Source: Polyangium spumosum (GTDB lineage: Bacteria; Myxococcota_A; Polyangia; Polyangiales; Polyangiaceae). Taken from it: DNA of 64,000 bases. Made by a program: the position numbers and the translations under genes. This document shows positions 1 through 64,000 of this stretch, piece by piece. Below the pieces are notes generated by a model, which was not told the origin of the DNA, did not search any database, and saw only the letters and a program-made list of their open reading frames with translations. Location: the NCBI RefSeq assembly GCF_009649845.1, contig NZ_WJIE01000002.1:434001-498000 (forward strand), written 5' to 3'. The first letter of the stretch is position 1. Each line of letters starts with the position of its first letter.

Positions 1-426
1 CACGCGCTCGCCTCGCAGGTCACGCGCAGGGCCGCGGACGTGCCCGAGGCGCTCGCGTGGCTGAAGGCCATGGGCGTGATGAACGAGTCGCTCGACGACG
101 CGGTCTTCAACGAGCTCGTCCAGGGCATGAGCAAGCTCGACATGGAGGCGTATTTCCACAACCTGCGCGCGCTCGGTGATCACGACGCCTCGGACGTGCT
201 CGGCGCGATCGACGTGCCCACGCTCGTCGTGTCGGGCGATCGCGACGCGATGACGCCGCCCGCGCTCGCGAAGGAGATGGCGCGTCAGATCCCGGGGGCG
301 GAGCTCTACGTCGTGCGTGGAGGCACGCACTACACCGCGGTCGAGTTCCCCGAGCTCGTGAGCCTGCGCCTCGAGAAATTCCTCGCGAAGGCCACGGAAG
401 GCGCGGGCGGAACATCGAACGGTTAA
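1..426 (+). CDS. alpha/beta hydrolase, C-terminal part (5' end outside window)
   Basis: The reading frame is open from base 1, so the N-terminus lies upstream of the window. What remains is the end of an alpha/beta-hydrolase fold: the strand [16 protein letters not shown] carries the likely acid residue of the catalytic triad, and [13 protein letters not shown] carries the likely catalytic His, followed by the closing helix. The nucleophile elbow is not in the window, so the substrate cannot be guessed. It ends 157 bp before trpG and runs in the same direction, but nothing ties it to tryptophan synthesis. Confidence 0.8.
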
Positions 427-583
427 CGCGCGATTTCCCTGGATTTCCCGGGAAAAAGTCGCGTCGAGCGGCCAGCCGCACGGTGGCGCGGGTGCTACCT
501 TCGAGATCGGGGGGATGGAGGGGACGCGCGCCACGCGCCTCGGCGCGCCGCACGGACCGTCCATCGCTAGCAAGGTGGGATCG

Positions 584-1204
584 ATGCGGCTGCTCGTCGT
601 CGACAACTACGACTCGTTCACTTACAACCTCGTTCAATACCTGGAGATCCTGGGCGCGCACTGCGTCGTGCGGCTGAACGACGCGATCGACGTGGACGGC
701 GCGCGCGCCCTCGACCCGGACGGCATCCTCGTGTCACCCGGGCCCTGCTCGCCGAACGAGGCGGGCGTGAGCCTGAAGATCATCGAGCACCTCGGCGGCG
801 AGCGTCCTCTGCTCGGGGTTTGCCTCGGCCATCAGGCCATCGCGCAGGTCTTCGGCGGGCACGTCGTGCGCGCAGGGCGCGTGATGCATGGCAAGACGTC
901 GCCGATCGAGCACGACGGTCGCACGATCTTCACGGGCCTGCCGCGGCCCTTCGTGGCGACGCGGTACCACTCGCTCATCGTGGAGCCGAGCTCGCTGCCG
1001 AACGAGCTCGAGGTCTCGGCGTGGACGACGGAGGGCGAGATCATGGGCCTGCGCCACGCGCGCCTGCCGATCGAGGGCGTGCAGTTCCACCCCGAGTCGA
1101 TCCTCACCACGCGTGGCATGGACCTGCTCCACAACTGGCTCGATCTCGTGAAGGAGCACGCCCGCACGCGGAGGGGAGGAGCCCTCGCGGGAGCGGCCCT
1201 GTGA
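584..1204 (+). CDS. trpG: anthranilate synthase component II / aminodeoxychorismate synthase glutaminase
   Basis: A 206-aa class I glutamine amidotransferase that releases ammonia from glutamine for anthranilate synthase (TrpE partner) or 4-amino-4-deoxychorismate synthase. It begins [15 protein letters not shown], the family's usual N-terminus. The nucleophile Cys lies in GVCLGHQ and the His/Glu pair in QFHPES; HGKTSPI is also typical. An upstream in-frame start at 515 would add 23 residues with no family match; the ATG at 584 has AGGTGGG in front and fits the usual length. Its stop overlaps the GTG of trpD by 4 bp, so the two are translationally coupled. TrpG and PabA cannot be separated by sequence alone; the trpD-trpC context favours TrpG. 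No trpE is in the window. Confidence 0.93.
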
Positions 1205-2271
1205 GCGCGCAGGCAGCCTCGTTCCCGCACGTCTTCGAGCAGATCGCGCGGGACGAACGAGCCCTGCCGCGCGCGCTCGTGCGCCGCTCGTTCGACGCGA
1301 TCCTCGCGGGCGCCTGGACGCCGGTGCAGGTCGCCGGCTTCGTGGTCGCGCTGCGCCTGCGCGGCGAGGACGCCTCGACGATCGCAGCGGCCGCGGAGGC
1401 GATGCGCGCGGTGATGGTGCGCGTCGATCACGGCCTGACCGCGGTCCTCGACACGTGCGGGACGGGGGGCGACGGGCTCGGCACGCTGAACGTGTCGACG
1501 GCGGCGGCGCTCGTCTGCGCCGCGGCCGGCGCGCCCGTGGCCAAGCACGGCAACCGCAGCGTCTCGAGCCGATCGGGCAGCGCGGACGTGCTCGAAGCGC
1601 TCGGGGTGCCGATCGACGTGCCGCCCGAGCGTCAGGCCGAGGTGCTGCGCGAGGCGCGTCTCGCGTTCCTGTTCGCGCCGGCGCACCACCCGGCGATGCG
1701 GCACGGCGCGCCGGTGCGGCGCGAGCTCGCGATCCGCACGATCTTCAACGCGCTCGGCCCGCTCTCGAACCCGGCGAGCGCGACACACCAGCTCCTCGGC
1801 ACCTACGATCACGCGCTCCGCCCGGTCTTCGCCGCGACGCTCTGCGAGCTCGGGCTGAGGCGCGCGTGGGTCGTGCGCGGCGAGGACGGGCTCGACGAGG
1901 TGAGCCCCTTCGGGCCGACACGCGTCACGGAGCTCGCGCGTGGATCGCTGCGGGAGATCGTCGTGCGGCCCGAGAGCTTCGGCCTGCCCGTCTCGCCCCC
2001 GGGCGCGATCCAGGGCGGATCGGCCGCCGAGAACGCGGAGGTGATCCTCTCCGTGCTCCGCGGCGAGCCGCACCCGGCGCGCTGCGCGATCGTGCTCAAC
2101 GCGGCCGCGGCGCTCGCCGTCTTCCGCGAGCTCGACGACCCGCGCGAATGGCCGGATCTCGCCGCCGAAGCGGCGGGGGCGCTCGACAGCGGCGCGGCGA
2201 TCGAGAGGCTCGAAGCCCTGCGCGAGGCCGCCTCGCGTGCGCGGGAAGAAGGAGAAGGGGGAGCGCCATGA
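1201..2271 (+). CDS. trpD: anthranilate phosphoribosyltransferase
   Basis: A 356-aa enzyme that transfers phosphoribose from PRPP to anthranilate, the second step of the tryptophan branch. The PRPP loop is seen as [20 protein letters not shown], followed by [41 protein letters not shown] and [11 protein letters not shown] are also family blocks. The GTG start at 1201 lies inside the trpG stop (GTGA overlap), which is why it is preferred over the much longer open frame from 820. Its own stop overlaps the ATG of trpC by 4 bp. Length is normal for the family. Confidence 0.94.
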
Positions 2272-3089
2272 GCGACGAGCCGCCTCGGACGCGCGTGCTC
2301 GACACGATCCTCGCCTCGAAGAAGGCCGAGATCGCAGCGCTCCACGCCGCGCCTCCGCCCCGCGCGACGCGCGCGCCGTCCGGCGGCGTCTTCGAGGCGC
2401 TCCGCAGGCCCGAAGGTGGGGCGCTCCGGCTCCTCGCCGAGGTCAAGCTCCGCTCGCCTTCGGCCGGCGCGCTCTCGACGTCGCTCCGGCCGCCTGCGCG
2501 CGCGCGACGTTACGCGGAGGCGGGCGCGACGATGATCAGCGTGCTCGTCGACGGCCCCTTCTTCGGCGGCTCGTACGACGACCTCGCGGCGTGCCGCGAC
2601 GCGCTCGACGAGGCCTTCGGCGCCGCGCGACCGAAGCTGCTCTGCAAGGAGTTCATCCTCGACCCGATCCAGCTCGCCATGGCCGCGGCGCGTGGCGCGG
2701 ACGCGGCGCTGCTCATCGCGCGTCTCACCTCCGCGGACGAGCTCGCGCGCCTCGCCGACGCCGCGCGGGCGCTCGGGCTCGAGCCCTTCGTCGAGGTCGC
2801 GACCGAGGAGGAGCTCGAAGCGGCCGAGCGCGCCCGCGCGCGTGTCCTCGGCGTCAACGCGCGCGACCTCGACACGCTCGCCATGGATCACGCGCGCGCC
2901 GAGCGTGTGCTCGCGCGGGCCGATCGCGCCGCCGCGCGTGTCCACCTCTCCGGGCTCGCGTCCGCGGACGACGTCGCGCGGATCTCGCAGGGCCCCGCCG
3001 ACGCGGCCCTCGTGGGCGAGGCGCTCATGCGGCAGGACGACCCGGGCCCGCTCCTCCGCGTGATGGTCGCGCGCGCCGCTCTGCGCTGA
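2268..3089 (+). CDS. trpC: indole-3-glycerol phosphate synthase
   Basis: A 273-aa TIM-barrel enzyme that closes the indole ring, converting carboxyphenylamino-deoxyribulose phosphate to indole-glycerol phosphate. The N-terminal VLDTILASKKAEI, LLAEVKLRSPSAG (active-site Lys), LLCKEFILDPIQL, LGVNARDLDTL and ALVGEALMRQDDPG are recognisable family blocks. The ATG overlaps the trpD stop by 4 bp. The gene ends head to head with the next gene on the other strand, the two stop codons being adjacent with no room for a separate terminator. trpG-trpD-trpC order is common; trpE, trpF, trpA and trpB are not here. Confidence 0.94.
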   Translation: MSDEPPRTRVLDTILASKKAEIAALHAAPPPRATRAPSGGVFEALRRPEGGALRLLAEVKLRSPSAGALSTSLRPPARARRYAEAGATMISVLVDGPFFGGSYDDLAACRDALDEAFGAARPKLLCKEFILDPIQLAMAAARGADAALLIARLTSADELARLADAARALGLEPFVEVATEEELEAAERARARVLGVNARDLDTLAMDHARAERVLARADRAAARVHLSGLASADDVARISQGPADAALVGEALMRQDDPGPLLRVMVARAALR

Positions 3090-4256
3090 TCAGCCGCCGA
3101 TGTGCTGCTTCAGTTGCGCCGTGAGCGCATCGAGATCCGCCTGCACGTCCGCGGCGGGCACGCCTTTCGTCTGCACGAACCGCGCGAGATCGGCGAACGA
3201 CGGATCCTCGAGCAACGTGGCCACGGGCGGCAGCGTGTAGCTCTGCTCCCGGCCGAGCCGCGTGATGAGCGCGCGGATCTCCGCCCGGAAATCGAAGCCG
3301 GAGAGAGCGCGGTAGAGGATCGCCGCCGCGAGGTGCGCGGAGCTCTCCTCCGTGCGCGCGGCGGCCTCGAGCAGCTCCGCCAGGCGCAGGTGCACGATCG
3401 CCCGCGGCACCACGTTGTCGAGCCGCGCGAGCGGCGCGAGGGATCGCAGCTCGAGCGTGATGGCCTTCCCGAGGTCTCCCGCGTCCTTGTGATGGCCCGC
3501 GAGCGCGGCCAGCGTCCCGGCCTGCCCGAGGGCGTCGTTTTGCGCCTCGAACGCGGAGAGCAGCGCGTCGAGCCCGCCTTTCTCTTCCACGGCCCCCACG
3601 ACCGGCCCGACGATCGACGCGTCGTTGGCTGCGCGCACGGCCTCGCCGAGCATCGACGCGAGCGCCCGGAACGCGCCTGCCCCGAGGAGATACGACGTCG
3701 CCGAGATCCCGGCCTCGATGCCCGCTTCTTTCGTCCCGCCGGGGACCTTGCCCTCGACGGCCGCGACGAACGCGGCGCCGTATCGCTCGCCGAACGCGAC
3801 CTTCACGGCGGCCTCGTCTTGCCCTTTGCGCTGCTCGGGCTGCGCCTCCATCCACGCTGCCACCTCGCGCGCTGCTGCCTCCGTGGCCTCGAGGCCCATG
3901 GCCTCGCCTTCGCTCAGCGGCGCGCGCTTCACGAGCCGCGCCTCCACGAGCTCGCCGACGAGCCCCGTGATGTCCGGGCGCTCTGGCTCGCCGGCCGCCT
4001 TCAGGGCTGCGATCCGCTGCTTCACCTCGTCCGGCATGGCGGGCATCTCCGGCCTCGCCTCGGGCGGCATCCGTTCGAATGCGTCGAGCATGCGCCCGAC
4101 GAGCCGCAGCTTCTCCTCCTCCACGGACTCTCCCGCGAAGACCTTCTCGACCAGCGCCTCGGGCACGGGCGGCAGGGCTCGCGTGACGATCCAGAGCAGG
4201 CGCCGCGCGTCGGGGGAGAGACCAGCGATCGCGGCTTCGGCCGTCTTGTCGGACAT
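3090..4256 (-). CDS. hypothetical helical protein
   Basis: A 388-aa protein with no family I recognise. It has no signal peptide and no membrane segment. It is almost wholly helical and rich in Ala, Glu and Leu. The second half (GQAGTLAALAGHHKDAGDLGKAITLELRSLAPLA and the blocks after it, allowing for loops) resembles helix-turn-helix pairs of a TPR-type solenoid, but I cannot fit a clear 34-residue register. The start MSDKTAEAAIAGLSP is the only sensible ATG. Stop codons of this gene and trpC are adjacent in convergent arrangement. It could be a cytosolic scaffold or regulator; function unknown. Confidence 0.8.
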   Translation of the reverse strand: MSDKTAEAAIAGLSPDARRLLWIVTRALPPVPEALVEKVFAGESVEEEKLRLVGRMLDAFERMPPEARPEMPAMPDEVKQRIAALKAAGEPERPDITGLVGELVEARLVKRAPLSEGEAMGLEATEAAAREVAAWMEAQPEQRKGQDEAAVKVAFGERYGAAFVAAVEGKVPGGTKEAGIEAGISATSYLLGAGAFRALASMLGEAVRAANDASIVGPVVGAVEEKGGLDALLSAFEAQNDALGQAGTLAALAGHHKDAGDLGKAITLELRSLAPLARLDNVVPRAIVHLRLAELLEAAARTEESSAHLAAAILYRALSGFDFRAEIRALITRLGREQSYTLPPVATLLEDPSFADLARFVQTKGVPAADVQADLDALTAQLKQHIGG

Positions 4257-4282
4257 ACCGCGCAGCGTACCGAGAGGCGGGA

Positions 4283-4876
4283 TCAGGGAGAAGGGGGCTC
4301 GGCGGGCTTACGCGGGATCCAGAAGGACACGAGGTTGATCTCGAGGTCGAAGGGCGGCAGGCGTGGAGTCTCCTCCTCCCCTGCGGACGTGACGAGCCAG
4401 AGTTGCTGGCGCTCGGCTCGGAACACCTCGACGAGGTGGATCTCCGGATCGATCAACCAGACCCATTCCACGCCGGAGCGCGCGTAGTGCGGCAGCTTGA
4501 TCTTTCGATCGTCGCGCGCGGTCGAGGGCGAGAGCACCTCGCAGACCCAATCGGGTGTCAGCGTGATGGGGTACCCGTGGGGCGGGTCGGGGCAGCGCTC
4601 CACGCGCCATCCGGCGAGGTCGGGGTTGAAGAGCCGCTCCCCGAAGCGAACTGCGGGCTCCTGCTCGATCCACCACCCGGAGCCCGTGACATCCGCGCTC
4701 GCGCCGCGGAGCGCCCACTGGCACTCGCGCGCCGCGCGCCGATGCGGCGCATCCGGCCGGGACATCGTGCGGATCACGCCCGGCTCGATGATTTCTCCGC
4801 TCAGGTACTCCGGCAGCCGATCGATCTCGGCGAGCAGCTCCTCGAACGTGGGGATCTTTCGCGCGGGGTCGCCCAT
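4283..4876 (-). CDS. Uma2 family protein (DUF820, PD-(D/E)XK nuclease fold)
   Basis: A 197-aa member of the Uma2/DUF820 family, restriction-endonuclease-fold proteins of unknown role that occur in many paralogues in cyanobacteria and myxobacteria. Visible hallmarks are FEELLAEIDRLPEYLSGEI near the N-terminus, FNPDLAGWR, and the core DWVCEVLSPSTARDDRKIKL, where the acidic residues and the Lys correspond to the nuclease-fold active site, followed by YARSGVEWVWLIDPE. The ATG at 4876 gives a normal family length; the longer open frame upstream is a shadow of tex. It sits between two same-strand genes with short gaps. Whether it cuts DNA is not known for the family. Confidence 0.85.
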   Translation of the reverse strand: MGDPARKIPTFEELLAEIDRLPEYLSGEIIEPGVIRTMSRPDAPHRRAARECQWALRGASADVTGSGWWIEQEPAVRFGERLFNPDLAGWRVERCPDPPHGYPITLTPDWVCEVLSPSTARDDRKIKLPHYARSGVEWVWLIDPEIHLVEVFRAERQQLWLVTSAGEEETPRLPPFDLEINLVSFWIPRKPAEPPSP

Positions 4877-4923
4877 GCCTGCGAAAATAGCACGGACGAG
4901 CGCCCCCGCGCCGCCGCCGACAC

Positions 4924-7308
4924 CTACCGCTTCAGGAGCGTCGCGAACGGGTTGTTCGTGAACTTCCCCTGCGGCTGGGGTTTGCCCTGGGGACCGCCCT
5001 TGCCTTGCGGACCGCCGCGACCTTGCTGCGGACCTTGCCCGCCGCGACCTTGCGGCGCGCCTTGCGCCTGCTGGCCCGGCTGCGGGCGCTCGCCCTTCCG
5101 CGCCGTCAGCGAGATCCGCTTGCGCACCATGTCCACCTCGAGCACGCGCACCTTCAGCTTGTCGCCGACCTTCACCACCTCGCTCGGATCCTTCACGAAC
5201 CGGTCCGCGAGCTGCGACACGTGCACGAGCCCGTCCTGGTGCACGCCCACGTCCACGAACGCGCCGAACGCGGTCACGTTCGTGACCACCCCTTCGAGCT
5301 CCATCCCCGGCTTGAGGTCCTCCATCGTCCGCACGTCGTCGCGGAACTTCGGCGGCTCGAAGCTCGCGCGCGGGTCGCGCCCCGGCTTCTTCAGCTCCGC
5401 CAGGATGTCGTTCATCGTGTACTCGCCGACGTCGCCGCCGATGTACTTCTTCGGGTCGATGCGCCCGAGGAGCTTCGTGTCGCCCACGAGCGACGCCACG
5501 GGCACGCCGAGGTCCTCCGCGATCTTCTCGACGAGCGCGTAACGCTCCGGGTGCACTGCGCTCCCGTCGAGCGGGTGTTCGCCCCCGCGGATGCGCAAGA
5601 AGCCCGCGCATTGCTCGAACGTCTTCGGCCCCATGCCCGCCACGTCGAGCAGCTTCTTGCGGCTCCCAAACGCGCCGTTCTGATCGCGGTGCGACACGAT
5701 CTTCTTCGCGAGCGAAGGCCCGATGCCCGCCACGCGCGAGAGCAGGGGCGCGCTCGCCGTGTTGAGCTCGACGCCGACCATGTTCACGCAGCTCTCGACG
5801 ACCTCGTCGAGCTTGCGCGCGAGCAGCGACTGGTAGACGTCGTGCTGGTACTGCCCCACGCCGATGCTCTTCGGATCGACCTTCACGAGCTCGGCGAGCG
5901 GATCCTGCAGGCGACGCGCGATGCTGATCGCGCCGCGCACCGTCAGGTCGAGGTCCGGGAACTCCTCGCGCGCCACGTCGCTCGCCGAGTACACGCTCGC
6001 GCCGGCCTCGCTCACGGGCACGCAGAAGATCTCCTTCAGCCCCTCGGCCGCGAGCACGTCGCGCACGAACTGCTCGGTCTCGCGCCCGTGCGTCCCGTTG
6101 CCCACGGCCACCGCGCGCACGCCGTACTTCCGGCACAGATCGCGGATCGCGCGCTTGCCGCGCTCCTCCGCGTCCGCGCCTTGCACGAGGTAGATCGTCT
6201 CGTTCGCGAGCAGCTTGCCCGTGTCGTCGACGACCGCGCACTTGCAGCCCGTGCGCTGGCCCGGATCGATCCCGAGCACCGCGTGTGTCCCGAAGGGCGC
6301 CGCGAGCAAGAGCTCCCGGAGGTTCTGCGCGAACACCTCGACCGCCGCGCGATCCGACTGCTGCTTCAGCTCCACGCGCACGTCGATCTGCACGCTCGGC
6401 GCGAGCAGCCGCTTGTACGCGTCGCTCACCGCCTTGCCGAGCTCGCCGGCCCACGGCGAGCCTCCATCGAGCCCGCTCATCTTCCCGATCGGCGCGAACA
6501 ACCTCTCGCCCTCGAGATCCACGGACGCGCGCAAGACCCCCTCCGCCTCGCCGCGGCGGATCGCGAGGTACCTATGCGACGGCATCCCTGCGACGGGCCC
6601 TTCGAACGTCGCGTACGTGTCGAACTTCGTGGCCTTGCCCTCGTGCTCCTCGTTTTTCTTCACGCGGATCACGCCGTCTTGCATGTACGCCTCGCGCACG
6701 AGCTTGCGCACGTCGGCGTTCTCGGCGATCCGCTCGGCGCAGATGTCGCGCGCGCCTGCGAGCGCCGCCGCGACGTCGGGCACCTCCTTGGCTGCGTCGA
6801 CGAAGGCCTTCGCCTCCTCCTCGGGGTTGCCTTCCTTCGCTTGCGACCAGATCCGGTCGGCGAGCGGCTCGAGCCCGCGCTCCTTCGCGATGATCGCGCG
6901 TGTCCTGCGCTTCGGCTTGAACGGCAGGTAGAGGTCCTCGAGCTCGGCCTTCGTGGCGCAGCCGAGGATCTTCTTCTTCAGCTCGTCCGTGAGCTTTCCC
7001 TGCTTGCCGATCTCGTCGAGCACCTGCCGTCGCCGCTCGTCGAGCTCCACGAGGTACGTGCGGCGCTCCTCGATGGCGCGGATCTGCACCTCGTCGAGCC
7101 CGCCCGTCGCCTCCTTGCGGTACCGCGCGATGAACGGCACCGTCGCGCCCTCGGCGAGCAGCTTGACCACCGCAGAGACGCCGGACCTCGGGAGCGAGAG
7201 CTCGTCCGAGAGGGTCGGGACGGGGTCAAAAGCAGGCAGCGTGAGCGTGGGTGAGGACACCGTGGTGGGGTCGGTCGTGGCGGTCATGAGACGGGTGGCT
7301 TTATGCAT
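4924..7308 (-). CDS. tex: Tex-family S1 RNA-binding protein
   Basis: A 794-aa cytosolic protein of the Tex/YhgF family, nucleic-acid-binding factors linked to transcription. Order of parts: N-terminal helical region with VPFIARYRKEATGGLDE, a YqgF/RNase H-like domain (VLGIDPGQRTGCKCAVVDD), HhH motifs (LSRVAGIGPSLAKKIVSHR and DVAGMGPKTFEQCAGFLR), and an S1 domain (GMELEGVVTNVTAFGAFVDVGVHQDGL with loops). The C-terminus is a Gln/Gly/Pro-rich low-complexity tail (repeated PQGKGGPQGK-type units) ending in NPFATLLKR; such tails vary between species. Two starts are possible, 7308 and 7287 (MTATTDPT); neither has a clear ribosome site, and the difference is seven residues. Confidence 0.93.
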   Translation of the reverse strand: MHKATRLMTATTDPTTVSSPTLTLPAFDPVPTLSDELSLPRSGVSAVVKLLAEGATVPFIARYRKEATGGLDEVQIRAIEERRTYLVELDERRRQVLDEIGKQGKLTDELKKKILGCATKAELEDLYLPFKPKRRTRAIIAKERGLEPLADRIWSQAKEGNPEEEAKAFVDAAKEVPDVAAALAGARDICAERIAENADVRKLVREAYMQDGVIRVKKNEEHEGKATKFDTYATFEGPVAGMPSHRYLAIRRGEAEGVLRASVDLEGERLFAPIGKMSGLDGGSPWAGELGKAVSDAYKRLLAPSVQIDVRVELKQQSDRAAVEVFAQNLRELLLAAPFGTHAVLGIDPGQRTGCKCAVVDDTGKLLANETIYLVQGADAEERGKRAIRDLCRKYGVRAVAVGNGTHGRETEQFVRDVLAAEGLKEIFCVPVSEAGASVYSASDVAREEFPDLDLTVRGAISIARRLQDPLAELVKVDPKSIGVGQYQHDVYQSLLARKLDEVVESCVNMVGVELNTASAPLLSRVAGIGPSLAKKIVSHRDQNGAFGSRKKLLDVAGMGPKTFEQCAGFLRIRGGEHPLDGSAVHPERYALVEKIAEDLGVPVASLVGDTKLLGRIDPKKYIGGDVGEYTMNDILAELKKPGRDPRASFEPPKFRDDVRTMEDLKPGMELEGVVTNVTAFGAFVDVGVHQDGLVHVSQLADRFVKDPSEVVKVGDKLKVRVLEVDMVRKRISLTARKGERPQPGQQAQGAPQGRGGQGPQQGRGGPQGKGGPQGKPQPQGKFTNNPFATLLKR

Positions 7309-7311
7309 GGG

Positions 7312-7350
7312 CTGGACGGTTGTCCAGGGGGAAACGCCGCGAAGGCGGCG
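7312..7350 (-). terminator. two adjacent stem-loops between nucleotidyltransferase gene and tex
   Basis: CTGGAC/GTCCAG with loop GGTT (7312-7327) and CGCCGC/GCGGCG with loop GAAG (7335-7350) are two perfect 6-bp hairpins placed between the stop of the gene ending at 7409 and the tex start. No U-run follows, which is common in this GC range, so this is a candidate terminator or tex leader structure. Confidence 0.35.
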
Positions 7351-7408
7351 GCAGATGACTCCCGCATGTCCTTGATGTTCGTCGAGGCTTTGTCCGACAG
7401 AATGCAGG

Positions 7409-8023
7409 CTACGCTAGCTTCACTACAGCCGCCGCACGTGCCCGAGACAGAAGCTCGTCGATCCCGAGCCTCTCGGCCCACGTCTGCAAGTACTGCTCGT
7501 CAATCTCGGCGGCGCTCACGCGGAGGACCTCGACGACATCACGCCACTGCTTGGACGCCACCTCTCCGCCATCCCGGTACCAGAGCAGCTTCCGCAGCAC
7601 CGTATCTTCCGCCGCCTTCACGAAAAGCTCCTCTCCCGTCGAGCGCACTCGCACCTTCCTGCGTCGATTGAATTCGACTTCGTCGTAGGGGGTCGACCCG
7701 AGGGCAAACAAATCCACCTTGGTGACCATCGGTAGATAAAAGATGTTCGCGCAGCTTCCTCTCCGAAGGGCGTCGCGAAGCATGTCCTCGTCCACCTCGA
7801 AATCCGGCCCCAGCTTCTCCGCGAAAGAGCGCACCCGATGCGGCATCATCGCGACGACGAAATCGATGTCGTTCGTCGCGCGTGGCTCGCCCTGGAGGGA
7901 GCTCGCGACGCTGCCTCCGAGAAAGTACTCGCACCCCACCGCTTCGAGCGCAGCCGCCACCCGGAGCGCCACGTCCAGCGCGTTCACCGCGTCGCCTGAG
8001 CTCGCCATACCCTCACACCGCAT
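7409..8023 (-). CDS. nucleotidyltransferase-fold protein
   Basis: A 204-aa protein of the DNA polymerase-beta-like nucleotidyltransferase superfamily. The motif is complete to the eye: FLGGSVASSLQG (the G-S helix), NDIDFVV with Asp52 and Asp54 as the metal pair, and a later Asp in TKVDLFALG. The C-terminal half is helical (ELFVKAAEDTVLRKLLWYRDGG, WRDVVEVLRV), as in AbiEii/DUF6036-type proteins. It is encoded directly after an 85-aa gene, which it overlaps by 11 bp from the ATG at 8023; an alternative ATG at 8008 would remove the overlap. Relatives in toxin-antitoxin and abortive-infection systems add nucleotides to RNA or protein, but the substrate here is unknown. Confidence 0.82.
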   Translation of the reverse strand: MRCEGMASSGDAVNALDVALRVAAALEAVGCEYFLGGSVASSLQGEPRATNDIDFVVAMMPHRVRSFAEKLGPDFEVDEDMLRDALRRGSCANIFYLPMVTKVDLFALGSTPYDEVEFNRRRKVRVRSTGEELFVKAAEDTVLRKLLWYRDGGEVASKQWRDVVEVLRVSAAEIDEQYLQTWAERLGIDELLSRARAAAVVKLA

Positions 8024-8270
8024 CCTCCGGCACGTCGCCGAACAACCTCTCCGCGCAGGCGCGACCGTACAGCCTCACCGTCAACCGCACCCGTAGCTCC
8101 TCCTCGCCCGCATCCGGATGCCGCGTTTGGATCCCGACGAGCGCGAGCTCCCGGACGGCTTGGCTCAGCCGCATCGCCGCTTCCAGCCGGCGCTCCGGCG
8201 TCATCCGGCGGAGCAGCTCGTGGTAGCGCGCGTCAGCCTCGGGGGACGTGTCGCCCATCAGCGTCGACAT
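8013..8270 (-). CDS. small helical partner of the nucleotidyltransferase
   Basis: An 85-aa soluble helical protein with the pattern TSPEADARYHELLRRMTPERRLE, then AVRELALVGIQTRHPDAGEEELRVRLTVRLYG. I have seen similar short proteins placed just before nucleotidyltransferase genes in cyanobacteria, planctomycetes and myxobacteria, so I treat the pair as one module. It overlaps the downstream gene, so both are probably made from one message. It could be an antidote, an adaptor or a regulator; no catalytic motif is visible. Confidence 0.65.
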   Translation of the reverse strand: MSTLMGDTSPEADARYHELLRRMTPERRLEAAMRLSQAVRELALVGIQTRHPDAGEEELRVRLTVRLYGRACAERLFGDVPEDAV

Positions 8271-8402
8271 GACCCGATCCTACCACGACCTCGCAGCCTC
8301 CCACAGCGCTCGCCCTCCTCCTTCAAGGTTCCGCCCGGACGACCCGAGCCCCCCCACATCCCTCTTGACACTCCTTGCCCTCGTCCTCTCTCCTTCCGCC
8401 CC

Positions 8403-9176
8403 ATGTACACCGACGAAGACCGCCGCCGCCTCCTCGAATCTCGCCACGACATCTCCGCCTGCGACAATCCCGCCCTCCTCACCCCGAAGCCCACCTTTCA
8501 ATCGGCCGTCCTCGAATCTCGCGACGAGCTCGCCTCCGCGCGCGTGGGCATTCAATCGGCGACGGGCCTCGTCAGCCGCGAGCGCACCGAGACGGATACC
8601 GAGCGCGCCAGGCTCGAAGAGGCCGTCCTCGCTTGTGTTCGTCGGTATGCTTTCGTCCGCGGCAAGGTCCAGGACGTTTTGCTCAACGTCGACCCGGACA
8701 TGCCCTTGCCCGCAAGCGAAAGGGAGCGCCGGCAGCGCCTCTTCGACCGCGTCTTCGGCACCACGCCGTCCGACCTCGGTCGAATGAGCCAGGGCAACAT
8801 CGTCGAGGTCGCCGGCGGCGTCGCGGACGCCCTCGCAAAGGAACCGGATCTCGCGCAGCTCGGCCTCGCGGAGGGCCTCGCCATTGCCCACGCCGCCGCC
8901 AGGGACGCCGCCAAGGAGCTCAATCGCGAGGCCGACGAGGACACGCAGGCCATGCTCGGCCTCCGCGCCGCGCGTGACGCCTTCGATCGCGCCGCGTCCG
9001 CACACGCCCTCTTCGTCGAATCGCTCCTCGCGCGGAGCGGCCGAAAAGACGAAATCGGTCAATTCGTGCTCGCGCGCGACGCCGCTTATGCCGCGCGGCG
9101 CGCCGCCCGCGTCCCCGTCTCGGAGGAGCCCGGCGCGAACGAAATCGACGAGCCCCCGGTCGCCCCGACCCCTTGA
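8403..9176 (+). CDS. hypothetical helical protein
   Basis: A 257-aa protein, no signal peptide, no membrane segment, strongly helical and rich in Ala, Arg, Asp and Glu. The start MYTDEDRRRLLESRHD is the first ATG that begins Glu/Arg-rich helical sequence; upstream codons in the same frame look non-coding. The middle (ACVRRYAFVRGKVQDVLL, SDLGRMSQGNIVEVAGGVADAL) and the C-terminal third read as long helices that could form a bundle. No family recognised. It is transcribed away from the nucleotidyltransferase pair, with 132 bp between. Confidence 0.7.
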   Translation: MYTDEDRRRLLESRHDISACDNPALLTPKPTFQSAVLESRDELASARVGIQSATGLVSRERTETDTERARLEEAVLACVRRYAFVRGKVQDVLLNVDPDMPLPASERERRQRLFDRVFGTTPSDLGRMSQGNIVEVAGGVADALAKEPDLAQLGLAEGLAIAHAAARDAAKELNREADEDTQAMLGLRAARDAFDRAASAHALFVESLLARSGRKDEIGQFVLARDAAYAARRAARVPVSEEPGANEIDEPPVAPTP

Positions 9177-9534
9177 GCCACGCCTCCCTCACCAACACGG
9201 CAAGGCAAGCTCCGTGCCGATTTGGCGATCTTGGCACAAAAATCGACACTTCAGACGCCCGAAGACACGTCCCGAAGACGAACAAGGGCAACTCGGCTCA
9301 CCGAAACGCCGAAACTGTGCCCAAGATCGCTCCATCGGCGAGCCGAGCGCCCGATCCGGATGGCAGGATCGCCTCCTCGGACGCCCGAGCCCCGCTCCTC
9401 GAACCAGAATAGACCTCCTCGGACGCCCGAGCAGGCGAAGGAGACGGGATCGGCGTGGGATTCGGACGCGGTCCGATTCGTGGTGTAGCGCGCGCCGTAG
9501 GCCGCGCTAGGTTCGCGGCCTTCCTGGAGGAATC
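9177..9534. repeat. gene-free 358 bp with repeated mini-hairpins and a long imperfect inverted repeat
   Basis: No convincing coding frame. An identical 18-bp word CCTCCTCGGACGCCCGAG occurs at 9372-9389 and 9414-9431, 42 bp apart; each copy contains CTCGG-ACGC-CCGAG, a 5-bp stem with an ACGC loop. A third, diverged copy at 9249-9264 reads CTTCAG-ACGC-CCGAAG with matching changes on both sides of the stem. GCGATCTTGGCACA (9225-9238) faces TGTGCCCAAGATCGC (9316-9330), an inverted repeat with one bulge. The next gene's ribosome site GGAGG lies at the right end. A structured RNA is possible but not shown. Confidence 0.45.
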
Positions 9535-10065
9535 ATGCGCTTCTGGCTTCGATCGCTCGTCTTTTTCTCTCTCGCCTCGGGCCTGGCCGCCTGTGGGGAT
9601 GATTCGAATCCGAATGGCAATGACCCGGGCGGCTCCGGCGACTGTACCTGCTCCGTGACGATCGGCGAGGACACGCGAGAGCTCACATGCGGCGAGGCGA
9701 CGTGTGTCGGCCCGAGCGACGACGACCGCTGGGCGACCTGTGGCGAGGGTGGCCCGGTCATCGGAGACAGGCTCTGCATTCAAGATCAATGGGAGGCGAC
9801 CACGTCCACGTCGTTCGACTGCGACGGCCGGCAGACCTGCGCCCCCGACACCTATTGCGTGATTCGCGCCGGCGCGGAGCCGCGGCAGACCGAGTGCCGA
9901 CCCATTCCCACCGGGTGTACACCTCCGACGAGCGGCCAGCAATGGTGCGATTGTCTCGAGCCGGACGCGATGAGCGCCGGCATCTGTGACGGAGCGACCG
10001 GCGGGCTCGCGAACTGCAACGTCACCGATCCGCGCAAGACCTCGGTCACCTGCTCGGATTTCTGA
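9535..10065 (+). CDS. Cys-rich lipoprotein of unknown function
   Basis: A 176-aa predicted lipoprotein. The N-terminus MRFWLRSLVFFSLASGLAACG is a clean signal peptide with lipobox LAAC (Cys20). After a short Asn/Gly/Ser linker the mature part has about 16 Cys residues, presumably in disulfides outside the inner membrane (CTCSVTIGEDTRELTCG, CDGRQTCAPDTYC). The ATG has GGAGG four bases upstream. No domain recognised. It ends 18 bp from the convergent TetR gene. Confidence 0.82.
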   Translation: MRFWLRSLVFFSLASGLAACGDDSNPNGNDPGGSGDCTCSVTIGEDTRELTCGEATCVGPSDDDRWATCGEGGPVIGDRLCIQDQWEATTSTSFDCDGRQTCAPDTYCVIRAGAEPRQTECRPIPTGCTPPTSGQQWCDCLEPDAMSAGICDGATGGLANCNVTDPRKTSVTCSDF

Positions 10066-10083
10066 GCGCCCACGCGCTCGGGC

Positions 10084-10704
10084 TCAACGCGGGAACACCA
10101 GCCGCAAAGCGACCCGGGCGACGTGATCTTCCACGATCTGTCGCCCAGGTTCACCTCCCGCACCCGCGATCTGTTCGAGGTCCGCGTCCGCGAGCAACGC
10201 GAGGTGCATGATCAAGCCGGTCATCGTCTGGATCGTCAGCCGCGCCTCGGCGACGTCGAGGCCGCCCATGCTCCCGATCTGCGACGCGAATGCGTCGAGC
10301 ATGGGCCCGCGCACCTGCCTGGCCCGCTGCGGCTCGAGGTATCCGAGCTGCGCATTGAGCTTCGCGCGCAGCTTGAGGCTTCGCCGCTCCGCGACCGCAA
10401 AACAATAGAACCGCCGCGTCACCTGCTCGATCACGGCGCGTGTGTCCGTTTGCATCAGGAGCGGGGCGAGCTCGAAGGCCAGCGCGCCGAGCCGCGTGTA
10501 GTACACGTCGAGGCAGGCCTCCAGCAGGTTCTCCTTGGTCGGGAAGTAGTAGTGGATCGTGCCCAGGCTCACGCCCGCGCGCGTCGCGACCTGCCGGACC
10601 GACACGTCGACCTCGCCGTCGTCCGTCTCGACCAGCTCGTGTCGCGCCGCGGAGACGATACGGTTCCAGGTCTCTTCGGAGCAGGCGTCCTTGGGGCGCA
10701 CCAT
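10084..10704 (-). CDS. TetR family transcriptional regulator
   Basis: A 206-aa regulator. The N-terminal DNA-binding domain is clear: EETWNRIVSAARHEL, then VSVRQVATRAGVSLGTIHYY and FPTKENLLEACLDVYYT. The C-terminal ligand/dimer domain (ALAFELAPLLMQTDTRAVIEQ onwards) has no subfamily I can name. The ATG at 10704 starts MVRPKDACSE; the very long open frame upstream is a shadow of the RCC1 gene. A perfect palindrome lies 7 bp upstream of the start, suggesting autoregulation and possibly control of the divergent RCC1-repeat gene. Ligand unknown. Confidence 0.88.
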   Translation of the reverse strand: MVRPKDACSEETWNRIVSAARHELVETDDGEVDVSVRQVATRAGVSLGTIHYYFPTKENLLEACLDVYYTRLGALAFELAPLLMQTDTRAVIEQVTRRFYCFAVAERRSLKLRAKLNAQLGYLEPQRARQVRGPMLDAFASQIGSMGGLDVAEARLTIQTMTGLIMHLALLADADLEQIAGAGGEPGRQIVEDHVARVALRLVFPR

Positions 10705-10711
10705 CGATGAT

Positions 10712-10726
10712 GCGGTAGCATACCGC
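10712..10726. promoter_or_regulatory. candidate operator for the TetR-family gene
   Basis: GCGGTA-GCA-TACCGC, perfect 6-bp arms around a 3-bp centre, immediately upstream of the TetR start and within the 255-bp divergent region. TetR proteins usually bind such palindromes next to their own gene. A second perfect palindrome, CGGAC-GCT-GTCCG, sits at 10787-10799 with a different sequence, so it may belong to another regulator. Confidence 0.45.
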
Positions 10727-10959
10727 GGCTCGACGCTCAGAGCAGGTTGATGTGCGGCAGGGCGAACCCGTCGATCGCGCGCTGACCGGACGCTGTCCGA
10801 TTCGAGCGATTGCGTCGTCGCTCGCGCGCTGCCAGAGAGAAAACACCTGGGCGTGATTCGACGCTCCATTTTGCTCACGCGACGAGCCAGCGGATACGAC
10901 TCTTCGCGTGGACGTCTGCGTATATGCAGCCCTCCGCTTGCGGGGAAAGAATCGCTGTG

Positions 10960-12816
10960 ATGAATCATCGACTTCCTCTTCCTGGGTCCGTGTGGCTCGG
11001 GCTTCTCGTGGCGCTGGCGGGCGCCTGTGGCGTCGATTCTTCGGGGCCGGGCGGAGACGGGGGCGGGCAGACCGCGAGCCCGGCGCAGGAAGCGACGGCC
11101 GAGGCGCGGGCGGCGTTGACGGCGGGGGCGGGCAGCCTGGGGGACTGCAACGGGAATCCGGCGCGCTGCGCGGCGGTGAGCCTCGCCGCGGGCGTTTTCC
11201 ACACCGTGGCGCTGAAGTCGGACGGCTCGGTCTGGGCCTGGGGGCAGAACAGCTACGGCCAGCTCGGGGACGGCACGGGCACCGACCGACACACGCCCTT
11301 CGAGGTGACCGGCCTGAGCGGGGTCGCCGCCGTGACCGCGGGCTATTACCACACCGTGGCGCTGAAGTCGGACGGCTCGGTCTGGGCCTGGGGGTACAAT
11401 AACCATGGCCAGCTCGGGGACGGCACGGGCACCGACCGACACATGCCAGTCCAGGTGATCGGGCTGAGCGGGATCACCGCCGTGACGGCCGGTTTCTATC
11501 ACACCGTGGCGCTGAAGTCGGACGGCTCGGTCTGGGCGTGGGGGTCCAACGCCTCCGGCCAGCTCGGGGACGGCACGACCACCGAGCGGCACACGCCCGT
11601 CGAGATGAGCGGAGTGAGCGGCGTCACCGCGGTCGCGGCAGGCAACAGCCACACCGTGGCGCTGAAGTCGGACGGCACGGTGTGGGCCTGGGGGTACAAC
11701 GCCTCCGGCCAGCTCGGAGACGGCACGACGACCAGCCGAGTCACCCCCGTGAACGTGACTGGCTTGAGCGGCGTCACCGCCGTTGTGGCGGCCGATAATC
11801 ACACCGTGGCGCTGAAGTCGGACGGCACGGTGTGGGCCTGGGGGTACAACGCCTCCGGCCAGCTCGGGGACGGCACGAAGATCAGCCGCTCCACGCCCGC
11901 GCAAGTAAGCGGCTTGAGCGGGATCACCGCCGTGATGGCGGGCGACTCCCGCAGCGCTGCGTTCACGTCGAACGGCTCGGTCTGGGGCTGGGGGGCGAAC
12001 AGCTACGGCCAGCTCGGGGACGGCACGACCATTACCCGAACAACGCCCGTCCCGGTGAACGGCCTGAGCGGCGTCACCGCGGTGGCGGCGGGGGTCGGGA
12101 ACACCGTGGCGCTGAAGTCGGACGGCGCGGTCTGGGCCTGGGGGCGAAACGATTACGGCCAGCTCGGGGACGGCACGACCACCAATCGACCTGCGCCGGC
12201 GCAAAACGGACTCAGCCTCGCTTCGGGATGCAGCTCCGTGCTGGCGTGCGACACGGGGACGGGGGCTTGCCTCGCCGTCCCCGTGGCCGACGGGACGGCC
12301 TGCAACGACAACAATACGTGCACGCAGGCCGATACGTGCCAGTCGGGCACCTGCACCGGTGGTGACGTGGTGATCTGTGCTCCGGTGGGCGAGTGCGACG
12401 TGGCAATCTGCGACCCTGCGAATGGCGCGTGCGCGCCGAGCCCGAAGCCGGACAACACGCCTTGCACGGGTGGAGTGTGCTTCGGCGGCGTGTGCCAGAT
12501 CGAAGGGGCGGCGGCGAGCGGGAGCGGGAGCGGGGGTGGGGGTGGCAGCAGCAGCAGCAGCAGCGCGAGCGGCGCCGGCGGCGGCAGCGCGACAGGAAGC
12601 GGTGCTGGCGGCAGCAGCGCGACCGGGACCGGAGGGAGCGGCGGGAGCGGCGGGAGCGGCGGGAGCGCAGGAGGAAGCCCCTCGACGGACAGCGGGTGTG
12701 GCGCGTGCGTGGTCGGTCGCGGCTCGTCGACCGGGGCGCCGTGGATGGGCCTCGGGCTCTTGCTGGTGCTGCTGCGGCGAAGGCGGCAGAACGTTCGGGC
12801 CGACGCGCGGGCGTGA
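10960..12816 (+). CDS. RCC1-repeat surface protein with lipobox-like start and MYXO-CTERM end
   Basis: A 618-aa exported protein. The start MNHRLPLPGSVWLGLLVALAGACG is a signal peptide with a near-canonical lipobox; upstream in-frame codons look non-coding. Residues about 75-410 are seven RCC1/BNR-like blades built on HTVALKSDGSVWAWG and GQLGDGT, enough for one seven-bladed propeller. Then comes a Cys-rich stretch (SSVLACDTGTGACLA, CNDNNTCTQADTCQSGTC), a long Gly/Ser linker, and a C-terminal GCGACVVG, hydrophobic helix and RRRR, the layout of the myxobacterial MYXO-CTERM sorting signal. RCC1-like propellers are binding scaffolds; ligand unknown. The TetR gene is divergent. Confidence 0.9.
   Translation: MNHRLPLPGSVWLGLLVALAGACGVDSSGPGGDGGGQTASPAQEATAEARAALTAGAGSLGDCNGNPARCAAVSLAAGVFHTVALKSDGSVWAWGQNSYGQLGDGTGTDRHTPFEVTGLSGVAAVTAGYYHTVALKSDGSVWAWGYNNHGQLGDGTGTDRHMPVQVIGLSGITAVTAGFYHTVALKSDGSVWAWGSNASGQLGDGTTTERHTPVEMSGVSGVTAVAAGNSHTVALKSDGTVWAWGYNASGQLGDGTTTSRVTPVNVTGLSGVTAVVAADNHTVALKSDGTVWAWGYNASGQLGDGTKISRSTPAQVSGLSGITAVMAGDSRSAAFTSNGSVWGWGANSYGQLGDGTTITRTTPVPVNGLSGVTAVAAGVGNTVALKSDGAVWAWGRNDYGQLGDGTTTNRPAPAQNGLSLASGCSSVLACDTGTGACLAVPVADGTACNDNNTCTQADTCQSGTCTGGDVVICAPVGECDVAICDPANGACAPSPKPDNTPCTGGVCFGGVCQIEGAAASGSGSGGGGGSSSSSSASGAGGGSATGSGAGGSSATGTGGSGGSGGSGGSAGGSPSTDSGCGACVVGRGSSTGAPWMGLGLLLVLLRRRRQNVRADARA
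11200..12190 (+). repeat. seven in-frame tandem repeats, exact 150-bp period
   Basis: The word ACACCGTGGCGCTGAAGTCG begins at 11201, 11351, 11501, 11651, 11801 and 12101, so the units keep an exact 150-bp (50-codon) step with no insertion or deletion; the unit at 11951 is diverged at this word. They encode the seven RCC1 blades. Such near-identity suggests recent duplication or gene conversion between units. Confidence 0.9.
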
Positions 12817-12840
12817 GCCCGGAGCCGTGGTTTTCCGAGG

Positions 12841-12869
12841 AAGGGTGGTCTGATCGCGTGACCATCCTT
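12841..12869 (+). terminator. candidate terminator after the RCC1-repeat gene
   Basis: AAGGGTGGTC pairs with GACCATCCTT (10 bp with one G-U) around a 9-base loop, followed by TTCTCGTTC. It starts 25 bp after the stop codon. A palindrome ATCACG-CGT-CGTGAT follows at 12882-12896, about 55 bp before the next start, and could be an operator for that gene. Confidence 0.5.
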
Positions 12870-12950
12870 TCTCGTTCGAGCATCACGCGTCGTGATCGGC
12901 GCGATCTTGATCTGCTACACAGAGTCCATGGGCTGTTCGAGGTGCCAGTG

Positions 12951-13964
12951 ATGAGTTCCTTTTTGCAATTCTTGCCGCGAGTTCTGTTCGCCGGTTGTTT
13001 CGTGGCCGTATCGGCATGCGGTGGCTTGCTCGAGCAGGCGCTGCCGCTCGAAGCTCCTGCGCACGCGGAGCCCACGCCTGCTCCGAAAGAACCGAAAGAA
13101 CCGGTCGTCGCCGCCCCCTATCAGCACCGGATTGTTTTCGGGAATCAACCGTTCAAGGCGGATGCGAGCAATGCCTCGACCGCGATCGACGTCTGGACGC
13201 TCGGAGATCCGCTGTACATCCATGCTTATGGGCCGTCTCCGAAGTCCGTCGTGCTGTATGCGGAGGTCAACGGCGAGCCTGCGCTCGGGGCCGGCGCCGA
13301 GATCGTCGCGGGGGCGAAGTTCGGGGCGCTCGGCGAGGTTCACCTCGACGGCGGCGGCACGAGGTACCCGGTGCAAGGCGCCCTCGGTCCGCAGGCGAGG
13401 GGTGTCAACATCGGCGGACCGTCGACGTACGACGCCGGGGTCTGGGCAGACCGCGCTCCACACTGGGCGCGGATCTGGCAAGAGTTTCACTCGCGCATCG
13501 TGCCGATGCTGCACGTGGGTGACAACACGCTGAAGCTCACGCTGGCAAACGCCAAGCGGACCGAGACGTTCGCCGAAGGATCGGTGACGATCAAGGTCCC
13601 GAGCGAAGGTGCACTGAAGGCGGACCTGGCGTCGAACACCGAGAAGGCCGCGGATGGAGACGCCGCGCTCCTGCGTGACATAGACAAGCTCGTACGAACT
13701 GGACCGCATTTCCGTGGCGCTCAGATTGTACGGATCGCGTATCGTACCGGCGTCTGGCTGAACGAAGCCAGGAATCATCAAATCGTCGCGGCGAGCACCG
13801 CGGTCAACGTGATCCATCGCAAGTCGGACGACGCGTACCCCGCGCGGTGCCGCGTGACTGGCCTCGTCGTTCGGCGTGAGGCTCAGGGTAACCAGGGAGG
13901 ACCACTCGGCAAAGTCACGCTCCACAGCCGGACGGTCGAGACGCGCTGGACGCCGTGTCCCTAG
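12951..13964 (+). CDS. lipoprotein of unknown function
   Basis: A 337-aa predicted lipoprotein: MSSFLQFLPRVLFAGCFVAV is the signal and VSAC the lipobox. A Pro/Lys/Glu-rich spacer follows (PTPAPKEPKEPVVAAP). The mature part has mixed strand and helix with a segment HARIWQEFHSRIVPMLHV-like (residues around 175-195) and NTLKLTLANAKRTETFAEGSV, which looks like a beta-sandwich edge. No family recognised. The ATG has GAGGTG six bases upstream; a longer open frame upstream overlaps the RCC1 gene and is not coding. It ends 36 bp from a convergent gene. Confidence 0.75.
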   Translation: MSSFLQFLPRVLFAGCFVAVSACGGLLEQALPLEAPAHAEPTPAPKEPKEPVVAAPYQHRIVFGNQPFKADASNASTAIDVWTLGDPLYIHAYGPSPKSVVLYAEVNGEPALGAGAEIVAGAKFGALGEVHLDGGGTRYPVQGALGPQARGVNIGGPSTYDAGVWADRAPHWARIWQEFHSRIVPMLHVGDNTLKLTLANAKRTETFAEGSVTIKVPSEGALKADLASNTEKAADGDAALLRDIDKLVRTGPHFRGAQIVRIAYRTGVWLNEARNHQIVAASTAVNVIHRKSDDAYPARCRVTGLVVRREAQGNQGGPLGKVTLHSRTVETRWTPCP

Positions 13965-14000
13965 CGCCCGCGAAGTAGCAGATAGAGGAACGCGAACGTC

Positions 14001-15386
14001 TCACGGCCCGAGCGCGACCAGAAACGTCTCGTAATACCCCGACGACGGCGTCATCCCGAGCCCGAGGTCCACGGCGCCCATCACGGACCCCGCGATGAAT
14101 ACGCGCCCCTGCCCGTCCACCGCGGCCCGCTGCCCCGATTGCACGTCCACGCCGCCGATGTGCCGCAGGAACACCGGGTTCCGGTCGGCGTCGAGCACCG
14201 CGACGAACGCGTCCTTCCCGTTCTCGCCCTCGGGCGTCACGAGCGCGCCTGCCCCGAACGACATGCGCCCCAGCATGTCCCCCGTGAGGATCACGCCCCC
14301 GTCGCTCGATAACGCGAGCCCCTGCCCGATATCATAGCCCTCCCCCCCGTACACGTTGCTCCGCCGATGGTTTCCAGCGGCGTCGAGCTCCAGCAAAAAC
14401 GTATTCGCGTCGTATTCATCCGCCGCCTGGTGAAAACCCCCGCCGAGGTCGACGCCTCCCTCGACCTTCCCCGTCAGCACGAGCCCGCCATCCGGCGCGA
14501 ACGCCACGGCGCTCACCACGTCGTTGTACCCCGCTTCGCCCACCTTCCGGCTCCAGAGGGGGGCGCCGTCGAGATCGTACGTCACGACGAACCCGTCATT
14601 GTAACCGCCCGCGACGAGGTCGACGTCGAGGCCCAGGTCGAGCTCGAACGCGAATCGCCCGACCACGGCGATGGTATCGCCCCGCGCCGCCACGTCGTTC
14701 ACGACCGTGAATCCATCGCTGCTGGAGAGCAGCCGCGACCACACGGGCGCGCCCGAAGCGTCGAGGCGCACGAGGAATGCGCCCTTCGAATCGGTTTGCG
14801 GCTCGCCGACGCCGAGATCCAGAGCGCCCGACGTCGTCCCCGCGACGATCGCCCCGCCGTCCGGCATCGCCGCGACCGCGAATCCCCGCTGCCGCCCCGC
14901 GCCCCCGAGCGCGCGCGCCCAGACCACCTTCCCCGCCGGATCGAGCTTCGCCACGAATGCATCGTCACTGCCGGTCCACGGGAGCACCACGCCGTCGAGC
15001 TCCATCTCCCAGCCAAACGTCCCCGCCACGAGCGCCGTCCCGTCCGGCGAGGTCGCGACGTCATTCGACATCTCGGCGAATTCAGCGCCGAACGAGCGGC
15101 TGTAGACGTGTCTGCCTTCGCCGTCGTACCGCGCGACGTACGCCTGGTAATTGTTCCCCGGGCTCGGCAATGCGCCCCCGCCGAGATCGACCTCCCCGTG
15201 ATACCGCCCCGCCACGATCACGCCGCCCGATTCGACCCCGGCGAGCCCCACCGGCTCGACCGAGCTGCCGCGCCCGAACCGGCGCCCCCACAACGTCGAA
15301 CCCGAATCAAACAGGCTCTCGTCGTCGCCACAACCCACGAAGAACGCCGACAAACCCACGAGCCCCAGCAGGCGAAGGAAGGACAC
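14001..15386 (-). CDS. lipoprotein with SBBP-type beta-propeller repeats
   Basis: A 461-aa exported protein beginning MSFLRLLGLVGLSAFFVGCG, a signal peptide with lipobox-like FVGC. The rest is a series of about seven to eight repeats of the form AFVAKLDPAGKVVWARALGG followed by GGAIVAGTTSGALDLGVG, the pattern of SBBP/seven-bladed propellers common in myxobacterial lipoproteins. The start is GTG, with GAGGTG five bases upstream. Probable role is binding at the cell surface or in the periplasm; partner unknown. Confidence 0.85.
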   Translation of the reverse strand: MSFLRLLGLVGLSAFFVGCGDDESLFDSGSTLWGRRFGRGSSVEPVGLAGVESGGVIVAGRYHGEVDLGGGALPSPGNNYQAYVARYDGEGRHVYSRSFGAEFAEMSNDVATSPDGTALVAGTFGWEMELDGVVLPWTGSDDAFVAKLDPAGKVVWARALGGAGRQRGFAVAAMPDGGAIVAGTTSGALDLGVGEPQTDSKGAFLVRLDASGAPVWSRLLSSSDGFTVVNDVAARGDTIAVVGRFAFELDLGLDVDLVAGGYNDGFVVTYDLDGAPLWSRKVGEAGYNDVVSAVAFAPDGGLVLTGKVEGGVDLGGGFHQAADEYDANTFLLELDAAGNHRRSNVYGGEGYDIGQGLALSSDGGVILTGDMLGRMSFGAGALVTPEGENGKDAFVAVLDADRNPVFLRHIGGVDVQSGQRAAVDGQGRVFIAGSVMGAVDLGLGMTPSSGYYETFLVALGP

Positions 15387-15450
15387 GGTTCACCTCGTTT
15401 CACGAAAAGAAAAGCCTCTCCGTGACGCTAGCAGATGTGCCGCGCCGAGG

Positions 15451-16548
15451 TCACGTCGCGGCGCGCTCGACCCAGGGCCGGAGCACGGCCGCGGCGTCCA
15501 CCGACACCCGCCCCGCGCCGAGCACCACGTCGAGCGAAGGATCCACCGCGAGCGCCGCCTCCACGCGGAGCAGCGCCGGCAAATACACCACCTCGCGCCC
15601 GAGCCCACCCGCGCGATACACCCGCGCCGTGATCCGAAGCGCGTCCGGGATACTCGCCCCGTGGGATAACAAGAGCCGCGCCGCCTCCACGAAATCTGCC
15701 CCCGCCTCCATTCGCCGCGCCGCCACATGCCGGAGCGCGAGCTCTCGCCGCCGCCCCCCCACGAGCGCCCCCGCGCGCCGCTCCAGATGAAGCGCCCGCC
15801 CCTCCTGATCATCCGCGCCCGATTGCGTGCCGATCACGAAGATCCCGAGCCCCATCTCCGCCGCCCGGCACCGCGGCAAGACGTGCCCCTCGATCTCGTG
15901 CAGCACCGTCCGCTCCACGTCCGCACGCGTCATGAGCCGGCCCGCCGCGACCTGCACGACCCCCTCGCCCGTCGCCGCGAGCGACGAGAGATCCCGCACC
16001 ACCACGACCCGAAATGGCAGCCGCCGCGCCCCGATCTCCGCCCGCATCCGCACGAGGAGCGACCCCTCCGCCCCCTCGTCGTCACTGCGAATGAGCGGCT
16101 CGTCCTCGGCCCCGCCCCGCGGAGGCGCCTCGAGCCATCGCGCGGCCAGGTGATCCGCCGCGTCATCGTGAGGATCACGCCGGCCAAACCTCCGCCGCGC
16201 CGCCGCCCAGAGCCCACTCGTCCCGACCGCCGAGCAGATCAGCGCCTCCGCCGCGATCTCCCGCGCCCGACCGGCGTACACGACGCCGAGCGGCCCCTCG
16301 CCCTCGAGGAACGCCGCGAGCTCGCCGAGCGCGCGCACGAGGCCCTCGTGATCGGGCGCCGGCTCGTACGAGAACCGCGGCGCCTCGTGCGCGCCCCGCG
16401 CCCACACGTGGCCGAGCCGGTCGAGCTCCGCCCGCAGGTTCGTCGGCGTCGTGCACAGGATCAGACGCACCCGCGAGGCCGCCTGCACGAGCGCGTGCCC
16501 CGCGTCCGTGAGCCATGGCATCGAGCGAAGGTCCCCCACGCGCGACAC
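15451..16548 (-). CDS. DUF1704 (QEGLA / MATCAP-like) zinc metallopeptidase
   Basis: A 365-aa soluble protein of the DUF1704 family. The HExxxH zinc motif is seen as HEIEGH (His217, Glu218, His222), and the downstream QEGRAL (Glu249) matches the family's QEGLA signature. Eukaryotic relatives (MATCAP) remove the C-terminal tyrosine of tubulin; bacterial members have been labelled as modulators of flavohemoglobin expression, with little evidence. It begins 6 bp after the stop of the PIN-PhoH gene and is probably co-transcribed with it. Length is somewhat short for the family. Substrate here unknown. Confidence 0.85.
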   Translation of the reverse strand: MSRVGDLRSMPWLTDAGHALVQAASRVRLILCTTPTNLRAELDRLGHVWARGAHEAPRFSYEPAPDHEGLVRALGELAAFLEGEGPLGVVYAGRAREIAAEALICSAVGTSGLWAAARRRFGRRDPHDDAADHLAARWLEAPPRGGAEDEPLIRSDDEGAEGSLLVRMRAEIGARRLPFRVVVVRDLSSLAATGEGVVQVAAGRLMTRADVERTVLHEIEGHVLPRCRAAEMGLGIFVIGTQSGADDQEGRALHLERRAGALVGGRRRELALRHVAARRMEAGADFVEAARLLLSHGASIPDALRITARVYRAGGLGREVVYLPALLRVEAALAVDPSLDVVLGAGRVSVDAAAVLRPWVERAAT

Positions 16549-16554
16549 GCGCCC

Positions 16555-17880
16555 CTACAGCAAGTTCGCCGCGAGCTCCGCGAGCTCGCTGCGCTCGCCC
16601 TTCGCCAGCACGACGTGCCCGGCGATCGCCTCTTGCTTGAAGCGGTCCGCCACCACGCTGAGCCCGTTCGACGCGTGATCCACGTACGGGTTGTCGATCT
16701 GGTGCGGGTCACCCGTGAGGATGATCTTCGTCCCCTCGCCCGCGCGCGTGATGATCGTCTTCACCTCGTGCGGCGTGAGGTTCTGCGCCTCGTCCACGAT
16801 GAGGTATTGATGCGGCAAGCTGCGGCCGCGGATGTACGTGAGCGGCTCGACCTGCACGACGCCGCTCTCGAGGAGCTGCACGAACCCACGCGCCTCCGTG
16901 CCCTTGCCCCGCGCCGCGCCGCTCGAGAACAGGAACTCGAGGTTGTCGTAGATCGGCTGCATCCACGGGTTCAGCTTCTCGTCGACGTCCCCCGGCAAGA
17001 ACCCGAGATCCCTGCCGAGCGGCATCACCGGTCGGCTCACGAGCAGCCGCGAATAGACGCCGTCCTCCACCGTCCGCCGGAGCCCGGCCGCGAGCGCGAG
17101 CAGCGTCTTGCCCGTGCCCGCCTTGCCGATCAACGTCACCAGCCGGATCTCGTCGTCGAGCAGCAAATCCAGCGCGTACGCTTGCTCCTTGTTGCGAGGC
17201 CGCACGCCCATCACCCCGTCGCGTGGCGTGCGAAGCGCGACGACCTGCCCCTTCGAAGCGTCGAACCGACCGAGCGCCGTGTGCGCCGCGCTCGCCTCGT
17301 CACGCAGCAGCACGCCGACGTTCGGGTGGAGCACCGTGCGGTGCGGCGCCGCGACGAACCCGTGCTGGAAAAACAGGTCCACGTCGGACCCCGGCACCTC
17401 GACCTCGAGCACCGACAGCTCGTTCTCGGGATCGGGCGCGGCCTCGCTCTCGTACGTCTCCGACGTCACCCCCAGCGCGTCCGCCCGGATGCGCAGGTTC
17501 GTGTCCATCGTGACGAAGATCGTCGGCTTGTCCTTGTCCTTGTCGCGGACGTCGATCGCGACCTGCAAGATCGCGAGGTCCTGCGACTTCGAGTCGAGCC
17601 CCACGAGCGCGTTCGGGCGCCTCTGCGGGATCGCGATCCGCAGCGTGCCTCCGCGCTCGAGCGGCACGCCCACCGAGAGCTGGTTCGAGGGGCTGCGCAG
17701 CCCGTCGAGCAGCCGCGCGATCGTACGCGCGTTGCGCCCGCGCTCGCTGCCTTCCCGCTTGAACTGATCGATCTCCTCGATCGCGTAGATCGGGATGATC
17801 AGGTCATTGTCCTCGAACTTGAAGATCGCGTGCGGGTCGTGGAGGAGGACGTTGGCGTCGAGGACGTAGTTTTTCCTCAT
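16555..17880 (-). CDS. PIN-domain PhoH family ATPase
   Basis: A 441-aa protein fusing an N-terminal PIN ribonuclease-like domain (MRKNYVLDANVLLHDP with Asp8; VPIYAIEEIDQFKR-like acidic cluster) to a PhoH ATPase domain with Walker A GKAGTGKTLLALAAGL and later YLIVDEAQNLTPHE (Walker B) and IILTGDPHQID. PIN-PhoH proteins are thought to be RNA helicase/nucleases. The ATG at 17880 fits the family N-terminus; an alternative start at 17901 adds seven residues. It lies 70 bp after the peptidase gene and directly before the DUF1704 gene. Confidence 0.93.
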   Translation of the reverse strand: MRKNYVLDANVLLHDPHAIFKFEDNDLIIPIYAIEEIDQFKREGSERGRNARTIARLLDGLRSPSNQLSVGVPLERGGTLRIAIPQRRPNALVGLDSKSQDLAILQVAIDVRDKDKDKPTIFVTMDTNLRIRADALGVTSETYESEAAPDPENELSVLEVEVPGSDVDLFFQHGFVAAPHRTVLHPNVGVLLRDEASAAHTALGRFDASKGQVVALRTPRDGVMGVRPRNKEQAYALDLLLDDEIRLVTLIGKAGTGKTLLALAAGLRRTVEDGVYSRLLVSRPVMPLGRDLGFLPGDVDEKLNPWMQPIYDNLEFLFSSGAARGKGTEARGFVQLLESGVVQVEPLTYIRGRSLPHQYLIVDEAQNLTPHEVKTIITRAGEGTKIILTGDPHQIDNPYVDHASNGLSVVADRFKQEAIAGHVVLAKGERSELAELAANLL

Positions 17881-17950
17881 GGCTGAGTCGGCCCGTTGCA
17901 AATTGGATGACGGCCCCGCGGGGTAGCCGCGGTCAGGGAAGTGCGCAAGC

Positions 17951-19414
17951 TTAGACCAGGCGCACGTACCGCCCGTGGCGAATCAGCGGCTCGCCGTCCA
18001 GGTCGACGTCCGTGTCGGCCGCCGCGAACGAGAGCTGGCCGTGAGACGTCCAGAGCGCCCCCGTCCGCGACGCGAAGTTCTCCCCCAGCGAGAGGTGCAC
18101 GCCCGGCATGTTCTCGTCGTGGATGAGCTCGCCGAGCGGCGCCGCGATCCCGATGTTCGCCCCCAGCGAGAGCAGCCCCACCCGATCGTGGCCCATCGCG
18201 TCGCCGATGAACTTCTCGACGTACGCCTTCACCGACGCGTCCCGGCACTCCACGCGTTGCACCCGCCCGCCCTCGAACGTGAGCCGGATCGGCCGGCTCG
18301 AGAGCGAGCCGAGGCGCGAGCCGTAGCCGCCGCCCATCGACGCGTCGACCACGTACGTGCCCGTCACCTGCGCCGGCGACGTGACGAGCGCGCCGTACGG
18401 CACGTTGAGCCACTGGCCCGAGCGGATCGTGCTGCCGTTCGCGAACCACCGCAGGTTCGGCGCCATCTCCACCTCGAGCGACGTCCCCGCCTGCGAGCGC
18501 ACCTGGAGCCTCGCGTGTGGCCTCATCGCGCCGCGCAGCGCCGCGATCAGGTCGAAGACACGCGTCGAGCTCGCCAGCATGCTGTTCACGAAGGCGCGCC
18601 GGCTCGTCCCCACGATGTGCACGTGCCGCGCGCGGTTCGCCGTGGCGAGCGTGACGAACGTGTGCCGCGCGTCGTACTCGCCCTCCTCGTACGTCGCGGC
18701 GAACAAGGTCACGTCGGCGCCCGGCAGCGCCGCGAGCACCTCCGGCGGAAAGCGCCCCCACGGCCGCGGCGCGAGCGCCTCCGCGTCGATCCGCTCCACG
18801 CGCGCCCGCCGCTCGAGCCCCACCTGCTCGAAGGCGCGCGCCACCGAGTCGTTCTGCCGGTCGTGCACGATGAGCAGCCGCTCGTTGGTCTCCAGAGCGA
18901 CCAGCTCGTCGAGCACACGCGCCGCCGGCGTGGCGAGCCCCGGATCGATCGCCACCCGCGCCGCGGACGCGAGCCCACCCGAGCGCGGCGCGCCCGGCGG
19001 TCGCGACGTCGAGTGCGCGAGCGACGAGGGCGGCGGCGACGTCGGCGGCGGCGGGATCGTCGAGATCGTGCGCGGAGCTTGCACCGGCGGCGGCAGCGGT
19101 GTCCTCCGCTGCGTCGACGGGGCCGGCGCCCACGAGCGGGGCGTGACCGAGGGCGGCGGCGGGGTGATCCCGCGGGAAAACGTCGGAGCCGGCGGGGGCG
19201 GCGTCGGCGTCGGCATCCGCTGCGGGGGCGGCGACAGGAGCCGCCTCGCGCCGAGCGTCGAGATGGGTTTGTCTTCCGGGTTCGTCGGCGAGGCCCCAAA
19301 TTCCCGCGTGGGCTTCGGCTCTGCGTTCGCGGGGAGCTCGGAGAAAACACGCCGCGACGACCCGCGCCCCGGCGAAGGAGGCGTCGGTCCCGATGCGCCG
19401 GGCGGACCCTTCAT
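17951..19414 (-). CDS. M29-like aminopeptidase with Pro-rich N-terminal extension
   Basis: A 487-aa protein. Residues 1 to about 150 are a low-complexity Pro/Ser/Thr/Arg region (PPPPAPTFSRGITPPPPSVT type), probably disordered. The rest resembles the thermophilic M29 aminopeptidase family: THVHIVGTS-like nucleotide-fold start, then VVDASMGGGYGSRLGSL, and the end block GELIHDENMPGVHLSLGENF followed by HGQLSFAAADTDVDLDG, with the Glu, His and Asp expected to bind two metals. The ATG at 19414 (MKGPPGASG) is preferred over 19507. A cleaner metal-site assignment needs alignment, so catalytic activity is inferred. No signal peptide. Confidence 0.7.
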   Translation of the reverse strand: MKGPPGASGPTPPSPGRGSSRRVFSELPANAEPKPTREFGASPTNPEDKPISTLGARRLLSPPPQRMPTPTPPPPAPTFSRGITPPPPSVTPRSWAPAPSTQRRTPLPPPVQAPRTISTIPPPPTSPPPSSLAHSTSRPPGAPRSGGLASAARVAIDPGLATPAARVLDELVALETNERLLIVHDRQNDSVARAFEQVGLERRARVERIDAEALAPRPWGRFPPEVLAALPGADVTLFAATYEEGEYDARHTFVTLATANRARHVHIVGTSRRAFVNSMLASSTRVFDLIAALRGAMRPHARLQVRSQAGTSLEVEMAPNLRWFANGSTIRSGQWLNVPYGALVTSPAQVTGTYVVDASMGGGYGSRLGSLSSRPIRLTFEGGRVQRVECRDASVKAYVEKFIGDAMGHDRVGLLSLGANIGIAAPLGELIHDENMPGVHLSLGENFASRTGALWTSHGQLSFAAADTDVDLDGEPLIRHGRYVRLV

Positions 19415-19499
19415 GGTCGTCACCCTCGAGAAGCTACCCAATTTTCCGACACGTGTCAGGGGCCGTGTCGGTGCGCTGACGCTTCCAATCCCACGGCAC

Positions 19500-19519
19500 A
19501 AAACCACATCGTGGGTTTT
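19500..19519 (-). terminator. candidate terminator after the NtrC-type gene
   Basis: AAAACC (19500-19505) faces GGTTTT (19514-19519), extendable to AAAACCAC/GTGGGTTTT with one bulge and loop ATC. On the minus strand it lies about 41 bp after the stop at 19561. A perfect 10-bp palindrome GACACGTGTC at 19448-19457 lies between it and the next start. Confidence 0.35.
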
Positions 19520-19560
19520 CTGCGTAGCCTCCTTCGCGCCCTCGCCCCCTCGCCCGGGGA

Positions 19561-20922
19561 TCAGAGGTCGATGCGGTAGTCTTTGATCTTGTAGAGCAAG
19601 GCGCGGTGGCTGATCTCCAGCACCTCCGCGGCCCGCGTGCGGTTGCCTTTCGTCTTCGTGAGCGCCCGGCGGATGAGGATCTCCTCGATGACGCGCGCGG
19701 TCTTCTTGATCGAGAGCTCGCCGCTCGTCAGGTGAAGCTGGATCGGATCCCGCGCCTCGCGGATACGCTCGGGCAGATCGTCCGCCTCGATGCTGTCCTT
19801 CTCGGCGAGGACCATGGCCCGCTCGATGGTGTTCTCGAGCTCGCGCACGTTGCCGGGCCAGGCGTACTCGAGGAGCAGCCGCCGCGCCTCGGGCGAGAGC
19901 TGGCGGATGTTCGTCCCGAAGCGCGCGTTGTTGCGGTTCATGAAGTGCTCGACGAGCAGCGGCACGTCCTCGCGACGCTCCCGGAGCGGCGGGATGCCGA
20001 TCGGCAGGACGTTGATCCGGTAGAACAGGTCCTCCCGGAACCTGCCGGCCTGCGTCTCGGCGTGCAGGTCGCGGTGCGTCGCGGCGATGATCCGGACGTC
20101 GACCTTGATGTCCTTCGAGTCGCCGAGCCTGCGGATCGTCTCCTCCTGGAGCACGCGGAGCAGCTTCACCTGCAAGGAGAGCGGCAGCTCGCCGATCTCG
20201 TCGAGCAGGAGCGTGCCGTGGTTCGCCTGTTCGAAGAGCCCGACGCGGTCGGTGGTCGCGTCCGTGAAGGCGCCGCGCCGATACCCGAAGAGCTCACTCT
20301 CGAGCAGGCTCTCGGGGATCGCCCCGCAGTTCACCGCGACGAACGGCCCGCCGCGCCGCGCGCTGCGCTTGTGGAGGGCCCGCGCCACGAGCTCCTTGCC
20401 CACGCCGCTCTCGCCGGTCACGAGCACCGTGGTCTTGTAGTCGGCGATCTTGGCGATCGTCTTGAAGATCGCCTGCATGCTCGCGCTCTTCGCGAGGATC
20501 TCCTCGAACGTGCTCTCGCGGAGGATCTCCTGCTTGAGCGCGCGGTTCTCGCGGCGCAGCGCCTCCCGCTCCTCGGCCTTGCGCAGCGTGAGCAGGAGCT
20601 CCTCGGCCTTGAAGGGCTTCTGGATGTAGTCGTACGCGCCCGCCTTCATCGCCTCGAGCGCGAGGTCGACGTTGCCGTAGGCGCTCATCACGATGACCGT
20701 CGCCGGATCCCCCTTGGCCTTCAGGGTCGCGAGCAGATCGAGCCCCCCGAGCCGCGGCATCCGCACGTCCGTGAGGATGAAGTCCGGCCCGAAGGACTCG
20801 AGCAGCGCGAGCGCCTCCTCGACCCCCGGCGCGACCTCCACCTCGTAGCCGTCTCGCTTCAGAAACGAACGAACGACGACCCGCAAGTTCTCTTCGTCGT
20901 CGACGACCAGGACTCGGCGCAT
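19561..20922 (-). CDS. NtrC-type sigma-54 response regulator
   Basis: A 453-aa three-domain activator. Receiver: VLVVDDEENLRVV with Asp8/Asp9 and the phospho-acceptor Asp52 in ILTDVRMP. Central AAA+ domain: Walker A VTGESGVGKELVARALH, the sigma-54 contact loop as GAFTDA (consensus GAFTGA, one change), Walker B LLLDEIGELPL. C-terminal Fis-type helix-turn-helix: GNRTRAAEVLEISHRALLYK. ATG at 20922 has GAGG four bases upstream; a TTG at 20934 is less likely. No histidine kinase is adjacent, so the sensor is elsewhere. It is divergent to the alpha-oxoamine synthase gene across 129 bp, which may be a target. Confidence 0.92.
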   Translation of the reverse strand: MRRVLVVDDEENLRVVVRSFLKRDGYEVEVAPGVEEALALLESFGPDFILTDVRMPRLGGLDLLATLKAKGDPATVIVMSAYGNVDLALEAMKAGAYDYIQKPFKAEELLLTLRKAEEREALRRENRALKQEILRESTFEEILAKSASMQAIFKTIAKIADYKTTVLVTGESGVGKELVARALHKRSARRGGPFVAVNCGAIPESLLESELFGYRRGAFTDATTDRVGLFEQANHGTLLLDEIGELPLSLQVKLLRVLQEETIRRLGDSKDIKVDVRIIAATHRDLHAETQAGRFREDLFYRINVLPIGIPPLRERREDVPLLVEHFMNRNNARFGTNIRQLSPEARRLLLEYAWPGNVRELENTIERAMVLAEKDSIEADDLPERIREARDPIQLHLTSGELSIKKTARVIEEILIRRALTKTKGNRTRAAEVLEISHRALLYKIKDYRIDL

Positions 20923-20961
20923 GGATCCTCGCAAACTTTTCTACACGGATCGAAGCTACCC

Positions 20962-20974
20962 TGCAACGGTTGCA
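20962..20974. promoter_or_regulatory. palindrome between NtrC-type gene and alpha-oxoamine synthase gene
   Basis: TGCAAC-G-GTTGCA, perfect 6-bp arms with a 1-bp centre, placed 12 bp before a sigma-70-like -35 box of the rightward gene. Position and symmetry suit a repressor or activator site. Confidence 0.4.
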
Positions 20975-20986
20975 CCTGGGCCACGA

Positions 20987-21015
20987 TTGACAGGGGCTTT
21001 CATGCGCCGTATCCC
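20987..21015 (+). promoter_or_regulatory. sigma-70-like promoter for the alpha-oxoamine synthase gene
   Basis: Perfect TTGACA (20987-20992), 17-bp spacer, then TATCCC (21010-21015), with the ATG at 21052 about 30 bases past the expected start of transcription. The -10 match is only partial, but a perfect -35 at optimal spacing stands out in this GC background. Confidence 0.45.
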
Positions 21016-21051
21016 CGGGTCCTTCATGCGGCGGGGGCCGAGGATCCTTTC

Positions 21052-22701
21052 ATGAGCGTGATCGATCGACTGGGAAAGAAGCTCTCGTCCTCCAGCGCCG
21101 TGATGCGCCTCATCAGCAACGACCGCGTGATGCAGGTGGCAACGGGCATCATGGACGCGCGAGGCCGGTTCGAAGCCGCCGCCGAACGCGCCTCCGAAGC
21201 CTGGAGCATCCTCCTGCACGGTCACGCGCTCCCCACGATCGACCCGGCCCTCGAAGGCGGCGACGACGTCGTGAGCAAGGCCGCCCCGAAGAGCCCCGCG
21301 CCCGCCGCGCACGTCGCGACGAACGGCGCCGCGACGAACGGAGCCGCCGCGCACGCCACGACGAACGGCGCCGCGACGAACGGCGCCGCGAGCGTCGAGG
21401 CCACGACCACCGAAGCGCCGAAGCCCGCGGGCCCCGGGAGCGCGGCGGAGGAAAAACTCGCCCAGCAGATGGCCTCGCGCACGTCGCTCTCGCGCATCGG
21501 CGGTCGGGACGTGTTCGAGAAGTGTTACAAGTTCATGACCGCGGACAACGCCCGCGCCATGGGCGTCTACCCGTTCTTCCGCCCGCTCGACTTCAACAAC
21601 GGACCCGAGGCGCAGCTCGAAGGCCGCAAGGTCATCATGCTCGGCTCGAACAACTACCTCGGGCTGACCACGCACCCGAAGGTCCGCGAGGCCGCGAAGA
21701 ACGCGATCGACAAGTACGGCACGAGCATGACGGGCTCGCGCCTGGTGAACGGGTCGATGCGGCTGCACAACGAGCTCGAACAGAAGCTCGCGGCCTACCA
21801 CGGCAAGGAAGCGGGGCTCGTCTTCACGACGGGCTACCAGGTCAACATCGCCACGATCAGCGCGCTGCTCTCCAACAAGAAGAGCGTGGCGGTCATCGAC
21901 AAGGACGACCACGCATCGATCTACGACGGCGTCCGCCTCGGACAGGCCGCCGGCGCGCGTATGGTGCGCTACCGGCACAACGACCCCGACGCCCTCGACC
22001 AGGCCCTCTCCGAGCTCGACACGAGCGAAGGCGCGCTCGTCATCACGGACGGCGTCTTCAGCGCGCAGGGCGAAATCGCGAACCTGCCCGGCATCGTCTC
22101 GGTGGTGAAAAAACACAAGGCGCGGCTGCTCGTCGACGACGCCCACGCGCTCGGCGTGATCGGCCCGGGCGGGCGCGGCACCGCGGCCCATTTCGGCGTC
22201 GCGGATCAGGTGGACCTCATCGGCGGGACGTTCTCGAAATCCCTCGCGTCGATCGGCGGCTGGCTCGTCGGCGAGCGGAAGGTGCTCGATTACATCCAGC
22301 ACTTCGCCTACAGCTTCCTGTTCGCCGCGAGCGCCGCGCCCCCGAGCGTGGCCGCCGCGATGGCGGCGCTCGACGTGATGCAGGAGGAGCCCGAGCGGCA
22401 AGAGAAGCTGCGCGAGAACTTCACCTACATGCGCAACGAGCTGCGCCGCCTGGGCTTCGAGCTCGGAAAGACCGAGACCGCGGTGATCCCGATTTACATC
22501 CGCGACGATCTCCGGACCGTGATGATGTGGAAGACGCTGCTCGACGAGCACTCGATCTACGTGAACCCATTCATCACGCCCGGCGTCCCCCCGAAGCAGC
22601 AGGTGCTCCGCACGAGCTACATGGCGACCCACGAGCGCCACCACCTCGACCGCGCCCTCGAAGCATTCGAGAAAGTCGGCAAAAAATTCGGTGTTTTGTA
22701 G
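21052..22701 (+). CDS. alpha-oxoamine synthase, probably serine palmitoyltransferase
   Basis: A 549-aa PLP enzyme of the AONS/SPT/KBL family, which condenses an amino acid with an acyl-CoA. Core from about residue 180: VIMLGSNNYLGLTTHPKV, YGTSMTGSRLVNGSMRLHNE, VDDAHALGVIGPGGRG, and the PLP lysine Lys396 in GTFSKSLASIGGWLVG. The GTFSKS form is closer to serine palmitoyltransferase than to biotin BioF. The first 60 residues plus an Ala/Thr/Asn-rich linker with four ATNGAA-type units form an extension absent from typical AONS. AGGA lies seven bases before the ATG. Myxobacteria make sphingolipids, which supports SPT, but no ketoreductase or carrier protein gene is adjacent. Confidence 0.85.
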   Translation: MSVIDRLGKKLSSSSAVMRLISNDRVMQVATGIMDARGRFEAAAERASEAWSILLHGHALPTIDPALEGGDDVVSKAAPKSPAPAAHVATNGAATNGAAAHATTNGAATNGAASVEATTTEAPKPAGPGSAAEEKLAQQMASRTSLSRIGGRDVFEKCYKFMTADNARAMGVYPFFRPLDFNNGPEAQLEGRKVIMLGSNNYLGLTTHPKVREAAKNAIDKYGTSMTGSRLVNGSMRLHNELEQKLAAYHGKEAGLVFTTGYQVNIATISALLSNKKSVAVIDKDDHASIYDGVRLGQAAGARMVRYRHNDPDALDQALSELDTSEGALVITDGVFSAQGEIANLPGIVSVVKKHKARLLVDDAHALGVIGPGGRGTAAHFGVADQVDLIGGTFSKSLASIGGWLVGERKVLDYIQHFAYSFLFAASAAPPSVAAAMAALDVMQEEPERQEKLRENFTYMRNELRRLGFELGKTETAVIPIYIRDDLRTVMMWKTLLDEHSIYVNPFITPGVPPKQQVLRTSYMATHERHHLDRALEAFEKVGKKFGVL

Positions 22702-22729
22702 AGGGGGCGGGCTCGATGGCCCGCCCCCT
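22702..22729 (+). terminator. strong stem-loop terminator
   Basis: AGGGGGCGGGC/GCCCGCCCCCT, a perfect 11-bp stem with 6-base loop TCGATG, starting at the base after the stop codon of the alpha-oxoamine synthase gene. There is no U-run. The remaining 234 bp to the next gene hold only weak inverted repeats. Confidence 0.65.
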
Positions 22730-22963
22730 ACGTCCCTCACTCCGCTTCGCTACGTTCGGGACTACCCCAGGATGTGGCTGCTGTCTCCTCGGGGACGTGA
22801 ACGCTCGCGCACCAGGGCGCGTAGCCCGGTGTTCACACGCGGGCGCGAAGCCGCACCCCAAGCAACGTGAGACGGTGGCACGGTGCGTGTTAAGCACCCG
22901 CGTGGTACGAATACGCAGGCGCCCGCGCGCTCGTTGCGGCGCGTCCCCGCGCTGGAGGGTTTC

Positions 22964-23803
22964 ATGTTCTTGCGTCCATCCTTCGCCAAGCTTCTCGGCC
23001 CGAGCGCCCTGTTCCTCGCCCTCGCCGCGGCCGGCAGCGGCTACGCCGGTTGCTCCGGCGGCGGCGACGCCACCGTCACGTGCGACGCGAACGGGGAAAA
23101 CTGCGTGATCTGTGACGCCTACGGCTGTCACCCCGCCAATCCCAACGTGGGCCAGGGCGGCGGCGGCCAGGGCGGCAGCGGCGGCCAGGGCGGCGGCAAT
23201 CCCGCGTGTGACCCGAACGTGACCACCTGCGCCTGCACCACCACCACGGATTGCCCCTCCGGCACGCTCTGCCTGGACGGCCTCTGCCTCGTCGGCTGCA
23301 ACCACACCTTCGAATGCGGCCCCGGCAAGGTCTGCGCGAACGGGCAGTGCGAGGTCGGCTGCGACGCGAACAGCCCCTGCCAATCCGGCTACATCTGCGA
23401 CAAGGGCATCTGCGTCGCCGACCCCGCGACCGCCTGCCCACAAAAGCCCTGCGCGAGCGGCGAGGCCTGCGTCGACGGCATCTGCGAACCCGGCTGCAAG
23501 ACGAACGCCGAGTGCCCGAGCGGCGAGATCTGCGACAGCACGGCCGGCGGCTGCATCCCCGACCCTTCCCCCGTGCCCGGCTGCGGCCCCGGCCAGGCCC
23601 CCTGCCCCGGCGCGGCCCAGTGCGGCGCGGACGGCTACTGCCATTACCCCTGCGCCGACCTCACCGCCTGCAAGCTCATCGACAACCGCTTCGTCGCCTG
23701 CGATCAGGGCATCTGCAAGACGAACGAAGAGGTCAACCCCGAGTGCAGCCTCGACAAGCCCTGCCCCGCCGGCAAGGACTGCATCTCGAACAAGTGCCTG
23801 TAA
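22964..23803 (+). CDS. Cys-rich exported protein, probable lipoprotein
   Basis: A 279-aa exported protein starting MFLRPSFAKLLGPSALFLAL, with GGAGG five bases upstream of the ATG. A lipobox-like YAGC follows the hydrophobic stretch (Tyr at -3 is unusual). Past a Gly/Gln linker, six or so short Cys modules of the type CPSGTLCLDGLCLVGC and CPSGEICDSTAGGC repeat at 20-35 residue spacing, like the Dickkopf/EGF-like Cys modules common in Polyangiales surface proteins. Function probably adhesive or structural; no enzyme motif. Confidence 0.8.
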   Translation: MFLRPSFAKLLGPSALFLALAAAGSGYAGCSGGGDATVTCDANGENCVICDAYGCHPANPNVGQGGGGQGGSGGQGGGNPACDPNVTTCACTTTTDCPSGTLCLDGLCLVGCNHTFECGPGKVCANGQCEVGCDANSPCQSGYICDKGICVADPATACPQKPCASGEACVDGICEPGCKTNAECPSGEICDSTAGGCIPDPSPVPGCGPGQAPCPGAAQCGADGYCHYPCADLTACKLIDNRFVACDQGICKTNEEVNPECSLDKPCPAGKDCISNKCL

Positions 23804-23914
23804 TCCGCCGCGAAGGCGGATCCCTCCCAGCAACCTCCCTCACCTCCACACGTCGGCGCCCGCGATGGACTTTTGCTCCGTCCCGGGCATGATGTCGATC
23901 CCCCCGCGGAGGTG

Positions 23915-24988
23915 ATGGTGCAACAAAAACGCTTCGGTACCGACAAGCCCGGCCTCGAAACACGCTTCGACGCCCAACGGATCGCCTTCGCGCCGATCGT
24001 CTTCCAGGCCACGCGCCTCCTGCGATCGACGGGCCTCCTGGAAGCGGCGGAGGACCGCGGCGCCGAGGGGATCACGGCAGCCGAGGCCGCCGCGAAGACG
24101 GGGCTCTCGATATACGCGGCGACGGTCCTGCTCGAATGCGGGCTCTCGGCCGACCTCGTGGCCTACGACCAGGGGAGGTTCGTCATCACCACGCTCGGCG
24201 CCTTCATCCGCCGCGACGAGATGACGGCCGTGAACATGGAGTTCATCCACGAGGTCTGTTACCTCGGCATGCACAAGCTCGAGGACGCCCTGCGGCTCGG
24301 CGAGCCCGCGGGGTTACGCGTCTTCGGCGAATGGAAGACGGTCTACGAGGCGCTCGCCCACCTGCCCGAGCCCGCGAAGAGCGCCTGGCTGCGCTTCGAC
24401 CATTTCTACTCGGACGCCGCCTTCCCCGCGGCGAGCCGGATCGTGCTCGAAAAGCAGCCGCGGAGCCTGCTCGACATCGGCTGCAACACCGGCAAATGGG
24501 CGTCGCTTTGCCTCTCCCGCTCGCCCGAGCTGCGCGCCTCGCTGGTCGACCTGCCCGGCCAGCTCGAAATGGCCATGCAGAACCTGCGCGAAAAAGGGCT
24601 CGACAGCCGCGCCGTCCCCTGCCCCGTCGACGTGCTCGATCCGCAGGCCGAGCTGCCCTCGGGCTTCGACGCCGTCTGGATGAGCCAGTTCCTCGTGTGT
24701 TTCTCGGAGGACGAGGTGAGGACGATCCTGCGCCGCGCCGGCCGCGCCGTGCGCCCGGGCGGGCGGCTCTGGATCCTCGATACGTTCTGGGACCGGCAGC
24801 GCTTCGACGCGGCCGCGTATTGCCTCATCAACACGTCGCCCTACTTCACCACGATCGCCAACGGCAACAGCCGCATGTACCGCGCCGAAGACATCCTCGC
24901 GCTCGCCCGCGAAGAGGGGCTCGAGCTCCAGACGACCCACGAGCGGCTCGGGATCTACCACTCGCTGCTGGAGCTCGCTCCGGTCTGA
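23915..24988 (+). CDS. SAM-dependent methyltransferase, O-methyltransferase type
   Basis: A 357-aa methyltransferase with the two-domain layout of small-molecule O-methyltransferases (hydroxyneurosporene/acetylserotonin type): N-terminal winged-helix dimerisation part (GITAAEAAAKTGLSIYAATV) and a C-terminal Rossmann domain with SLLDIGCNTGKWASLCL as motif I, then VDLPGQLEMA and RPGGRLWILDT. The conserved catalytic His usually following motif IV is not obvious. The ATG at 23915 follows GGAGG by two bases; GTG at 23918 would be better spaced. It is convergent with the giant repeat gene, stops 2 bp apart. Substrate unknown. Confidence 0.85.
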   Translation: MVQQKRFGTDKPGLETRFDAQRIAFAPIVFQATRLLRSTGLLEAAEDRGAEGITAAEAAAKTGLSIYAATVLLECGLSADLVAYDQGRFVITTLGAFIRRDEMTAVNMEFIHEVCYLGMHKLEDALRLGEPAGLRVFGEWKTVYEALAHLPEPAKSAWLRFDHFYSDAAFPAASRIVLEKQPRSLLDIGCNTGKWASLCLSRSPELRASLVDLPGQLEMAMQNLREKGLDSRAVPCPVDVLDPQAELPSGFDAVWMSQFLVCFSEDEVRTILRRAGRAVRPGGRLWILDTFWDRQRFDAAAYCLINTSPYFTTIANGNSRMYRAEDILALAREEGLELQTTHERLGIYHSLLELAPV

Positions 24989-24990
24989 GG

Positions 24991-27900
24991 TTACCGCCGC
25001 TTCCTCCGTAGAACGAGCGCCCCGAGCGCCACCATCACCAGCGCCGCGCCGCCCGGCGCGCCTTCGGTTTGCCCGGTGGCGCAAGCGCAGCCGCCGCCTG
25101 CCAGGCGAATGGCCTCCTCCGGCGACACGCACATGCCCGGCGCCGTGCTGTTCGAGGTGCACACCTCGTCCGTGGGGCAACCATTACCACCCTCGCCGCG
25201 GCAGCCCTCCGTGCAGCCTCCCTCCACGCAGATCTGACCGCTGTTCGGGCCGCCGCATTGCTCGTCCGTCGTGCAAGGAGGCGGCACGTCGTCCGCTGGA
25301 TCGAGCGGGTTCGTCTCGCCCGTATCCACGACGCCGTCCTTGTCCGTGTCCTCGTCGCCGTCGCTCACCCCGCCGTCGTCCGTGTCCGGATCGAGCGGGT
25401 CCGTCTTCGTCGCGCCCTCGTCGCCGTCGGGGATACAATTGCCGGCCATGGGGTTCGTCCCCGTGCCCGAGCAATCGAGGCCGAGCTCGGTCCCGTCGAA
25501 GAGCCCGTCGCCGTCGCTGTCCGGGTCGAGCCCGTTGATGAGCCCGTCCCCGTCCGTGTCCACGCCGACGTCCGGCTCCGCTCCATCCGACACGCCGTCG
25601 TCGTCGCTGTCGGCGTCGAGCGGATCCGTGCCGATCTGCGTCTCCTCCGCGTCCGTCAGCCCGTCGCCGTCCGTGTCGAGCTTCGTCGCGTCGTCGCTGC
25701 CGTCGTTTGGATCGATCTCGCCCGGATCGACCACGCCATTGCCGTTCGTGTCCTCGTCGCCGTCGGAGACGCCGCCGTCGTCCGTGTCCGTATCGAGCGG
25801 CGACGTCGTCGTCGCGCCCATGTCGGCGTCCGCGACGCAGGTGCCCGCCGCGGGATCCGTGGCCGGCCCGCTGCAATCCTTGCCCATCTCGGTGCCGTCG
25901 AACAACCCGTCGCCGTCGCTGTCCGGATCGAGCGCGTTGATCGTGCCGTCGTTGTCCGCGTCGTCGGTCGGGTTCGGCTCCTCTCCGTCGATCACGCCGT
26001 CGTCGTCGCTGTCGGCGTCGTTCGGATCGGTGCCGATGAAATCCTCGACCTCGTCGCTGAGCCCGTCGCCGTCCGTGTCGATCACGCCCACGTCGTCGGC
26101 GCCGTTGCCGGCCGTCGGGTTCGTCTCGCCCGGATCGATCTTGCCGTCGAGGTTCCAGTCCTCCGACCCGTCGCTCGCCGTGCCGTCGTCCGTGTCCCAG
26201 TCGAGCGGATCCGTCGTCGTGAGCCCCGCGTCCGCGTCGGCCACGCAATGGTCCTTCGTCACGTCCGTGGCCGGATCCGTGCAATCGAGGCCGAGCTCCG
26301 TGCCGTCGAAGAGCCCGTCGTTGTCGCTGTCCGGATCGAGCGCGTTGATCAGCCCGTCGCCGTCCGTGTCCTCGTCGAAGCTCGGCTCGTCGCCGTCGCG
26401 CACGCCGTCGTCGTCCGTGTCGGCGTCGTTCGGATCGGTGCCGATCACGAGCTCGTCCGCGTCGAAGATCCCGTCGCCGTCGCTGTCCGGCGGATCGTCG
26501 GCGCCGTTGCCCGTCGTCGGGTTCGTCTCGCCGGGATCGATGACGCCGTCCTTGTCCTTGTCCTCGGCCCCGTCCGCCGCGCCGCCGTCGTCCGTGTCCC
26601 AATCGAGCGGATCGGTCACGGTCGCGCCGCCGTCGCCGTCCGGAATACAATGGCCCGCGGCCGGATCGGTGTCCGGGTTGCCGCAGCCCATGCCCATTTC
26701 CAGCCCGTCCGGGAGCCCGTCGTTGTCGCTGTCCGGATCGAGCGCGTTGATCAGCCCGTCGCCGTCCGTGTCCTCGCCCGGGCTCGGCTCCGCCGCGTCG
26801 GAGACGCCGTCGTCGTCCGTGTCCCAGTCGAAGGGATCGGTGCCGAGCATGAGCTCGACCTTGTCGAGCAGGCCGTCGCCGTCGCTGTCGAGCGGATCGT
26901 CCTCGCCGTTGCCCTTCGTCGGGTTGGTCTCGCCCGGATCGAGCGCGCCGTCCTTGTTCTTGTCCTCGTCGCCGTCGGACACGCCGCCGTTGTCCGAGTC
27001 CCAGTCGACCATCGAGGTCTTCGTCGCGCCCAGGTCGGCGTCCGGCGTGCACGCGTTCGCCGCCGGGTTCGTCGCCGGGTGCTGGCAATCGCTCCCGACC
27101 TCGGTGCCGTCCCGGAGCCCGTCGCCGTCGCTGTCGATGTCGCGGACGTTGATCAGCCCGTCGCCGTCGGTGTCGTCCGACGGGTTCGCCTCGTCGCCGT
27201 CGAGCACGCCGTCGTCGTCGGTGTCCGCGTCGTTCGGGTTCGAGCCGAGGAACGCCTCGAGCTGGTTCGTCAGCCCGTCGCCGTCGTTGTCCAGGTTCGA
27301 GAGCTGCTGGTCGTCCGGCGCGTTGCCTTCGGTCGGATCGGTCTCGTTGATGTCGATCCGGCCGTTGAGGTTCCGATCCTCCGCCCCGTCCCTCACGCCG
27401 CCGCCGTCCGTGTCCCGGTCGACCGGCGAGGTCTGGAGCACGCCGCCGTCCGCGTCGGGCCGGCAGTTCTCCGCGGCCGGGTCCGTCGCGGGGTGCGAGC
27501 AACCGTGGCCGGTCTCGGTGCCGTCGAAGAGCGCGTCGTCGTCGCTGTCCGGATCGAGCGGGTTCGGCAGCCCGTCGCCGTCCGTGTCGTCGGACGGGTT
27601 CGCCTCGTCGCCGTCGAGCAGCCCGTCGTCGTCGCTGTCGGCGTCGTTCGGGTCCGAGCCGATCGTCGCTTCGAGCCCGTCGCTCAGCCCGTCGCCGTCC
27701 GCGTCCATGGCCTGGGCGTCGTCCGCGCCGTTCCCTGCCGTCGGGTCCGTCTCGCCTGCGTCGACCACGCCGTCGAGGTCCACGTCCTCCGAGCCGTCCA
27801 TCGTGCCGCCGCCGTCCGAATCCGCGTCGAGCGGGTCCGTCGTCGTCTGCCCGGCGTCGCCGTCGGGCCTGCAATGGCCGGCCGCCGCGTCCGTGCCGGG

Positions 27901-29748
27901 CCCGCTGCAATCCTTGCCCGACTCGGTGCCGTCGAACAAGCCGTCGTCGTCGCTGTCCGGATCGAGCGCGTTGATGAGCCCGTCGCCGTCCGTATCCGCG
28001 CTGTAGTCGGGCTCCTCGCCGTCGGCGATACCATCGTCGTCGCTGTCGGCGTCGTTCGGGTCGGTCCCGATCTGCGCCTCGATCGCGTCGATCAGCCCGT
28101 CGCCGTCGGTGTCGGGGCAGCCATTGTCGAGCGCGCCGTCACAATCGTCGTCGATCGCGTCGCCGCAGACCTCGGGGCTCGGCGTCCCGGGCACGGCGTT
28201 GCACACCGCGCCGCCCTGCGCGTCGCACACGATCGAGCCCACGACGGCGCACGCGCCCACGCCCTCGACGCACGCCGCGCCGAGGCCGAGGCCGTCGTCG
28301 TCCACGCCGTCGCAATCGTCGTCCGTGAAATTGCACGTCTCCGGCAGCTCGCCCGGGAGGACGGCCGGCACGCAGGCGACGTTGCCCGAAGAGCAGGCCG
28401 TGATCCCCACGCTGCAGACGCCGGGCAGGCCCGTCACGCAAGGTTGTCCCCCGCCCGGATCCCCGTCGTCGACGAAGCCGTTACAATCGTCGTCGAGCCC
28501 GTTGCACATCTCGGCCTGCGGCGTTCCGGGCGTCGCGTCGCACGTGGCCCCGCCCTGCCCGTCGCAGATGATGACGCCCGCCGCCGCGCAGACGCCGAGC
28601 CCCTCGGTGCAGGCCGTGCCGAGCCCGAACCCGTCGTCTTCCAGGCCGTCGCAATCGTCGTCGAGCCCGTTGCACGTCTCGGCCTGCGACCCCGGCAGCA
28701 CGTTCGGCGTGCACTGCAAACCCCCGGTGATGCAGTTCTGGGTCCCCGCGTTGCACACGCCGAGCAGGCCCGTCACGCAGGCGCCGCCGCCGTCGGGGTT
28801 GTCCTCGTCCGCCGCGCCGTCGCAGTCGTCGTCGACCGCGTTGCACGTCTCCTGCGAGGGTTCGCCCGGGAACGCGTCACATACGGCCAAACCCGCCGCG
28901 TTGCAGGTGAGCGTGCCCGACGCCGCGCACGCCCCGACCCCGGCGGAGCAGAGCTGACCGTAACCCGCGCACGTCTGGGGAATGCAACCCGAGCTGCTGC
29001 AGAAATACGGATCACTGAGCACAAGCGCGAGGGTCGGCGCGCCGCTGAAATCCGTGGAGAGCGTGGACGTGCTCACGCCGGTGCCACACGCGAAGCGGAG
29101 CGGCGTCGCGTCGCCGACCCCCGCGGCCTGGAGCAGGAGCTTCTCCACGGCCCAGTCGACGAAGAAATCGGCGTCCGGCGCGGCGATCGGGAAGACCGCG
29201 CCCGCCGCGACGTGCCGCGCATACCCGAAGCCCGGCTGCCCGAGCTGCAGCGGGCCGAGGTAGGCCTTCACCATCACCTCGGGCGTGTCGCTCGCGGAGC
29301 CCGACGCCTGCTGGGTCGTGTTCAACCAGAACCGCACGGCGTCCGGCGCCGAGATGCCGTCGACGAGCGCGCTGAACTCGAAGTCCGTGGCGTCGTTGTC
29401 CGCGTCGATCACGCACCCGAAGCTCGACACGTTGTCGAAGTTCGTCGGCCCTGCGAGGGCCGTCGTGTTGACGCGCAGGCGGAAGTAGAAGTGCGTGCCG
29501 TCGCTGTGCACGTACGCGAGCGGGTTCGCCGCGTTCCCGACGATGTCGCGCTGAGGCGCGTCGTCGCCGGAGACGTCGCCGATCGGCACGTGTTGCCCCG
29601 CGCCTGCGTCGAAGCGCGTGAGCGCGGCCCACGTCGCGTCGGCCGGGAAGGTTTGCGCGGTCGCGGCCGCGGAGAGCGTGGTGGCAGCGAGCCCGAACAG
29701 CAGCGCGATGCTGCGCCCCCGGCGCCTGCGAGAGTCGAACAATCCCAT
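24991..29748 (-). CDS. giant MopE / thrombospondin-3-repeat surface protein with MYXO-CTERM
   Basis: A 1585-aa exported protein. MGLFDSRRRRGRSIALLFGL starts the signal peptide; GAGG lies five bases before the ATG. Residues about 35-260 form an N-terminal beta-rich domain (PADATWAALTRFDAG). Residues about 270-540 hold five Cys modules of the MopE type, ETCNAVDDDCDGAADE. Residues about 543-1486 are seven units of about 134 residues rich in DTDGDGLxD calcium-binding loops, as in thrombospondin type 3 repeats. The end has a last Cys module, then GGGCACATG, a hydrophobic helix and RRKRR, the MYXO-CTERM layout. It should bind calcium and form a long rod on the cell surface. Confidence 0.92.
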   Translation of the reverse strand: MGLFDSRRRRGRSIALLFGLAATTLSAAATAQTFPADATWAALTRFDAGAGQHVPIGDVSGDDAPQRDIVGNAANPLAYVHSDGTHFYFRLRVNTTALAGPTNFDNVSSFGCVIDADNDATDFEFSALVDGISAPDAVRFWLNTTQQASGSASDTPEVMVKAYLGPLQLGQPGFGYARHVAAGAVFPIAAPDADFFVDWAVEKLLLQAAGVGDATPLRFACGTGVSTSTLSTDFSGAPTLALVLSDPYFCSSSGCIPQTCAGYGQLCSAGVGACAASGTLTCNAAGLAVCDAFPGEPSQETCNAVDDDCDGAADEDNPDGGGACVTGLLGVCNAGTQNCITGGLQCTPNVLPGSQAETCNGLDDDCDGLEDDGFGLGTACTEGLGVCAAAGVIICDGQGGATCDATPGTPQAEMCNGLDDDCNGFVDDGDPGGGQPCVTGLPGVCSVGITACSSGNVACVPAVLPGELPETCNFTDDDCDGVDDDGLGLGAACVEGVGACAVVGSIVCDAQGGAVCNAVPGTPSPEVCGDAIDDDCDGALDNGCPDTDGDGLIDAIEAQIGTDPNDADSDDDGIADGEEPDYSADTDGDGLINALDPDSDDDGLFDGTESGKDCSGPGTDAAAGHCRPDGDAGQTTTDPLDADSDGGGTMDGSEDVDLDGVVDAGETDPTAGNGADDAQAMDADGDGLSDGLEATIGSDPNDADSDDDGLLDGDEANPSDDTDGDGLPNPLDPDSDDDALFDGTETGHGCSHPATDPAAENCRPDADGGVLQTSPVDRDTDGGGVRDGAEDRNLNGRIDINETDPTEGNAPDDQQLSNLDNDGDGLTNQLEAFLGSNPNDADTDDDGVLDGDEANPSDDTDGDGLINVRDIDSDGDGLRDGTEVGSDCQHPATNPAANACTPDADLGATKTSMVDWDSDNGGVSDGDEDKNKDGALDPGETNPTKGNGEDDPLDSDGDGLLDKVELMLGTDPFDWDTDDDGVSDAAEPSPGEDTDGDGLINALDPDSDNDGLPDGLEMGMGCGNPDTDPAAGHCIPDGDGGATVTDPLDWDTDDGGAADGAEDKDKDGVIDPGETNPTTGNGADDPPDSDGDGIFDADELVIGTDPNDADTDDDGVRDGDEPSFDEDTDGDGLINALDPDSDNDGLFDGTELGLDCTDPATDVTKDHCVADADAGLTTTDPLDWDTDDGTASDGSEDWNLDGKIDPGETNPTAGNGADDVGVIDTDGDGLSDEVEDFIGTDPNDADSDDDGVIDGEEPNPTDDADNDGTINALDPDSDGDGLFDGTEMGKDCSGPATDPAAGTCVADADMGATTTSPLDTDTDDGGVSDGDEDTNGNGVVDPGEIDPNDGSDDATKLDTDGDGLTDAEETQIGTDPLDADSDDDGVSDGAEPDVGVDTDGDGLINGLDPDSDGDGLFDGTELGLDCSGTGTNPMAGNCIPDGDEGATKTDPLDPDTDDGGVSDGDEDTDKDGVVDTGETNPLDPADDVPPPCTTDEQCGGPNSGQICVEGGCTEGCRGEGGNGCPTDEVCTSNSTAPGMCVSPEEAIRLAGGGCACATGQTEGAPGGAALVMVALGALVLRRKRR
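25290..28130 (-). repeat. seven long tandem coding repeats, about 400-417 bp
   Basis: Equivalent points of the units fall near 28071, 27668, 27251, 26851, 26448, 26041 and 25638, steps of 403, 417, 400, 403, 407 and 403 bp. They encode the calcium-repeat rod. The Asp-rich code makes the opposite strand open for over 1600 codons, which is an artefact. Confidence 0.88.
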
Positions 29749-29931
29749 GAGGTCCTCGTACGGTCCTGCGACATAACCGCGATGACAAACACGACGCAAG
29801 GGCGATACGGCGCACCCTTCCCGCTTTTCTCCTACGTGGCTCGCCGACACGCGGCTCAGCTTCCGGACCGCGCGGCGTGCGGCATGCTTGACCGCCCCTC
29901 CGCGCGCGGGTAAGCGAGCTTCATCGCCTTC

Positions 29932-30534
29932 ATGCTACCGCGTCGCCTCCCCCGCCTCCACGCGGCCCTCGCCGCTACCGTGCTCTCCGCGCTCGTCTCG
30001 CTCGCCCCTGCATCGGCCTCGGCCGAGGGCAAGATCGCGGTCGTCGACGTCCAGCAGGCCGTCATGCAGACCGAGGACGGCATCCGCGCCCAGGGCACGC
30101 TGAAGAAGCTGTTCGACAAGCGCCAGAAGGAGCTCGACGCCAAGCAGGCGGAGCTCCAGAAGGCGCGCGAGGACATCGAGCGCCAGGCCCGCGTGCTCTC
30201 GCGCGAGGCCCTCGCCCGTCGCATGGAAGACTGGCAGCGCCGCATGGTCGAGCTCCAGACGAGCTTCGTCGACTACAACAAAGAGCTCCAGAAGAAGCAG
30301 GGCGACCTCACGGGGCCCATCCTGCGCAAGATGATGGGCATCATCACGCGCGTCGCGAAGAAGAAGGGCTACGAGCTCATCCTCGACCGCTCCGCGACGC
30401 CCTACGCGCGGCCGGATCTCGACCTCACCGAGCAGGTCGTGCAGATGTACAACTCCGGGGGAGACGGCGGCGGCGACGCCCCGCCCGAGGGCGGCGGCGA
30501 CAAGCCGTCGGGAGGCGGCGACGAAAAGAAGTAG
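29932..30534 (+). CDS. skp: OmpH/Skp family periplasmic chaperone
   Basis: A 200-aa exported protein of the Skp/OmpH family, which holds outer-membrane proteins in the periplasm. The signal peptide ends near SLAPASASAEG, then KIAVVDVQQAVMQTEDG is the family start, followed by a long coiled coil (KRQKELDAKQAELQKAREDI) forming the tentacles and a closing IITRVAKKKGYELILDR. The C-terminus has a Gly-rich tail. It heads a same-strand operon with lpxD and fabZ, the order found in many Gram-negatives after bamA, which is not in the window. Confidence 0.92.
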   Translation: MLPRRLPRLHAALAATVLSALVSLAPASASAEGKIAVVDVQQAVMQTEDGIRAQGTLKKLFDKRQKELDAKQAELQKAREDIERQARVLSREALARRMEDWQRRMVELQTSFVDYNKELQKKQGDLTGPILRKMMGIITRVAKKKGYELILDRSATPYARPDLDLTEQVVQMYNSGGDGGGDAPPEGGGDKPSGGGDEKK

Positions 30535-30544
30535 CCGCGGCGCC

Positions 30545-31507
30545 GTGCTCCCTGCGCCCGTGCGCCTCCGCGAGCTCGCGGCGGCACACGGCGGGAGGCT
30601 CGATCCCGGCATCGAGGACGCCGTCGTGTCCCGCGTCCTGCCCGTCGACGCGGCCGAGCCCCGAGGCGACGAGGCGACACTCGCGCCGCTCCTCTCCCGC
30701 CGCTACCTCGCCGCGGCGCACGCGAGCGAGGCGTTTTTGCTCGTCGATGCGGAGCTCGCCTCGCTCGTCCCGGCCGGCAAGCGCTGGATCCACCCGCGCG
30801 CCGCGTATGCGCTCGCCTGCGTGCTCGAGCGCGTGGCCCGGCCCGGGCCCTCGGACGCGCGCGAGCACGCGCGGATCGATCCTGCCGCGATCGTCGATCC
30901 GACCGCCATCATCGGCCCCTTCGCCGTCGTGTATGCCGGCGCCGAGATCGGCCCGCGCTGCCGCATCGAGCCGCACGTCGTCGTGTACGGCGGCGTCACG
31001 CTCGGCGCGCGCGTCACGGTCGGCGCCTCGTCGGTCCTCGGCCGCCCTGGCTTCGGCTGGGCGACGTCCCCTGCGGGCGACGTCGTGCGTGTCCCGCAGC
31101 TCGGCGGCGTGGTGATCGAGGACGACGTCGAGATCGGCCCGCTCTGCACCATCGACGCTGGCACGCTCGCGCCGACGATCCTCCGCCGCGGCGCCAAGCT
31201 CGACGCGCACGTGCACGTCGGCCACAACGCCGAGATCGGCGCGGGCGCGCTCATCGCGGCCCAATCGGGCTTCGCGGGCTCGTCGCGTATCGGCCCCGGC
31301 GCGCTCGTGGGCGGGCAGGTCGGCGTCGCCGACCACTGCGAGGTCGGCGCGGGCGCGCGGCTCGCGGCGAAATCGGGCGTCATCGGCGACGTGCCTGCGG
31401 GCGCCGTCTTCGGCGGCTATCCCGCGGTGGACAAGACGCGGTGGCTCCGCGGGACGGCCCGGCTCCTCGAAGAGCCCGAGCGCAAACGGAAGGGACGATC
31501 CGGATGA
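30545..31507 (+). CDS. lpxD: UDP-3-O-(3-hydroxyacyl)glucosamine N-acyltransferase
   Basis: A 320-aa lipid A enzyme adding the N-linked hydroxyacyl chain to UDP-3-O-acylglucosamine. The N-terminal region binds uridine; from residue about 115 a left-handed beta helix of hexapeptide repeats is seen (AAIVDPTAIIGPFAVVYAGA), with HVHVGHNAEIGAGA containing the catalytic His. The start is GTG at 30545, ten bases after the skp stop. The stop overlaps fabZ by 4 bp. Its presence shows the organism makes lipid A. Length is slightly short compared with E. coli LpxD. Confidence 0.92.
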   Translation: MLPAPVRLRELAAAHGGRLDPGIEDAVVSRVLPVDAAEPRGDEATLAPLLSRRYLAAAHASEAFLLVDAELASLVPAGKRWIHPRAAYALACVLERVARPGPSDAREHARIDPAAIVDPTAIIGPFAVVYAGAEIGPRCRIEPHVVVYGGVTLGARVTVGASSVLGRPGFGWATSPAGDVVRVPQLGGVVIEDDVEIGPLCTIDAGTLAPTILRRGAKLDAHVHVGHNAEIGAGALIAAQSGFAGSSRIGPGALVGGQVGVADHCEVGAGARLAAKSGVIGDVPAGAVFGGYPAVDKTRWLRGTARLLEEPERKRKGRSG

Positions 31508-31974
31508 CGGAGACGACGGGCGTGAAGCTCCCGATCGAGGTGCGCGAGATCCTCACGATCTTGCCGCATCGTTATCCCCTGGTGATGGTCGATCGCGTGA
31601 CGGAGCTCGTCCCGGGCGAGCGCATCGCGGGGCACAAGTGCGTCGCGTACAACGAGCCCTGGTTCCAGGGCCATTTCCCCGCGCACCCGATCATGCCTGG
31701 CGTCCTGATCATCGAATCGATGGTGCAGATCGGCGGCCTGCTCGCGCACGCCTCCGATCCTGCGCCTGGGCCGCAGCCGAAGGTCGTGCTCTTCCTCGGC
31801 ATCGACAAGGCGCGCTTCCGCAGGCCCGTCGTGCCGGGTGACAGGCTCGACCTCTCGGCCACGGCATTGCAGCGGCGGGGCCCGGTCTGGAAGCTCCGGG
31901 GCGAGGCGCGTGTGGATGGAAACCTCTGCGCCGAGGCCGAGATGCTGGCGCAGGTCGCGGATCGATCCCCGTGA
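31504..31974 (+). CDS. fabZ: 3-hydroxyacyl-ACP dehydratase
   Basis: A 156-aa hot-dog-fold dehydratase of fatty acid synthesis. ILTILPHRYPLVMVDRV is the family start; the catalytic His is in GHFPAHPIMPGV and the catalytic Glu in VLIIESMVQ. It uses ATG inside the lpxD stop and its own stop overlaps the next GTG by 4 bp, so lpxD, fabZ and the methyltransferase are coupled. FabZ and LpxD compete for the hydroxyacyl-ACP pool, which explains why they sit together. Confidence 0.95.
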   Translation: MTETTGVKLPIEVREILTILPHRYPLVMVDRVTELVPGERIAGHKCVAYNEPWFQGHFPAHPIMPGVLIIESMVQIGGLLAHASDPAPGPQPKVVLFLGIDKARFRRPVVPGDRLDLSATALQRRGPVWKLRGEARVDGNLCAEAEMLAQVADRSP

Positions 31975-33392
31975 AGAGCGCCTCGCGCGTCGAGCGTGGG
32001 GACTGGCAGACGCCGCTCGATCTCGCGAGGCAGGTCAGCCACCTCGCCGCGCGCCTCGGCGCGCGCCCGGCCTCGATCCTCGAGCCCACGTGTGGCCGAG
32101 GCGCGTTCCTCCAGGCCGCCGCGGAGGTTTTTCCGGGCACGTTCGCGCGTGGCTTCGACATCAACGTCGAGCATGTCGAGCGGGCGCGCCTCGCGCTCGC
32201 GGGCCGGCCGGCCGCGATCGACGTCGGTGATTGCTTCGACGTCCCCTGGGAGGACGTGCTCGCCAAGATGCCGGAACCCTTGCTCGTGCTGGGCAATCCG
32301 CCCTGGGTGACGAGCGCGGAGCTCGGCGCGCGCGGCTCGCGCAACTTGCCTCCGAAATCGAACTTCAAGCGGTTCTCGGGGCTCGACGCGATGACGGGCA
32401 AGAGCAATTTCGACGTCTCGGAGTGGATCCTCCTGCGCCTGCTCGCGGCGCTCCGGGGGCGCGATTTCCGCGTGGCCGTGCTCTGCAAGAGCAGCGTCGC
32501 GCGGCGCGTTATGGAGCACGTGGCGCGCGAGGGGACCCCCTACGCGGGCGCGACGTACCGGATCGACGCGCGAGGCGCCTTCGACGTGGCGGCGGCGGCC
32601 GTCGTGATGACGCTCGCGACGCGCGCGCCCGGGGAGGCGCCTCCGCGCGGCTGGGCGGTCTTCGATTCGCTCGACGCCGAGCGGCCCGAGAGGACGATGG
32701 GCGTACACGGCGGGCGGCTCTACAGCGACATCGAGCGGTTCGAGCGGACGAAGGCCCTCGAGGGGGATTGCACGCCCGCCTGGCGCTCGGGGCTCAAGCA
32801 CGATTGCGCGCCCGTGATGGAGCTCGAAGCCAAGGGCGGCGCGCTCGTCAATGGCCTCGGCGAGCGGGTGGACATCGAGGACCTCGTGGTGTTCCCTCTG
32901 CTCAAGGGCTCGGACGTGGCGAATGGCCGGCGGCCTGGGCGGCGCTTCGTGCTCGTCACGCAGCGCTGGCTCGGCGAGGAGACGCGGACGCTCAGGGAGC
33001 AGGCGCCGCGGGCCTGGGCGTACCTCGTCCGGCACGAGGAGAAGCTCGACGTGCGGAAGAGCTCCATTTACCGCGACAAACCGCCGTTTTCGGTGTTCGG
33101 GATCGGCCCGTACACGTTCGCGCCGTACAAGGTGGCGATCTGCGGGCTGTACAAGAAGCTCGCGTTCTCGCTGGTGGAGCCGCACGAGGGGCGACCCGTG
33201 GTGCTCGACGACACGTGTTACTTCTTGCCGTTCGAGGCTCGCGAGCAGGCCGAGGCGGCGCTCCTGGCATTGCAGAGCGAGGCGGCGCGCGTGTTCTTCG
33301 AGGCGAGGGTGTTCTGGGAGGACAAGCGCCCGATCGGCAAGGGCCTCTTGCAGTCGATATCGCTCGCGGCGCTCGGCGGCGCGCGCGGGTAG
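31971..33392 (+). CDS. orphan DNA adenine-N6 methyltransferase (Eco57I/type IIG-like)
   Basis: A 473-aa methyltransferase. Motif I is ILEPTCGRGAFLQAA (about residues 37-51) and motif IV is GNPPW (Asn109-Trp112), the NPPY/W form of N6-adenine DNA methylases. The C-terminal half looks like a target-recognition region of type IIG enzymes (FSVFGIGPYTFAPYKVAICG, then LYKKLAFSLVEPHEG). There is no nuclease domain in it and no restriction gene nearby. It starts with GTG overlapping the fabZ stop (GTGA). Its coupling to lipid A and fatty acid genes is unusual. A role in epigenetic control or immunity is inference. Confidence 0.82.
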   Translation: MKSASRVERGDWQTPLDLARQVSHLAARLGARPASILEPTCGRGAFLQAAAEVFPGTFARGFDINVEHVERARLALAGRPAAIDVGDCFDVPWEDVLAKMPEPLLVLGNPPWVTSAELGARGSRNLPPKSNFKRFSGLDAMTGKSNFDVSEWILLRLLAALRGRDFRVAVLCKSSVARRVMEHVAREGTPYAGATYRIDARGAFDVAAAAVVMTLATRAPGEAPPRGWAVFDSLDAERPERTMGVHGGRLYSDIERFERTKALEGDCTPAWRSGLKHDCAPVMELEAKGGALVNGLGERVDIEDLVVFPLLKGSDVANGRRPGRRFVLVTQRWLGEETRTLREQAPRAWAYLVRHEEKLDVRKSSIYRDKPPFSVFGIGPYTFAPYKVAICGLYKKLAFSLVEPHEGRPVVLDDTCYFLPFEAREQAEAALLALQSEAARVFFEARVFWEDKRPIGKGLLQSISLAALGGARG

Positions 33393-33464
33393 CATTTTTC
33401 CGTCGTCGGCCGAGCGTTGCACCTCCCGGGCGCCTGTGCTCCCCTTCACGCGGAGGCTTGACTT

Positions 33465-34427
33465 ATGAAGAATACGTGGAAGGGCATGGGGGCGCTCGGG
33501 CTCGGGTTCTGGCTGATGGGGGCGGGCTGCTGGTCGTCGTGCTTCGTGCGTGGGACGCGCATCGTGACGCCGCAGGGGTTTCGCCGCATCGAGGACCTCG
33601 TGGTGGGCGACGAGGTGTACAGCTTCGACCTCGCGACGCGGCGGCCCGTGGTGCGCAGGGTGGCGGAGGTGCTCCGGGCCGAGGCGGCGGAGATCCTCCA
33701 CATCGCGGCGGGTGAGCTCGTCCTCGCCGGCGTGACGCCCGAGCACCCGTTTTATGACGCCGAGCTCGGGGCTTATGCCCCTGCGGGCGAGCTCCAAAAA
33801 GGGACGCGGCTCGTCGCGTGGCTCGGCGCCGCAGACGTCCGCGAGCTCGAGATCACCGAGCACCGGAGTGTGTCCGCCCGTGGCAAGGTCGAGGTCTTCA
33901 ATTTGACGATCGACGGACCCGAGCACAACTACTTCGCGGAGGGATTGCTCGTCCACAACAAGGATGTCCCCACCACCGGCAACAATTACCAGGGATTGCC
34001 TTGCGCCTCGAATGCGGATTGTACTCCCGGCGGGCTGTTTTGCGTGCCGACCTCCGACGGCCTCTGCGGCGCGGTCGAGGCGACCTGCGAGAAGATCGTC
34101 TGTGAAGACGGCCCGCTCCGCACCATCTGTGGTTGCGACGGCAAACCACACATCGCGGACAACTGCCCCAGCGTCAACGACGTCAACATCGACAAGCGCC
34201 CGGAGGCGTGCGCCCCTCCGGAAGGCATGTACAACTGCGGCAACGGGACCTGCGCCCTCGAAACGCAGTATTGCCTGGAGGGATATCTCACCGTCGCATG
34301 CGAGGACCTCCCGCCGAGCTGCACGGGCGCCGAGGCGACCTGCGAATGCCTCGAGGCGGCCGGCGTCGCGAGCTGCGGCTGCGTGGTGAGCGACGGGGGG
34401 ATCCGCGTCTCCGGTTGCAAGCCCTGA
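33465..34427 (+). CDS. lipoprotein with Hint (hedgehog/intein-type) self-processing domain
   Basis: A 320-aa exported protein. MKNTWKGMGALGLGFWLMGAGC is a signal peptide with likely lipidated Cys22. Only four residues on, Cys26 begins a Hint domain: CFVRGTRIVTPQGFRRIEDL, VVGDEVYSFD, the block-B TPEH (Thr91, His94), and the end block VEVFNLTIDGPEHNYFAEGL closing in VHN (His164-Asn165) followed by Lys166. The C-terminal 150 residues are Cys-rich (CASNADCTPGGLFC), as in protease-inhibitor-like surface modules. ATG follows GGAGG by eight bases. Hint domains cleave peptide bonds through an N-terminal Cys thioester; activity here is inferred. Confidence 0.82.
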   Translation: MKNTWKGMGALGLGFWLMGAGCWSSCFVRGTRIVTPQGFRRIEDLVVGDEVYSFDLATRRPVVRRVAEVLRAEAAEILHIAAGELVLAGVTPEHPFYDAELGAYAPAGELQKGTRLVAWLGAADVRELEITEHRSVSARGKVEVFNLTIDGPEHNYFAEGLLVHNKDVPTTGNNYQGLPCASNADCTPGGLFCVPTSDGLCGAVEATCEKIVCEDGPLRTICGCDGKPHIADNCPSVNDVNIDKRPEACAPPEGMYNCGNGTCALETQYCLEGYLTVACEDLPPSCTGAEATCECLEAAGVASCGCVVSDGGIRVSGCKP

Positions 34428-34467
34428 CCCATTGACGCGCGCGCACGAGCCGGGATAACTTCGACGA

Positions 34468-35292
34468 ATGGCGATGCGTCCTCCCCTCGTGGTTCCCCTC
34501 GTCCTCGGGCTCGGCGTCGCCTCGTCGACCTCGGCCTTCGCCGACGTCATCCACGACATGCCCATCACCTGCCCGACGGGCACGGAGAAGGACGTCTCCC
34601 ACGAGGGGCCCTATTGCGTCCCGCCGCTCCGCGCCGATTGCCCGCCCGGGTACGAGCCGAGGGTCGTCCGTTCCACGTCGTACTGCGAGGCGCCTCCCCC
34701 CGCGCCTTGCTCGAGGGGCCTGCACTGGGAGTCGACCGCGCCCGACCAGGCCTCCTGCGTCTTCAACGAGCGCTGCGGCGGGGCCGGCGAGACCTGCGCC
34801 CACGGCACCTGCGGGGACATGCCCTTCTGCATCGAGAAGGAGGACCTCGGGCGCTTCGTGATGGATGTCGCGCGTGGCGCGTGCAAGACCACCTCCGATT
34901 GCGCCGCATTCCCCAAAGCCGAGTGCCGGAAGCGATTGACCTGCTCCGACAGCCGCCTCGAGCGGCACGAGGCCGCGCGCATCGAGGCCGCCAAGCGCGT
35001 ACCCGCGAGCGCCGTCCCCGCGCCCTACGTCGCCGCCTCGGGGGGCGCAGAGCCGCCGTATCCCGTGCTGAAGGACGGCCAAGCACAGCCGGCCTTGCCC
35101 GACGCCCCGCAGAAGCCCGGCGATCCAAGCCCGACCTCTCCGGCGCCCGCGAACATGACCAAGCCGTCGAGCGGCGGCGGCTGCGCGGGATGCGCGGTCG
35201 ACGTATCGGATCGGGGCGGCGTCGGCTGGGCCGCGCTCATGAGCCTGCTCGGCGTGGGGATCGCGCTGCGGCGCAAGGGTGGGCGAGGCTGA
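34468..35292 (+). CDS. Cys-rich surface protein with MYXO-CTERM signal
   Basis: A 274-aa exported protein: signal peptide MAMRPPLVVPLVLGLGVASS cut near SAFADV, a mature region with paired Cys (CPTGTEKDVSHEGPYCVPP, CPPGYEPRVVRSTSYCE), a Pro/Ala linker, and the C-terminal GGGCAGCAVD, hydrophobic helix and RRKGGRG of MYXO-CTERM proteins, which are sorted to the cell surface in myxobacteria. No enzyme motif. It lies 40 bp after the Hint lipoprotein on the same strand; they may be expressed together. Confidence 0.82.
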   Translation: MAMRPPLVVPLVLGLGVASSTSAFADVIHDMPITCPTGTEKDVSHEGPYCVPPLRADCPPGYEPRVVRSTSYCEAPPPAPCSRGLHWESTAPDQASCVFNERCGGAGETCAHGTCGDMPFCIEKEDLGRFVMDVARGACKTTSDCAAFPKAECRKRLTCSDSRLERHEAARIEAAKRVPASAVPAPYVAASGGAEPPYPVLKDGQAQPALPDAPQKPGDPSPTSPAPANMTKPSSGGGCAGCAVDVSDRGGVGWAALMSLLGVGIALRRKGGRG

Positions 35293-35402
35293 ACAGCCAC
35301 CCGCCCCCCACCCCGCTCCCGCCTCCGCCCTCCCAGCAATAGGTTCACCTCGAACGCGCATGCGGCGATCCGAGCGTGCGGCCGGGGCGCCACGGAGGGC
35401 AC

Positions 35403-37739
35403 ATGACCGAGCGGGGGGATCGAATGCGTCATACGAGGCTGTGGACGGCGTTCGGCGCGGTCATCGTGTTTTCTTTCGCCGTGCTCGGCTGGTTCGGCGT
35501 CGAGATTTACCGCAAAGCGCCGCCCATCCCGGATCGTGTCGTCGTGGCCTCGGAGGGACGCACCCTCTTCACGGGTCAGGACATTCGCGACGGCCAGAAC
35601 GTCTGGCAATCTCTCGGCGGCCAGGAGGTCGGCTCGATATGGGGGCACGGCGCCTACGTCGCCCCCGATTGGTCGGCGGACTGGCTCCACCGCGAGGCGA
35701 CGTGGATCCTCGACGTCTGGGCGCGCGACGAAAAGGGCACGACCTTCGACGACCTCCCCGCCCCGGATCGCGCCTCCCTCATCGAGCGCCTCAAGGCCGA
35801 GATGCGGACGAACACCTACGACCCCCGGACGGGCGCGATCACCGTGAGCCCGCTCCGCGCCCGCGCGATCGAGGAGGTCTCCAGGCATTACACGGCCCTC
35901 TTCGGCGCCGACCCCGCGATGGCCGAATTGCGCGACGCCTACGCCATCCCGGCCGAGACGCTCCGGGACCCCGAGCGCCAGCGCCTCATGAATGCCTTCT
36001 TTTTCTGGGCGGCGTGGGCCTGCGCGACCGAGCGCCCCGGCGCGACCATCACCTACAGCAACAACTGGCCCTCCGAACCGCTCATCGGCAATACGCCCTC
36101 GGGCGCGCTCGTGGTGTGGTCCGTCGTGAGCTTCGTCCTCTTGCTCGCCGGCATCGGCGCGCTCGCGTGGTACTTCGCGGCCCAGCGCCACCGCCCCGAG
36201 AAGGAGCCCGAGTATCCCACGCGGGATCCCCTGCTCGGCCTCCAGGCCACGCCCTCCATGCGCGCGACGCGCAAGTATTTCTGGGTCGTCGCCGCGCTCG
36301 TCGTCGTGCAGATCGGCCTCGGCGCGGTGAGCGCCCATTACGGCGTCGAGGGCTCCGGCTTCTACGGCATCCCCCTCGACCAGTGGCTACCGTATGCCGT
36401 CACGCGCACCTGGCACGTCCAGCTCGGCATCTTCTGGATCGCCACGGCCTGGCTCGCCACCGGCCTCTTCATCGCGCCGGCCGTCGGCGGCCACGAGCCG
36501 AAATACCAGCGCGCCGGCGTCAATTTCCTCTTCGTCTGCTTGCTCGTCATCGTGGTCGGCTCCCTCGCCGGCCAGTGGTTCGGGGTCCGGCAGAAGCTCG
36601 GCTTCGAGGCGAACTTCTGGTTCGGCCACCAGGGCTACGAATACGTCGACCTCGGCCGCTTCTGGCAGATCTTCCTGCTCGTTGGCCTCTTCCTCTGGCT
36701 CTTCCTCATCGGGCGAGCGATGTGGCCCGCGTTCAAGAAGGGCGGCGAGAGCAAGCACCTGCTCGCCTTGTTCCTCATCGCCTCGGCGGCGATCGCCCTG
36801 TTCTACGCCGCCGGCCTCATGTGGGGGCGCCAGACGAACCTCGCCATGGCCGAATACTGGCGCTGGTGGGTCGTGCACCTCTGGGTCGAGGGCTTCTTCG
36901 AGGTCTTCGCCACCGTCGTGATCGCCTTCCTCTTCGCGCGTATGGGCCTCTTGCGGATCGCGACCGCGACCACGGCCGTCCTCTTCTCGACGATCCTCTT
37001 CCTCTCGGGCGGCATCATCGGCACCTTCCACCACCTCTATTTCACGGGCACGCCGACCTCGGTCCTCGCCCTCGGCGCGACGTTCAGCGCGCTCGAGGTC
37101 GTGCCCCTCGTGCTCATCGGCTTCGAGGCCTACGAAAACCTCACGCTCTCGCGCGCGAGGCCCTGGGTCGCCGCGTACAAGTGGCCCATTTACTTCTTCG
37201 TGGCCGTCGCGTTCTGGAACCTCGTCGGCGCGGGCCTCTTCGGCTTCTTCATCAACCCGCCGATCGCGCTTTATTACATGCAGGGCCTCAACACCACGCC
37301 CGTCCACGGCCACACCGCCCTCTTCGGCGTCTACGGCATGCTCGGCATCGGCCTCATGCTCTTTTGCCTCAAGGGGTTGTCGACGCACCGCGTGTGGAGG
37401 ACGGGCGCGCTCTCCTTCGCGTTCTGGGCGATCAACATCGGCCTCGCGCTGATGGTGCTCCTGAGCCTGCTCCCGCTCGGCCTCTTGCAGACCTGGGCCA
37501 GCGTCGAACACGGCATGTGGTATGCGCGCTCGGCGGAGTTCCTGCAGACGCCGCGTATGGACACGCTGCGGTGGTTACGCGTCGTCGGGGATACGATCTT
37601 CGCCGCGGGCGCGCTCGCGCTCGGCTGGTTCGTCCTCGGGCTCAAGACGGGCTGGTCGCTGCGCGCCGAGGGGGACCCGGGGCTGCCGCTCGAGCGCAGG
37701 CCCTTCGTGATCGGCCCGCCCAGCGAGAAGGAAGTTTGA
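35403..37739 (+). CDS. norZ: quinol-dependent nitric oxide reductase (qNOR)
   Basis: A 778-aa inner-membrane enzyme that reduces NO to N2O with electrons from quinol. It has the qNOR-specific N-terminal cytochrome c-like extension without heme (TGQDIRDGQNVWQSLGGQEV, SIWGHGAYVAPDWSADWLH) fused to a 12-13-helix heme-copper-oxidase core with RTWHVQLGIFWIA, HLWVEGFFEVFATVV, TFHHLYFTGTP and the heme His pair in PVHGHTALFGVYG. ATG at 35403 has GGAGG five bases upstream. No other denitrification gene or NO sensor is near, so a detoxification role is most likely. I see no FNR-like or NsrR-like box in the 110 bp upstream. Confidence 0.93.
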   Translation: MTERGDRMRHTRLWTAFGAVIVFSFAVLGWFGVEIYRKAPPIPDRVVVASEGRTLFTGQDIRDGQNVWQSLGGQEVGSIWGHGAYVAPDWSADWLHREATWILDVWARDEKGTTFDDLPAPDRASLIERLKAEMRTNTYDPRTGAITVSPLRARAIEEVSRHYTALFGADPAMAELRDAYAIPAETLRDPERQRLMNAFFFWAAWACATERPGATITYSNNWPSEPLIGNTPSGALVVWSVVSFVLLLAGIGALAWYFAAQRHRPEKEPEYPTRDPLLGLQATPSMRATRKYFWVVAALVVVQIGLGAVSAHYGVEGSGFYGIPLDQWLPYAVTRTWHVQLGIFWIATAWLATGLFIAPAVGGHEPKYQRAGVNFLFVCLLVIVVGSLAGQWFGVRQKLGFEANFWFGHQGYEYVDLGRFWQIFLLVGLFLWLFLIGRAMWPAFKKGGESKHLLALFLIASAAIALFYAAGLMWGRQTNLAMAEYWRWWVVHLWVEGFFEVFATVVIAFLFARMGLLRIATATTAVLFSTILFLSGGIIGTFHHLYFTGTPTSVLALGATFSALEVVPLVLIGFEAYENLTLSRARPWVAAYKWPIYFFVAVAFWNLVGAGLFGFFINPPIALYYMQGLNTTPVHGHTALFGVYGMLGIGLMLFCLKGLSTHRVWRTGALSFAFWAINIGLALMVLLSLLPLGLLQTWASVEHGMWYARSAEFLQTPRMDTLRWLRVVGDTIFAAGALALGWFVLGLKTGWSLRAEGDPGLPLERRPFVIGPPSEKEV

Positions 37740-37754
37740 CGATAGGCGGGCCCG

Positions 37755-39272
37755 TCAGCGCAGGCGCTCCAGGAAAGCGCCGGCCACCGCGGCCGGCGTT
37801 TGTTTCTCCTGATCGACCTCGCGGTTGAGCCGCCGCATCGTGCCTTCGTCGATCCGGCCCGCGAGCGCGCGCAGCGCGTCGATCACCTCGGGGCGCTCGC
37901 GCACGAGGTGATCACTCGCCAGCACGAGCGCGTCGTACGGCGGGATCGCGTGGCGGTCGTCCTCGAGCACGACGAGGTCGTAGGCGGCGATGCGGCCGTC
38001 CGTGGAGAACGCGCCGATCACGTCGACCGCGCCGTTCTTCGCGGCCTCGTACATGAGGGAGGAATCCATGCTGCGCTCCTCGGCGAACACGAGGCCGTAG
38101 ACGCGCGAAATGTTCTTCCACTCGGGCCGCAGAAAAAATTCGTAATCGCCGCCGACGCGCAGGCGCCGCGCGAGCGGGGCGAGGTCGCCGATGCGGCGCA
38201 GCCCGAGCCGCTCGGCCTCGGCGCGGCGCATGGCGAGCGTATAGGTATTCTCGAAGCCGAGCGCCGCGACGACGTGCACCCCGTATCGCTCGGGCAGCAG
38301 CCGCTCGACCTCCGCGCGCACCGTCTCCCGATCGGCCGGCGCCTCGCCGCGCCCGAGCACCGTGGCCCAGAGCGTGCCCGAGTAATCGACGTAAGCGTCG
38401 ATCTGCCCTGTCCGGAGCGCGTCGAAGGCGACGGTGGACCCGAGCGAACCCACGGTCCGCGTGGGCGAACCCGTCCGGCGCTGCACCTCGGCCGCGAGGA
38501 TCTCCGCGAGGATGTAGCTCTCCGTGAACGTCTTGGCGCCGATGGTCACCGGCGCCTCCTCCCGCGAAGCCGCTGCCCGCACGAAAGGCGCGGCGCCGTA
38601 CGCCGCGAGCAACAAGAAGCCCACGAGGGAGACGGCCAGCGCGCCCCGCCGCCGCTGCGAGAGCCCCACGTGAACGCCACGCAAGAGCCCGTCGATGACG
38701 AGCGCGAGGACGGCGGAGGCCACGCACCCGACGAGCACGGACGTGTAATTGCGGGTCTGCAGCCCGCCGAAGATGTAATTGCCGAGGCTCGGCGCGCCGA
38801 CCGGGGTCGAGAGCGTGGCCGTCCCGACGGTCCAGACGGCGGAGATACGGATGCCGGCCACGATCACGGGCATCGCGAGGGGGAGCTCGACACGAAACAG
38901 CGATTGTCGTGGCGTCATGCCCACGCCCTTCGCCGCCTCCAGCACGGCCGGATCGAGGCCGGACAACCCCGCCACGGTGTTCCGCAGAATGGGCAAGAGG
39001 CTGTACAAGACGAGCCCGATCAGCGCGGGCAGATACCCGATGCTCCGGGCCCCGAGCGCGGCGAGCGCGGGGACCATGAACGCGAGCAAGGCGAGGCTCG
39101 GGATGGTCTGCAGGACACTCGCCGCGCCGACGATCGGCGGCGCGAGCCTCGGGGACCGCGACACGACGACGCCGAGCGGGACGCTGACCACGATCCCCAG
39201 CGCGAGCGCGACGAGCGAGAGCCCGAGGTGGGCCGCGAGCAGGCCAGGCAGAAGCGCGAGCTGCTCCTTCAA
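37755..39272 (-). CDS. OpuC-type osmolyte ABC transporter: permease fused to substrate-binding domain
   Basis: A 505-aa fusion. Residues about 1-220 are a six-helix permease (LGIVVSVPLGVVVSRSP, SVLQTIPSLALLAFMVP, EAAKGVGMTPRQSLFRVELP as the EAA loop). Residues about 240-505 are an OpuAC-like binding domain (VTIGAKTFTESYILAEILAA, DAYVDYSGTLWATVLGR, DDRHAIPPYDALVLASDHLV) tethered outside the membrane. Such fusions import glycine betaine, choline or related compounds. Its ATG overlaps the ATPase stop by 4 bp, so ATPase and permease are coupled. Substrate by family only. Confidence 0.9.
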   Translation of the reverse strand: MKEQLALLPGLLAAHLGLSLVALALGIVVSVPLGVVVSRSPRLAPPIVGAASVLQTIPSLALLAFMVPALAALGARSIGYLPALIGLVLYSLLPILRNTVAGLSGLDPAVLEAAKGVGMTPRQSLFRVELPLAMPVIVAGIRISAVWTVGTATLSTPVGAPSLGNYIFGGLQTRNYTSVLVGCVASAVLALVIDGLLRGVHVGLSQRRRGALAVSLVGFLLLAAYGAAPFVRAAASREEAPVTIGAKTFTESYILAEILAAEVQRRTGSPTRTVGSLGSTVAFDALRTGQIDAYVDYSGTLWATVLGRGEAPADRETVRAEVERLLPERYGVHVVAALGFENTYTLAMRRAEAERLGLRRIGDLAPLARRLRVGGDYEFFLRPEWKNISRVYGLVFAEERSMDSSLMYEAAKNGAVDVIGAFSTDGRIAAYDLVVLEDDRHAIPPYDALVLASDHLVRERPEVIDALRALAGRIDEGTMRRLNREVDQEKQTPAAVAGAFLERLR

Positions 39273-40036
39273 GCCTCACCTCCCCCGAGCTTCGCCGTGA
39301 CGAAGGCCGCTCGCCGCAGAGGCGCGGAGACGAGCTCCTTCACGTAAGGATCGGCCGGCGCGCGCGCGAGCTCCGAGGCCGTCCCGACCTGCAGGAGCTC
39401 TCCGCTCTTCATCACGGCCACGCGATCCCCGAGCGTCATGGCCTCGACCATGTCGTGCGTGACGAAGATGGCCGTGACCCCGAGCTTCTTGCGGATGCCA
39501 TCAAACGAGGCCTGGAGCCGCTCGCGCGTGAGGGGGTCGAGCGCGCCAAAAGGCTCGTCGAGCAGCAGGACCGGCGGCTCGGCCGCGAGCGCGCGCGCGA
39601 CGGCGACGCGCTGCGCCTGGCCGCCCGAGAGCTCGTGGGGAAAGCGGCTCGTGATGACGCCGGGGTCGAGCTCGACGAGCTCGAGCAACGAGGCGACACG
39701 CGCCCGGATGCGGCCCTCGTCCCAGCCGAGCAGCCGAGGCGTGACGCCGATGTTCTCGGCCACGGTCAGGTGCGGAAAGAGCCCGAGCGCCTGGAACACG
39801 TACCCGATGCGGCGCCGCAGCTCGTGCGGGACGGCGCGCGTGATGTCCTCTCCCGCCACGCGAATGCGTCCGGACGTCGCCTCGACGAGCCGATTGACCA
39901 TTTTCAGCGTGGTCGTCTTCCCGGAGCCGGACGCGCCGAGCAGGACCAGCAGCTCGCCCTCGGCGACACACAACGAGACGTGATCGACGACGACGGTCTC
40001 GCCGTAACGCTTGGTCACGTCGCACAGCTCGATCAT
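39269..40036 (-). CDS. ABC transporter ATPase, OpuC/ProV type
   Basis: A 255-aa ATPase driving the fused permease/binding protein. Walker A LGASGSGKTTTLKMVNRL, Q-loop GYVFQALGLFPHLTV, signature LSGGQAQRVAVARAL, Walker B LLLDEPFGALDPLTRE, H-loop FVTHDMVEA. It lacks the C-terminal CBS pair of many OpuA/ProV ATPases, so osmotic sensing through CBS is absent. The ATG at 40036 gives MIELCDVTKRYGE. It starts 17 bp after the vWA gene and may be part of the same message. Confidence 0.93.
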   Translation of the reverse strand: MIELCDVTKRYGETVVVDHVSLCVAEGELLVLLGASGSGKTTTLKMVNRLVEATSGRIRVAGEDITRAVPHELRRRIGYVFQALGLFPHLTVAENIGVTPRLLGWDEGRIRARVASLLELVELDPGVITSRFPHELSGGQAQRVAVARALAAEPPVLLLDEPFGALDPLTRERLQASFDGIRKKLGVTAIFVTHDMVEAMTLGDRVAVMKSGELLQVGTASELARAPADPYVKELVSAPLRRAAFVTAKLGGGEA

Positions 40037-40053
40037 CACGCCTGGAAGCGTGA

Positions 40054-42381
40054 CTACGCGAGACCGCTGCGTCGACGTACGATCCAGTGCACGCCGACGA
40101 GCATCGCCGCGCCGAGCGTCCACGCCCAGGGCGGCAGCAGCGGCGAGACCCGCCTCTCTGCGGCGATCTGCGTCGCTGCGGGCAGCGGCAGGCTCCCGAT
40201 TCCGTCCGCCGTCACGCTCTTTCCGCCCGTCGCTTCGGCGATGGCCGCGAGCCGCTCGGGATCGGGCCGCGTGTCTGCCCACTCGTCGCCGCCACGCTCG
40301 CAGGCGAAATCGCGCCGCGTCGTGGGCCCTCGCTCGGCCGAGGTCGTCCCGTCTGCCGCCGCGCCGGCCTCGCTCGGCACAATCTCCACGGTCGCCGAGT
40401 AACCGCCGGGCTCGAGCTTGCCTGCGTCGAGCGAGAGTGGCTCGCCCTTGCCGTCGAGCCGCGCCGACAGCGTGCGCAGGACCTCGCCCGCTCCCAGCTT
40501 GCGGATCGTGATCTTCGCGTCGCCCTTCTGCCCGGGCAGCGGCCGGAGCGTCAGCGTCGTGTCCTCCCCCGCGATGCAGCCGTCCGCGAGATCCACGACC
40601 GCGGGCTCGAAGCGCGGGTCCCGCATCAACCAGCCGAGCAACGCGTCCCAGAACGCGCCGTGCGCGCGCCCTGCCGCGTTCGCCGCGAAGGCGCTGAAGA
40701 GCAGCCGGTGCGAGCCGTCGATCGCGAGCGCGATCGTCCGCCCGCTGCCGTGCTCGCCGAGCGCGAGGATCGGCATCGGCCCGCCCTTCGGCGTCTTGCG
40801 CGTCGGGTGCTCCAGCAGCACCGTCGCGCCTGGCCGCGCGTCGCCCACCACGTTCGCGCCCGGCATCTCGGGCCACTCCTCGCCGATGAGGTCCCGCAGC
40901 GGCCCGAGCACGGGCGCCGCGCGTCCTGCCTCGGTCGTGCGCGGGACGAACGAGGCCACGTCCGAGCCTTCCGCGCCTGGCCCGCGATCGAGCTCCACCG
41001 GCAAGACCTCGGCGAGCGGCGTGCCCGCGTAGTTGCCCGGCACGAACGCGTCCGGGCCGCCGACCATGATGAGGCCTCCGCCCTTGTCCACGTACCGCGA
41101 CAACGAACGCAGGTGCTTGGCGAGGCCGTACGGCGCGGCGTTGAAGTCCTGCAGCACCACGGCGTCGAAGCTCGGCAGGTGCTCGCTGAACAGCTCGTCG
41201 ACCGGGAACGGGATGAGCGCGAGCTCCTCGCTCGGCGCGACCACGTCATCGGTCGGCGTGCGCAGGATGAAGAAGGCCACGACGTCGACGGACGCGTCGG
41301 CCTTCAGCCACATCCGGAGCGCGCGCACGTCGTACGTCGGCCTGCCTGCCACGTGCAGCACGCGCACGCGGTCCCGCGCCACGTCGATCGTCACGTACCG
41401 CGTGTCGTTGTCCGGCACCACGTCGCCGTCCGGCGCGTCGATCGACACCTCCAGGATCCGCGCGCCGGCGCGGTCGAGCGTCACCTCGAGCTCCAGCGTC
41501 GCCGCGCCGCTCGACGCGTTCGCCTTGCCCCTCGCGAGCTCGGTCGGCTCCCCCGTCTCGCGCAGCTCGCGCAGCGACACCGGGACCTCGTCGCAGTCGA
41601 GCCCGCCCGCGCATCCGATCTCGATCCGCAGGGTGAGCGGCTGATGCGCGACGGCCGCGCCGGCTGCCCGCACCACGCGCACGCTCGCGTCCCGCGGCGC
41701 CTCCGTGGCGAGCGAGATTGCGTGCACCGGCACCGTCAGCGTCCCGAGCGCGGCGCGGATCCCCTCGCCTGCTTGCCCTTCGCCGGGCCGGTCGAGCCTT
41801 CCATCCGAGAGCACCACGATCGCCGCGGGCCGCTCGTCCGCCGCGCGCGCGACCGCCTCGATCGCGCCCGCCAGATCCGATCGGGGCATCGGCCGCGCCG
41901 CGAGCAGCGCCTGCGCGAGCTGACCTTCCGGTGTGTTTTGCGCCCCCTCGGCCGCGCCGCTCGCGAGCGCCGCGGAGAGCGGCGTCGGGCTCCCTTTGCC
42001 GAACGCGAGCCCGTAGAGCCGCACCTCCGCGCCGTGCTTCTGGAGCTCCCCGAGCGCGCGCGCGGCCTCCTGACGGCGCGTCTTTCCCGCGGGCCCCGGC
42101 AGATCGATCGACCGCGACACGTCGGCGAGCACCACCACGCGTGGCCCCACCAAACTGCCCTTGCTCTGGATCGCCACGGGCCGCAGCACCGCGAGGAGCA
42201 ACCCGATCGACGCGAGCGCGCCCGTCACGAACGCGGCGATCGACGATCGGGGGCTCCGCTGCGCCCCCCGCGAGCGCCGCAGCTCCATCACGAGCAGCAC
42301 GATCCCGAGGACCGTGAGCAGGGCGGCGAGGATCTGGTACGACGGCGCGAGGTCCCCCGACGGCGCGAAGCTCGTCGTCAT
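40054..42381 (-). CDS. membrane protein with vWA and glutamine-amidotransferase-like domains
   Basis: A 775-aa protein. Two N-terminal membrane helices (YQILAALLTVLGIVLLVMEL and FVTGALASIGLLLAVL) precede a von Willebrand A domain with MIDAS VVVLADVSRSIDLP and later AIVVLSDGRLDRPGEG. The middle has a class I amidotransferase-like fold (VRVLHVAGRPTYDVRALRMW, SFDAVVLQDFNAAPYG, GLIMVGGPDAFVPGNYAG) without the catalytic Cys. A last helix LLPPWAWTLGAAMLVGVHWI anchors the C-terminus. The same layout is found beside DUF4159 and MoxR/Bat genes in many bacteria. It overlaps the DUF4159 stop by 4 bp. Function unknown; binding or envelope assembly is inferred. Confidence 0.85.
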   Translation of the reverse strand: MTTSFAPSGDLAPSYQILAALLTVLGIVLLVMELRRSRGAQRSPRSSIAAFVTGALASIGLLLAVLRPVAIQSKGSLVGPRVVVLADVSRSIDLPGPAGKTRRQEAARALGELQKHGAEVRLYGLAFGKGSPTPLSAALASGAAEGAQNTPEGQLAQALLAARPMPRSDLAGAIEAVARAADERPAAIVVLSDGRLDRPGEGQAGEGIRAALGTLTVPVHAISLATEAPRDASVRVVRAAGAAVAHQPLTLRIEIGCAGGLDCDEVPVSLRELRETGEPTELARGKANASSGAATLELEVTLDRAGARILEVSIDAPDGDVVPDNDTRYVTIDVARDRVRVLHVAGRPTYDVRALRMWLKADASVDVVAFFILRTPTDDVVAPSEELALIPFPVDELFSEHLPSFDAVVLQDFNAAPYGLAKHLRSLSRYVDKGGGLIMVGGPDAFVPGNYAGTPLAEVLPVELDRGPGAEGSDVASFVPRTTEAGRAAPVLGPLRDLIGEEWPEMPGANVVGDARPGATVLLEHPTRKTPKGGPMPILALGEHGSGRTIALAIDGSHRLLFSAFAANAAGRAHGAFWDALLGWLMRDPRFEPAVVDLADGCIAGEDTTLTLRPLPGQKGDAKITIRKLGAGEVLRTLSARLDGKGEPLSLDAGKLEPGGYSATVEIVPSEAGAAADGTTSAERGPTTRRDFACERGGDEWADTRPDPERLAAIAEATGGKSVTADGIGSLPLPAATQIAAERRVSPLLPPWAWTLGAAMLVGVHWIVRRRSGLA

Positions 42382-43151
42382 GGAGAGGGCTCCGCCGCGC
42401 GACGCCGCATCAGGAAGGGCGCGTGCACCTGGTCGTCCTTGTAGTTCGAGCAGAGCACGAACATCGCCACGTTCACCGCGAGCCTCGCGGCCTGCTCGCG
42501 TTGTGGCTCGCCGTTCGGGACCACCACGAACGGATGCGTCCCGTTCGCCGCGCGGGCGAGCGCGCCGAGCAGGTCGTGCTTCGCGAAGATCACCTGCGGC
42601 ACGCCGCCGCGCATGATCGCCTCGAGCTTCGGCTGCCCCTCGACGCGCCCGACGGCGCGGCGGAGCAGGTAAAACGAGCGGAACACCACGTTCTCGGTGC
42701 CGATCGGGATCGGCGCGCCGTCGGGCAACACGCGCGCGATCTCGCGCCGCGCCGCCTTGCCGAACGCGCCCGACTCGGGCGCGAAGTCGTCGATGAGCAA
42801 CACGCCGCCGAGCGCGAGGAAGCGCCGGATCCCGAGCACCTCGCGCTCCGTCAGCGGCGGCACGTCGTCCTCGCCGCCCCAGATCGCGAAGGGCTCGGCG
42901 AGCAAGGCGGGCGCGTCGGCGCGCACCGTCGTGGGGGACAGCCGCGCGGGCGCGCTCGTGCGACGCGTGAGCTCCTCGGACCATCGCGCGGGCCCGGTCG
43001 TCCGCGCGCCCTCCCAGCGCGCCGTGCCTGTGAGCAGGATCCGCGGGTTGAACGCCCCTTCCTCTCCGAACGCCCGCGACGGCCGCGGCACGAGCGCGAC
43101 GAGCAGCACCGCCACGAGCACGAGGACGAGCGACGTCACCCGCGCGCGCAT
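42378..43151 (-). CDS. DUF4159 exported protein
   Basis: A 257-aa protein with a signal or anchor helix (VTSLVLVLVAVLLVALVPRP) and a DUF4159 domain, an amidotransferase-like fold: RILLTGTARWEG, LGIRRFLALGGVLLIDDFAP and the ending FVLCSNYKDDQVHAPFLMRR, which is a strong family mark. ATG at 43151 shares one base with the stop of the lipoprotein gene before it, and its stop overlaps the vWA gene by 4 bp. DUF4159 proteins are usually encoded with MoxR ATPases and Bat-like vWA proteins; the MoxR partner is not seen here. Confidence 0.88.
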   Translation of the reverse strand: MRARVTSLVLVLVAVLLVALVPRPSRAFGEEGAFNPRILLTGTARWEGARTTGPARWSEELTRRTSAPARLSPTTVRADAPALLAEPFAIWGGEDDVPPLTEREVLGIRRFLALGGVLLIDDFAPESGAFGKAARREIARVLPDGAPIPIGTENVVFRSFYLLRRAVGRVEGQPKLEAIMRGGVPQVIFAKHDLLGALARAANGTHPFVVVPNGEPQREQAARLAVNVAMFVLCSNYKDDQVHAPFLMRRRAAEPSP

Positions 43152-43771
43152 CAATCGAAATCCTCCACGTGCCACACGCCTGCCTCGCGGCGCAGCTTCA
43201 CCTCGTGGCCGCCGGGCACCTGCACGGTCGCGCGATCGCCGGAGACCTGCACCTCGAGGCCCTCGGGGTGCTCGAGGCCCTCGACGAGCGAGCGCAGATC
43301 GTTCTCGATCGCGCTACGCGTCGACGGCGAGAGCACGCGCAAGAGGCCGGCGTAGCTGCGCCTCGCGAGGACCCGCCGGAGCTGCTCGAGCGCCTGGGCC
43401 GGCGTCTTCGCGCCTGCGGGCAATGCGTCGGCGGCCGAGATGCGGAAGACGCCGTTTTCGAGCTCCAGCGTGGCGTCCTCGCCGTCGGGGTACCGGACGC
43501 GGGCGTGCGCCTTGATCGTGACGCCGGGCGCGGAGAGGGCCTTGGCCTGATCGGCGAGCTCGCTCTTCTCCTCGGCGACGATGCGGCGCACGTCCTCGCG
43601 GGAGAGGCTGCGCTTTCCCTTCTTGCTCATCATCGCGTGGATCGCGTCGGCGTCCCCGCGCGCGGCCGCGTCGGCGTAGGCCTTCACGGCGTCCTTCGGG
43701 TCGGGCATGGCGGAGCCGCCGCACGCGGCGAGTGCGAGCGCGAGGCACGCGAGGGTCACGGACCGGGGCAC
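43151..43771 (-). CDS. lipoprotein of unknown function
   Basis: A 206-aa lipoprotein, MPRSVTLACLALALAACGG, with canonical lipobox LAAC. The mature part begins DPKDAVKAYADAAARGDADAIHAMM, typical of NTF2-like or DUF4878-like lipoproteins, followed by a helical region and a C-terminal four-strand part ending GVWHVEDFD. The start is GTG. Its TGA and the next ATG share one base (TGATG), so it leads the DUF4159-vWA set. Function unknown. Confidence 0.82.
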   Translation of the reverse strand: MPRSVTLACLALALAACGGSAMPDPKDAVKAYADAAARGDADAIHAMMSKKGKRSLSREDVRRIVAEEKSELADQAKALSAPGVTIKAHARVRYPDGEDATLELENGVFRISAADALPAGAKTPAQALEQLRRVLARRSYAGLLRVLSPSTRSAIENDLRSLVEGLEHPEGLEVQVSGDRATVQVPGGHEVKLRREAGVWHVEDFD

Positions 43772-43898
43772 GGGCGGAGCCTAGTACAAAACGGGCGCGC
43801 TGGGGCCGTGAACGCGGCCTTGCGTCGGCGAACGGGCTCGGCCCTCGAGCCTCTGGCCGCGCGCGTCGAGGAGGAGTACACGTCGAGCTGGATCTCGC

Positions 43899-44444
43899 AT
43901 GTCGAGCCGCCCATTCATCCGCCTCGCGGACATCACCGACCTCGACGGGTTCGCCGATCACATCGTCCGGCACTCGGCCGAGAGCGGGCGCGAGGGCTCC
44001 TTGCATTTCGCGATCTCGCGCTCGCCCGAGCGCGCGAGCGTGCGCGAGCACGCGCGGCAGCGCTGGGAGCGCGCGCTCTCGGAGTCGCTCTGGGGCCGCT
44101 GTTTCGTGCTCATCGAGCCTGCGCGTGGCTGGGTCGTGGGGCACCTCGAGCTTCGTGGCGGTCGCTTCTCGGCGGAGATGCACCGCGCGATCCTCGGCAT
44201 GGGCATCGAGCGGGGCTTCGTGCGCCAGGGCCACGGCCAGCAATTGATGGAGGCCGCGGTCGGCTGGGCGAAGCGGACGGGCAAGATCGCCTGGATCGAC
44301 CTCGGCGTCTTCGAGCACAACCTGCCCGCGCGCAGCCTCTACCAGCGGGTGGGATTCGTCGAGAATGGCAAGCGCAAGGACGCATTCCGCATCGATTCGG
44401 GCATGCTGGTGACGGACATTTCGATGTCGCTCCGTATTGCTTGA
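43899..44444 (+). CDS. GNAT family N-acetyltransferase
   Basis: A 181-aa acetyltransferase. The acetyl-CoA loop is GFVRQGHGQQLMEAAVGWAK (the usual RGxGxG with one change), followed by the last strands IAWIDLGVFEHNLPARSLYQ and RVGFVENGKRKDAF. The N-terminus FIRLADITDLDGFADHI is the ordinary GNAT start. The ATG has no close ribosome site (GGAGG is 24 bases away). It is divergent from the lipoprotein gene and 145 bp before the giant kinase gene. Substrate unknown; RimL/PhnO-like members acetylate proteins, peptides or small amines. Confidence 0.87.
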   Translation: MSSRPFIRLADITDLDGFADHIVRHSAESGREGSLHFAISRSPERASVREHARQRWERALSESLWGRCFVLIEPARGWVVGHLELRGGRFSAEMHRAILGMGIERGFVRQGHGQQLMEAAVGWAKRTGKIAWIDLGVFEHNLPARSLYQRVGFVENGKRKDAFRIDSGMLVTDISMSLRIA

Positions 44445-44589
44445 ACGGGGGCGACGTCCCGGAAAAACCGATCCGTTGGCAACTCGAGCCCCCCCGGTCG
44501 CGCTGCCAAAACGCCGGTACCAGGTCTCCCTCTGGCATATAGATTGATCGTCTGCGCCACCATCCGCAGGCGAGCGAGCAAGGTTTTCG

Positions 44590-47500
44590 ATGACCGTCGT
44601 GAGAGGCTACGCGCTCTGCGAGAAGATCGAGCAGACCGCCAACTTTCGTCTGTACCGCGCGCGCCGCGAGGGAGATGGCGTCCGGGTCTTGCTGAAAGTC
44701 CTGCGCGCGGAAGGATCGACCGGCGCCGAGGTCGCGCGCTTCAAGCACCAGTACGAGCGCATCGCGCGCATCGCGTCGCCCCGCCTCGTCGCGGTGCACG
44801 GCGTCGAGGAGCTCGCCGGCTCCTTGATCGTCGTTTCCGAGGACTTCCCGGGCCACGATCTCGCGCGCGTCCTTGCCGCGCGCCCGGCGCGCAGAATGCC
44901 GGTCGGCGAGGCGCTCGATCTCGCGGCCGCGCTCGCCGAAGCCCTCGCCGCGGTGCACGCGGCGGGGCTCGTCCACCGCGATCTGCGCCCGCACAACGTG
45001 CTTTCCGGCGCGCGCGGCGCGGTCAAAATCCAAAGCTTCGGCGTCGACGCCGAGATCACCCGCGCGCACGAGCGGCTCTACGCTCCCGAGGTGCTCGCCG
45101 ACGTGCTGCCCTACGTCTCCCCCGAGCAGACAGGCCGCATGAACCGCGGCGTCGACTACCGGACCGACCTCTACGCGCTCGGCGTCATCCTTTACCAGAC
45201 GCTCACGGGTCGGCGCCCCTTCGAGGCCCTCGACCCGATGGAGCTCATCCATGCGCACCTCGCCCTCGCGCCCACGCCGCCCTCCCGCGTCGATCCGACG
45301 ATCCCCGAGGCCGTCTCCGCCGTCGTGCTCAAGCTGCTCGAAAAGAACGCCGAGGACCGCTACCAGAGCGCCGAGGGCCTGCTCACCGACATCGAGCGCT
45401 GCCGCGAGGCGCTACGCCACACGGGGACCATCGAGCCCTTCGTCGCTGGTCAGCGGGATCGCCAGGATCTGTTCCAGATCCACCAGAAGCTCTACGGCCG
45501 CGAGCAGGACATCGAGGCGCTCACCGCCGCGTTCGAGCACGCGCTCGCGGGGAGCCGCGAGGTCGTCCTCGTCTCCGGCTACTCGGGCATCGGCAAGTCC
45601 TCGCTCGTGCACGAGATCTTGCAGCCGCTCGCACGGCAGAAGGGCTACTTCACGAGCGGCAAGTTCGATCAGTACAACCGCGACACGCCCTACAGCGCGG
45701 TGATCCAGGCGTTCGACGGCCTCGTGCGGCAGATCCTCACCGAAAGCGAGGAGCGCGTCCAACGCTGGCGGAGCGCGATCCTCGAGGCGCTCGGGCCGAA
45801 CGGACAGGTCGTCTGCGACGTCGTTCCCTCGCTCCTGCATGTGATCGGCCCGCAGCCGCCCGTCCCCGCGCTCGGTCCGCTCGAGGCGCAGAACCGCCTG
45901 AGCCGGTGCTTCTTGCTGTTCGTCTCGGTGTTCGCGCGGCGCGCGCATCCGCTCGTCCTGTTCCTCGACGATCTCCAGTGGATCGACCCCGCGAGCCTCG
46001 GGCTGCTCCGCGCGCTGCTCGCCGACGACTCGCGCGAGGCGCTCTTCTTCTGCGGCGCCTACCGCGACAACGAGGTGTCGCCCGGGCACCCGTTCGTCAG
46101 GACCATCGAGGAGCTCGAGCACGCCGGGCTCGTCGTGCGCGACATCGTCCTCGCCCCGCTCGCGCGCCCGCACCTGCTCGAGATGCTCTCGGACAGCCTC
46201 GGGCGCGGCGACTGCGGGCCGCTCGCCGACGCGGTGATGAAGAAGACCGGCGGCAACCCGTTCTTCGTCAAGCAGTTCGTCCGATCGCTGCACGACCACG
46301 GCGTGCTCACGTTCGCAGCCGGGTCAGGTTGGCGCTGGGACCTCGCCAGGATCGACGCGCTCGCGTACACGGACAACGTCGTCGACCTCATGGTGCGCAC
46401 CATCGCGCGGCTACCGGCGACGACCCAGGCTGCTCTGAAGCTCGCTGCGGCGATCGGCAACCGGTTCGGGCTCGACGTGCTCGCCACGGTGAGCGAGTGC
46501 TCGCCGGAGGACGCGTACGGCCGCCTCGATCCCGCCGTGAGCGAGGGGCTCGTGACACGCGGGCGCTGGGGCTACCGCTTCGCTCATGACAAGGTCCAGG
46601 AGGGCGCCTACGCCATGATCCCGGAGGCGGACCGGCCTGCCTTCCACCTTCGGATCGGCCGGCTGCTCGCGGCCAAGCTGGATCTCTCCGAGAGCCGGAA
46701 CCTCTTCGACGTCGTCGGCCACATGAACAGCGCGGGCGACCTCGTGTCGGCCCCCGCGGAGCGCCTTCGCCTCGCCCGCATGAACCTCGAGGCCGCCTGC
46801 CGCGCCGAGGACTCAGCCGCCTTCGGCGCCGCTCTGCGCTACCTGAAGCGCGGCCTCCTGCGCCTTCCGGAGGACGCCTGGACGTCGCAGTACCCGCTCC
46901 GCCTGGAGTACGGGAAAAAGATTGCCCTCATGCTCTCGCTCTGCGGCCAGCACGGCGACGCCCTTGCGAGCCTCTCCGATAGCCTGGAGCGGGCCACGAG
47001 CCGGCTCGATCGCACCGAGGTGCTGCGGCTCGAGATGGGCGTGCACGTGGTCGAGAACGACCTGCCCGCCGCGCTCGCAGAGGGACTTTCGGCCCTGCGC
47101 CCGTTCGGGATCGACCTGCCCCTGTTCCCTGACGACGCCATGGTCGACGCCCAACTCCGGGTGACGCTGGCGCTCGTCCGGGAAACGACGCTCGAGGCGA
47201 TGCCAGACCTGCCGCCGCTCGCGGACCCGGAGATCCGCGCCGTACAAGACGTGCTCGAGGAGCTGTTCCTCCCCTGCTGGTTCTTGAGCCCCAACAACCT
47301 CGCCATCACGGTCGCGAAGATCCTCGAGAACACACTGCGCCACGGGCTATCGAAGCACGCGATCTTCGGCTGCATCAACTTCGGGATGTTCCTCTGCGGC
47401 CGTGGCGACATCGAGCTCGGCTATCGCTTCGGCCGCGCCGCCATTGACCTCTCGGAGCGCCACCCGGACAAGAAGTCCGAAGCGATGCTCCGCAACATGT

Positions 47501-50500
47501 GGGGCGCCTTCGTGCAGCACTGGAGAGAGGGCTACCCCGCCTGCAAGGAGTCGGTGCTCGCGGGGATGCACGCCGGGCTCGAGACGGGCCAGTACGTCTG
47601 GTCGTTCTACAACGCGGGGAACTCGCTGGAGTACAGCCTACTCCGCGGCGTCCCGCTCTCCGGTCTTCTCGCAGAGGCGCAGAGCTACCAGCCGATATGC
47701 AAGCTCGACACGTGCAGAATCACCTGGAAAGTCGACGCGATTGGACAGCTCGCGCACCAGCTCTCGGTCGAGACCGCGCACCCGGCCAAGCTCAAGGGTG
47801 CGTGGATGGACATCGACGAGGTGCTCGAGGAGGCCCGCCGGATCGACGACCAGGGCACGCTCTTCTGCGCCTGCTGCTACACCGTGCTCCTCGGCGTCTT
47901 TCAGGGCGCGTTCGAGGAAGCGGCGCGCACCGCGCTCTCGCTGAACCTCGAGATCCCGGCCGTGGCGGCCTGGCTCGGCACCCCCGCCCTCCATGGCTAC
48001 GCCGGCATCGCGTTCACCCGGGCGGCGGACGTGGTCTCCCCGGACGAGCGCGCGCTCTTCCTCGCCCGCGCGGAGACCTTCGCTGAAAAGCTCTCGCATT
48101 GGGCGGACCTCTGCCCGGAGAACATGGCGCACCGCAGCGCCCTGCTCGGCGCCGAGCTCGAGCGCGTCCGCGGCAATGGACACGCCGCGGGGGATCGCTA
48201 CGACGAGGCGATCGCCCTCGCGCAGCGCGGCGGCTACCTCCACGACGAGGCGCTCGCCAACGAGCTCGCCGGCCTCTCCTTCCGCGCGCTCGGCAAGACC
48301 ACCATCGCCCGCGCCTACCTGACCGAGGCGCACCGGGCGTACGGCCGATGGGGCGCGACCGAGGCGATGCGGCGCCTCGAGCGCTCCTACCCCGACCTCG
48401 TCCCCGGCGACATCCTCCGCGGCGAGAGCAGCCCGCAGGCCGGCGCCGCGCTCGACATCAACTCGGTGCTCAAGGCCTCCCAGGCCATCTCGGGCGAGAT
48501 CGTCCTCGACCGCCTGCTCGACGGGATCCTGCGCATCCTGGTCGAGAACGCCGGCGCGCGGCGCGGTGTCCTCCTACTCCTGCGCGACGGACGGCTCGTC
48601 GTCGAGGCCGAGCACCGCATCGGCGAGGCGGCCGTCCACATGCTCGGCGCGACGCCCCTCGAGGGCCGCCCGGACCTGCCGGCCGGCGTCGTGACGTACG
48701 TGGCGCGCACGCGCGAGACGGTCGTCCTCGACGACCGCGCGAGCGACGAGCCGTTCGGGCGTGATCCCTGGTTTGCGAGCGCGCGGCCTCGCTCCTTGCT
48801 TGCCGCGCCCATTGTCTGCAAGGGCCGCCTCGCCGGCGTGATCTATCTCGAGAACGGCCTCACCCGCTCGGCGTTCACCCCCGATCGCGTCGAGGTGATC
48901 CGGCTGCTCTCAGCCCAGGCGGCCATCTCCATCGAGAATGCGCGCCTCTATGCGGACCTGCAGCAGGAGAACGCGGTGCGCCGGCGCGCGGAGGCGTCCG
49001 TTCGAGAGAGCCAGGAGCTCCTCCGGTCGATCGTGGACAACACGGCCGCCGTCATCTTCGCCAAGGACCCCGAGGGGCGCTACATGCTCGTCAACCGCGG
49101 GTTCGAAGAGCTCTTCCACTTGCGCCGCGAGGAGGTCATCGGCAAGACCGATTATGAACTCTTCCCACGCGCGCAGGCCGATGAGTATCGCGCCAACGAT
49201 CTGCTCGTCCTGCAGCAGAGTCGGCTCATGGAGATCGAGGAGCGGGCCCCGCAGAGCGGCGGCGCACGCACGTACATATCCCTCAAGTTCCCGCTCCGCG
49301 ATCCCACCGGAACACCTGGCGGCATTTGCGGTATCTCGACCGAGATCACCTCCCGCAAGCACGCCGAGGACGTGCGGCGCCATTCCTACTCGCTCCTCGA
49401 GGCCACGCTCGAATCGACGGCGGACGGCATCCTCGTCGTCGACGGCGAGCTGCGCGTCGTGCGTCAGAATCGCAGGTTCGCGGAGATGTGGCGCATCCCC
49501 GACGAGGTCCTCGCCACCGGGTCGGACGACACGTTCCGTACGTTCGTCTGCGACCAGCTCCTCGAGCCCGAGGCGTTCCTGCAAAGGGTCCGCGCCCTCT
49601 ATGCCTCGCCCGGGGAGAGCAGCTTCGATATCATCCTGTTCGCGGACGGACGCGTCTTCGAGCGTTATTCGCAGCCGCAGCGCCTCGACGGGCGCGTGGT
49701 CGGGCGGGTCTGGAGCTTCCGCGACGTGACCGCGCGCGTGCGCGCCGAAGAGCAGCGCGATCGGCTCCTCATAGACGAGCGCCGCGCGCGCGCGGCGGCG
49801 GAGAAGGCCGTCGGCCTGCGGGACGAGTTCCTCTCCATCGCCTCGCACGAGCTCCGCACCCCGCTCACCACCCTGCAGCTCGCCATTCAATCGCTAGGGC
49901 AAACGCTCGCGCGGGGCATGGACGTCGAGCGCGTGCGATCCGCGGTCGCCCTCTCCGGCCGCCAGATCAAGCGCCTCGACAACCTCGTCGACATGCTCCT
50001 CGACGTCTCGCGGATCCAGGCGGGGAGGCTCGAGCTGAACAGGACGCCCATCGATCTGCGCGAGCTCGTCGGCGAGGTCGTCGCCCATCTCGACAACCAG
50101 ATCGCGCGGTCGGGCAGCACGCTCGCCGTGCGCGCGGAGCAGCCGGTCATCGGAAGGTGGGACCCACACCGCCTGGAGCAGGTCGTGACGAACCTCCTCA
50201 CCAATGCAATCAAGTTCGGGGAACGAGCGCCGATCGAGATCACCGTCACCGCGGAAGATCGGGTCGCACGGCTCGCGGTGACGGACCACGGGATCGGGAT
50301 CCCGGCCGAGGTGCAGGCGCAGCTCTTCGAGCGATTTCGCCGCGGCGTCTCGTCGCAGCATTACGGGGGGCTCGGGCTCGGCCTCTACATCACGCGCACC
50401 ATCGTCGAGGCGCACGGCGGGCGAATTCGCCTGTCGAGCGAGGTCGGCCGGGGCTCGACCTTCTGCGTCGAGCTGCCGCTCTCGACCGAGAGCGCGGGGG

Positions 50501-50514
50501 GCACGCATAACTAA
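44590..50514 (+). CDS. giant sensor: pseudokinase - AAA ATPase - TPR - GAF - PAS - PAS - histidine kinase
   Basis: A 1974-aa signalling protein. Residues 1 to about 270 have a Ser/Thr kinase fold with Lys36 and HRDLRPHN (Asp131), but the DFG is SFG (Ser149) and the Gly-rich loop is missing. Residues about 300-640 are an AAA/STAND module: Walker A SGYSGIGKSSLVHE, Walker B VLFLDDLQWIDPAS. Helical TPR-like repeats follow to about 1290, then GAF (LLDGILRILVENAGARRGVL), PAS (LLRSIVDNTAAVIFAKDPEG), a second PAS, and HisKA/HATPase with H-box SIASHELRTPLTTL (His near 1752) and LTNAIKFGE, DHGIGIP, GGLGLGLYI. AAGG lies six bases before the ATG. No receiver gene is adjacent. Confidence 0.93.
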   Translation: MTVVRGYALCEKIEQTANFRLYRARREGDGVRVLLKVLRAEGSTGAEVARFKHQYERIARIASPRLVAVHGVEELAGSLIVVSEDFPGHDLARVLAARPARRMPVGEALDLAAALAEALAAVHAAGLVHRDLRPHNVLSGARGAVKIQSFGVDAEITRAHERLYAPEVLADVLPYVSPEQTGRMNRGVDYRTDLYALGVILYQTLTGRRPFEALDPMELIHAHLALAPTPPSRVDPTIPEAVSAVVLKLLEKNAEDRYQSAEGLLTDIERCREALRHTGTIEPFVAGQRDRQDLFQIHQKLYGREQDIEALTAAFEHALAGSREVVLVSGYSGIGKSSLVHEILQPLARQKGYFTSGKFDQYNRDTPYSAVIQAFDGLVRQILTESEERVQRWRSAILEALGPNGQVVCDVVPSLLHVIGPQPPVPALGPLEAQNRLSRCFLLFVSVFARRAHPLVLFLDDLQWIDPASLGLLRALLADDSREALFFCGAYRDNEVSPGHPFVRTIEELEHAGLVVRDIVLAPLARPHLLEMLSDSLGRGDCGPLADAVMKKTGGNPFFVKQFVRSLHDHGVLTFAAGSGWRWDLARIDALAYTDNVVDLMVRTIARLPATTQAALKLAAAIGNRFGLDVLATVSECSPEDAYGRLDPAVSEGLVTRGRWGYRFAHDKVQEGAYAMIPEADRPAFHLRIGRLLAAKLDLSESRNLFDVVGHMNSAGDLVSAPAERLRLARMNLEAACRAEDSAAFGAALRYLKRGLLRLPEDAWTSQYPLRLEYGKKIALMLSLCGQHGDALASLSDSLERATSRLDRTEVLRLEMGVHVVENDLPAALAEGLSALRPFGIDLPLFPDDAMVDAQLRVTLALVRETTLEAMPDLPPLADPEIRAVQDVLEELFLPCWFLSPNNLAITVAKILENTLRHGLSKHAIFGCINFGMFLCGRGDIELGYRFGRAAIDLSERHPDKKSEAMLRNMWGAFVQHWREGYPACKESVLAGMHAGLETGQYVWSFYNAGNSLEYSLLRGVPLSGLLAEAQSYQPICKLDTCRITWKVDAIGQLAHQLSVETAHPAKLKGAWMDIDEVLEEARRIDDQGTLFCACCYTVLLGVFQGAFEEAARTALSLNLEIPAVAAWLGTPALHGYAGIAFTRAADVVSPDERALFLARAETFAEKLSHWADLCPENMAHRSALLGAELERVRGNGHAAGDRYDEAIALAQRGGYLHDEALANELAGLSFRALGKTTIARAYLTEAHRAYGRWGATEAMRRLERSYPDLVPGDILRGESSPQAGAALDINSVLKASQAISGEIVLDRLLDGILRILVENAGARRGVLLLLRDGRLVVEAEHRIGEAAVHMLGATPLEGRPDLPAGVVTYVARTRETVVLDDRASDEPFGRDPWFASARPRSLLAAPIVCKGRLAGVIYLENGLTRSAFTPDRVEVIRLLSAQAAISIENARLYADLQQENAVRRRAEASVRESQELLRSIVDNTAAVIFAKDPEGRYMLVNRGFEELFHLRREEVIGKTDYELFPRAQADEYRANDLLVLQQSRLMEIEERAPQSGGARTYISLKFPLRDPTGTPGGICGISTEITSRKHAEDVRRHSYSLLEATLESTADGILVVDGELRVVRQNRRFAEMWRIPDEVLATGSDDTFRTFVCDQLLEPEAFLQRVRALYASPGESSFDIILFADGRVFERYSQPQRLDGRVVGRVWSFRDVTARVRAEEQRDRLLIDERRARAAAEKAVGLRDEFLSIASHELRTPLTTLQLAIQSLGQTLARGMDVERVRSAVALSGRQIKRLDNLVDMLLDVSRIQAGRLELNRTPIDLRELVGEVVAHLDNQIARSGSTLAVRAEQPVIGRWDPHRLEQVVTNLLTNAIKFGERAPIEITVTAEDRVARLAVTDHGIGIPAEVQAQLFERFRRGVSSQHYGGLGLGLYITRTIVEAHGGRIRLSSEVGRGSTFCVELPLSTESAGGTHN

Positions 50515-51377
50515 GGGCAGCCGGCACCAATCCCCCCGCCGACCTCGCCGCCCTGCTCACTTCGCAGAACGGCCGCTGACCCGGGAAGTGGCGCGTGGAC
50601 CGTCACCCTCGCTTGCTTGCCGACACGAACGGCGACGGTCGGCTCGACGTCATCGGCTTTGGCAACGACGGCGTCTACGTCGCCCCGCTTCTCTGAGGAA
50701 GCCCGCCTCCTCCGCCCCCTCTGCCCTCCCCCCAGCGCCTCGAACTGCGCCCGCATCCCCTCATTGCCTGCAAACTCCAGCCGCCCGGCCCCCTCGATCC
50801 GCGCGACGGCCGCCAGGATCCGGTTTGCCACCCGGTTCCTCTCCCGCGTCGACTCTGGCGCGCTCGCGCGTTTTTTCTCCTGCGCCCTGTCTGCCTCCGT
50901 GATCGCCGCCAGCGCGGCTTCGATCCCGTCGAGGTCCCTCTTCACGATCCCGAGTGACTTCGCCTCGGCCGGGTTACCCTTCCCGCGCGCGAGGATCTGC
51001 TGCAGGGCGGCCTTCACGTCGCGCACGATACGCGGGTTCATGTACCGGCCGATCCCGTAGCCGTGTCGCACGTCGACCGGCGCCTTCGCCCGGCGCACGG
51101 CGGCGCGGAACTGTCGCACGAGGGTCGCGCCCGCCTCGACCGCGCTTTGTTGCTCGGCCGTCGCGGCCTCGGCCTGGGCGCGGGCTTTCAGGGCTGCGGG
51201 GATCACCTCTCCGAGCTTCTGAAGGTCCTCCGCGAGGCCCGCGCAGAGCCCCTCCGGGAGCCGCTCCTCCAGCGCGCCCGCGTGCGCTTGCCCCAGGTGC
51301 AGCGCCTTCAGGCCGAGCTGCGTGATGCTGGTGAAGTCCTTCCGGGGGTGCGTTTCCTTCACGGCGAGCGGGATCAT
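50511..51377 (-). CDS. hypothetical helical protein with a chimeric C-terminus
   Basis: A 288-aa protein from ATG 51377 (MIPLAVKETHPRKDF); an earlier start at 51437 would run into an inverted repeat. Residues 1 to about 225 are helical, Ala/Arg/Lys-rich (ITQLGLKALHLGQAHAGALE; YGIGRYMNPRIVRDVKAALQ), and look like a real but unrecognised protein. From about residue 227 (after GRRRRA) the sequence is the exact antisense of an FG-GAP gene remnant on the other strand, so the last 60 residues are probably not ancestral. Its stop overlaps the stop of the giant kinase. A 21-bp repeat array lies upstream. Confidence 0.65.
   Translation of the reverse strand: MIPLAVKETHPRKDFTSITQLGLKALHLGQAHAGALEERLPEGLCAGLAEDLQKLGEVIPAALKARAQAEAATAEQQSAVEAGATLVRQFRAAVRRAKAPVDVRHGYGIGRYMNPRIVRDVKAALQQILARGKGNPAEAKSLGIVKRDLDGIEAALAAITEADRAQEKKRASAPESTRERNRVANRILAAVARIEGAGRLEFAGNEGMRAQFEALGGGQRGRRRRASSEKRGDVDAVVAKADDVEPTVAVRVGKQARVTVHAPLPGSAAVLRSEQGGEVGGGIGAGCP
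50580..50696 (+). pseudogene. remnant of an FG-GAP/VCBS repeat gene
   Basis: In this frame the strand reads PGKWRVDRHPRLLADTNGDG then RLDVIGFGNDGVYVAPLL and a stop. That is one FG-GAP/VCBS repeat: the calcium loop DTNGDGRLD followed by the IGFGNDGVYV strand. There is an in-frame stop just upstream (50577-50579) and no start or signal peptide, so it is a fragment. It lies 65 bp after the histidine-kinase stop, inside the 3' end of the opposite-strand gene. Confidence 0.7.
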
Positions 51378-51410
51378 CGAGCGGACACCTCGTGCAGGAG
51401 GTCGGAAGCC

Positions 51411-51434
51411 ACGTGCATGAAGCCGCATGCACGT
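51411..51434. promoter_or_regulatory. inverted repeat 34 bp upstream of the hypothetical gene
   Basis: ACGTGCATG (51411-51419), spacer AAGCCG, CATGCACGT (51426-51434): perfect 9-bp arms. The right arm matches the left half of units in the 21-bp array (ACATGCACGG, ACGTGCACAG), so both may be read by one DNA-binding protein. It sits where an operator or promoter element of the leftward gene would be. Confidence 0.5.
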
Positions 51435-51536
51435 CACCGGACACTGTAAGGCGCCCGCAGACTTCGGAAAGCCCTACACGACGTCAGGAAGCTGCTCTGC
51501 ATCCTTCGACACACTACGCGCATGGCGAGAATCACC

Positions 51537-51683
51537 ATGTACACAGCTCGGAGCAGCATGTGCACTCGCCTGAACTACATGTGCACAGTTCTAAACGACG
51601 CACAAAGTATTATGAACGACACATGCACGGTTCTGAACGACACGTGCACAGTCCTGAACGATACATACACGTCTCCGCACGAC
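51537..51683. repeat. seven tandem 21-bp units (147 bp, no indels)
   Basis: Units start at 51537, 51558, 51579, 51600, 51621, 51642 and 51663; a weak eighth lies at 51684-51704. Each has a left half near ACATGCACAG or ATGTGCACAG and a right half near TTCTGAACGAC; 51621 and 51642 are the most alike. The fourth unit is diverged in its left half. The array fills most of the 351-bp gene-free stretch 51378-51728 and is visibly more AT-rich than its surroundings. Read as protein it would give a seven-residue repeat, but there is no ribosome site or clear frame. 21 bp equals two helical turns, which suits a row of protein-binding sites on one DNA face. Confidence 0.8.
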
Positions 51684-51728
51684 ATGCGCCCGAAGGCGCA
51701 CGTCACCTCGCCGGGACACGCCGTCGGA

Positions 51729-53612
51729 TCACTTCACGACGGTGTCGAGCATGCTCGGATGGATCGGCCATCGGTACACGTGGACCTTCCCATCGGCGGA
51801 CGCGGAGGCGATACGCTGGCCGTCGAGGCTCGCGGCGACACATTCGACGACGGCCCCGCCGGCGCCCAGCGTGACCTGGACCTTGCCGCTCTCCACGGCC
51901 CAGACGCGCATGGTGCCGTCCTCCGCGCCGGAGACGAGCGCGCCCGGCATCCCCGCGTCGGGGAGGAAAGAAAGAGAGCAGATGCGCCCCCGCTGGCCGG
52001 TGAGCGTACGTCGCAAAACCCAGCCGCGCACCGCCCACACCAGCACGCTCCGGTCCCCGCGGCCCGCCGCGAGGAAGCTGCCGTCCGGCGAAAACGCCAC
52101 ACAACCCACCGCGCTCTGGGGGTCACGCAGGACGTGCACGGGACGCAGACCCGCGTCCCACAAGCGCACCGTGGCGTCACGCGAGGCCGACGCCCAGAGG
52201 CGGTTCATCTTGTCGAATGCGATCCCGCGGACCCCGTCCGCGTGGTCCTCCACGACCCGGAGACACTCCCCGGTCGAGAGGCGCCACAAGCTGATGCGCG
52301 CCCCGTCGCTGCACGCGGCGAGCGTCCCCGCTCCGGCGTCGATGGCCAGCGCGCGCACCACCGTCGTGTCGTGGACCAACGTGCTCGATAACCTCCCGCG
52401 GACCGGGTCGAAGAGGAAAATCTTGCCGTCCGTCGCGCCCACGGCGAGCACCCCCGCGCCCACGCCGAGGCAAACGAGCCGGGTGGGGAGCAGGCACGAC
52501 CAGCGCAGCCGCTTCGTCGCGAGGTCCAGGCACGACACCTCGCCCGTCGCGAATGCCATGAAAAGAGATTCGGCGCGCTCGTCGAAGGCGATGGCGCGCG
52601 CCCACGTGCCGGGCGCCGACACGGACAAAAACCCGCGCGCTCGATCCTCGACGATCTGCAGCCGCAGCTCCCCGCCGCCTCGAATTCCCTCCGGCGCCGG
52701 CGCGGGCGGCGGCGAGAGGCCCCTCGTCCGCGGGTGATGCAGCCTCGCCGACCGCGGCGCGCGTGGCTCCGCGGGCTGCATCGCCGCCGCGAATGCCTCC
52801 GCCATCTCCAGGGCCGAGCCGAACCGGGCCTCCATGTCGAGCGAGAATGCCCGCTCCATCCACGCGTCGACCGCCCTCGGCGCCTCGGCGCGCAGCACGC
52901 TCGGCGGTAAAAACTCGCCTTTGGCGACGGCGTACGCCATCGCCACGAGCGACGCGCCCGTGAACGGGAGCTGCCCCGTCAGCATCTCGTACACGACGAC
53001 CGCCATCGCCCAGAGATCGGTGCGGTGATCGACGCTCTTCGTGTCGTCGTATTGCTCCGGGCTCATGTAGGGCGGCGTCCCCATGGCCGCGCCCGTCGAT
53101 GTCAATCGCGACGTCATGTCGAGCTGCTTCGCAATGCCGAAATCCAGCACCTTCAAGAAAGGCGCGCCCTCGACCTCGATCACGAACAGGTTCTCGGGCT
53201 TGATGTCGCGATGGACGACGCCGAGCGCGTGCGCCGCCCCGACCCCCCGCGCCGCCTGTCCGAAGAGCCGCACCACGTCCTCGCACGGCAAGGGCCCGAG
53301 CCGCTTCATGCGCCTGCGGAGCGTCTCGCCCTCGAGCAGCTCCATCACGATGTAGGGCTGTCCCTGCGCCGTCACCCCGTGATCGAGCACGCTCGCCACG
53401 TACGGGCTCTTGATACGCGCCGCCGCCTGGGCCTCCTGTCGGAAACGCAGGATGGCCGCCTCGTTGTGCGCGTCCGCCGGCGCCATGAGCTTCACCGCCA
53501 CCCGCGCGCCGAGCGCGAGGTCCTCCGCGGCCCATACCGTACCCATCGCGCCCGCCTCCAGAGGACGAACCAGCTTGAGCGTCGGCGTCAGGTGATGACC
53601 AGCGGTCGGCAT
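51729..53612 (-). CDS. Ser/Thr protein kinase with WD40 propeller
   Basis: A 627-aa protein. Residues about 10-290 are an active-looking eukaryote-like kinase: LEAGAMGTVWAAE (Gly loop), Lys41 in VAVK, HRDIKPEN (Asp136), KVLDFGIAK, then GTPPYMSPEQYDD. A Pro/Arg linker follows with no membrane helix. Residues about 330-627 hold WD40-type blades (GVRGIAFDKMNRLWASASRD, DATVRLWDAG, VGCVAFSPDGSFLAAGRGD, GTMRVWAVESGKV). The start at 53612 fits the kinase N-terminus. It is divergent from another kinase gene across 116 bp. The WD40 part probably binds the substrate or a sensor protein. Confidence 0.93.
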   Translation of the reverse strand: MPTAGHHLTPTLKLVRPLEAGAMGTVWAAEDLALGARVAVKLMAPADAHNEAAILRFRQEAQAAARIKSPYVASVLDHGVTAQGQPYIVMELLEGETLRRRMKRLGPLPCEDVVRLFGQAARGVGAAHALGVVHRDIKPENLFVIEVEGAPFLKVLDFGIAKQLDMTSRLTSTGAAMGTPPYMSPEQYDDTKSVDHRTDLWAMAVVVYEMLTGQLPFTGASLVAMAYAVAKGEFLPPSVLRAEAPRAVDAWMERAFSLDMEARFGSALEMAEAFAAAMQPAEPRAPRSARLHHPRTRGLSPPPAPAPEGIRGGGELRLQIVEDRARGFLSVSAPGTWARAIAFDERAESLFMAFATGEVSCLDLATKRLRWSCLLPTRLVCLGVGAGVLAVGATDGKIFLFDPVRGRLSSTLVHDTTVVRALAIDAGAGTLAACSDGARISLWRLSTGECLRVVEDHADGVRGIAFDKMNRLWASASRDATVRLWDAGLRPVHVLRDPQSAVGCVAFSPDGSFLAAGRGDRSVLVWAVRGWVLRRTLTGQRGRICSLSFLPDAGMPGALVSGAEDGTMRVWAVESGKVQVTLGAGGAVVECVAASLDGQRIASASADGKVHVYRWPIHPSMLDTVVK

Positions 53613-53654
53613 CACCGCGCATCCTACCGCAGTTGGTCCCGGGCGGGCGCCGCG

Positions 53655-53670
53655 TGGCATGAATCCCGCA
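53655..53670 (+). promoter_or_regulatory. sigma-54-like promoter for the kinase-AAA gene
   Basis: TGGCATG-AATC-CCGCA: the invariant GG (53656-53657) and GC (53668-53669) are ten bases apart, as in -24/-12 promoters, with TGGCA matching and TT replaced by CC before GC. The ATG at 53729 lies about 48 bases past the expected transcription start. Single short match, so weak. Confidence 0.3.
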
Positions 53671-53728
53671 TGGATGACGCGGTGAAATCCTTGAATTGAT
53701 GGGGCCGTTCGGCGAGGATCCCCCCGCC

Positions 53729-56700
53729 ATGCGCAGCGGGGAGATCGTCGACGGGCGGTTCGAGCTGGAGTCCAAGGCCGGCACCGGCGGCATGGGGACC
53801 ATCTGGCGCGCCCGCGACCTCGCGACGCAGGAGACCGTCGCCCTCAAGGTCCTGCGCGACCCCGATCACGGCGTCGACCGATTCCTGGCCGAGGCGCGTA
53901 TCCTCGCGCGGCTCGAGCACCCGACCATCGTCCGGCACGTCGGGCACGGCGTCACGAGCGCCGGCGAGCCGTACCTCGTCATGGAGTGGCTCGCGGGCGA
54001 GGACCTCGCGACCCGCCTCTCGCGCGGGCCCCTCGAAATCGACGCCAGCCTCGCGCTCGTCCGCCGCGTCGCCGAGGCCCTCGGCGCCGCGCACGCGCGC
54101 GGCGTCGTCCACCGGGACATCAAGCCGAGCAACATCTTCCTCGTCGAGCGCCGCTTCGACCGTATCAAGCTCCTCGATTTCGGCATCGCGCGCCTCTCCT
54201 CCGGGGACGTGCTCACGCGCCCGAGCTCCGTGCTCGGCACCCCCGGCTACATGGCCCCCGAGCAGGCGCGCGGCGACGAGGTCGTCGGCCCACGCGCCGA
54301 CGTGTTCTCCCTCGGCTGCGTCCTCTTCGAGTGTTTGGCGGGACGACCGGCCTTCCAGGGCTCCCACCCGATGGCGCTGCTCGCGAAGCTCCTCCTCGAA
54401 GAGCCCCCGGAGCTCGCGATCGTGCGCCCGGACGTCTCCGCCCCCGTCTCGAGCCTCTGCGCCCGCATGCTCTCCAAGATCCCCGCCCAGAGGCCGGCCG
54501 ACGGGGCGGCGCTCGCGGCCGAGCTCGCGTCCATTCCCGTGACGACCTCGTCGAGCTCGCCGTCCGTGCGCAGCATCCCCGCCTCTCGGCTCAGCGACAG
54601 CGAGCGGCGGCTCCTGTCGATCGTCGCCATCGCGGCCGGCGGGCGCAGCTCGCTCGACGAGGTCCGTCGTGTCGCCGAGCCCCTCGGCGCGTCCGTCGAC
54701 GCGCTCGCGGGGGGCACCGTCCTCATGGTCATGCGTGGCGCCGGCAATGCGACCGATCAGGCGGCGCGCGCGGCGCGCGCGGCGCTCACGATCCACGCCG
54801 CCTCGACGGCGCGCGTCATCGGGCTCGTGACGGGCCGCAGCGACCTCGCCGATCGGCTCCCCGTCGGCGAGCTCGTCGAGCTCGTGGCCTTCCTGCTCGA
54901 TCGCGCCAGGAAAAACGGGCGGTCGGGGGTGATCGTCGACGACGTCACGCGCTCGCTGCTCGACCCTCGGTTCGAGATCGAGGAGCAGGCCGGCCACGCG
55001 TGGCTCGTCCGCGAGCACGCGCGTGGCGACGAGATCCGCACCCTGCTCGGCAACCCGAGCCCCTTCGTCGGCCGGGAGCGCGAGCTGCGCGGGCTCGTCG
55101 AGCTGCTCGAGCAGGAGTTCGACGAGCAGCGGGCGCAGGCCGTCCTGGTCACGGGGCCCGCGGGCATGGGCAAATCGCGCCTGCGGCAGGAGCTCCTCAC
55201 GGAGCTCGGCCGCCGGGTCCCCGACCTCGGCCTCGCGGTCGGCCGCGCCGACGTCATGCGCTCGGGCGCCGCCTTTTCGGTGATCGCCTCCGCGCTGCGT
55301 ATGCTCATGCAAATCGAGGTCGGCGAGCGGCGCGAGCTCCAGCAGCAAAAGGTCTCGGCGGCCGTGGGCGCCTTGCTCTCGGCGGAGGCGGCCGAGGGCA
55401 CGGCGCCCTTCCTCGGCGAGCTCGTGGGCGCGGCCTTCCCCGACGAGCGAAACCCGCGGCTGCGGTCGGCGCGCGAGAATGCGCACCTCATGGCCGAGCG
55501 AATCGAGGCGGCCTGGGTCGAGTTCATGCGCGCGGCGTCCCGGGCCCGGCCCACGCTCCTCGTGCTCGAGGACCTGCACTGGGGGGACGTCTCGTCGGTC
55601 AAGCTCGTGGACACGGCGCTCCGCGAGCTCCGGGACGAACCCTTCGCGGTGGTCGCGTTCGCCCGGCCCGAGATCCACGACATGTTCCCGCGGCTCTGGG
55701 CGGAGCGCGCGCAGGAGGTCCGGCTCGGCCCCTTGCCTCGCCGCGCCGCGACGGCGCTCGTGCGCTCCGCGCTCGGCGACGACGCCTCCGAGGCGTTCGT
55801 CGTGGCCCTCGTCGACAGGTCCGAGGGCAATGCGTTTTACCTGGAAGAGCTCGTCCGGGCCGTCACGGAGGGCCGGAGCGGCGTTTTGCCGGAGACCGTG
55901 CTCGGCATGGTCGAGGCCCGGCTCGCCGCGCTCCCGTCCGACGTCCGCCATTTCCTGCGCGCGGCGAGCGTCTTCGGCGAGGTGTTCTGGCCCAACGGCG
56001 TGCGGCGGCTGCTCGGCGGGCGCCGGCCGGTGAACGTGGACGCCGCGCTCGACGAGGCCGTCGCGCGCGAGATCGTGACGCGCCGGAGCTCGCGGCGCTT
56101 CGTGGGCGAGGAAGAGTATGCCTTCCGGCACGCGCTCCTCCGCGAGGGGGCGTATGCCATGTTGACGGAGCGGGATCGTGTCCTCGGCCATGGGCTCGCG
56201 GGCGGTTGGCTCGAGCGCGTGGGCGAGCCCGACCCCGCGGTCCTGGCGATGCATTTCGAGCGAGGCGGCAAGGGCTCGCGGGCCGCCCACTGGCACGCGC
56301 GCGCGGCCCAGACGGCGATGCGCGGCAACGACCTCCAGGCGGGGCTACGCGCGGTCGAGCGGGGCCTCGCCGCCGGGCCCGCCGACGAGGTCGCGACGGA
56401 CCTCTGGGCGCTCCGGGCCCGCATCGCCTCGGCGTCCGGCGATTACGAGGCCTCGCTCGCCGCGGCCGAGGAGGCCCTGCGGCGCACGACCCCCGGCTCC
56501 ATCGCCCATTACATCGCGCTCGAGGGCGCCATCGGGGGCGCCATGTTGCTCGGCCGGCACGAGACCCTGCACGACCTCAGCCGGCGCGTCCTCGCGACGG
56601 AGCCCGCCCCGAACGCGCTCTCGGCGCTCGCGCGGGCGCTCGCCCCGCTCATCGCGGCGCTCGCGGGGAGCGGCGACGGCGACGCGTTCGTCTTCCTCGA

Positions 56701-57526
56701 GAAGCTGCGCGCGATCATGGCGGCCACGATGGACGTGGAGCCGTCGAGGGCCGGCGCGCTCGCGTACGCGTCGGCGATGGTGGAGAAGAACCTCGGCCGC
56801 AATCCGTGGCTCGCGAGAGAGCACGCGCTCGACGCCGTGCGCTATCTGGAGCAAGGCGGCGAGCGCCACGTCGTCCCCGTCGCCGCGGCGATGCTCGTCG
56901 GCGTCTGCACCGAGCTCGGCGCGTTCGAGGAGGCCGAGTCGTGGCTCGAACGCACGGCGGCGCGCCCTTCCAGCATGGCGGCGCACGTGGCCGCGGCGTA
57001 CTCCGGCCAGCTCCGGCTCGCGCAGGGCCGCTTCGAGGAGGCCATCACGATCTCGGGCGCCGTCGCGGATCGCGCGCACGGCAAGGACGGCAACGTCGTC
57101 AGCGCCATCGGCCGCCTCACGCTCATCGAGGCCCACGTCGAGCGAGGCGCCGTGGCGGAGGCGGAGACCTTGATCGACGCCACGAGCAGCCGCGAATACC
57201 CGTTCGTGGCGGCCGCCTGCGCGTGGTTCCGCGCGAGGCTCCTGCTCGCGCGTGGCCGCGCCGCCCAGGCCGTGACGGTCGCCCGCGACGCCCTCAACCT
57301 CCACTGGCGCATCGGCCCGCGTGGGCTCGAGCGCGTGCTCCTCACGCTCGCGGAGGCCCTCATGGCCGCCGGGGAGACGCAGGCCGCGAGGCGCGCGCTG
57401 CGCGACGCCTGCGACGAGCTCGACGCGCGAGAAGCCGCGATCGGCGACCCGGTCTACCGCCGGCATTTCCTCACGCGTGTCCCCGCGAACGTGCGCATCC
57501 GGAGGCTCGGCCGCGAGTGGTCATGA
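53729..57526 (+). CDS. Ser/Thr kinase - degenerate cyclase-like - AAA ATPase - TPR protein
   Basis: A 1265-aa protein. Kinase domain (residues about 8-275) is complete: AGTGGMGTIWRARD, Lys40, HRDIKPSN (Asp130), LLDFGIARLS, GTPGYMAPEQARG. Residues about 290-430 resemble a nucleotide-cyclase homology domain (RRLLSIVAIAAGG, then AARAALTIHAA and VIGLVTGRSDL) without the metal-binding Asp pair. An AAA/STAND module follows: FVGRERELRGLVELLE, Walker A VTGPAGMGKSRLRQE (near 477), Walker B LLVLEDLHWGD (near 613). The C-terminal 450 residues are TPR-like helices. Start at ATG 53729. The layout is common in myxobacterial kinases; input and target unknown. Confidence 0.93.
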   Translation: MRSGEIVDGRFELESKAGTGGMGTIWRARDLATQETVALKVLRDPDHGVDRFLAEARILARLEHPTIVRHVGHGVTSAGEPYLVMEWLAGEDLATRLSRGPLEIDASLALVRRVAEALGAAHARGVVHRDIKPSNIFLVERRFDRIKLLDFGIARLSSGDVLTRPSSVLGTPGYMAPEQARGDEVVGPRADVFSLGCVLFECLAGRPAFQGSHPMALLAKLLLEEPPELAIVRPDVSAPVSSLCARMLSKIPAQRPADGAALAAELASIPVTTSSSSPSVRSIPASRLSDSERRLLSIVAIAAGGRSSLDEVRRVAEPLGASVDALAGGTVLMVMRGAGNATDQAARAARAALTIHAASTARVIGLVTGRSDLADRLPVGELVELVAFLLDRARKNGRSGVIVDDVTRSLLDPRFEIEEQAGHAWLVREHARGDEIRTLLGNPSPFVGRERELRGLVELLEQEFDEQRAQAVLVTGPAGMGKSRLRQELLTELGRRVPDLGLAVGRADVMRSGAAFSVIASALRMLMQIEVGERRELQQQKVSAAVGALLSAEAAEGTAPFLGELVGAAFPDERNPRLRSARENAHLMAERIEAAWVEFMRAASRARPTLLVLEDLHWGDVSSVKLVDTALRELRDEPFAVVAFARPEIHDMFPRLWAERAQEVRLGPLPRRAATALVRSALGDDASEAFVVALVDRSEGNAFYLEELVRAVTEGRSGVLPETVLGMVEARLAALPSDVRHFLRAASVFGEVFWPNGVRRLLGGRRPVNVDAALDEAVAREIVTRRSSRRFVGEEEYAFRHALLREGAYAMLTERDRVLGHGLAGGWLERVGEPDPAVLAMHFERGGKGSRAAHWHARAAQTAMRGNDLQAGLRAVERGLAAGPADEVATDLWALRARIASASGDYEASLAAAEEALRRTTPGSIAHYIALEGAIGGAMLLGRHETLHDLSRRVLATEPAPNALSALARALAPLIAALAGSGDGDAFVFLEKLRAIMAATMDVEPSRAGALAYASAMVEKNLGRNPWLAREHALDAVRYLEQGGERHVVPVAAAMLVGVCTELGAFEEAESWLERTAARPSSMAAHVAAAYSGQLRLAQGRFEEAITISGAVADRAHGKDGNVVSAIGRLTLIEAHVERGAVAEAETLIDATSSREYPFVAAACAWFRARLLLARGRAAQAVTVARDALNLHWRIGPRGLERVLLTLAEALMAAGETQAARRALRDACDELDAREAAIGDPVYRRHFLTRVPANVRIRRLGREWS

Positions 57527-60500
57527 CGAGGCGAGCCTGCGCCACGTCGCGAGCACCCGCCCGAGCCACGGCAAATCGAAGACCGGCGAGACCACCGTGT
57601 ACGTGGTCAATCGATCCAGGAAGAGCCACGCGAGCGAGGCGCGGAGAGCGCCACGCAGGGCCTCGTCGTCGAGGCCGGGCGCGGCGATGGCGGCGTACGC
57701 GCGCACGAGCGGAAACACCTCGTCGGCGCTCGTCTCCGGGGAGAGCGTGAAGCAGAGGAGCTCCGCGAGGTCGCGTGTCCCGGGGCCGATCGACGCGAGC
57801 TCCCAGTCGTAGAGGACGATCTCCGCGTCCGACTGCGATCGTCGTAATGCGAGGTTCCGCGGATTGGCGTCGTTGTGCAGGAGCGTCGCCGGCATGCAGG
57901 AGAGCGCCTCGGCCCAGCCGACGTCGCGGAGCAGGGGCGCCGCCGCCCGCGCGACGTCCGCGTCGATACGCGTCCGCGCGTGCTCGAAGAGCGCCTCCCA
58001 CAAGGGCACGAGCTCGGCCGCGCCCGTCCCCGCGGGCCGCGCGAAGGGCACGGCGGAGAGCGCCGCGGCGGGCCCGCGCAAGGCCGCGTGCAAGCGCGCG
58101 AGGCCGAGGGCGGCGCGTCGCACGGAGGCGAGTGGCCAGGGTTTTTCGATGGCGTCGAGGGCCTCCACCTGGTCGCCTTCCGACAACCTCTCGAGGACGA
58201 GCGGCGCGCCGATCGCGCCGCCGGACGCGGAGAAGCAGCGGGGTCGTACGCGGGCGAGGGCAGGAGGATCCAGCGCGTAGAGCGCGCGTTCGCGGGTGTC
58301 CGCCGCCGCGACGTCGAGCCAGTGGCCGTGGGTCTCGAGCGCGGCGGCCAGGGCGGGGCTCGAGGCGCGCGCGACGCCCGTGCAAAGGGCGCGGAGCTCG
58401 TCGCCGCGGGCGGGCGCCTTCAGGACGACGTCGAGCACGCGGCCGTCGTCGAGCGAGAGCGTCGCCGGGTACACGCCGACGGGGCGATCGCAGAAGCCAC
58501 GCGCGAGGCGGCTCAAGAGGCCGCTGCCCGCGATGGCCGGAAGGACGCGGGCGGCTTGGACCTCGTGCACGGCGCCGTCGACGACGACCTCGCGAGGCGG
58601 CTCGGGCAAGGCGCGTGAGGCCGCGGTGGCGCGGGCGCCGCGGCGGGGCGGCGGCGGGAGCGCGGAGGCCGCCCTCCACGCGGCGAGGCGATCGTCGAGG
58701 AACGCGGGGTCGACGGGCTCGTCGCCGCGGAAGGCCGGGTCGATGAGGATGGCGGCGCGCCGCGAGCGTTCGTAATGGCGCAAGGTGCCGGCGCGGAAGA
58801 AGGGCCAGAGGCCTCGCAATCGCCCGCGCCGGTGGAGGCCGAGCGCCTCGATACGCGCGAGCCACGACTCCCACGGCACGAGGGGGACGTCATGACCGGC
58901 GAGCGCCAGCCACGCGACCACCTCGCGCAGGCTACGCGACTCGTCGCCCACGTGGACGAGCGCGGGCCCCGCGGAGGCGAGATCGGCGAGGACACGCGCG
59001 AGGTGATCACGAGGACAAACCGAAAAGGGGATATCGAGATCCGGGGCCGCGGCGGCCTCGACGCAGGCGCGCAGCAGGATGGCCACGACGTCGTCCACGC
59101 TCGCCTCGCCGTCCTTTCCGGCGAGCACGAGCGAGGGCCGCACGATGGTGGCGGAGAGCCCGTCCTCTCGCGCCCTGGTGACGAGCAGCTCGGCGGCGGC
59201 CTTCGAGGACGCATAACCGAGCGGGAGGCGCGGGAGCCGCGCGTGCAGGGCCGAGGGGGGCTCGTCGTCGCCGAGGACCGCGCCCGGGAGGGCCGCGCCG
59301 TCGTGGCATACGATCTGCGAGGAGACGTGGACGAGGCGCGCCCCCGCGGCGGCGCAGAGGGCGATCACCTCGGCCGTCCCGCCCACGTTCGTCGGCGCGA
59401 GGGATCCATGAGGCAAGACCCAGTTCACGGCCCCGGCCACGTGCACGACCACGTCGAGCTCCCGGACGAGCGCGTGATACTGGTCCTCCGCGAGCCCGCA
59501 ATGGGGCAACGAGACGTCACCCGCAAGAGCAGAGGGGCCAGCGGCTCCCCTCGCCAGCACGAGCACCCGCTTGTTTCGCCGCGCGAGCTCGTCGACGACG
59601 GCGCGCCCGACGAAACCCGTCCCGCCCGTGACGAGAATGGCCCCGCCGCCCGTTCGGCGCGGCGAAGGGCGCGGCAGGGGACGCGCGAGGTCCTGGATCC
59701 ACGGCGTATCGAGCGGCCCCGAGCCCTCGAGGAGGGCGCGAAGCGTCGGCGCTCGGCCCCAGGCGTCGAGGGAGAGGGGCCGGCCGAGCAGCTCTCCCAG
59801 CGCCGCCGCGGCGTCCGCGGCCTGCAAAGAGTCGAGCGGCAAACGAGCGGGGGGCGCTTCGATATCGATCTCGGCGAGAGAGAGCCCCGTGACCTTCGCG
59901 AGGGCGCGCTGCGCCGCGTGTATCGTGCTCTCCTCCCCCGGCGGAGGATCCGGCAGGGGGGCCGGAGGAGCAGGCCATTCGATCTCGCCCGATCGGAGGA
60001 GCGCCGCCGTCGCCCGCCGCTGGAGCTTGCCCGACGACGTCTTCGGCAGCGTGTGTTTCGGGACGAGCGCGATATCGACGGAGATCCCGTGCTCGAAGGA
60101 CACCACGTGATGGACCGCGGCGATCACCGCGGCGCGGCCCGCCTCGTCGAGTGAATCGCCCACCTCGCAAACCACGACGGGCCGCGCCTCCCCGAGCTCG
60201 CCCTGGTCCTCGAGCAAAACGGCGCAGACGCAGCCTCGCCGGATCGCCGGGTGCGCGCCCTCCGCCGTGCGCTCGACGTCGTGCGCGTGGTGGTTCTCGC
60301 CGCGGAGGATGAGCACGTCCTTTTGCCGGCCCACGAGGAAGAGCAGATCCCCGCGGCGATAACCGAGGTCGCCGGTGCGGAGGAAGGTTTCAGCTCCGAC
60401 CGATCCGGCGAGCGTCGCGCCAAACACCTCGCGCGTCGCCTCGTCGTGCCCCCAGTATCCATCGGCGACGCTGCCGCTGCGCAGCCATATTTCGCCGATA

Positions 60501-61672
60501 TGCCCGTCCGGGAGCGGCACGCGTATCTCCGGATCCACCACCCGCAGCGTGACGAGCGGCGGGATTTCTCCGACGCAGACCACGTCGATCCCGCGCTCGC
60601 CGCTCGCCTCCACGGCCTCGCCCCGGGCGAGCGCCGCGGCCGAGAGGCGCTCGACGGTGAAGGGCGCAAACGTGCGGCACGAGGCGAGCACGGTATGCTC
60701 GGCGAGCCCGTAACACGGAAACCACGCGGAGGCGGAGAACCGCGACGGCGCGAACGCGGCGGCGAACGCGGAGAGCGTGCTCGCGCGGATGGGCTCGGCG
60801 CCACAATACGCCTGCGCCCAGCAGGAGAGATCGAGCTTCGCGCGCGCGGCCGGGTCGATCTTCCGCACGCAGAGGTCGTACGCGAAGTTCGGCCCGCCGC
60901 TGCGCGTCGCCCCGAATCGCTCGATGGCCGAGAGCCACCGCGCGGGCCGCTCGAGGAAGGCCCACGGCGGCATCAACCACGCGGGCCAGCCTCCGTCGAG
61001 CGGGAGCAGGATCCCCTCGATGAGCCCCATGTCGTGGAATTGCGGGAGCCAGCTCACGGACGCGCGTGGAGTCGCGGGCGCGACGCCGTGAATGACGTGC
61101 AGGTTATGGGAGAGGTTCCGCCGCAGGATACGTACGCCCTTGGGCTCGGCCGTCGAGCCCGAGGTGTATTGCAAAAAGGCGAGGCCCTCCTCGCGGGGAT
61201 CGTCGATCGTGAGGCTCGCGCGCGGGACCTCGCGGACGTCGATCCAGGGCATACCCGCGAGCGCGGGCACGGCGCCTTCGAGGATCGGGCGATAAGGCTC
61301 CACGGCGGCCGTCGACAGCACCGCCGCGGGGGCGGCGTCGCGCACGAGGTGGGCGAGCCGCGAGAGGCTCCGGGCCGGCTTGTGGGGATCGGGCGGGATC
61401 GCCGGCACGGCCACCCTGCCTGCGCGGAGGCAGGCGAGGAAGGCGATCACGAAATCGAGCCCCGGCGGGAAAAGCAAGAGGATACGCGTGCCCTCCGGGA
61501 ACGACGCGACGAGGACGGCGGCCACGTCGTTCACGCGTGTATCGAGCCCGCCCCAGGTGAGCTCGTCCGTGACGTCCTCGCCATTGTCGAGGAAACCGAG
61601 CGCGAGCTCGTCCCCGCGCGTTTCGGCGCGCCGACGTAGTTTTGCGGGGAGGAACGTGAAGGCGGGGCTCAC
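57521..61672 (-). CDS. fatty-acyl-AMP ligase - ACP - thioester reductase - APH-like kinase fusion
   Basis: A 1383-aa assembly-line enzyme. Residues 1 to about 575 are a fatty-acyl-AMP ligase (FLQYTSGSTAEPKGV near 169; SWLPQFHDMGLIEGIL; PCYGLAEHTVLASC; LRTGDLGYRRGDLLFLVGRQ). Residues about 585-660 are a carrier domain with DSLQAADAA; Ser near 613 would carry phosphopantetheine. Residues about 675-1010 are a thioester reductase (LVTGGTGFVGRAVVDEL, YASSKAAAELL). Residues about 1060-1383 match the aminoglycoside phosphotransferase/choline kinase fold: VVLKAP, LLHNDANPRNLALRR (near 1263) and VLYDWELASIGPGTRDLAEL. GTG start overlaps the PlsC stop by 4 bp. It should activate a fatty acid and reduce it off the carrier; what is phosphorylated is unknown. 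Confidence 0.92.
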   Translation of the reverse strand: MSPAFTFLPAKLRRRAETRGDELALGFLDNGEDVTDELTWGGLDTRVNDVAAVLVASFPEGTRILLLFPPGLDFVIAFLACLRAGRVAVPAIPPDPHKPARSLSRLAHLVRDAAPAAVLSTAAVEPYRPILEGAVPALAGMPWIDVREVPRASLTIDDPREEGLAFLQYTSGSTAEPKGVRILRRNLSHNLHVIHGVAPATPRASVSWLPQFHDMGLIEGILLPLDGGWPAWLMPPWAFLERPARWLSAIERFGATRSGGPNFAYDLCVRKIDPAARAKLDLSCWAQAYCGAEPIRASTLSAFAAAFAPSRFSASAWFPCYGLAEHTVLASCRTFAPFTVERLSAAALARGEAVEASGERGIDVVCVGEIPPLVTLRVVDPEIRVPLPDGHIGEIWLRSGSVADGYWGHDEATREVFGATLAGSVGAETFLRTGDLGYRRGDLLFLVGRQKDVLILRGENHHAHDVERTAEGAHPAIRRGCVCAVLLEDQGELGEARPVVVCEVGDSLDEAGRAAVIAAVHHVVSFEHGISVDIALVPKHTLPKTSSGKLQRRATAALLRSGEIEWPAPPAPLPDPPPGEESTIHAAQRALAKVTGLSLAEIDIEAPPARLPLDSLQAADAAAALGELLGRPLSLDAWGRAPTLRALLEGSGPLDTPWIQDLARPLPRPSPRRTGGGAILVTGGTGFVGRAVVDELARRNKRVLVLARGAAGPSALAGDVSLPHCGLAEDQYHALVRELDVVVHVAGAVNWVLPHGSLAPTNVGGTAEVIALCAAAGARLVHVSSQIVCHDGAALPGAVLGDDEPPSALHARLPRLPLGYASSKAAAELLVTRAREDGLSATIVRPSLVLAGKDGEASVDDVVAILLRACVEAAAAPDLDIPFSVCPRDHLARVLADLASAGPALVHVGDESRSLREVVAWLALAGHDVPLVPWESWLARIEALGLHRRGRLRGLWPFFRAGTLRHYERSRRAAILIDPAFRGDEPVDPAFLDDRLAAWRAASALPPPPRRGARATAASRALPEPPREVVVDGAVHEVQAARVLPAIAGSGLLSRLARGFCDRPVGVYPATLSLDDGRVLDVVLKAPARGDELRALCTGVARASSPALAAALETHGHWLDVAAADTRERALYALDPPALARVRPRCFSASGGAIGAPLVLERLSEGDQVEALDAIEKPWPLASVRRAALGLARLHAALRGPAAALSAVPFARPAGTGAAELVPLWEALFEHARTRIDADVARAAAPLLRDVGWAEALSCMPATLLHNDANPRNLALRRSQSDAEIVLYDWELASIGPGTRDLAELLCFTLSPETSADEVFPLVRAYAAIAAPGLDDEALRGALRASLAWLFLDRLTTYTVVSPVFDLPWLGRVLATWRRLASS

Positions 61673-62400
61673 GCCGCGGCTCGCTCGGCCTCGAAGGCCT
61701 GATAGACGCCGCGCACGTGGTCGGCGTGCTCGCGCGCGGTCTCGGGCCGCCAATCGCTCGTGTCGACGTCGGGCAGGACGTGGACGATCACCTTCGTCCG
61801 CGGCATGACCCAGCTCTTGCCCGGGTTGTCCGATTTCGGAATTTCGAGGTAGAGCGGGACCATCGGCGCCCCGAGCGCGGCCGCCAGGTGAAACGCGCCC
61901 TTGTTGAACGGCCCCACGGAGCCGGTCGTCACGCGTGTCCCTTCGGGGCTCAGATACACCGCGTCGCCGGTTCTTCGGAGCACCTCACACGCGGCGGCGA
62001 AGAGCTCGCGGCGTTTCTCGGTGTACGCCTGGGGCACCGTGAAAAACGTGCCCACGCACATGGCCACGATCGCGCCCGGCGGGAAGACCCACGCGCCGCG
62101 CTTCATGAAGAACCACGCGCGCGGCAGGCAGAGCGAGAGCAGCACGAAGAGATCGATCGAGGAGGTGTGATTCGAGACGTACACGACGCGGCGCTCCGGC
62201 AGCGGGAACACGGGCGCGCGCACCTCGACCGAGATGCCGGCGAGGCCGAGGACCACGGACGCGGCCCAGGCCCCGAGCTTCTCGGCCGCGGCGCGCCGGC
62301 CGAAGAGGAGCCGCACGACGACGAAGAGCGGCGAGAGCGCCGTGACGAAAAGAATGGTCAGCACGAGGGCGACGACGGCCCGAATGCGCTGGAGGCTCAC
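61669..62400 (-). CDS. 1-acyl-glycerol-3-phosphate acyltransferase-like (PlsC) membrane enzyme
   Basis: A 243-aa PlsC-family acyltransferase. An N-terminal membrane helix (AVVALVLTILFVTALSPLFV) and a second hydrophobic stretch precede the HX4D active site VVYVSNHTSSIDLFVLL. VYLSPEGTRVTTGSVGPFNK is the acceptor-phosphate motif (EGTR). The GTG at 62400 overlaps the methyltransferase stop, and its own stop overlaps the next GTG, so the three genes are coupled. In this operon it may acylate an unusual lipid rather than lysophosphatidate. Confidence 0.9.
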   Translation of the reverse strand: MSLQRIRAVVALVLTILFVTALSPLFVVVRLLFGRRAAAEKLGAWAASVVLGLAGISVEVRAPVFPLPERRVVYVSNHTSSIDLFVLLSLCLPRAWFFMKRGAWVFPPGAIVAMCVGTFFTVPQAYTEKRRELFAAACEVLRRTGDAVYLSPEGTRVTTGSVGPFNKGAFHLAAALGAPMVPLYLEIPKSDNPGKSWVMPRTKVIVHVLPDVDTSDWRPETAREHADHVRGVYQAFEAERAAA

Positions 62401-63380
62401 GGCGAGTTCCCCGACGCGGGGTTTTCCAGGACGATCGTCTGCATGGCGAGGTTGAGCTGCTTCTCGAAGAGCAAGATCGGCGAGAGCGCGAGTTGTCCCG
62501 CGAAGTACGGGCCGATCGCCTTGCCCACGTCGAGCCCCTTTCCGCGGAGCACGTGGAACGCCGCGCCCGCGAAGAGGTAGAAATAGGCCGGGAACGCGCC
62601 CCAGGGCAGGTGGTCGACGATGGAGAGGCCGCTCTTCTGGCACATCGCGCGGAGCGTGCTCCAGTCGAAGAGCACGGTGTGTTGTGGCGCCTGGAGCCCG
62701 GGCCAGCGGTCCTTGAAGAGCCGGAAGGTCGTCGAATCGAGGCGCGGCACCTCGACGACGATACGCCCCCCGGGCGCGAGCAAGCCCCGCGCGCGTTCGA
62801 GCGTCTGCAGAGGCTCGTAATCGTGCTCCAGGAAATGCCACATCGTGATGAGGTCGAAGCGCGTCTCTCCGAAATCGACGTCGGCGAGCACGCCTACGCG
62901 GAAATCGACGCCTTCGAGCAGCGGATGGCCGCGGAGATCCTTGAAGTCGACGCCGGTGACGGCGGCGCCGTATCCTTTGCGGAGCATCTGCAGGAAGCTG
63001 CCCACGGCGCAGCCGATATCGAGCACGCGCATGCCGCGGCGCAAGGGGACGTACCTGCCGCAGAGCTCGACCTTGCGGCGGTCGTGCCCGTTCATGCCCC
63101 ACTCGTAGAGCGGCGTGAACACGCCCCAATCTTTCTTTTTGCGGTGGGCGATGTACTCGGAATCGTAATAGGCGCCGATGTCGGCCTGGACGATACGCGG
63201 CCTCTGATGGGCGAGGCCACACGCGCGGCAACGGACGAAGCGGAAGCGGCCGGGTTTGCCGGTGAGGTCGTCCTCGGCCTCGAGGAGGAAATCGGCGTCA
63301 CGCCCGCCGCAACCAGGGCAGGCGTTGTCTTCCATGCGGGGCTTGGTTTGCTGCGGGATCGAGGCCTCGGTCGTCGTCAT
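62397..63380 (-). CDS. zinc-ribbon class I SAM methyltransferase
   Basis: A 327-aa methyltransferase. The N-terminus has a zinc ribbon, CPGCGGRDADF and RCRACGLAHQRPR (two CxxC pairs), then YYDSEYIAHRKKKDWG. Motif I is MRVLDIGCAVGSFLQML, with TMWHFLEHDYEPLQTLERA and LLAPGGRIVVEVPRLDS further on. The C-terminal part is hydrophobic (FPAYFYLFAGAAFHVLRG; IGPYFAGQLALSPILLFEKQ), suggesting membrane contact and a lipid or prenyl substrate. ATG 63380 has AAGGA seven bases upstream and lies 11 bp after the UbiA stop. Similar zinc-ribbon methyltransferases modify sugars or lipids. Confidence 0.88.
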   Translation of the reverse strand: MTTTEASIPQQTKPRMEDNACPGCGGRDADFLLEAEDDLTGKPGRFRFVRCRACGLAHQRPRIVQADIGAYYDSEYIAHRKKKDWGVFTPLYEWGMNGHDRRKVELCGRYVPLRRGMRVLDIGCAVGSFLQMLRKGYGAAVTGVDFKDLRGHPLLEGVDFRVGVLADVDFGETRFDLITMWHFLEHDYEPLQTLERARGLLAPGGRIVVEVPRLDSTTFRLFKDRWPGLQAPQHTVLFDWSTLRAMCQKSGLSIVDHLPWGAFPAYFYLFAGAAFHVLRGKGLDVGKAIGPYFAGQLALSPILLFEKQLNLAMQTIVLENPASGNSP

Positions 63381-63391
63381 CGTCGGATCCT

Positions 63392-64000
63392 TCAAAAGAA
63401 AACGCGAGGGAACCGGACCCAGATCACAGGCCCGGCGAAGAGGCAGGCGAGGTCGACGAGGGCCAGCGCCGACGCGAGGGGCGCGCGGCGCGCGTCGTCG
63501 TCGTGCACGAGCTCGTACGCAGTGACGGCGCCATAAAGCGAAAGGACGGCGCCGACCTTCCAGAAGAGGGGCATCTCGGGGCGAGAGAGGGCGAGCGCAA
63601 GCGCGGGCACCTTGAGCAGGAGCACGTGCGTGAAGAGCAAGCGCAGGCGAGGCCACGCCGCGCGCGCGGCAAAGGCGCCGAACGAGGCGACGACGACGCC
63701 GACGAACGGCCAGAGCGCGCCGCCGGTGAAGGCGATCAGGGCCGCCGTGAGCGTGAGCCCGAGCAGCGCGACGAAAAAGGGCGCCCGCGTGGAGGCGAGG
63801 CGGCAGAGCACACGCGTCGGGTGGTGCTCTCGATCGTGCGGGACGTCCTCGACGTCGTCCCACAGGCGAAAGGCCACGATGCCGAGGAAGGCGATCGCCG
63901 TCCGCACGAGCACGCGGCCCACGCCGCCTGCGAGCGCGACAAAAAGCGCGAGCGGCACGAGCAGGTGCGACGACACGAGGATCCGCTCGCGGAGCCACGC
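63392..64000 (-). CDS. UbiA-type prenyltransferase, N-terminus outside window
   Basis: At least 203 residues of a membrane prenyltransferase. The frame is open to the window edge: AWLRERILVSSHLLVPLALF continues upstream of the GTG at 63976, so the gene probably begins beyond base 64000. The metal-binding motif FRLWDDVEDVPHDREHHPT is seen, then TRVL; six or so membrane helices follow. The second Asp-rich motif is weak (VTAYELVHDDDAR). UbiA enzymes attach prenyl chains to aromatic or polar acceptors. It is the first of four coupled leftward genes in the window. Confidence 0.82.
   Translation of the reverse strand, partial: AWLRERILVSSHLLVPLALFVALAGGVGRVLVRTAIAFLGIVAFRLWDDVEDVPHDREHHPTRVLCRLASTRAPFFVALLGLTLTAALIAFTGGALWPFVGVVVASFGAFAARAAWPRLRLLFTHVLLLKVPALALALSRPEMPLFWKVGAVLSLYGAVTAYELVHDDDARRAPLASALALVDLACLFAGPVIWVRFPRVFF

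Follow-up and report, generated by a model that had tools for sequence, protein, structure and literature searches.

The genes at the end of the window, the 64,000-nucleotide stretch of DNA from the soil myxobacterium Polyangium spumosum analyzed here, and just past its edge resemble the later half of archaeal membrane-lipid synthesis coupled to an enzyme with fatty-acid reductase and kinase parts, and they probably make an undescribed phospholipid. We found no description of this cluster in the open-access literature, as judged by titles and abstract openings among the matches listed. The first-pass annotation had reported four leftward genes in this region, encoding in order of transcription a UbiA-like enzyme, a zinc-ribbon methyltransferase, PlsC, and a 1383-aa FAAL-ACP-reductase-kinase fusion, spaced by +11, -4, and -4 bp. 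This minus-strand run was borne out, and reading past base 64000 revealed three further genes on the same strand (dikinase, CarS, and desaturase), so the window edge cuts the predicted operon. Its features are as follows.

57521..61672, minus strand: FAAL-ACP-thioester reductase-APH-type kinase fusion, 1383 aa, last gene of the predicted operon
59948..61672, minus strand: FAAL (fatty-acyl-AMP ligase) domain, fusion aa 1-575 (PF00501, E 1.8e-50)
59729..59908, minus strand: acyl-carrier domain, fusion aa 589-648, with the serine motif PLDSLQ (PF00550, weak)
58553..59638, minus strand: thioester reductase domain, fusion aa 679-1040, with GGTGFVG and YASSK (PF07993, E 2.3e-34)
57521..58552, minus strand: APH-type kinase domain, fusion aa 1041-1383, with the ATP lysine, HNDANPRN, and DWE (homology to a PF01636 APH domain)
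61669..62400, minus strand: PlsC-type acyltransferase, 243 aa, with NHTSSID and SPEGTR (PF01553, E 1e-17)
62397..63380, minus strand: zinc-ribbon class I methyltransferase, 327 aa, with CPGCG and CRACG (PF13489, Methyltransf_23, E 5.9e-22)
63392..64000, cut by the window edge (whole gene, G000:C2:497392-498042), minus strand: UbiA-like membrane enzyme, 216 aa in total
C2:498017 to about 500569, minus strand: RPH-like dikinase (PF01326, PF00391, and fold)
C2:500566-501147, minus strand: CarS (CDP-archaeol synthase)-like protein (PF01864)
C2:501152-502129, minus strand: fatty acid desaturase

The domains of the fusion support the earlier suggestion that it would convert a free fatty acid into an aldehyde or alcohol. 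Among single-enzyme models, its ligase part scored highest with the FAAL model PRK05850 (358.6 bits), followed by PRK07768, which is named a CoA ligase (265.4 bits), and the next general CoA ligase (108.9 bits), with no curated NCBIfam cut-off reached; the genome holds two more FAAL-like domains. The carrier domain is weak (PF00550, E 0.0018, 18.9 bits, below the curated cut-off of 20.8), and the reductase domain matched TIGR01746 of NCBIfam (E 6.4e-48) without reaching its cut-off. No Pfam match at E 0.01 was obtained for the kinase part, which is homologous to a PF01636 APH domain (33% identity, E 4.6e-36). Residues K45, H226, N227, D228, N233, and D249 were invariant across 14 aligned rows, and the ATP lysine, the HND..PRN motif, and the Asp of DWE are all present. 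Comparison of the seven operon genes with those of genome G149, in which gene ends were set by hand, gave dN/dS ratios of 0.12 to 0.48, as expected of real genes.

ElbD of Myxococcus xanthus, named by the first-pass annotation as the nearest precedent, turned out to be a weak one. The elb operon provides the same kinds of functions for an alkyl lipid, namely acyl-AMP ligase, ACP, reductase, and acyltransferase (PMC9131029), and this likeness is what would favor reading the Polyangium genes as a variant of the elb ether-lipid pathway. However, in that review ElbD is a single FAR-ACS-ACP-AT chain (reductase-ligase-ACP-acyltransferase) with a HAD phosphatase (phosphohydrolase) and a member of the NAD-epimerase family as neighbors, whereas the Polyangium fusion is FAAL-ACP-TR-APH, PlsC is a separate gene, and the operon adds UbiA, CarS, and dikinase genes and has neither a HAD phosphatase nor an epimerase gene. 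An ElbD-type pathway thus fails on domain order, with neighbors that also differ, and we regard a variant of it as very improbable. The same review places elbD and elbE in each of the three suborders of myxobacteria (PMC9131029), and one survey reports VEPE/AEPE clusters to be absent from all Polyangiia analyzed (PMC10435759). Carboxylic acid reductases (A-T-R) share the order of adenylation, carrier, and reductase domains; the fusion differs from them in its FAAL-like adenylation domain and extra APH kinase, and it scored 73.9 bits with NF041592 against a cut-off of 1300.

The archaeal UbiA-CarS half-pathway is a better precedent than ElbD, and it is visible only beyond base 64000. As in archaeal ether-phospholipid synthesis, a UbiA-family enzyme and CarS are encoded together, and related clusters add an enzyme resembling PssA or archaetidylserine synthase and a phosphatidylserine (PS) decarboxylase. 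The CarS-like protein exceeded the PF01864 cut-off (51.1 versus 22 bits) and missed that of the NCBIfam equivalog (70.7 versus 148 bits); its nearest solved relative is the archaeal CDP-archaeol synthase 5guf (E 3.1e-8). In contrast to the archaeal pathway, the operon has a fatty-acid front end, PlsC, an RPH-like dikinase, an APH kinase, and a short UbiA, and GGGP synthase over its cut-off is missing. The search for GGGP synthase (PF01884) returned no match in the Polyangium genome itself, and matches over the cut-off in 0 of 30 relatives and 0 of 18 cluster-bearing genomes, some of which are MAGs; each of the two sets gave four short matches below the cut-off, and the same search matched 7 of 14 controls, 5 of them over the cut-off. 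Archaeal-type lipid genes in bacteria are also described for the FCB group (PMC7852524). According to that report, only CarS and G1P dehydrogenase were undetected in the Ca. Cloacimonetes MAGs; the Polyangium set, in contrast, has CarS, and here it is GGGP synthase that was not found (PMC7852524).

The dikinase consists of an ATP-grasp domain, a helical middle, and a C-terminal phosphohistidine domain in which the catalytic His is kept. Rifampin phosphotransferase (RPH) shares this architecture, the catalytic His, and the full-length fold (5hv1, E 5.7e-36, 21% identity in the aligned fold), but the operon enzyme sits among lipid genes and reached only 235 bits with the RPH model, whose cut-off is 999. 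Since it scored about equally for RedH, a prodigiosin-type ligase (239 bits), and for RPH, and highest for a model named PEP synthase (384 bits), with no NCBIfam cut-off reached, its reaction cannot be read from sequence.

The UbiA label comes from a predicted fold and from homology to longer UbiA-like proteins, which do not reach the PF01040 cut-off either; the 216-aa protein had no family match. A profile of the longer relatives matched the archaeal DGGGP synthase 6m31 at E 4.9e-5, the sole PDB match under 1e-3. The Polyangium-type enzyme (type A) is 216 aa long compared to about 300; its first Asp-rich motif is intact, the second conserved motif of the longer relatives is lost, and its dN/dS (0.48) is the highest of the seven genes. 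Its predicted fold gave weak matches: among the best 50 rows the highest TM score was 0.60, to 6m31, none there reached E <= 1e-3, and the top Foldseek row was the membrane PRTase 8j8j at only E 0.12, which would be a phosphoribosyltransferase reading. A second comparison, with VIA, gave Z scores of up to 13.6 to many all-helical isoprenoid synthases, and the best 50 rows do not discriminate. The UbiA family uses prenyl diphosphates. Its reaction usually requires an allylic diphosphate, and a saturated fatty alcohol would not supply one. In one alternative, the chain attached by UbiA is an ordinary isoprenoid and the operon yields a prenylated, fatty-alkyl hybrid lipid. HMG-CoA reductase genes in some related clusters fit such a product, but the seven Polyangium genes include no polyprenyl synthase or HMG-CoA reductase by Pfam, none of the latter was seen in type-A loci, and type A has lost the second UbiA motif. 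We consider this hybrid improbable.

Our preferred reading, to which we would give a little less than an even chance, is that the operon makes a specialized phospholipid from fatty acid in an archaeal-like series of steps. The gene set, its order, its recurrence in several phyla, and the kept catalytic motifs are observed; all substrates, the reaction order, and the product we infer. The fusion would activate a free fatty acid to acyl-AMP, load it onto its own ACP, and reduce it to the alcohol, which its C-terminal kinase would convert to an alkyl phosphate. The dikinase may add one more phosphate, either onto the chain, as activation for UbiA, or onto the acceptor, and the UbiA-like enzyme, a distant relative of archaeal DGGGP synthase, would then link the chain, probably through an ether bond, to an acceptor that carries a phosphate. 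PlsC would add an acyl chain, the methyltransferase and desaturase may tailor the product, and CarS would turn the phosphatidate-like product into a CDP-lipid. A PssA-type enzyme would add the headgroup. The seven Polyangium genes include no CDP-OH phosphatidyltransferase or PS decarboxylase. Against the preferred reading stand this absence, the allylic diphosphate that UbiA enzymes usually require, the short length, lost motif, high dN/dS, and weak fold match of the type-A UbiA, and the NCBIfam cut-offs missed by CarS and the dikinase. In two relatives (L120 and L122) a CDP-OH phosphatidyltransferase gene lies directly before CarS, with PssA as the best model (98.6 and 86.5 bits, cut-off 107), and a search for its orthologue elsewhere in the Polyangium genome gave three paralogues of similar score, one above the PssA cut-off and two slightly below.

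All 6 of the Polyangium genomes examined carry the seven genes as one group, which supports joint inheritance and the earlier idea of an uncharacterized lipid operon; the first-pass interpretation as a whole is supported in part. The core of CarS, dikinase, UbiA, methyltransferase, PlsC, and fusion was also found in other Myxococcota and in one Gemmatimonadota MAG, and a Planctomycetota MAG has part of it. The order of the core is kept in L040 (genome G216), in L122 (G206, with the reductase in two frames), in L120 (G250, contig ending in PlsC), and in the Gemmatimonadaceae MAG locus L039 (FAAL in a separate frame); the Planctomycetaceae MAG locus L041 has the desaturase, CarS, dikinase, UbiA, and methyltransferase genes and no fusion. 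Related clusters with a PS decarboxylase were seen in Clostridia, Streptococcus, and others. Scatter of homologues across related genomes, which the first-pass annotation had named as evidence against an operon, was looked for with CarS, dikinase, methyltransferase, and the kinase domain. Matches for these four fell in Polyangium and in a small number of genomes, the majority of which have related clusters: CarS in 9 and dikinase (E <= 1e-60) in 11 of 183 genomes of the order, and methyltransferase in 7 and kinase domain in 12 of 98 genomes of the family. All 11 strong-dikinase genomes fall within the 12 kinase-bearing genomes.

Of 51 loci whose CarS has the ELPNS motif, near-copies included (4 Polyangium, 2 S. 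cristatus), 42 have a dikinase or UbiA gene in the vicinity, compared to 1 of 21 archaeal and bacterial loci with the GD-type protein; for 2 of all 74 loci no CarS motif was called. The CarS scan detects only genes that contain RLFGD[NH]KT or one other short pattern. Neighbors were identified over at most 10 kb by blastp comparison with a small number of reference proteins, and because many of the contigs are short, some partners may have been missed; two contigs carry two labels each (L040 = L121, L056 = L125). The patchy distribution of the set among genomes of the order and family would also suit a secreted small molecule, such as an alkyl phosphate or a wax-like or signaling lipid, in place of a membrane lipid; FAAL-ACP-reductase modules are known from natural-product pathways, and the dikinase also resembles RedH. 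The CarS gene and the PssA-like neighbor in two relatives point instead to CDP-lipid headgroup chemistry, and the seven genes include no transporter by Pfam. A secreted product is in our judgment decidedly improbable.

In all 20 distinct proteins found, the kinase domain lay C-terminal to a thioester-reducing enzyme (9 thioester reductases and 11 HMG-CoA reductases); many are orthologues, so the independent cases are fewer, and the census covered TR, HMGR, and FAAL partners only. Six of the eight HMGR-APH genomes searched (G066, G065, G129, G145, G147, and G216) have another HMG-CoA reductase, and therefore the fused one looks dedicated; in G064 and G498 it was the only one seen. The idea that the kinase substitutes for mevalonate kinase in these fusions was lowered by an ordinary mevalonate kinase over the cut-off in 7 of the 8 genomes; none was found in the 2.6-Mb MAG G498, where the idea may still hold. 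A dikinase clade and the kinase were mutually exclusive, present in 22 and 13 of 46 loci with an overlap of 0 when relatedness is ignored, and in 22 and 6 of 39 loci after kinase near-copies only were collapsed by hand (P 0.004). In this count the kinase of G066 sits further off than the neighborhood read, and L034 was counted without kinase. The accompanying tree is quick, with long branches, and labels L041 by hand as a kinase locus, in which no kinase was found; the exclusion count uses the computed set.

These fusions bear on whether the product contains glycerol. In a glycerol-free phospholipid, the reductase-kinase fusion would make a phosphate-bearing backbone (for example, a hydroxy fatty acid converted to a long-chain diol phosphate), PlsC would esterify the other hydroxyl, CarS would form the CDP-derivative, and UbiA would add the second chain. 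The failure to find GGGP synthase over its cut-off in relatives and cluster-bearing genomes, the fusion of the kinase, in every case found, to a reductase that yields an alcohol from a thioester, and the apparently dedicated HMG-CoA reductase all argue for this scheme, but ordinary glycerol-3-phosphate, present in these bacteria, could be the backbone. We regard it as unlikely, though with a real chance of being right. Its extension to a whole family of glycerol-free bacterial phospholipids is an improbable conjecture: the fusion would supply a long-chain alkanol backbone in the Polyangium type and a mevalonate backbone in the HMG-CoA reductase type, a second dikinase would replace the kinase in Bacillota, a DGGGP-synthase-like UbiA would attach a chain, and the headgroup would be completed, as in archaea, by enzymes resembling CarS, PssA, and PSD.

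If such a glycerol-free family exists, it would represent a further route to a phospholipid backbone, spread across Myxococcota, Gemmatimonadota, Planctomycetota, Bacillota, and others. Our data place archaeal-type lipid enzymes (UbiA, CarS, and, within related clusters, relatives of archaetidylserine synthase and decarboxylase) in cultured bacteria, for example Polyangium fumosum and Streptococcus cristatus, in which GGGP synthase, the start of the archaeal route, was not found. The reductase-kinase fusions and the lipid-linked RPH-like dikinases suggest a lipid role for enzymes that carry names such as PEP synthase. If a membrane lipid is made, these genes would bear directly on the lipid divide, a question within reach of lipidomics on cultured strains.

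At the end of the window, the first-pass annotation had described four leftward genes with gaps or overlaps of +11, -4 and -4 bp, and the coordinates bear this out (spacing of the fusion, PlsC, methyltransferase and UbiA-like genes, -4, -4 and +11 bp):

57521-61672, leftward: 1383-aa fusion; fatty-acyl-AMP ligase (FAAL), carrier protein (ACP; weak match) and thioester reductase by Pfam and NCBIfam
61669-62400, leftward: PlsC, acyltransferase by Pfam/NCBIfam
62397-63380, leftward: zinc-ribbon methyltransferase, by Pfam/NCBIfam
from 63392, past the window edge, leftward: UbiA-like gene, complete at 216 aa once read beyond the window

The domain labels given there thus stood for the ligase, thioester reductase, acyltransferase and methyltransferase and weakly for ACP, and the APH-type kinase at the C terminus of the fusion was recognized through homology to a relative matching PF01636. 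Reading past base 64000, as the annotation had proposed, revealed genes for a dikinase (named PEP synthase by NCBIfam models), then a protein like CDP-archaeol synthase (CarS; 51.1 bits with PF01864 against a cut-off of 22), then a desaturase. Because these have the same orientation and are closely spaced or slightly overlapping, we predict an operon of seven genes. The gene 14 bp upstream (L007:12145-12795) encodes a hypothetical protein whose homologue adjoins the operon in four of five other Polyangium loci. At the other side, a large Ser/Thr-kinase-AAA-TPR protein (53696-57526) runs in the opposite direction, its end overlapping that of the fusion by 6 bp. The window also holds a 1974-aa kinase-like hybrid (44590-50514; read from translation only) and a 21-bp tandem repeat between two kinase genes (51613-51671; 2.8 copies, 81% matches).

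A search of other Polyangiales, likewise proposed at first pass, found the seven genes together in all six Polyangium genomes examined (loci L035 to L038 are from P. fumosum and three Polyangium species). UbiA was 55-62% identical to its counterpart in the window, the remaining genes or domains about 81-91% (71% in the ACP stretch of locus L032), and dN/dS of the seven genes was 0.12-0.48 versus genome G149. Within the order, CarS was detected in 9 of 183 genomes (six Polyangium, two of genus g43, one weak); 11 of the 183 gave a dikinase match at E <= 1e-60. Within the family, searches of 98 genomes detected the methyltransferase in 7 (six Polyangium, one at 35% identity) and the kinase domain in 12, which include all 11 dikinase genomes of the order search.

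Outside the family, the operon core occurs in the myxococcotal loci L040 (genome G216), L122 (G206) and L120 (G250), partially in L123 (G296) at a contig edge, and in a Gemmatimonadaceae MAG (L039). A Planctomycetaceae MAG locus (L041) has part of the core, and the fusion was not found there. CarS is present in 14 of 377 Myxococcota genomes: four are Polyangium and four carry the Polyangium operon type (one in part). This type was not seen in the remaining six; G242 and G267 have CarS with other neighbor sets, and in G240, G299, G457 and G459 neither dikinase nor UbiA was seen along the stretch read, which in two cases lay on a short contig. In L120 and L122, a PssA-like CDP-OH phosphatidyltransferase lies directly before CarS, at the place of the Polyangium desaturase.

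A CarS-alignment scan of contigs from 84,980 species (one genome per species) returned 74 loci. CarS has an ELPNS motif in 51 of them, and the stretch available held a dikinase in 42, UbiA in 32, phosphatidylserine decarboxylase (PSD) in 25 and a CDP-OH phosphatidyltransferase in 22; the 21 loci with GD-type CarS had one dikinase and no UbiA. A frequent arrangement in Clostridia, Pseudobacteroides and Streptococcus cristatus/moroccensis runs CarS, dikinase 1, CDP-OH phosphatidyltransferase, PSD, UbiA, dikinase 2 and GNAT, followed in some clusters by an AMP ligase. Among the loci with this compact Gram-positive cluster are L064 and others from Clostridia as well as L062, L065 and L067 (S. moroccensis, S. 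cristatus). For the CDP-OH enzyme of S. cristatus, archaetidylserine synthase was the top-scoring model (92 bits against a cut-off of 240); the UbiA of this species matched NF010118, a model whose name says no more than prenyltransferase, with 594 bits against a cut-off of 443. The g43 cluster comprises UbiA, an HMG-CoA reductase-APH fusion, PSD, CDP-OH phosphatidyltransferase, CarS, a GNAT-like gene and a dikinase. A Cyanobacteria MAG locus (L052), in which a thioester reductase-domain protein adjoins a dikinase and CarS, may stand midway between the two cluster types.

Alignment of 61 dikinases showed conservation of the catalytic histidine and a VRSS-type motif; the ATP-grasp lysine was kept in 60 rows, the exception lacking its N terminus. 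At L087:9441-12479, UbiA and a dikinase missing its N terminus form one 1012-aa frame, which may be a true gene fusion or an error in assembly of the MAG. A quick tree with several long branches split the dikinases into clades of 22 and 39 rows, with the Polyangium type in the second; all 15 loci with two dikinases had one per clade. The kinase domain was seen only with second-clade dikinases (clade 1 in 0 of 13 kinase loci versus 22 of 46 overall, kinship ignored). For the dikinase of the Polyangium operon, rifampin phosphotransferase (RPH; 235 bits) and prodigiosin ligase RedH (239 bits) scored about equally by sequence alone. The dikinase model (pLDDT 84.1, pTM 0.70) matched RPH 5hv1 over its full length (E 5.7e-36) and PEP synthase over 347 columns only. 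RPH uses ATP to phosphorylate its drug, releasing AMP and Pi (PMC4844700).

The AlphaFold model of the operon's UbiA (pLDDT 90.5, pTM 0.87) had no Foldseek match in the PDB at E <= 1e-3. Its best 50 matches include UbiA-superfamily and isoprenoid-synthase folds, the highest TM among them being 0.60 (DGGGP synthase, 6m31), and 6m31 was the sole match under 1e-3 for a sequence profile of longer UbiA relatives. The motif R-x2-D-[DE]-x2-D-x3-D was kept in 37 of 37 aligned sequences; the Polyangium type has lost a second motif that the longer proteins have.

In all 20 distinct proteins found, the kinase domain lay C-terminal to a reductase, namely a thioester reductase in 9 and HMG-CoA reductase in 11. 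Copies of one and the same protein had been removed manually; close orthologues remain among the 20, including the six from Polyangium and some further ones. G216 has one fusion of each kind. The HMG-CoA reductase fusions include L030:5627-8230, L163, L164, L166, L175, L033 and others. The fused HMG-CoA reductase looks dedicated, because six of eight genomes with it have a second HMG-CoA reductase and seven of eight a mevalonate kinase over the cut-off. The only solved relative of the kinase at E < 0.01 was ACAD11 (E 5.5e-4 over 61 residues), which we take to carry a hydroxyacyl-CoA kinase domain.

How does this operon compare with known systems? It would function like the latter half of the archaeal lipid pathway, yet it is not that pathway, because no GGGP synthase exceeded the cut-off in the genome itself, its relatives or the cluster-bearing genomes searched. 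The Myxococcus elb ether-lipid genes, with multidomain ElbD, had been offered as the nearest precedent; their domain order and neighbors differ from those of the Polyangium operon. PMC9131029 and PMC10435759 differ on whether Polyangium has elb genes elsewhere. Carboxylic acid reductases resemble the fusion in domain order only. The gene set was not described in the available portions of the open-access literature searched, including the elb and archaeal-lipid papers (PMC9131029, PMC9426513, PMC11868695, PMC7852524, PMC10435759) and PMC12419801.

We infer every substrate in the pathway proposed here. Most likely, the fusion would convert a fatty acid to an alkyl phosphate; UbiA, PlsC and CarS would build and then activate a phosphatidate-like lipid, to which a PssA-type enzyme would attach the headgroup. 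UbiA enzymes use allylic diphosphates, and this need is the main chemical difficulty of the mechanism; we speculate that the operon desaturase might be the source of an allylic alcohol. The Polyangium genome has one PssA over the cut-off and two closely below, all outside the operon. The PssA-like gene beside CarS in L120 and L122 is the strongest link of this operon type to headgroup chemistry.
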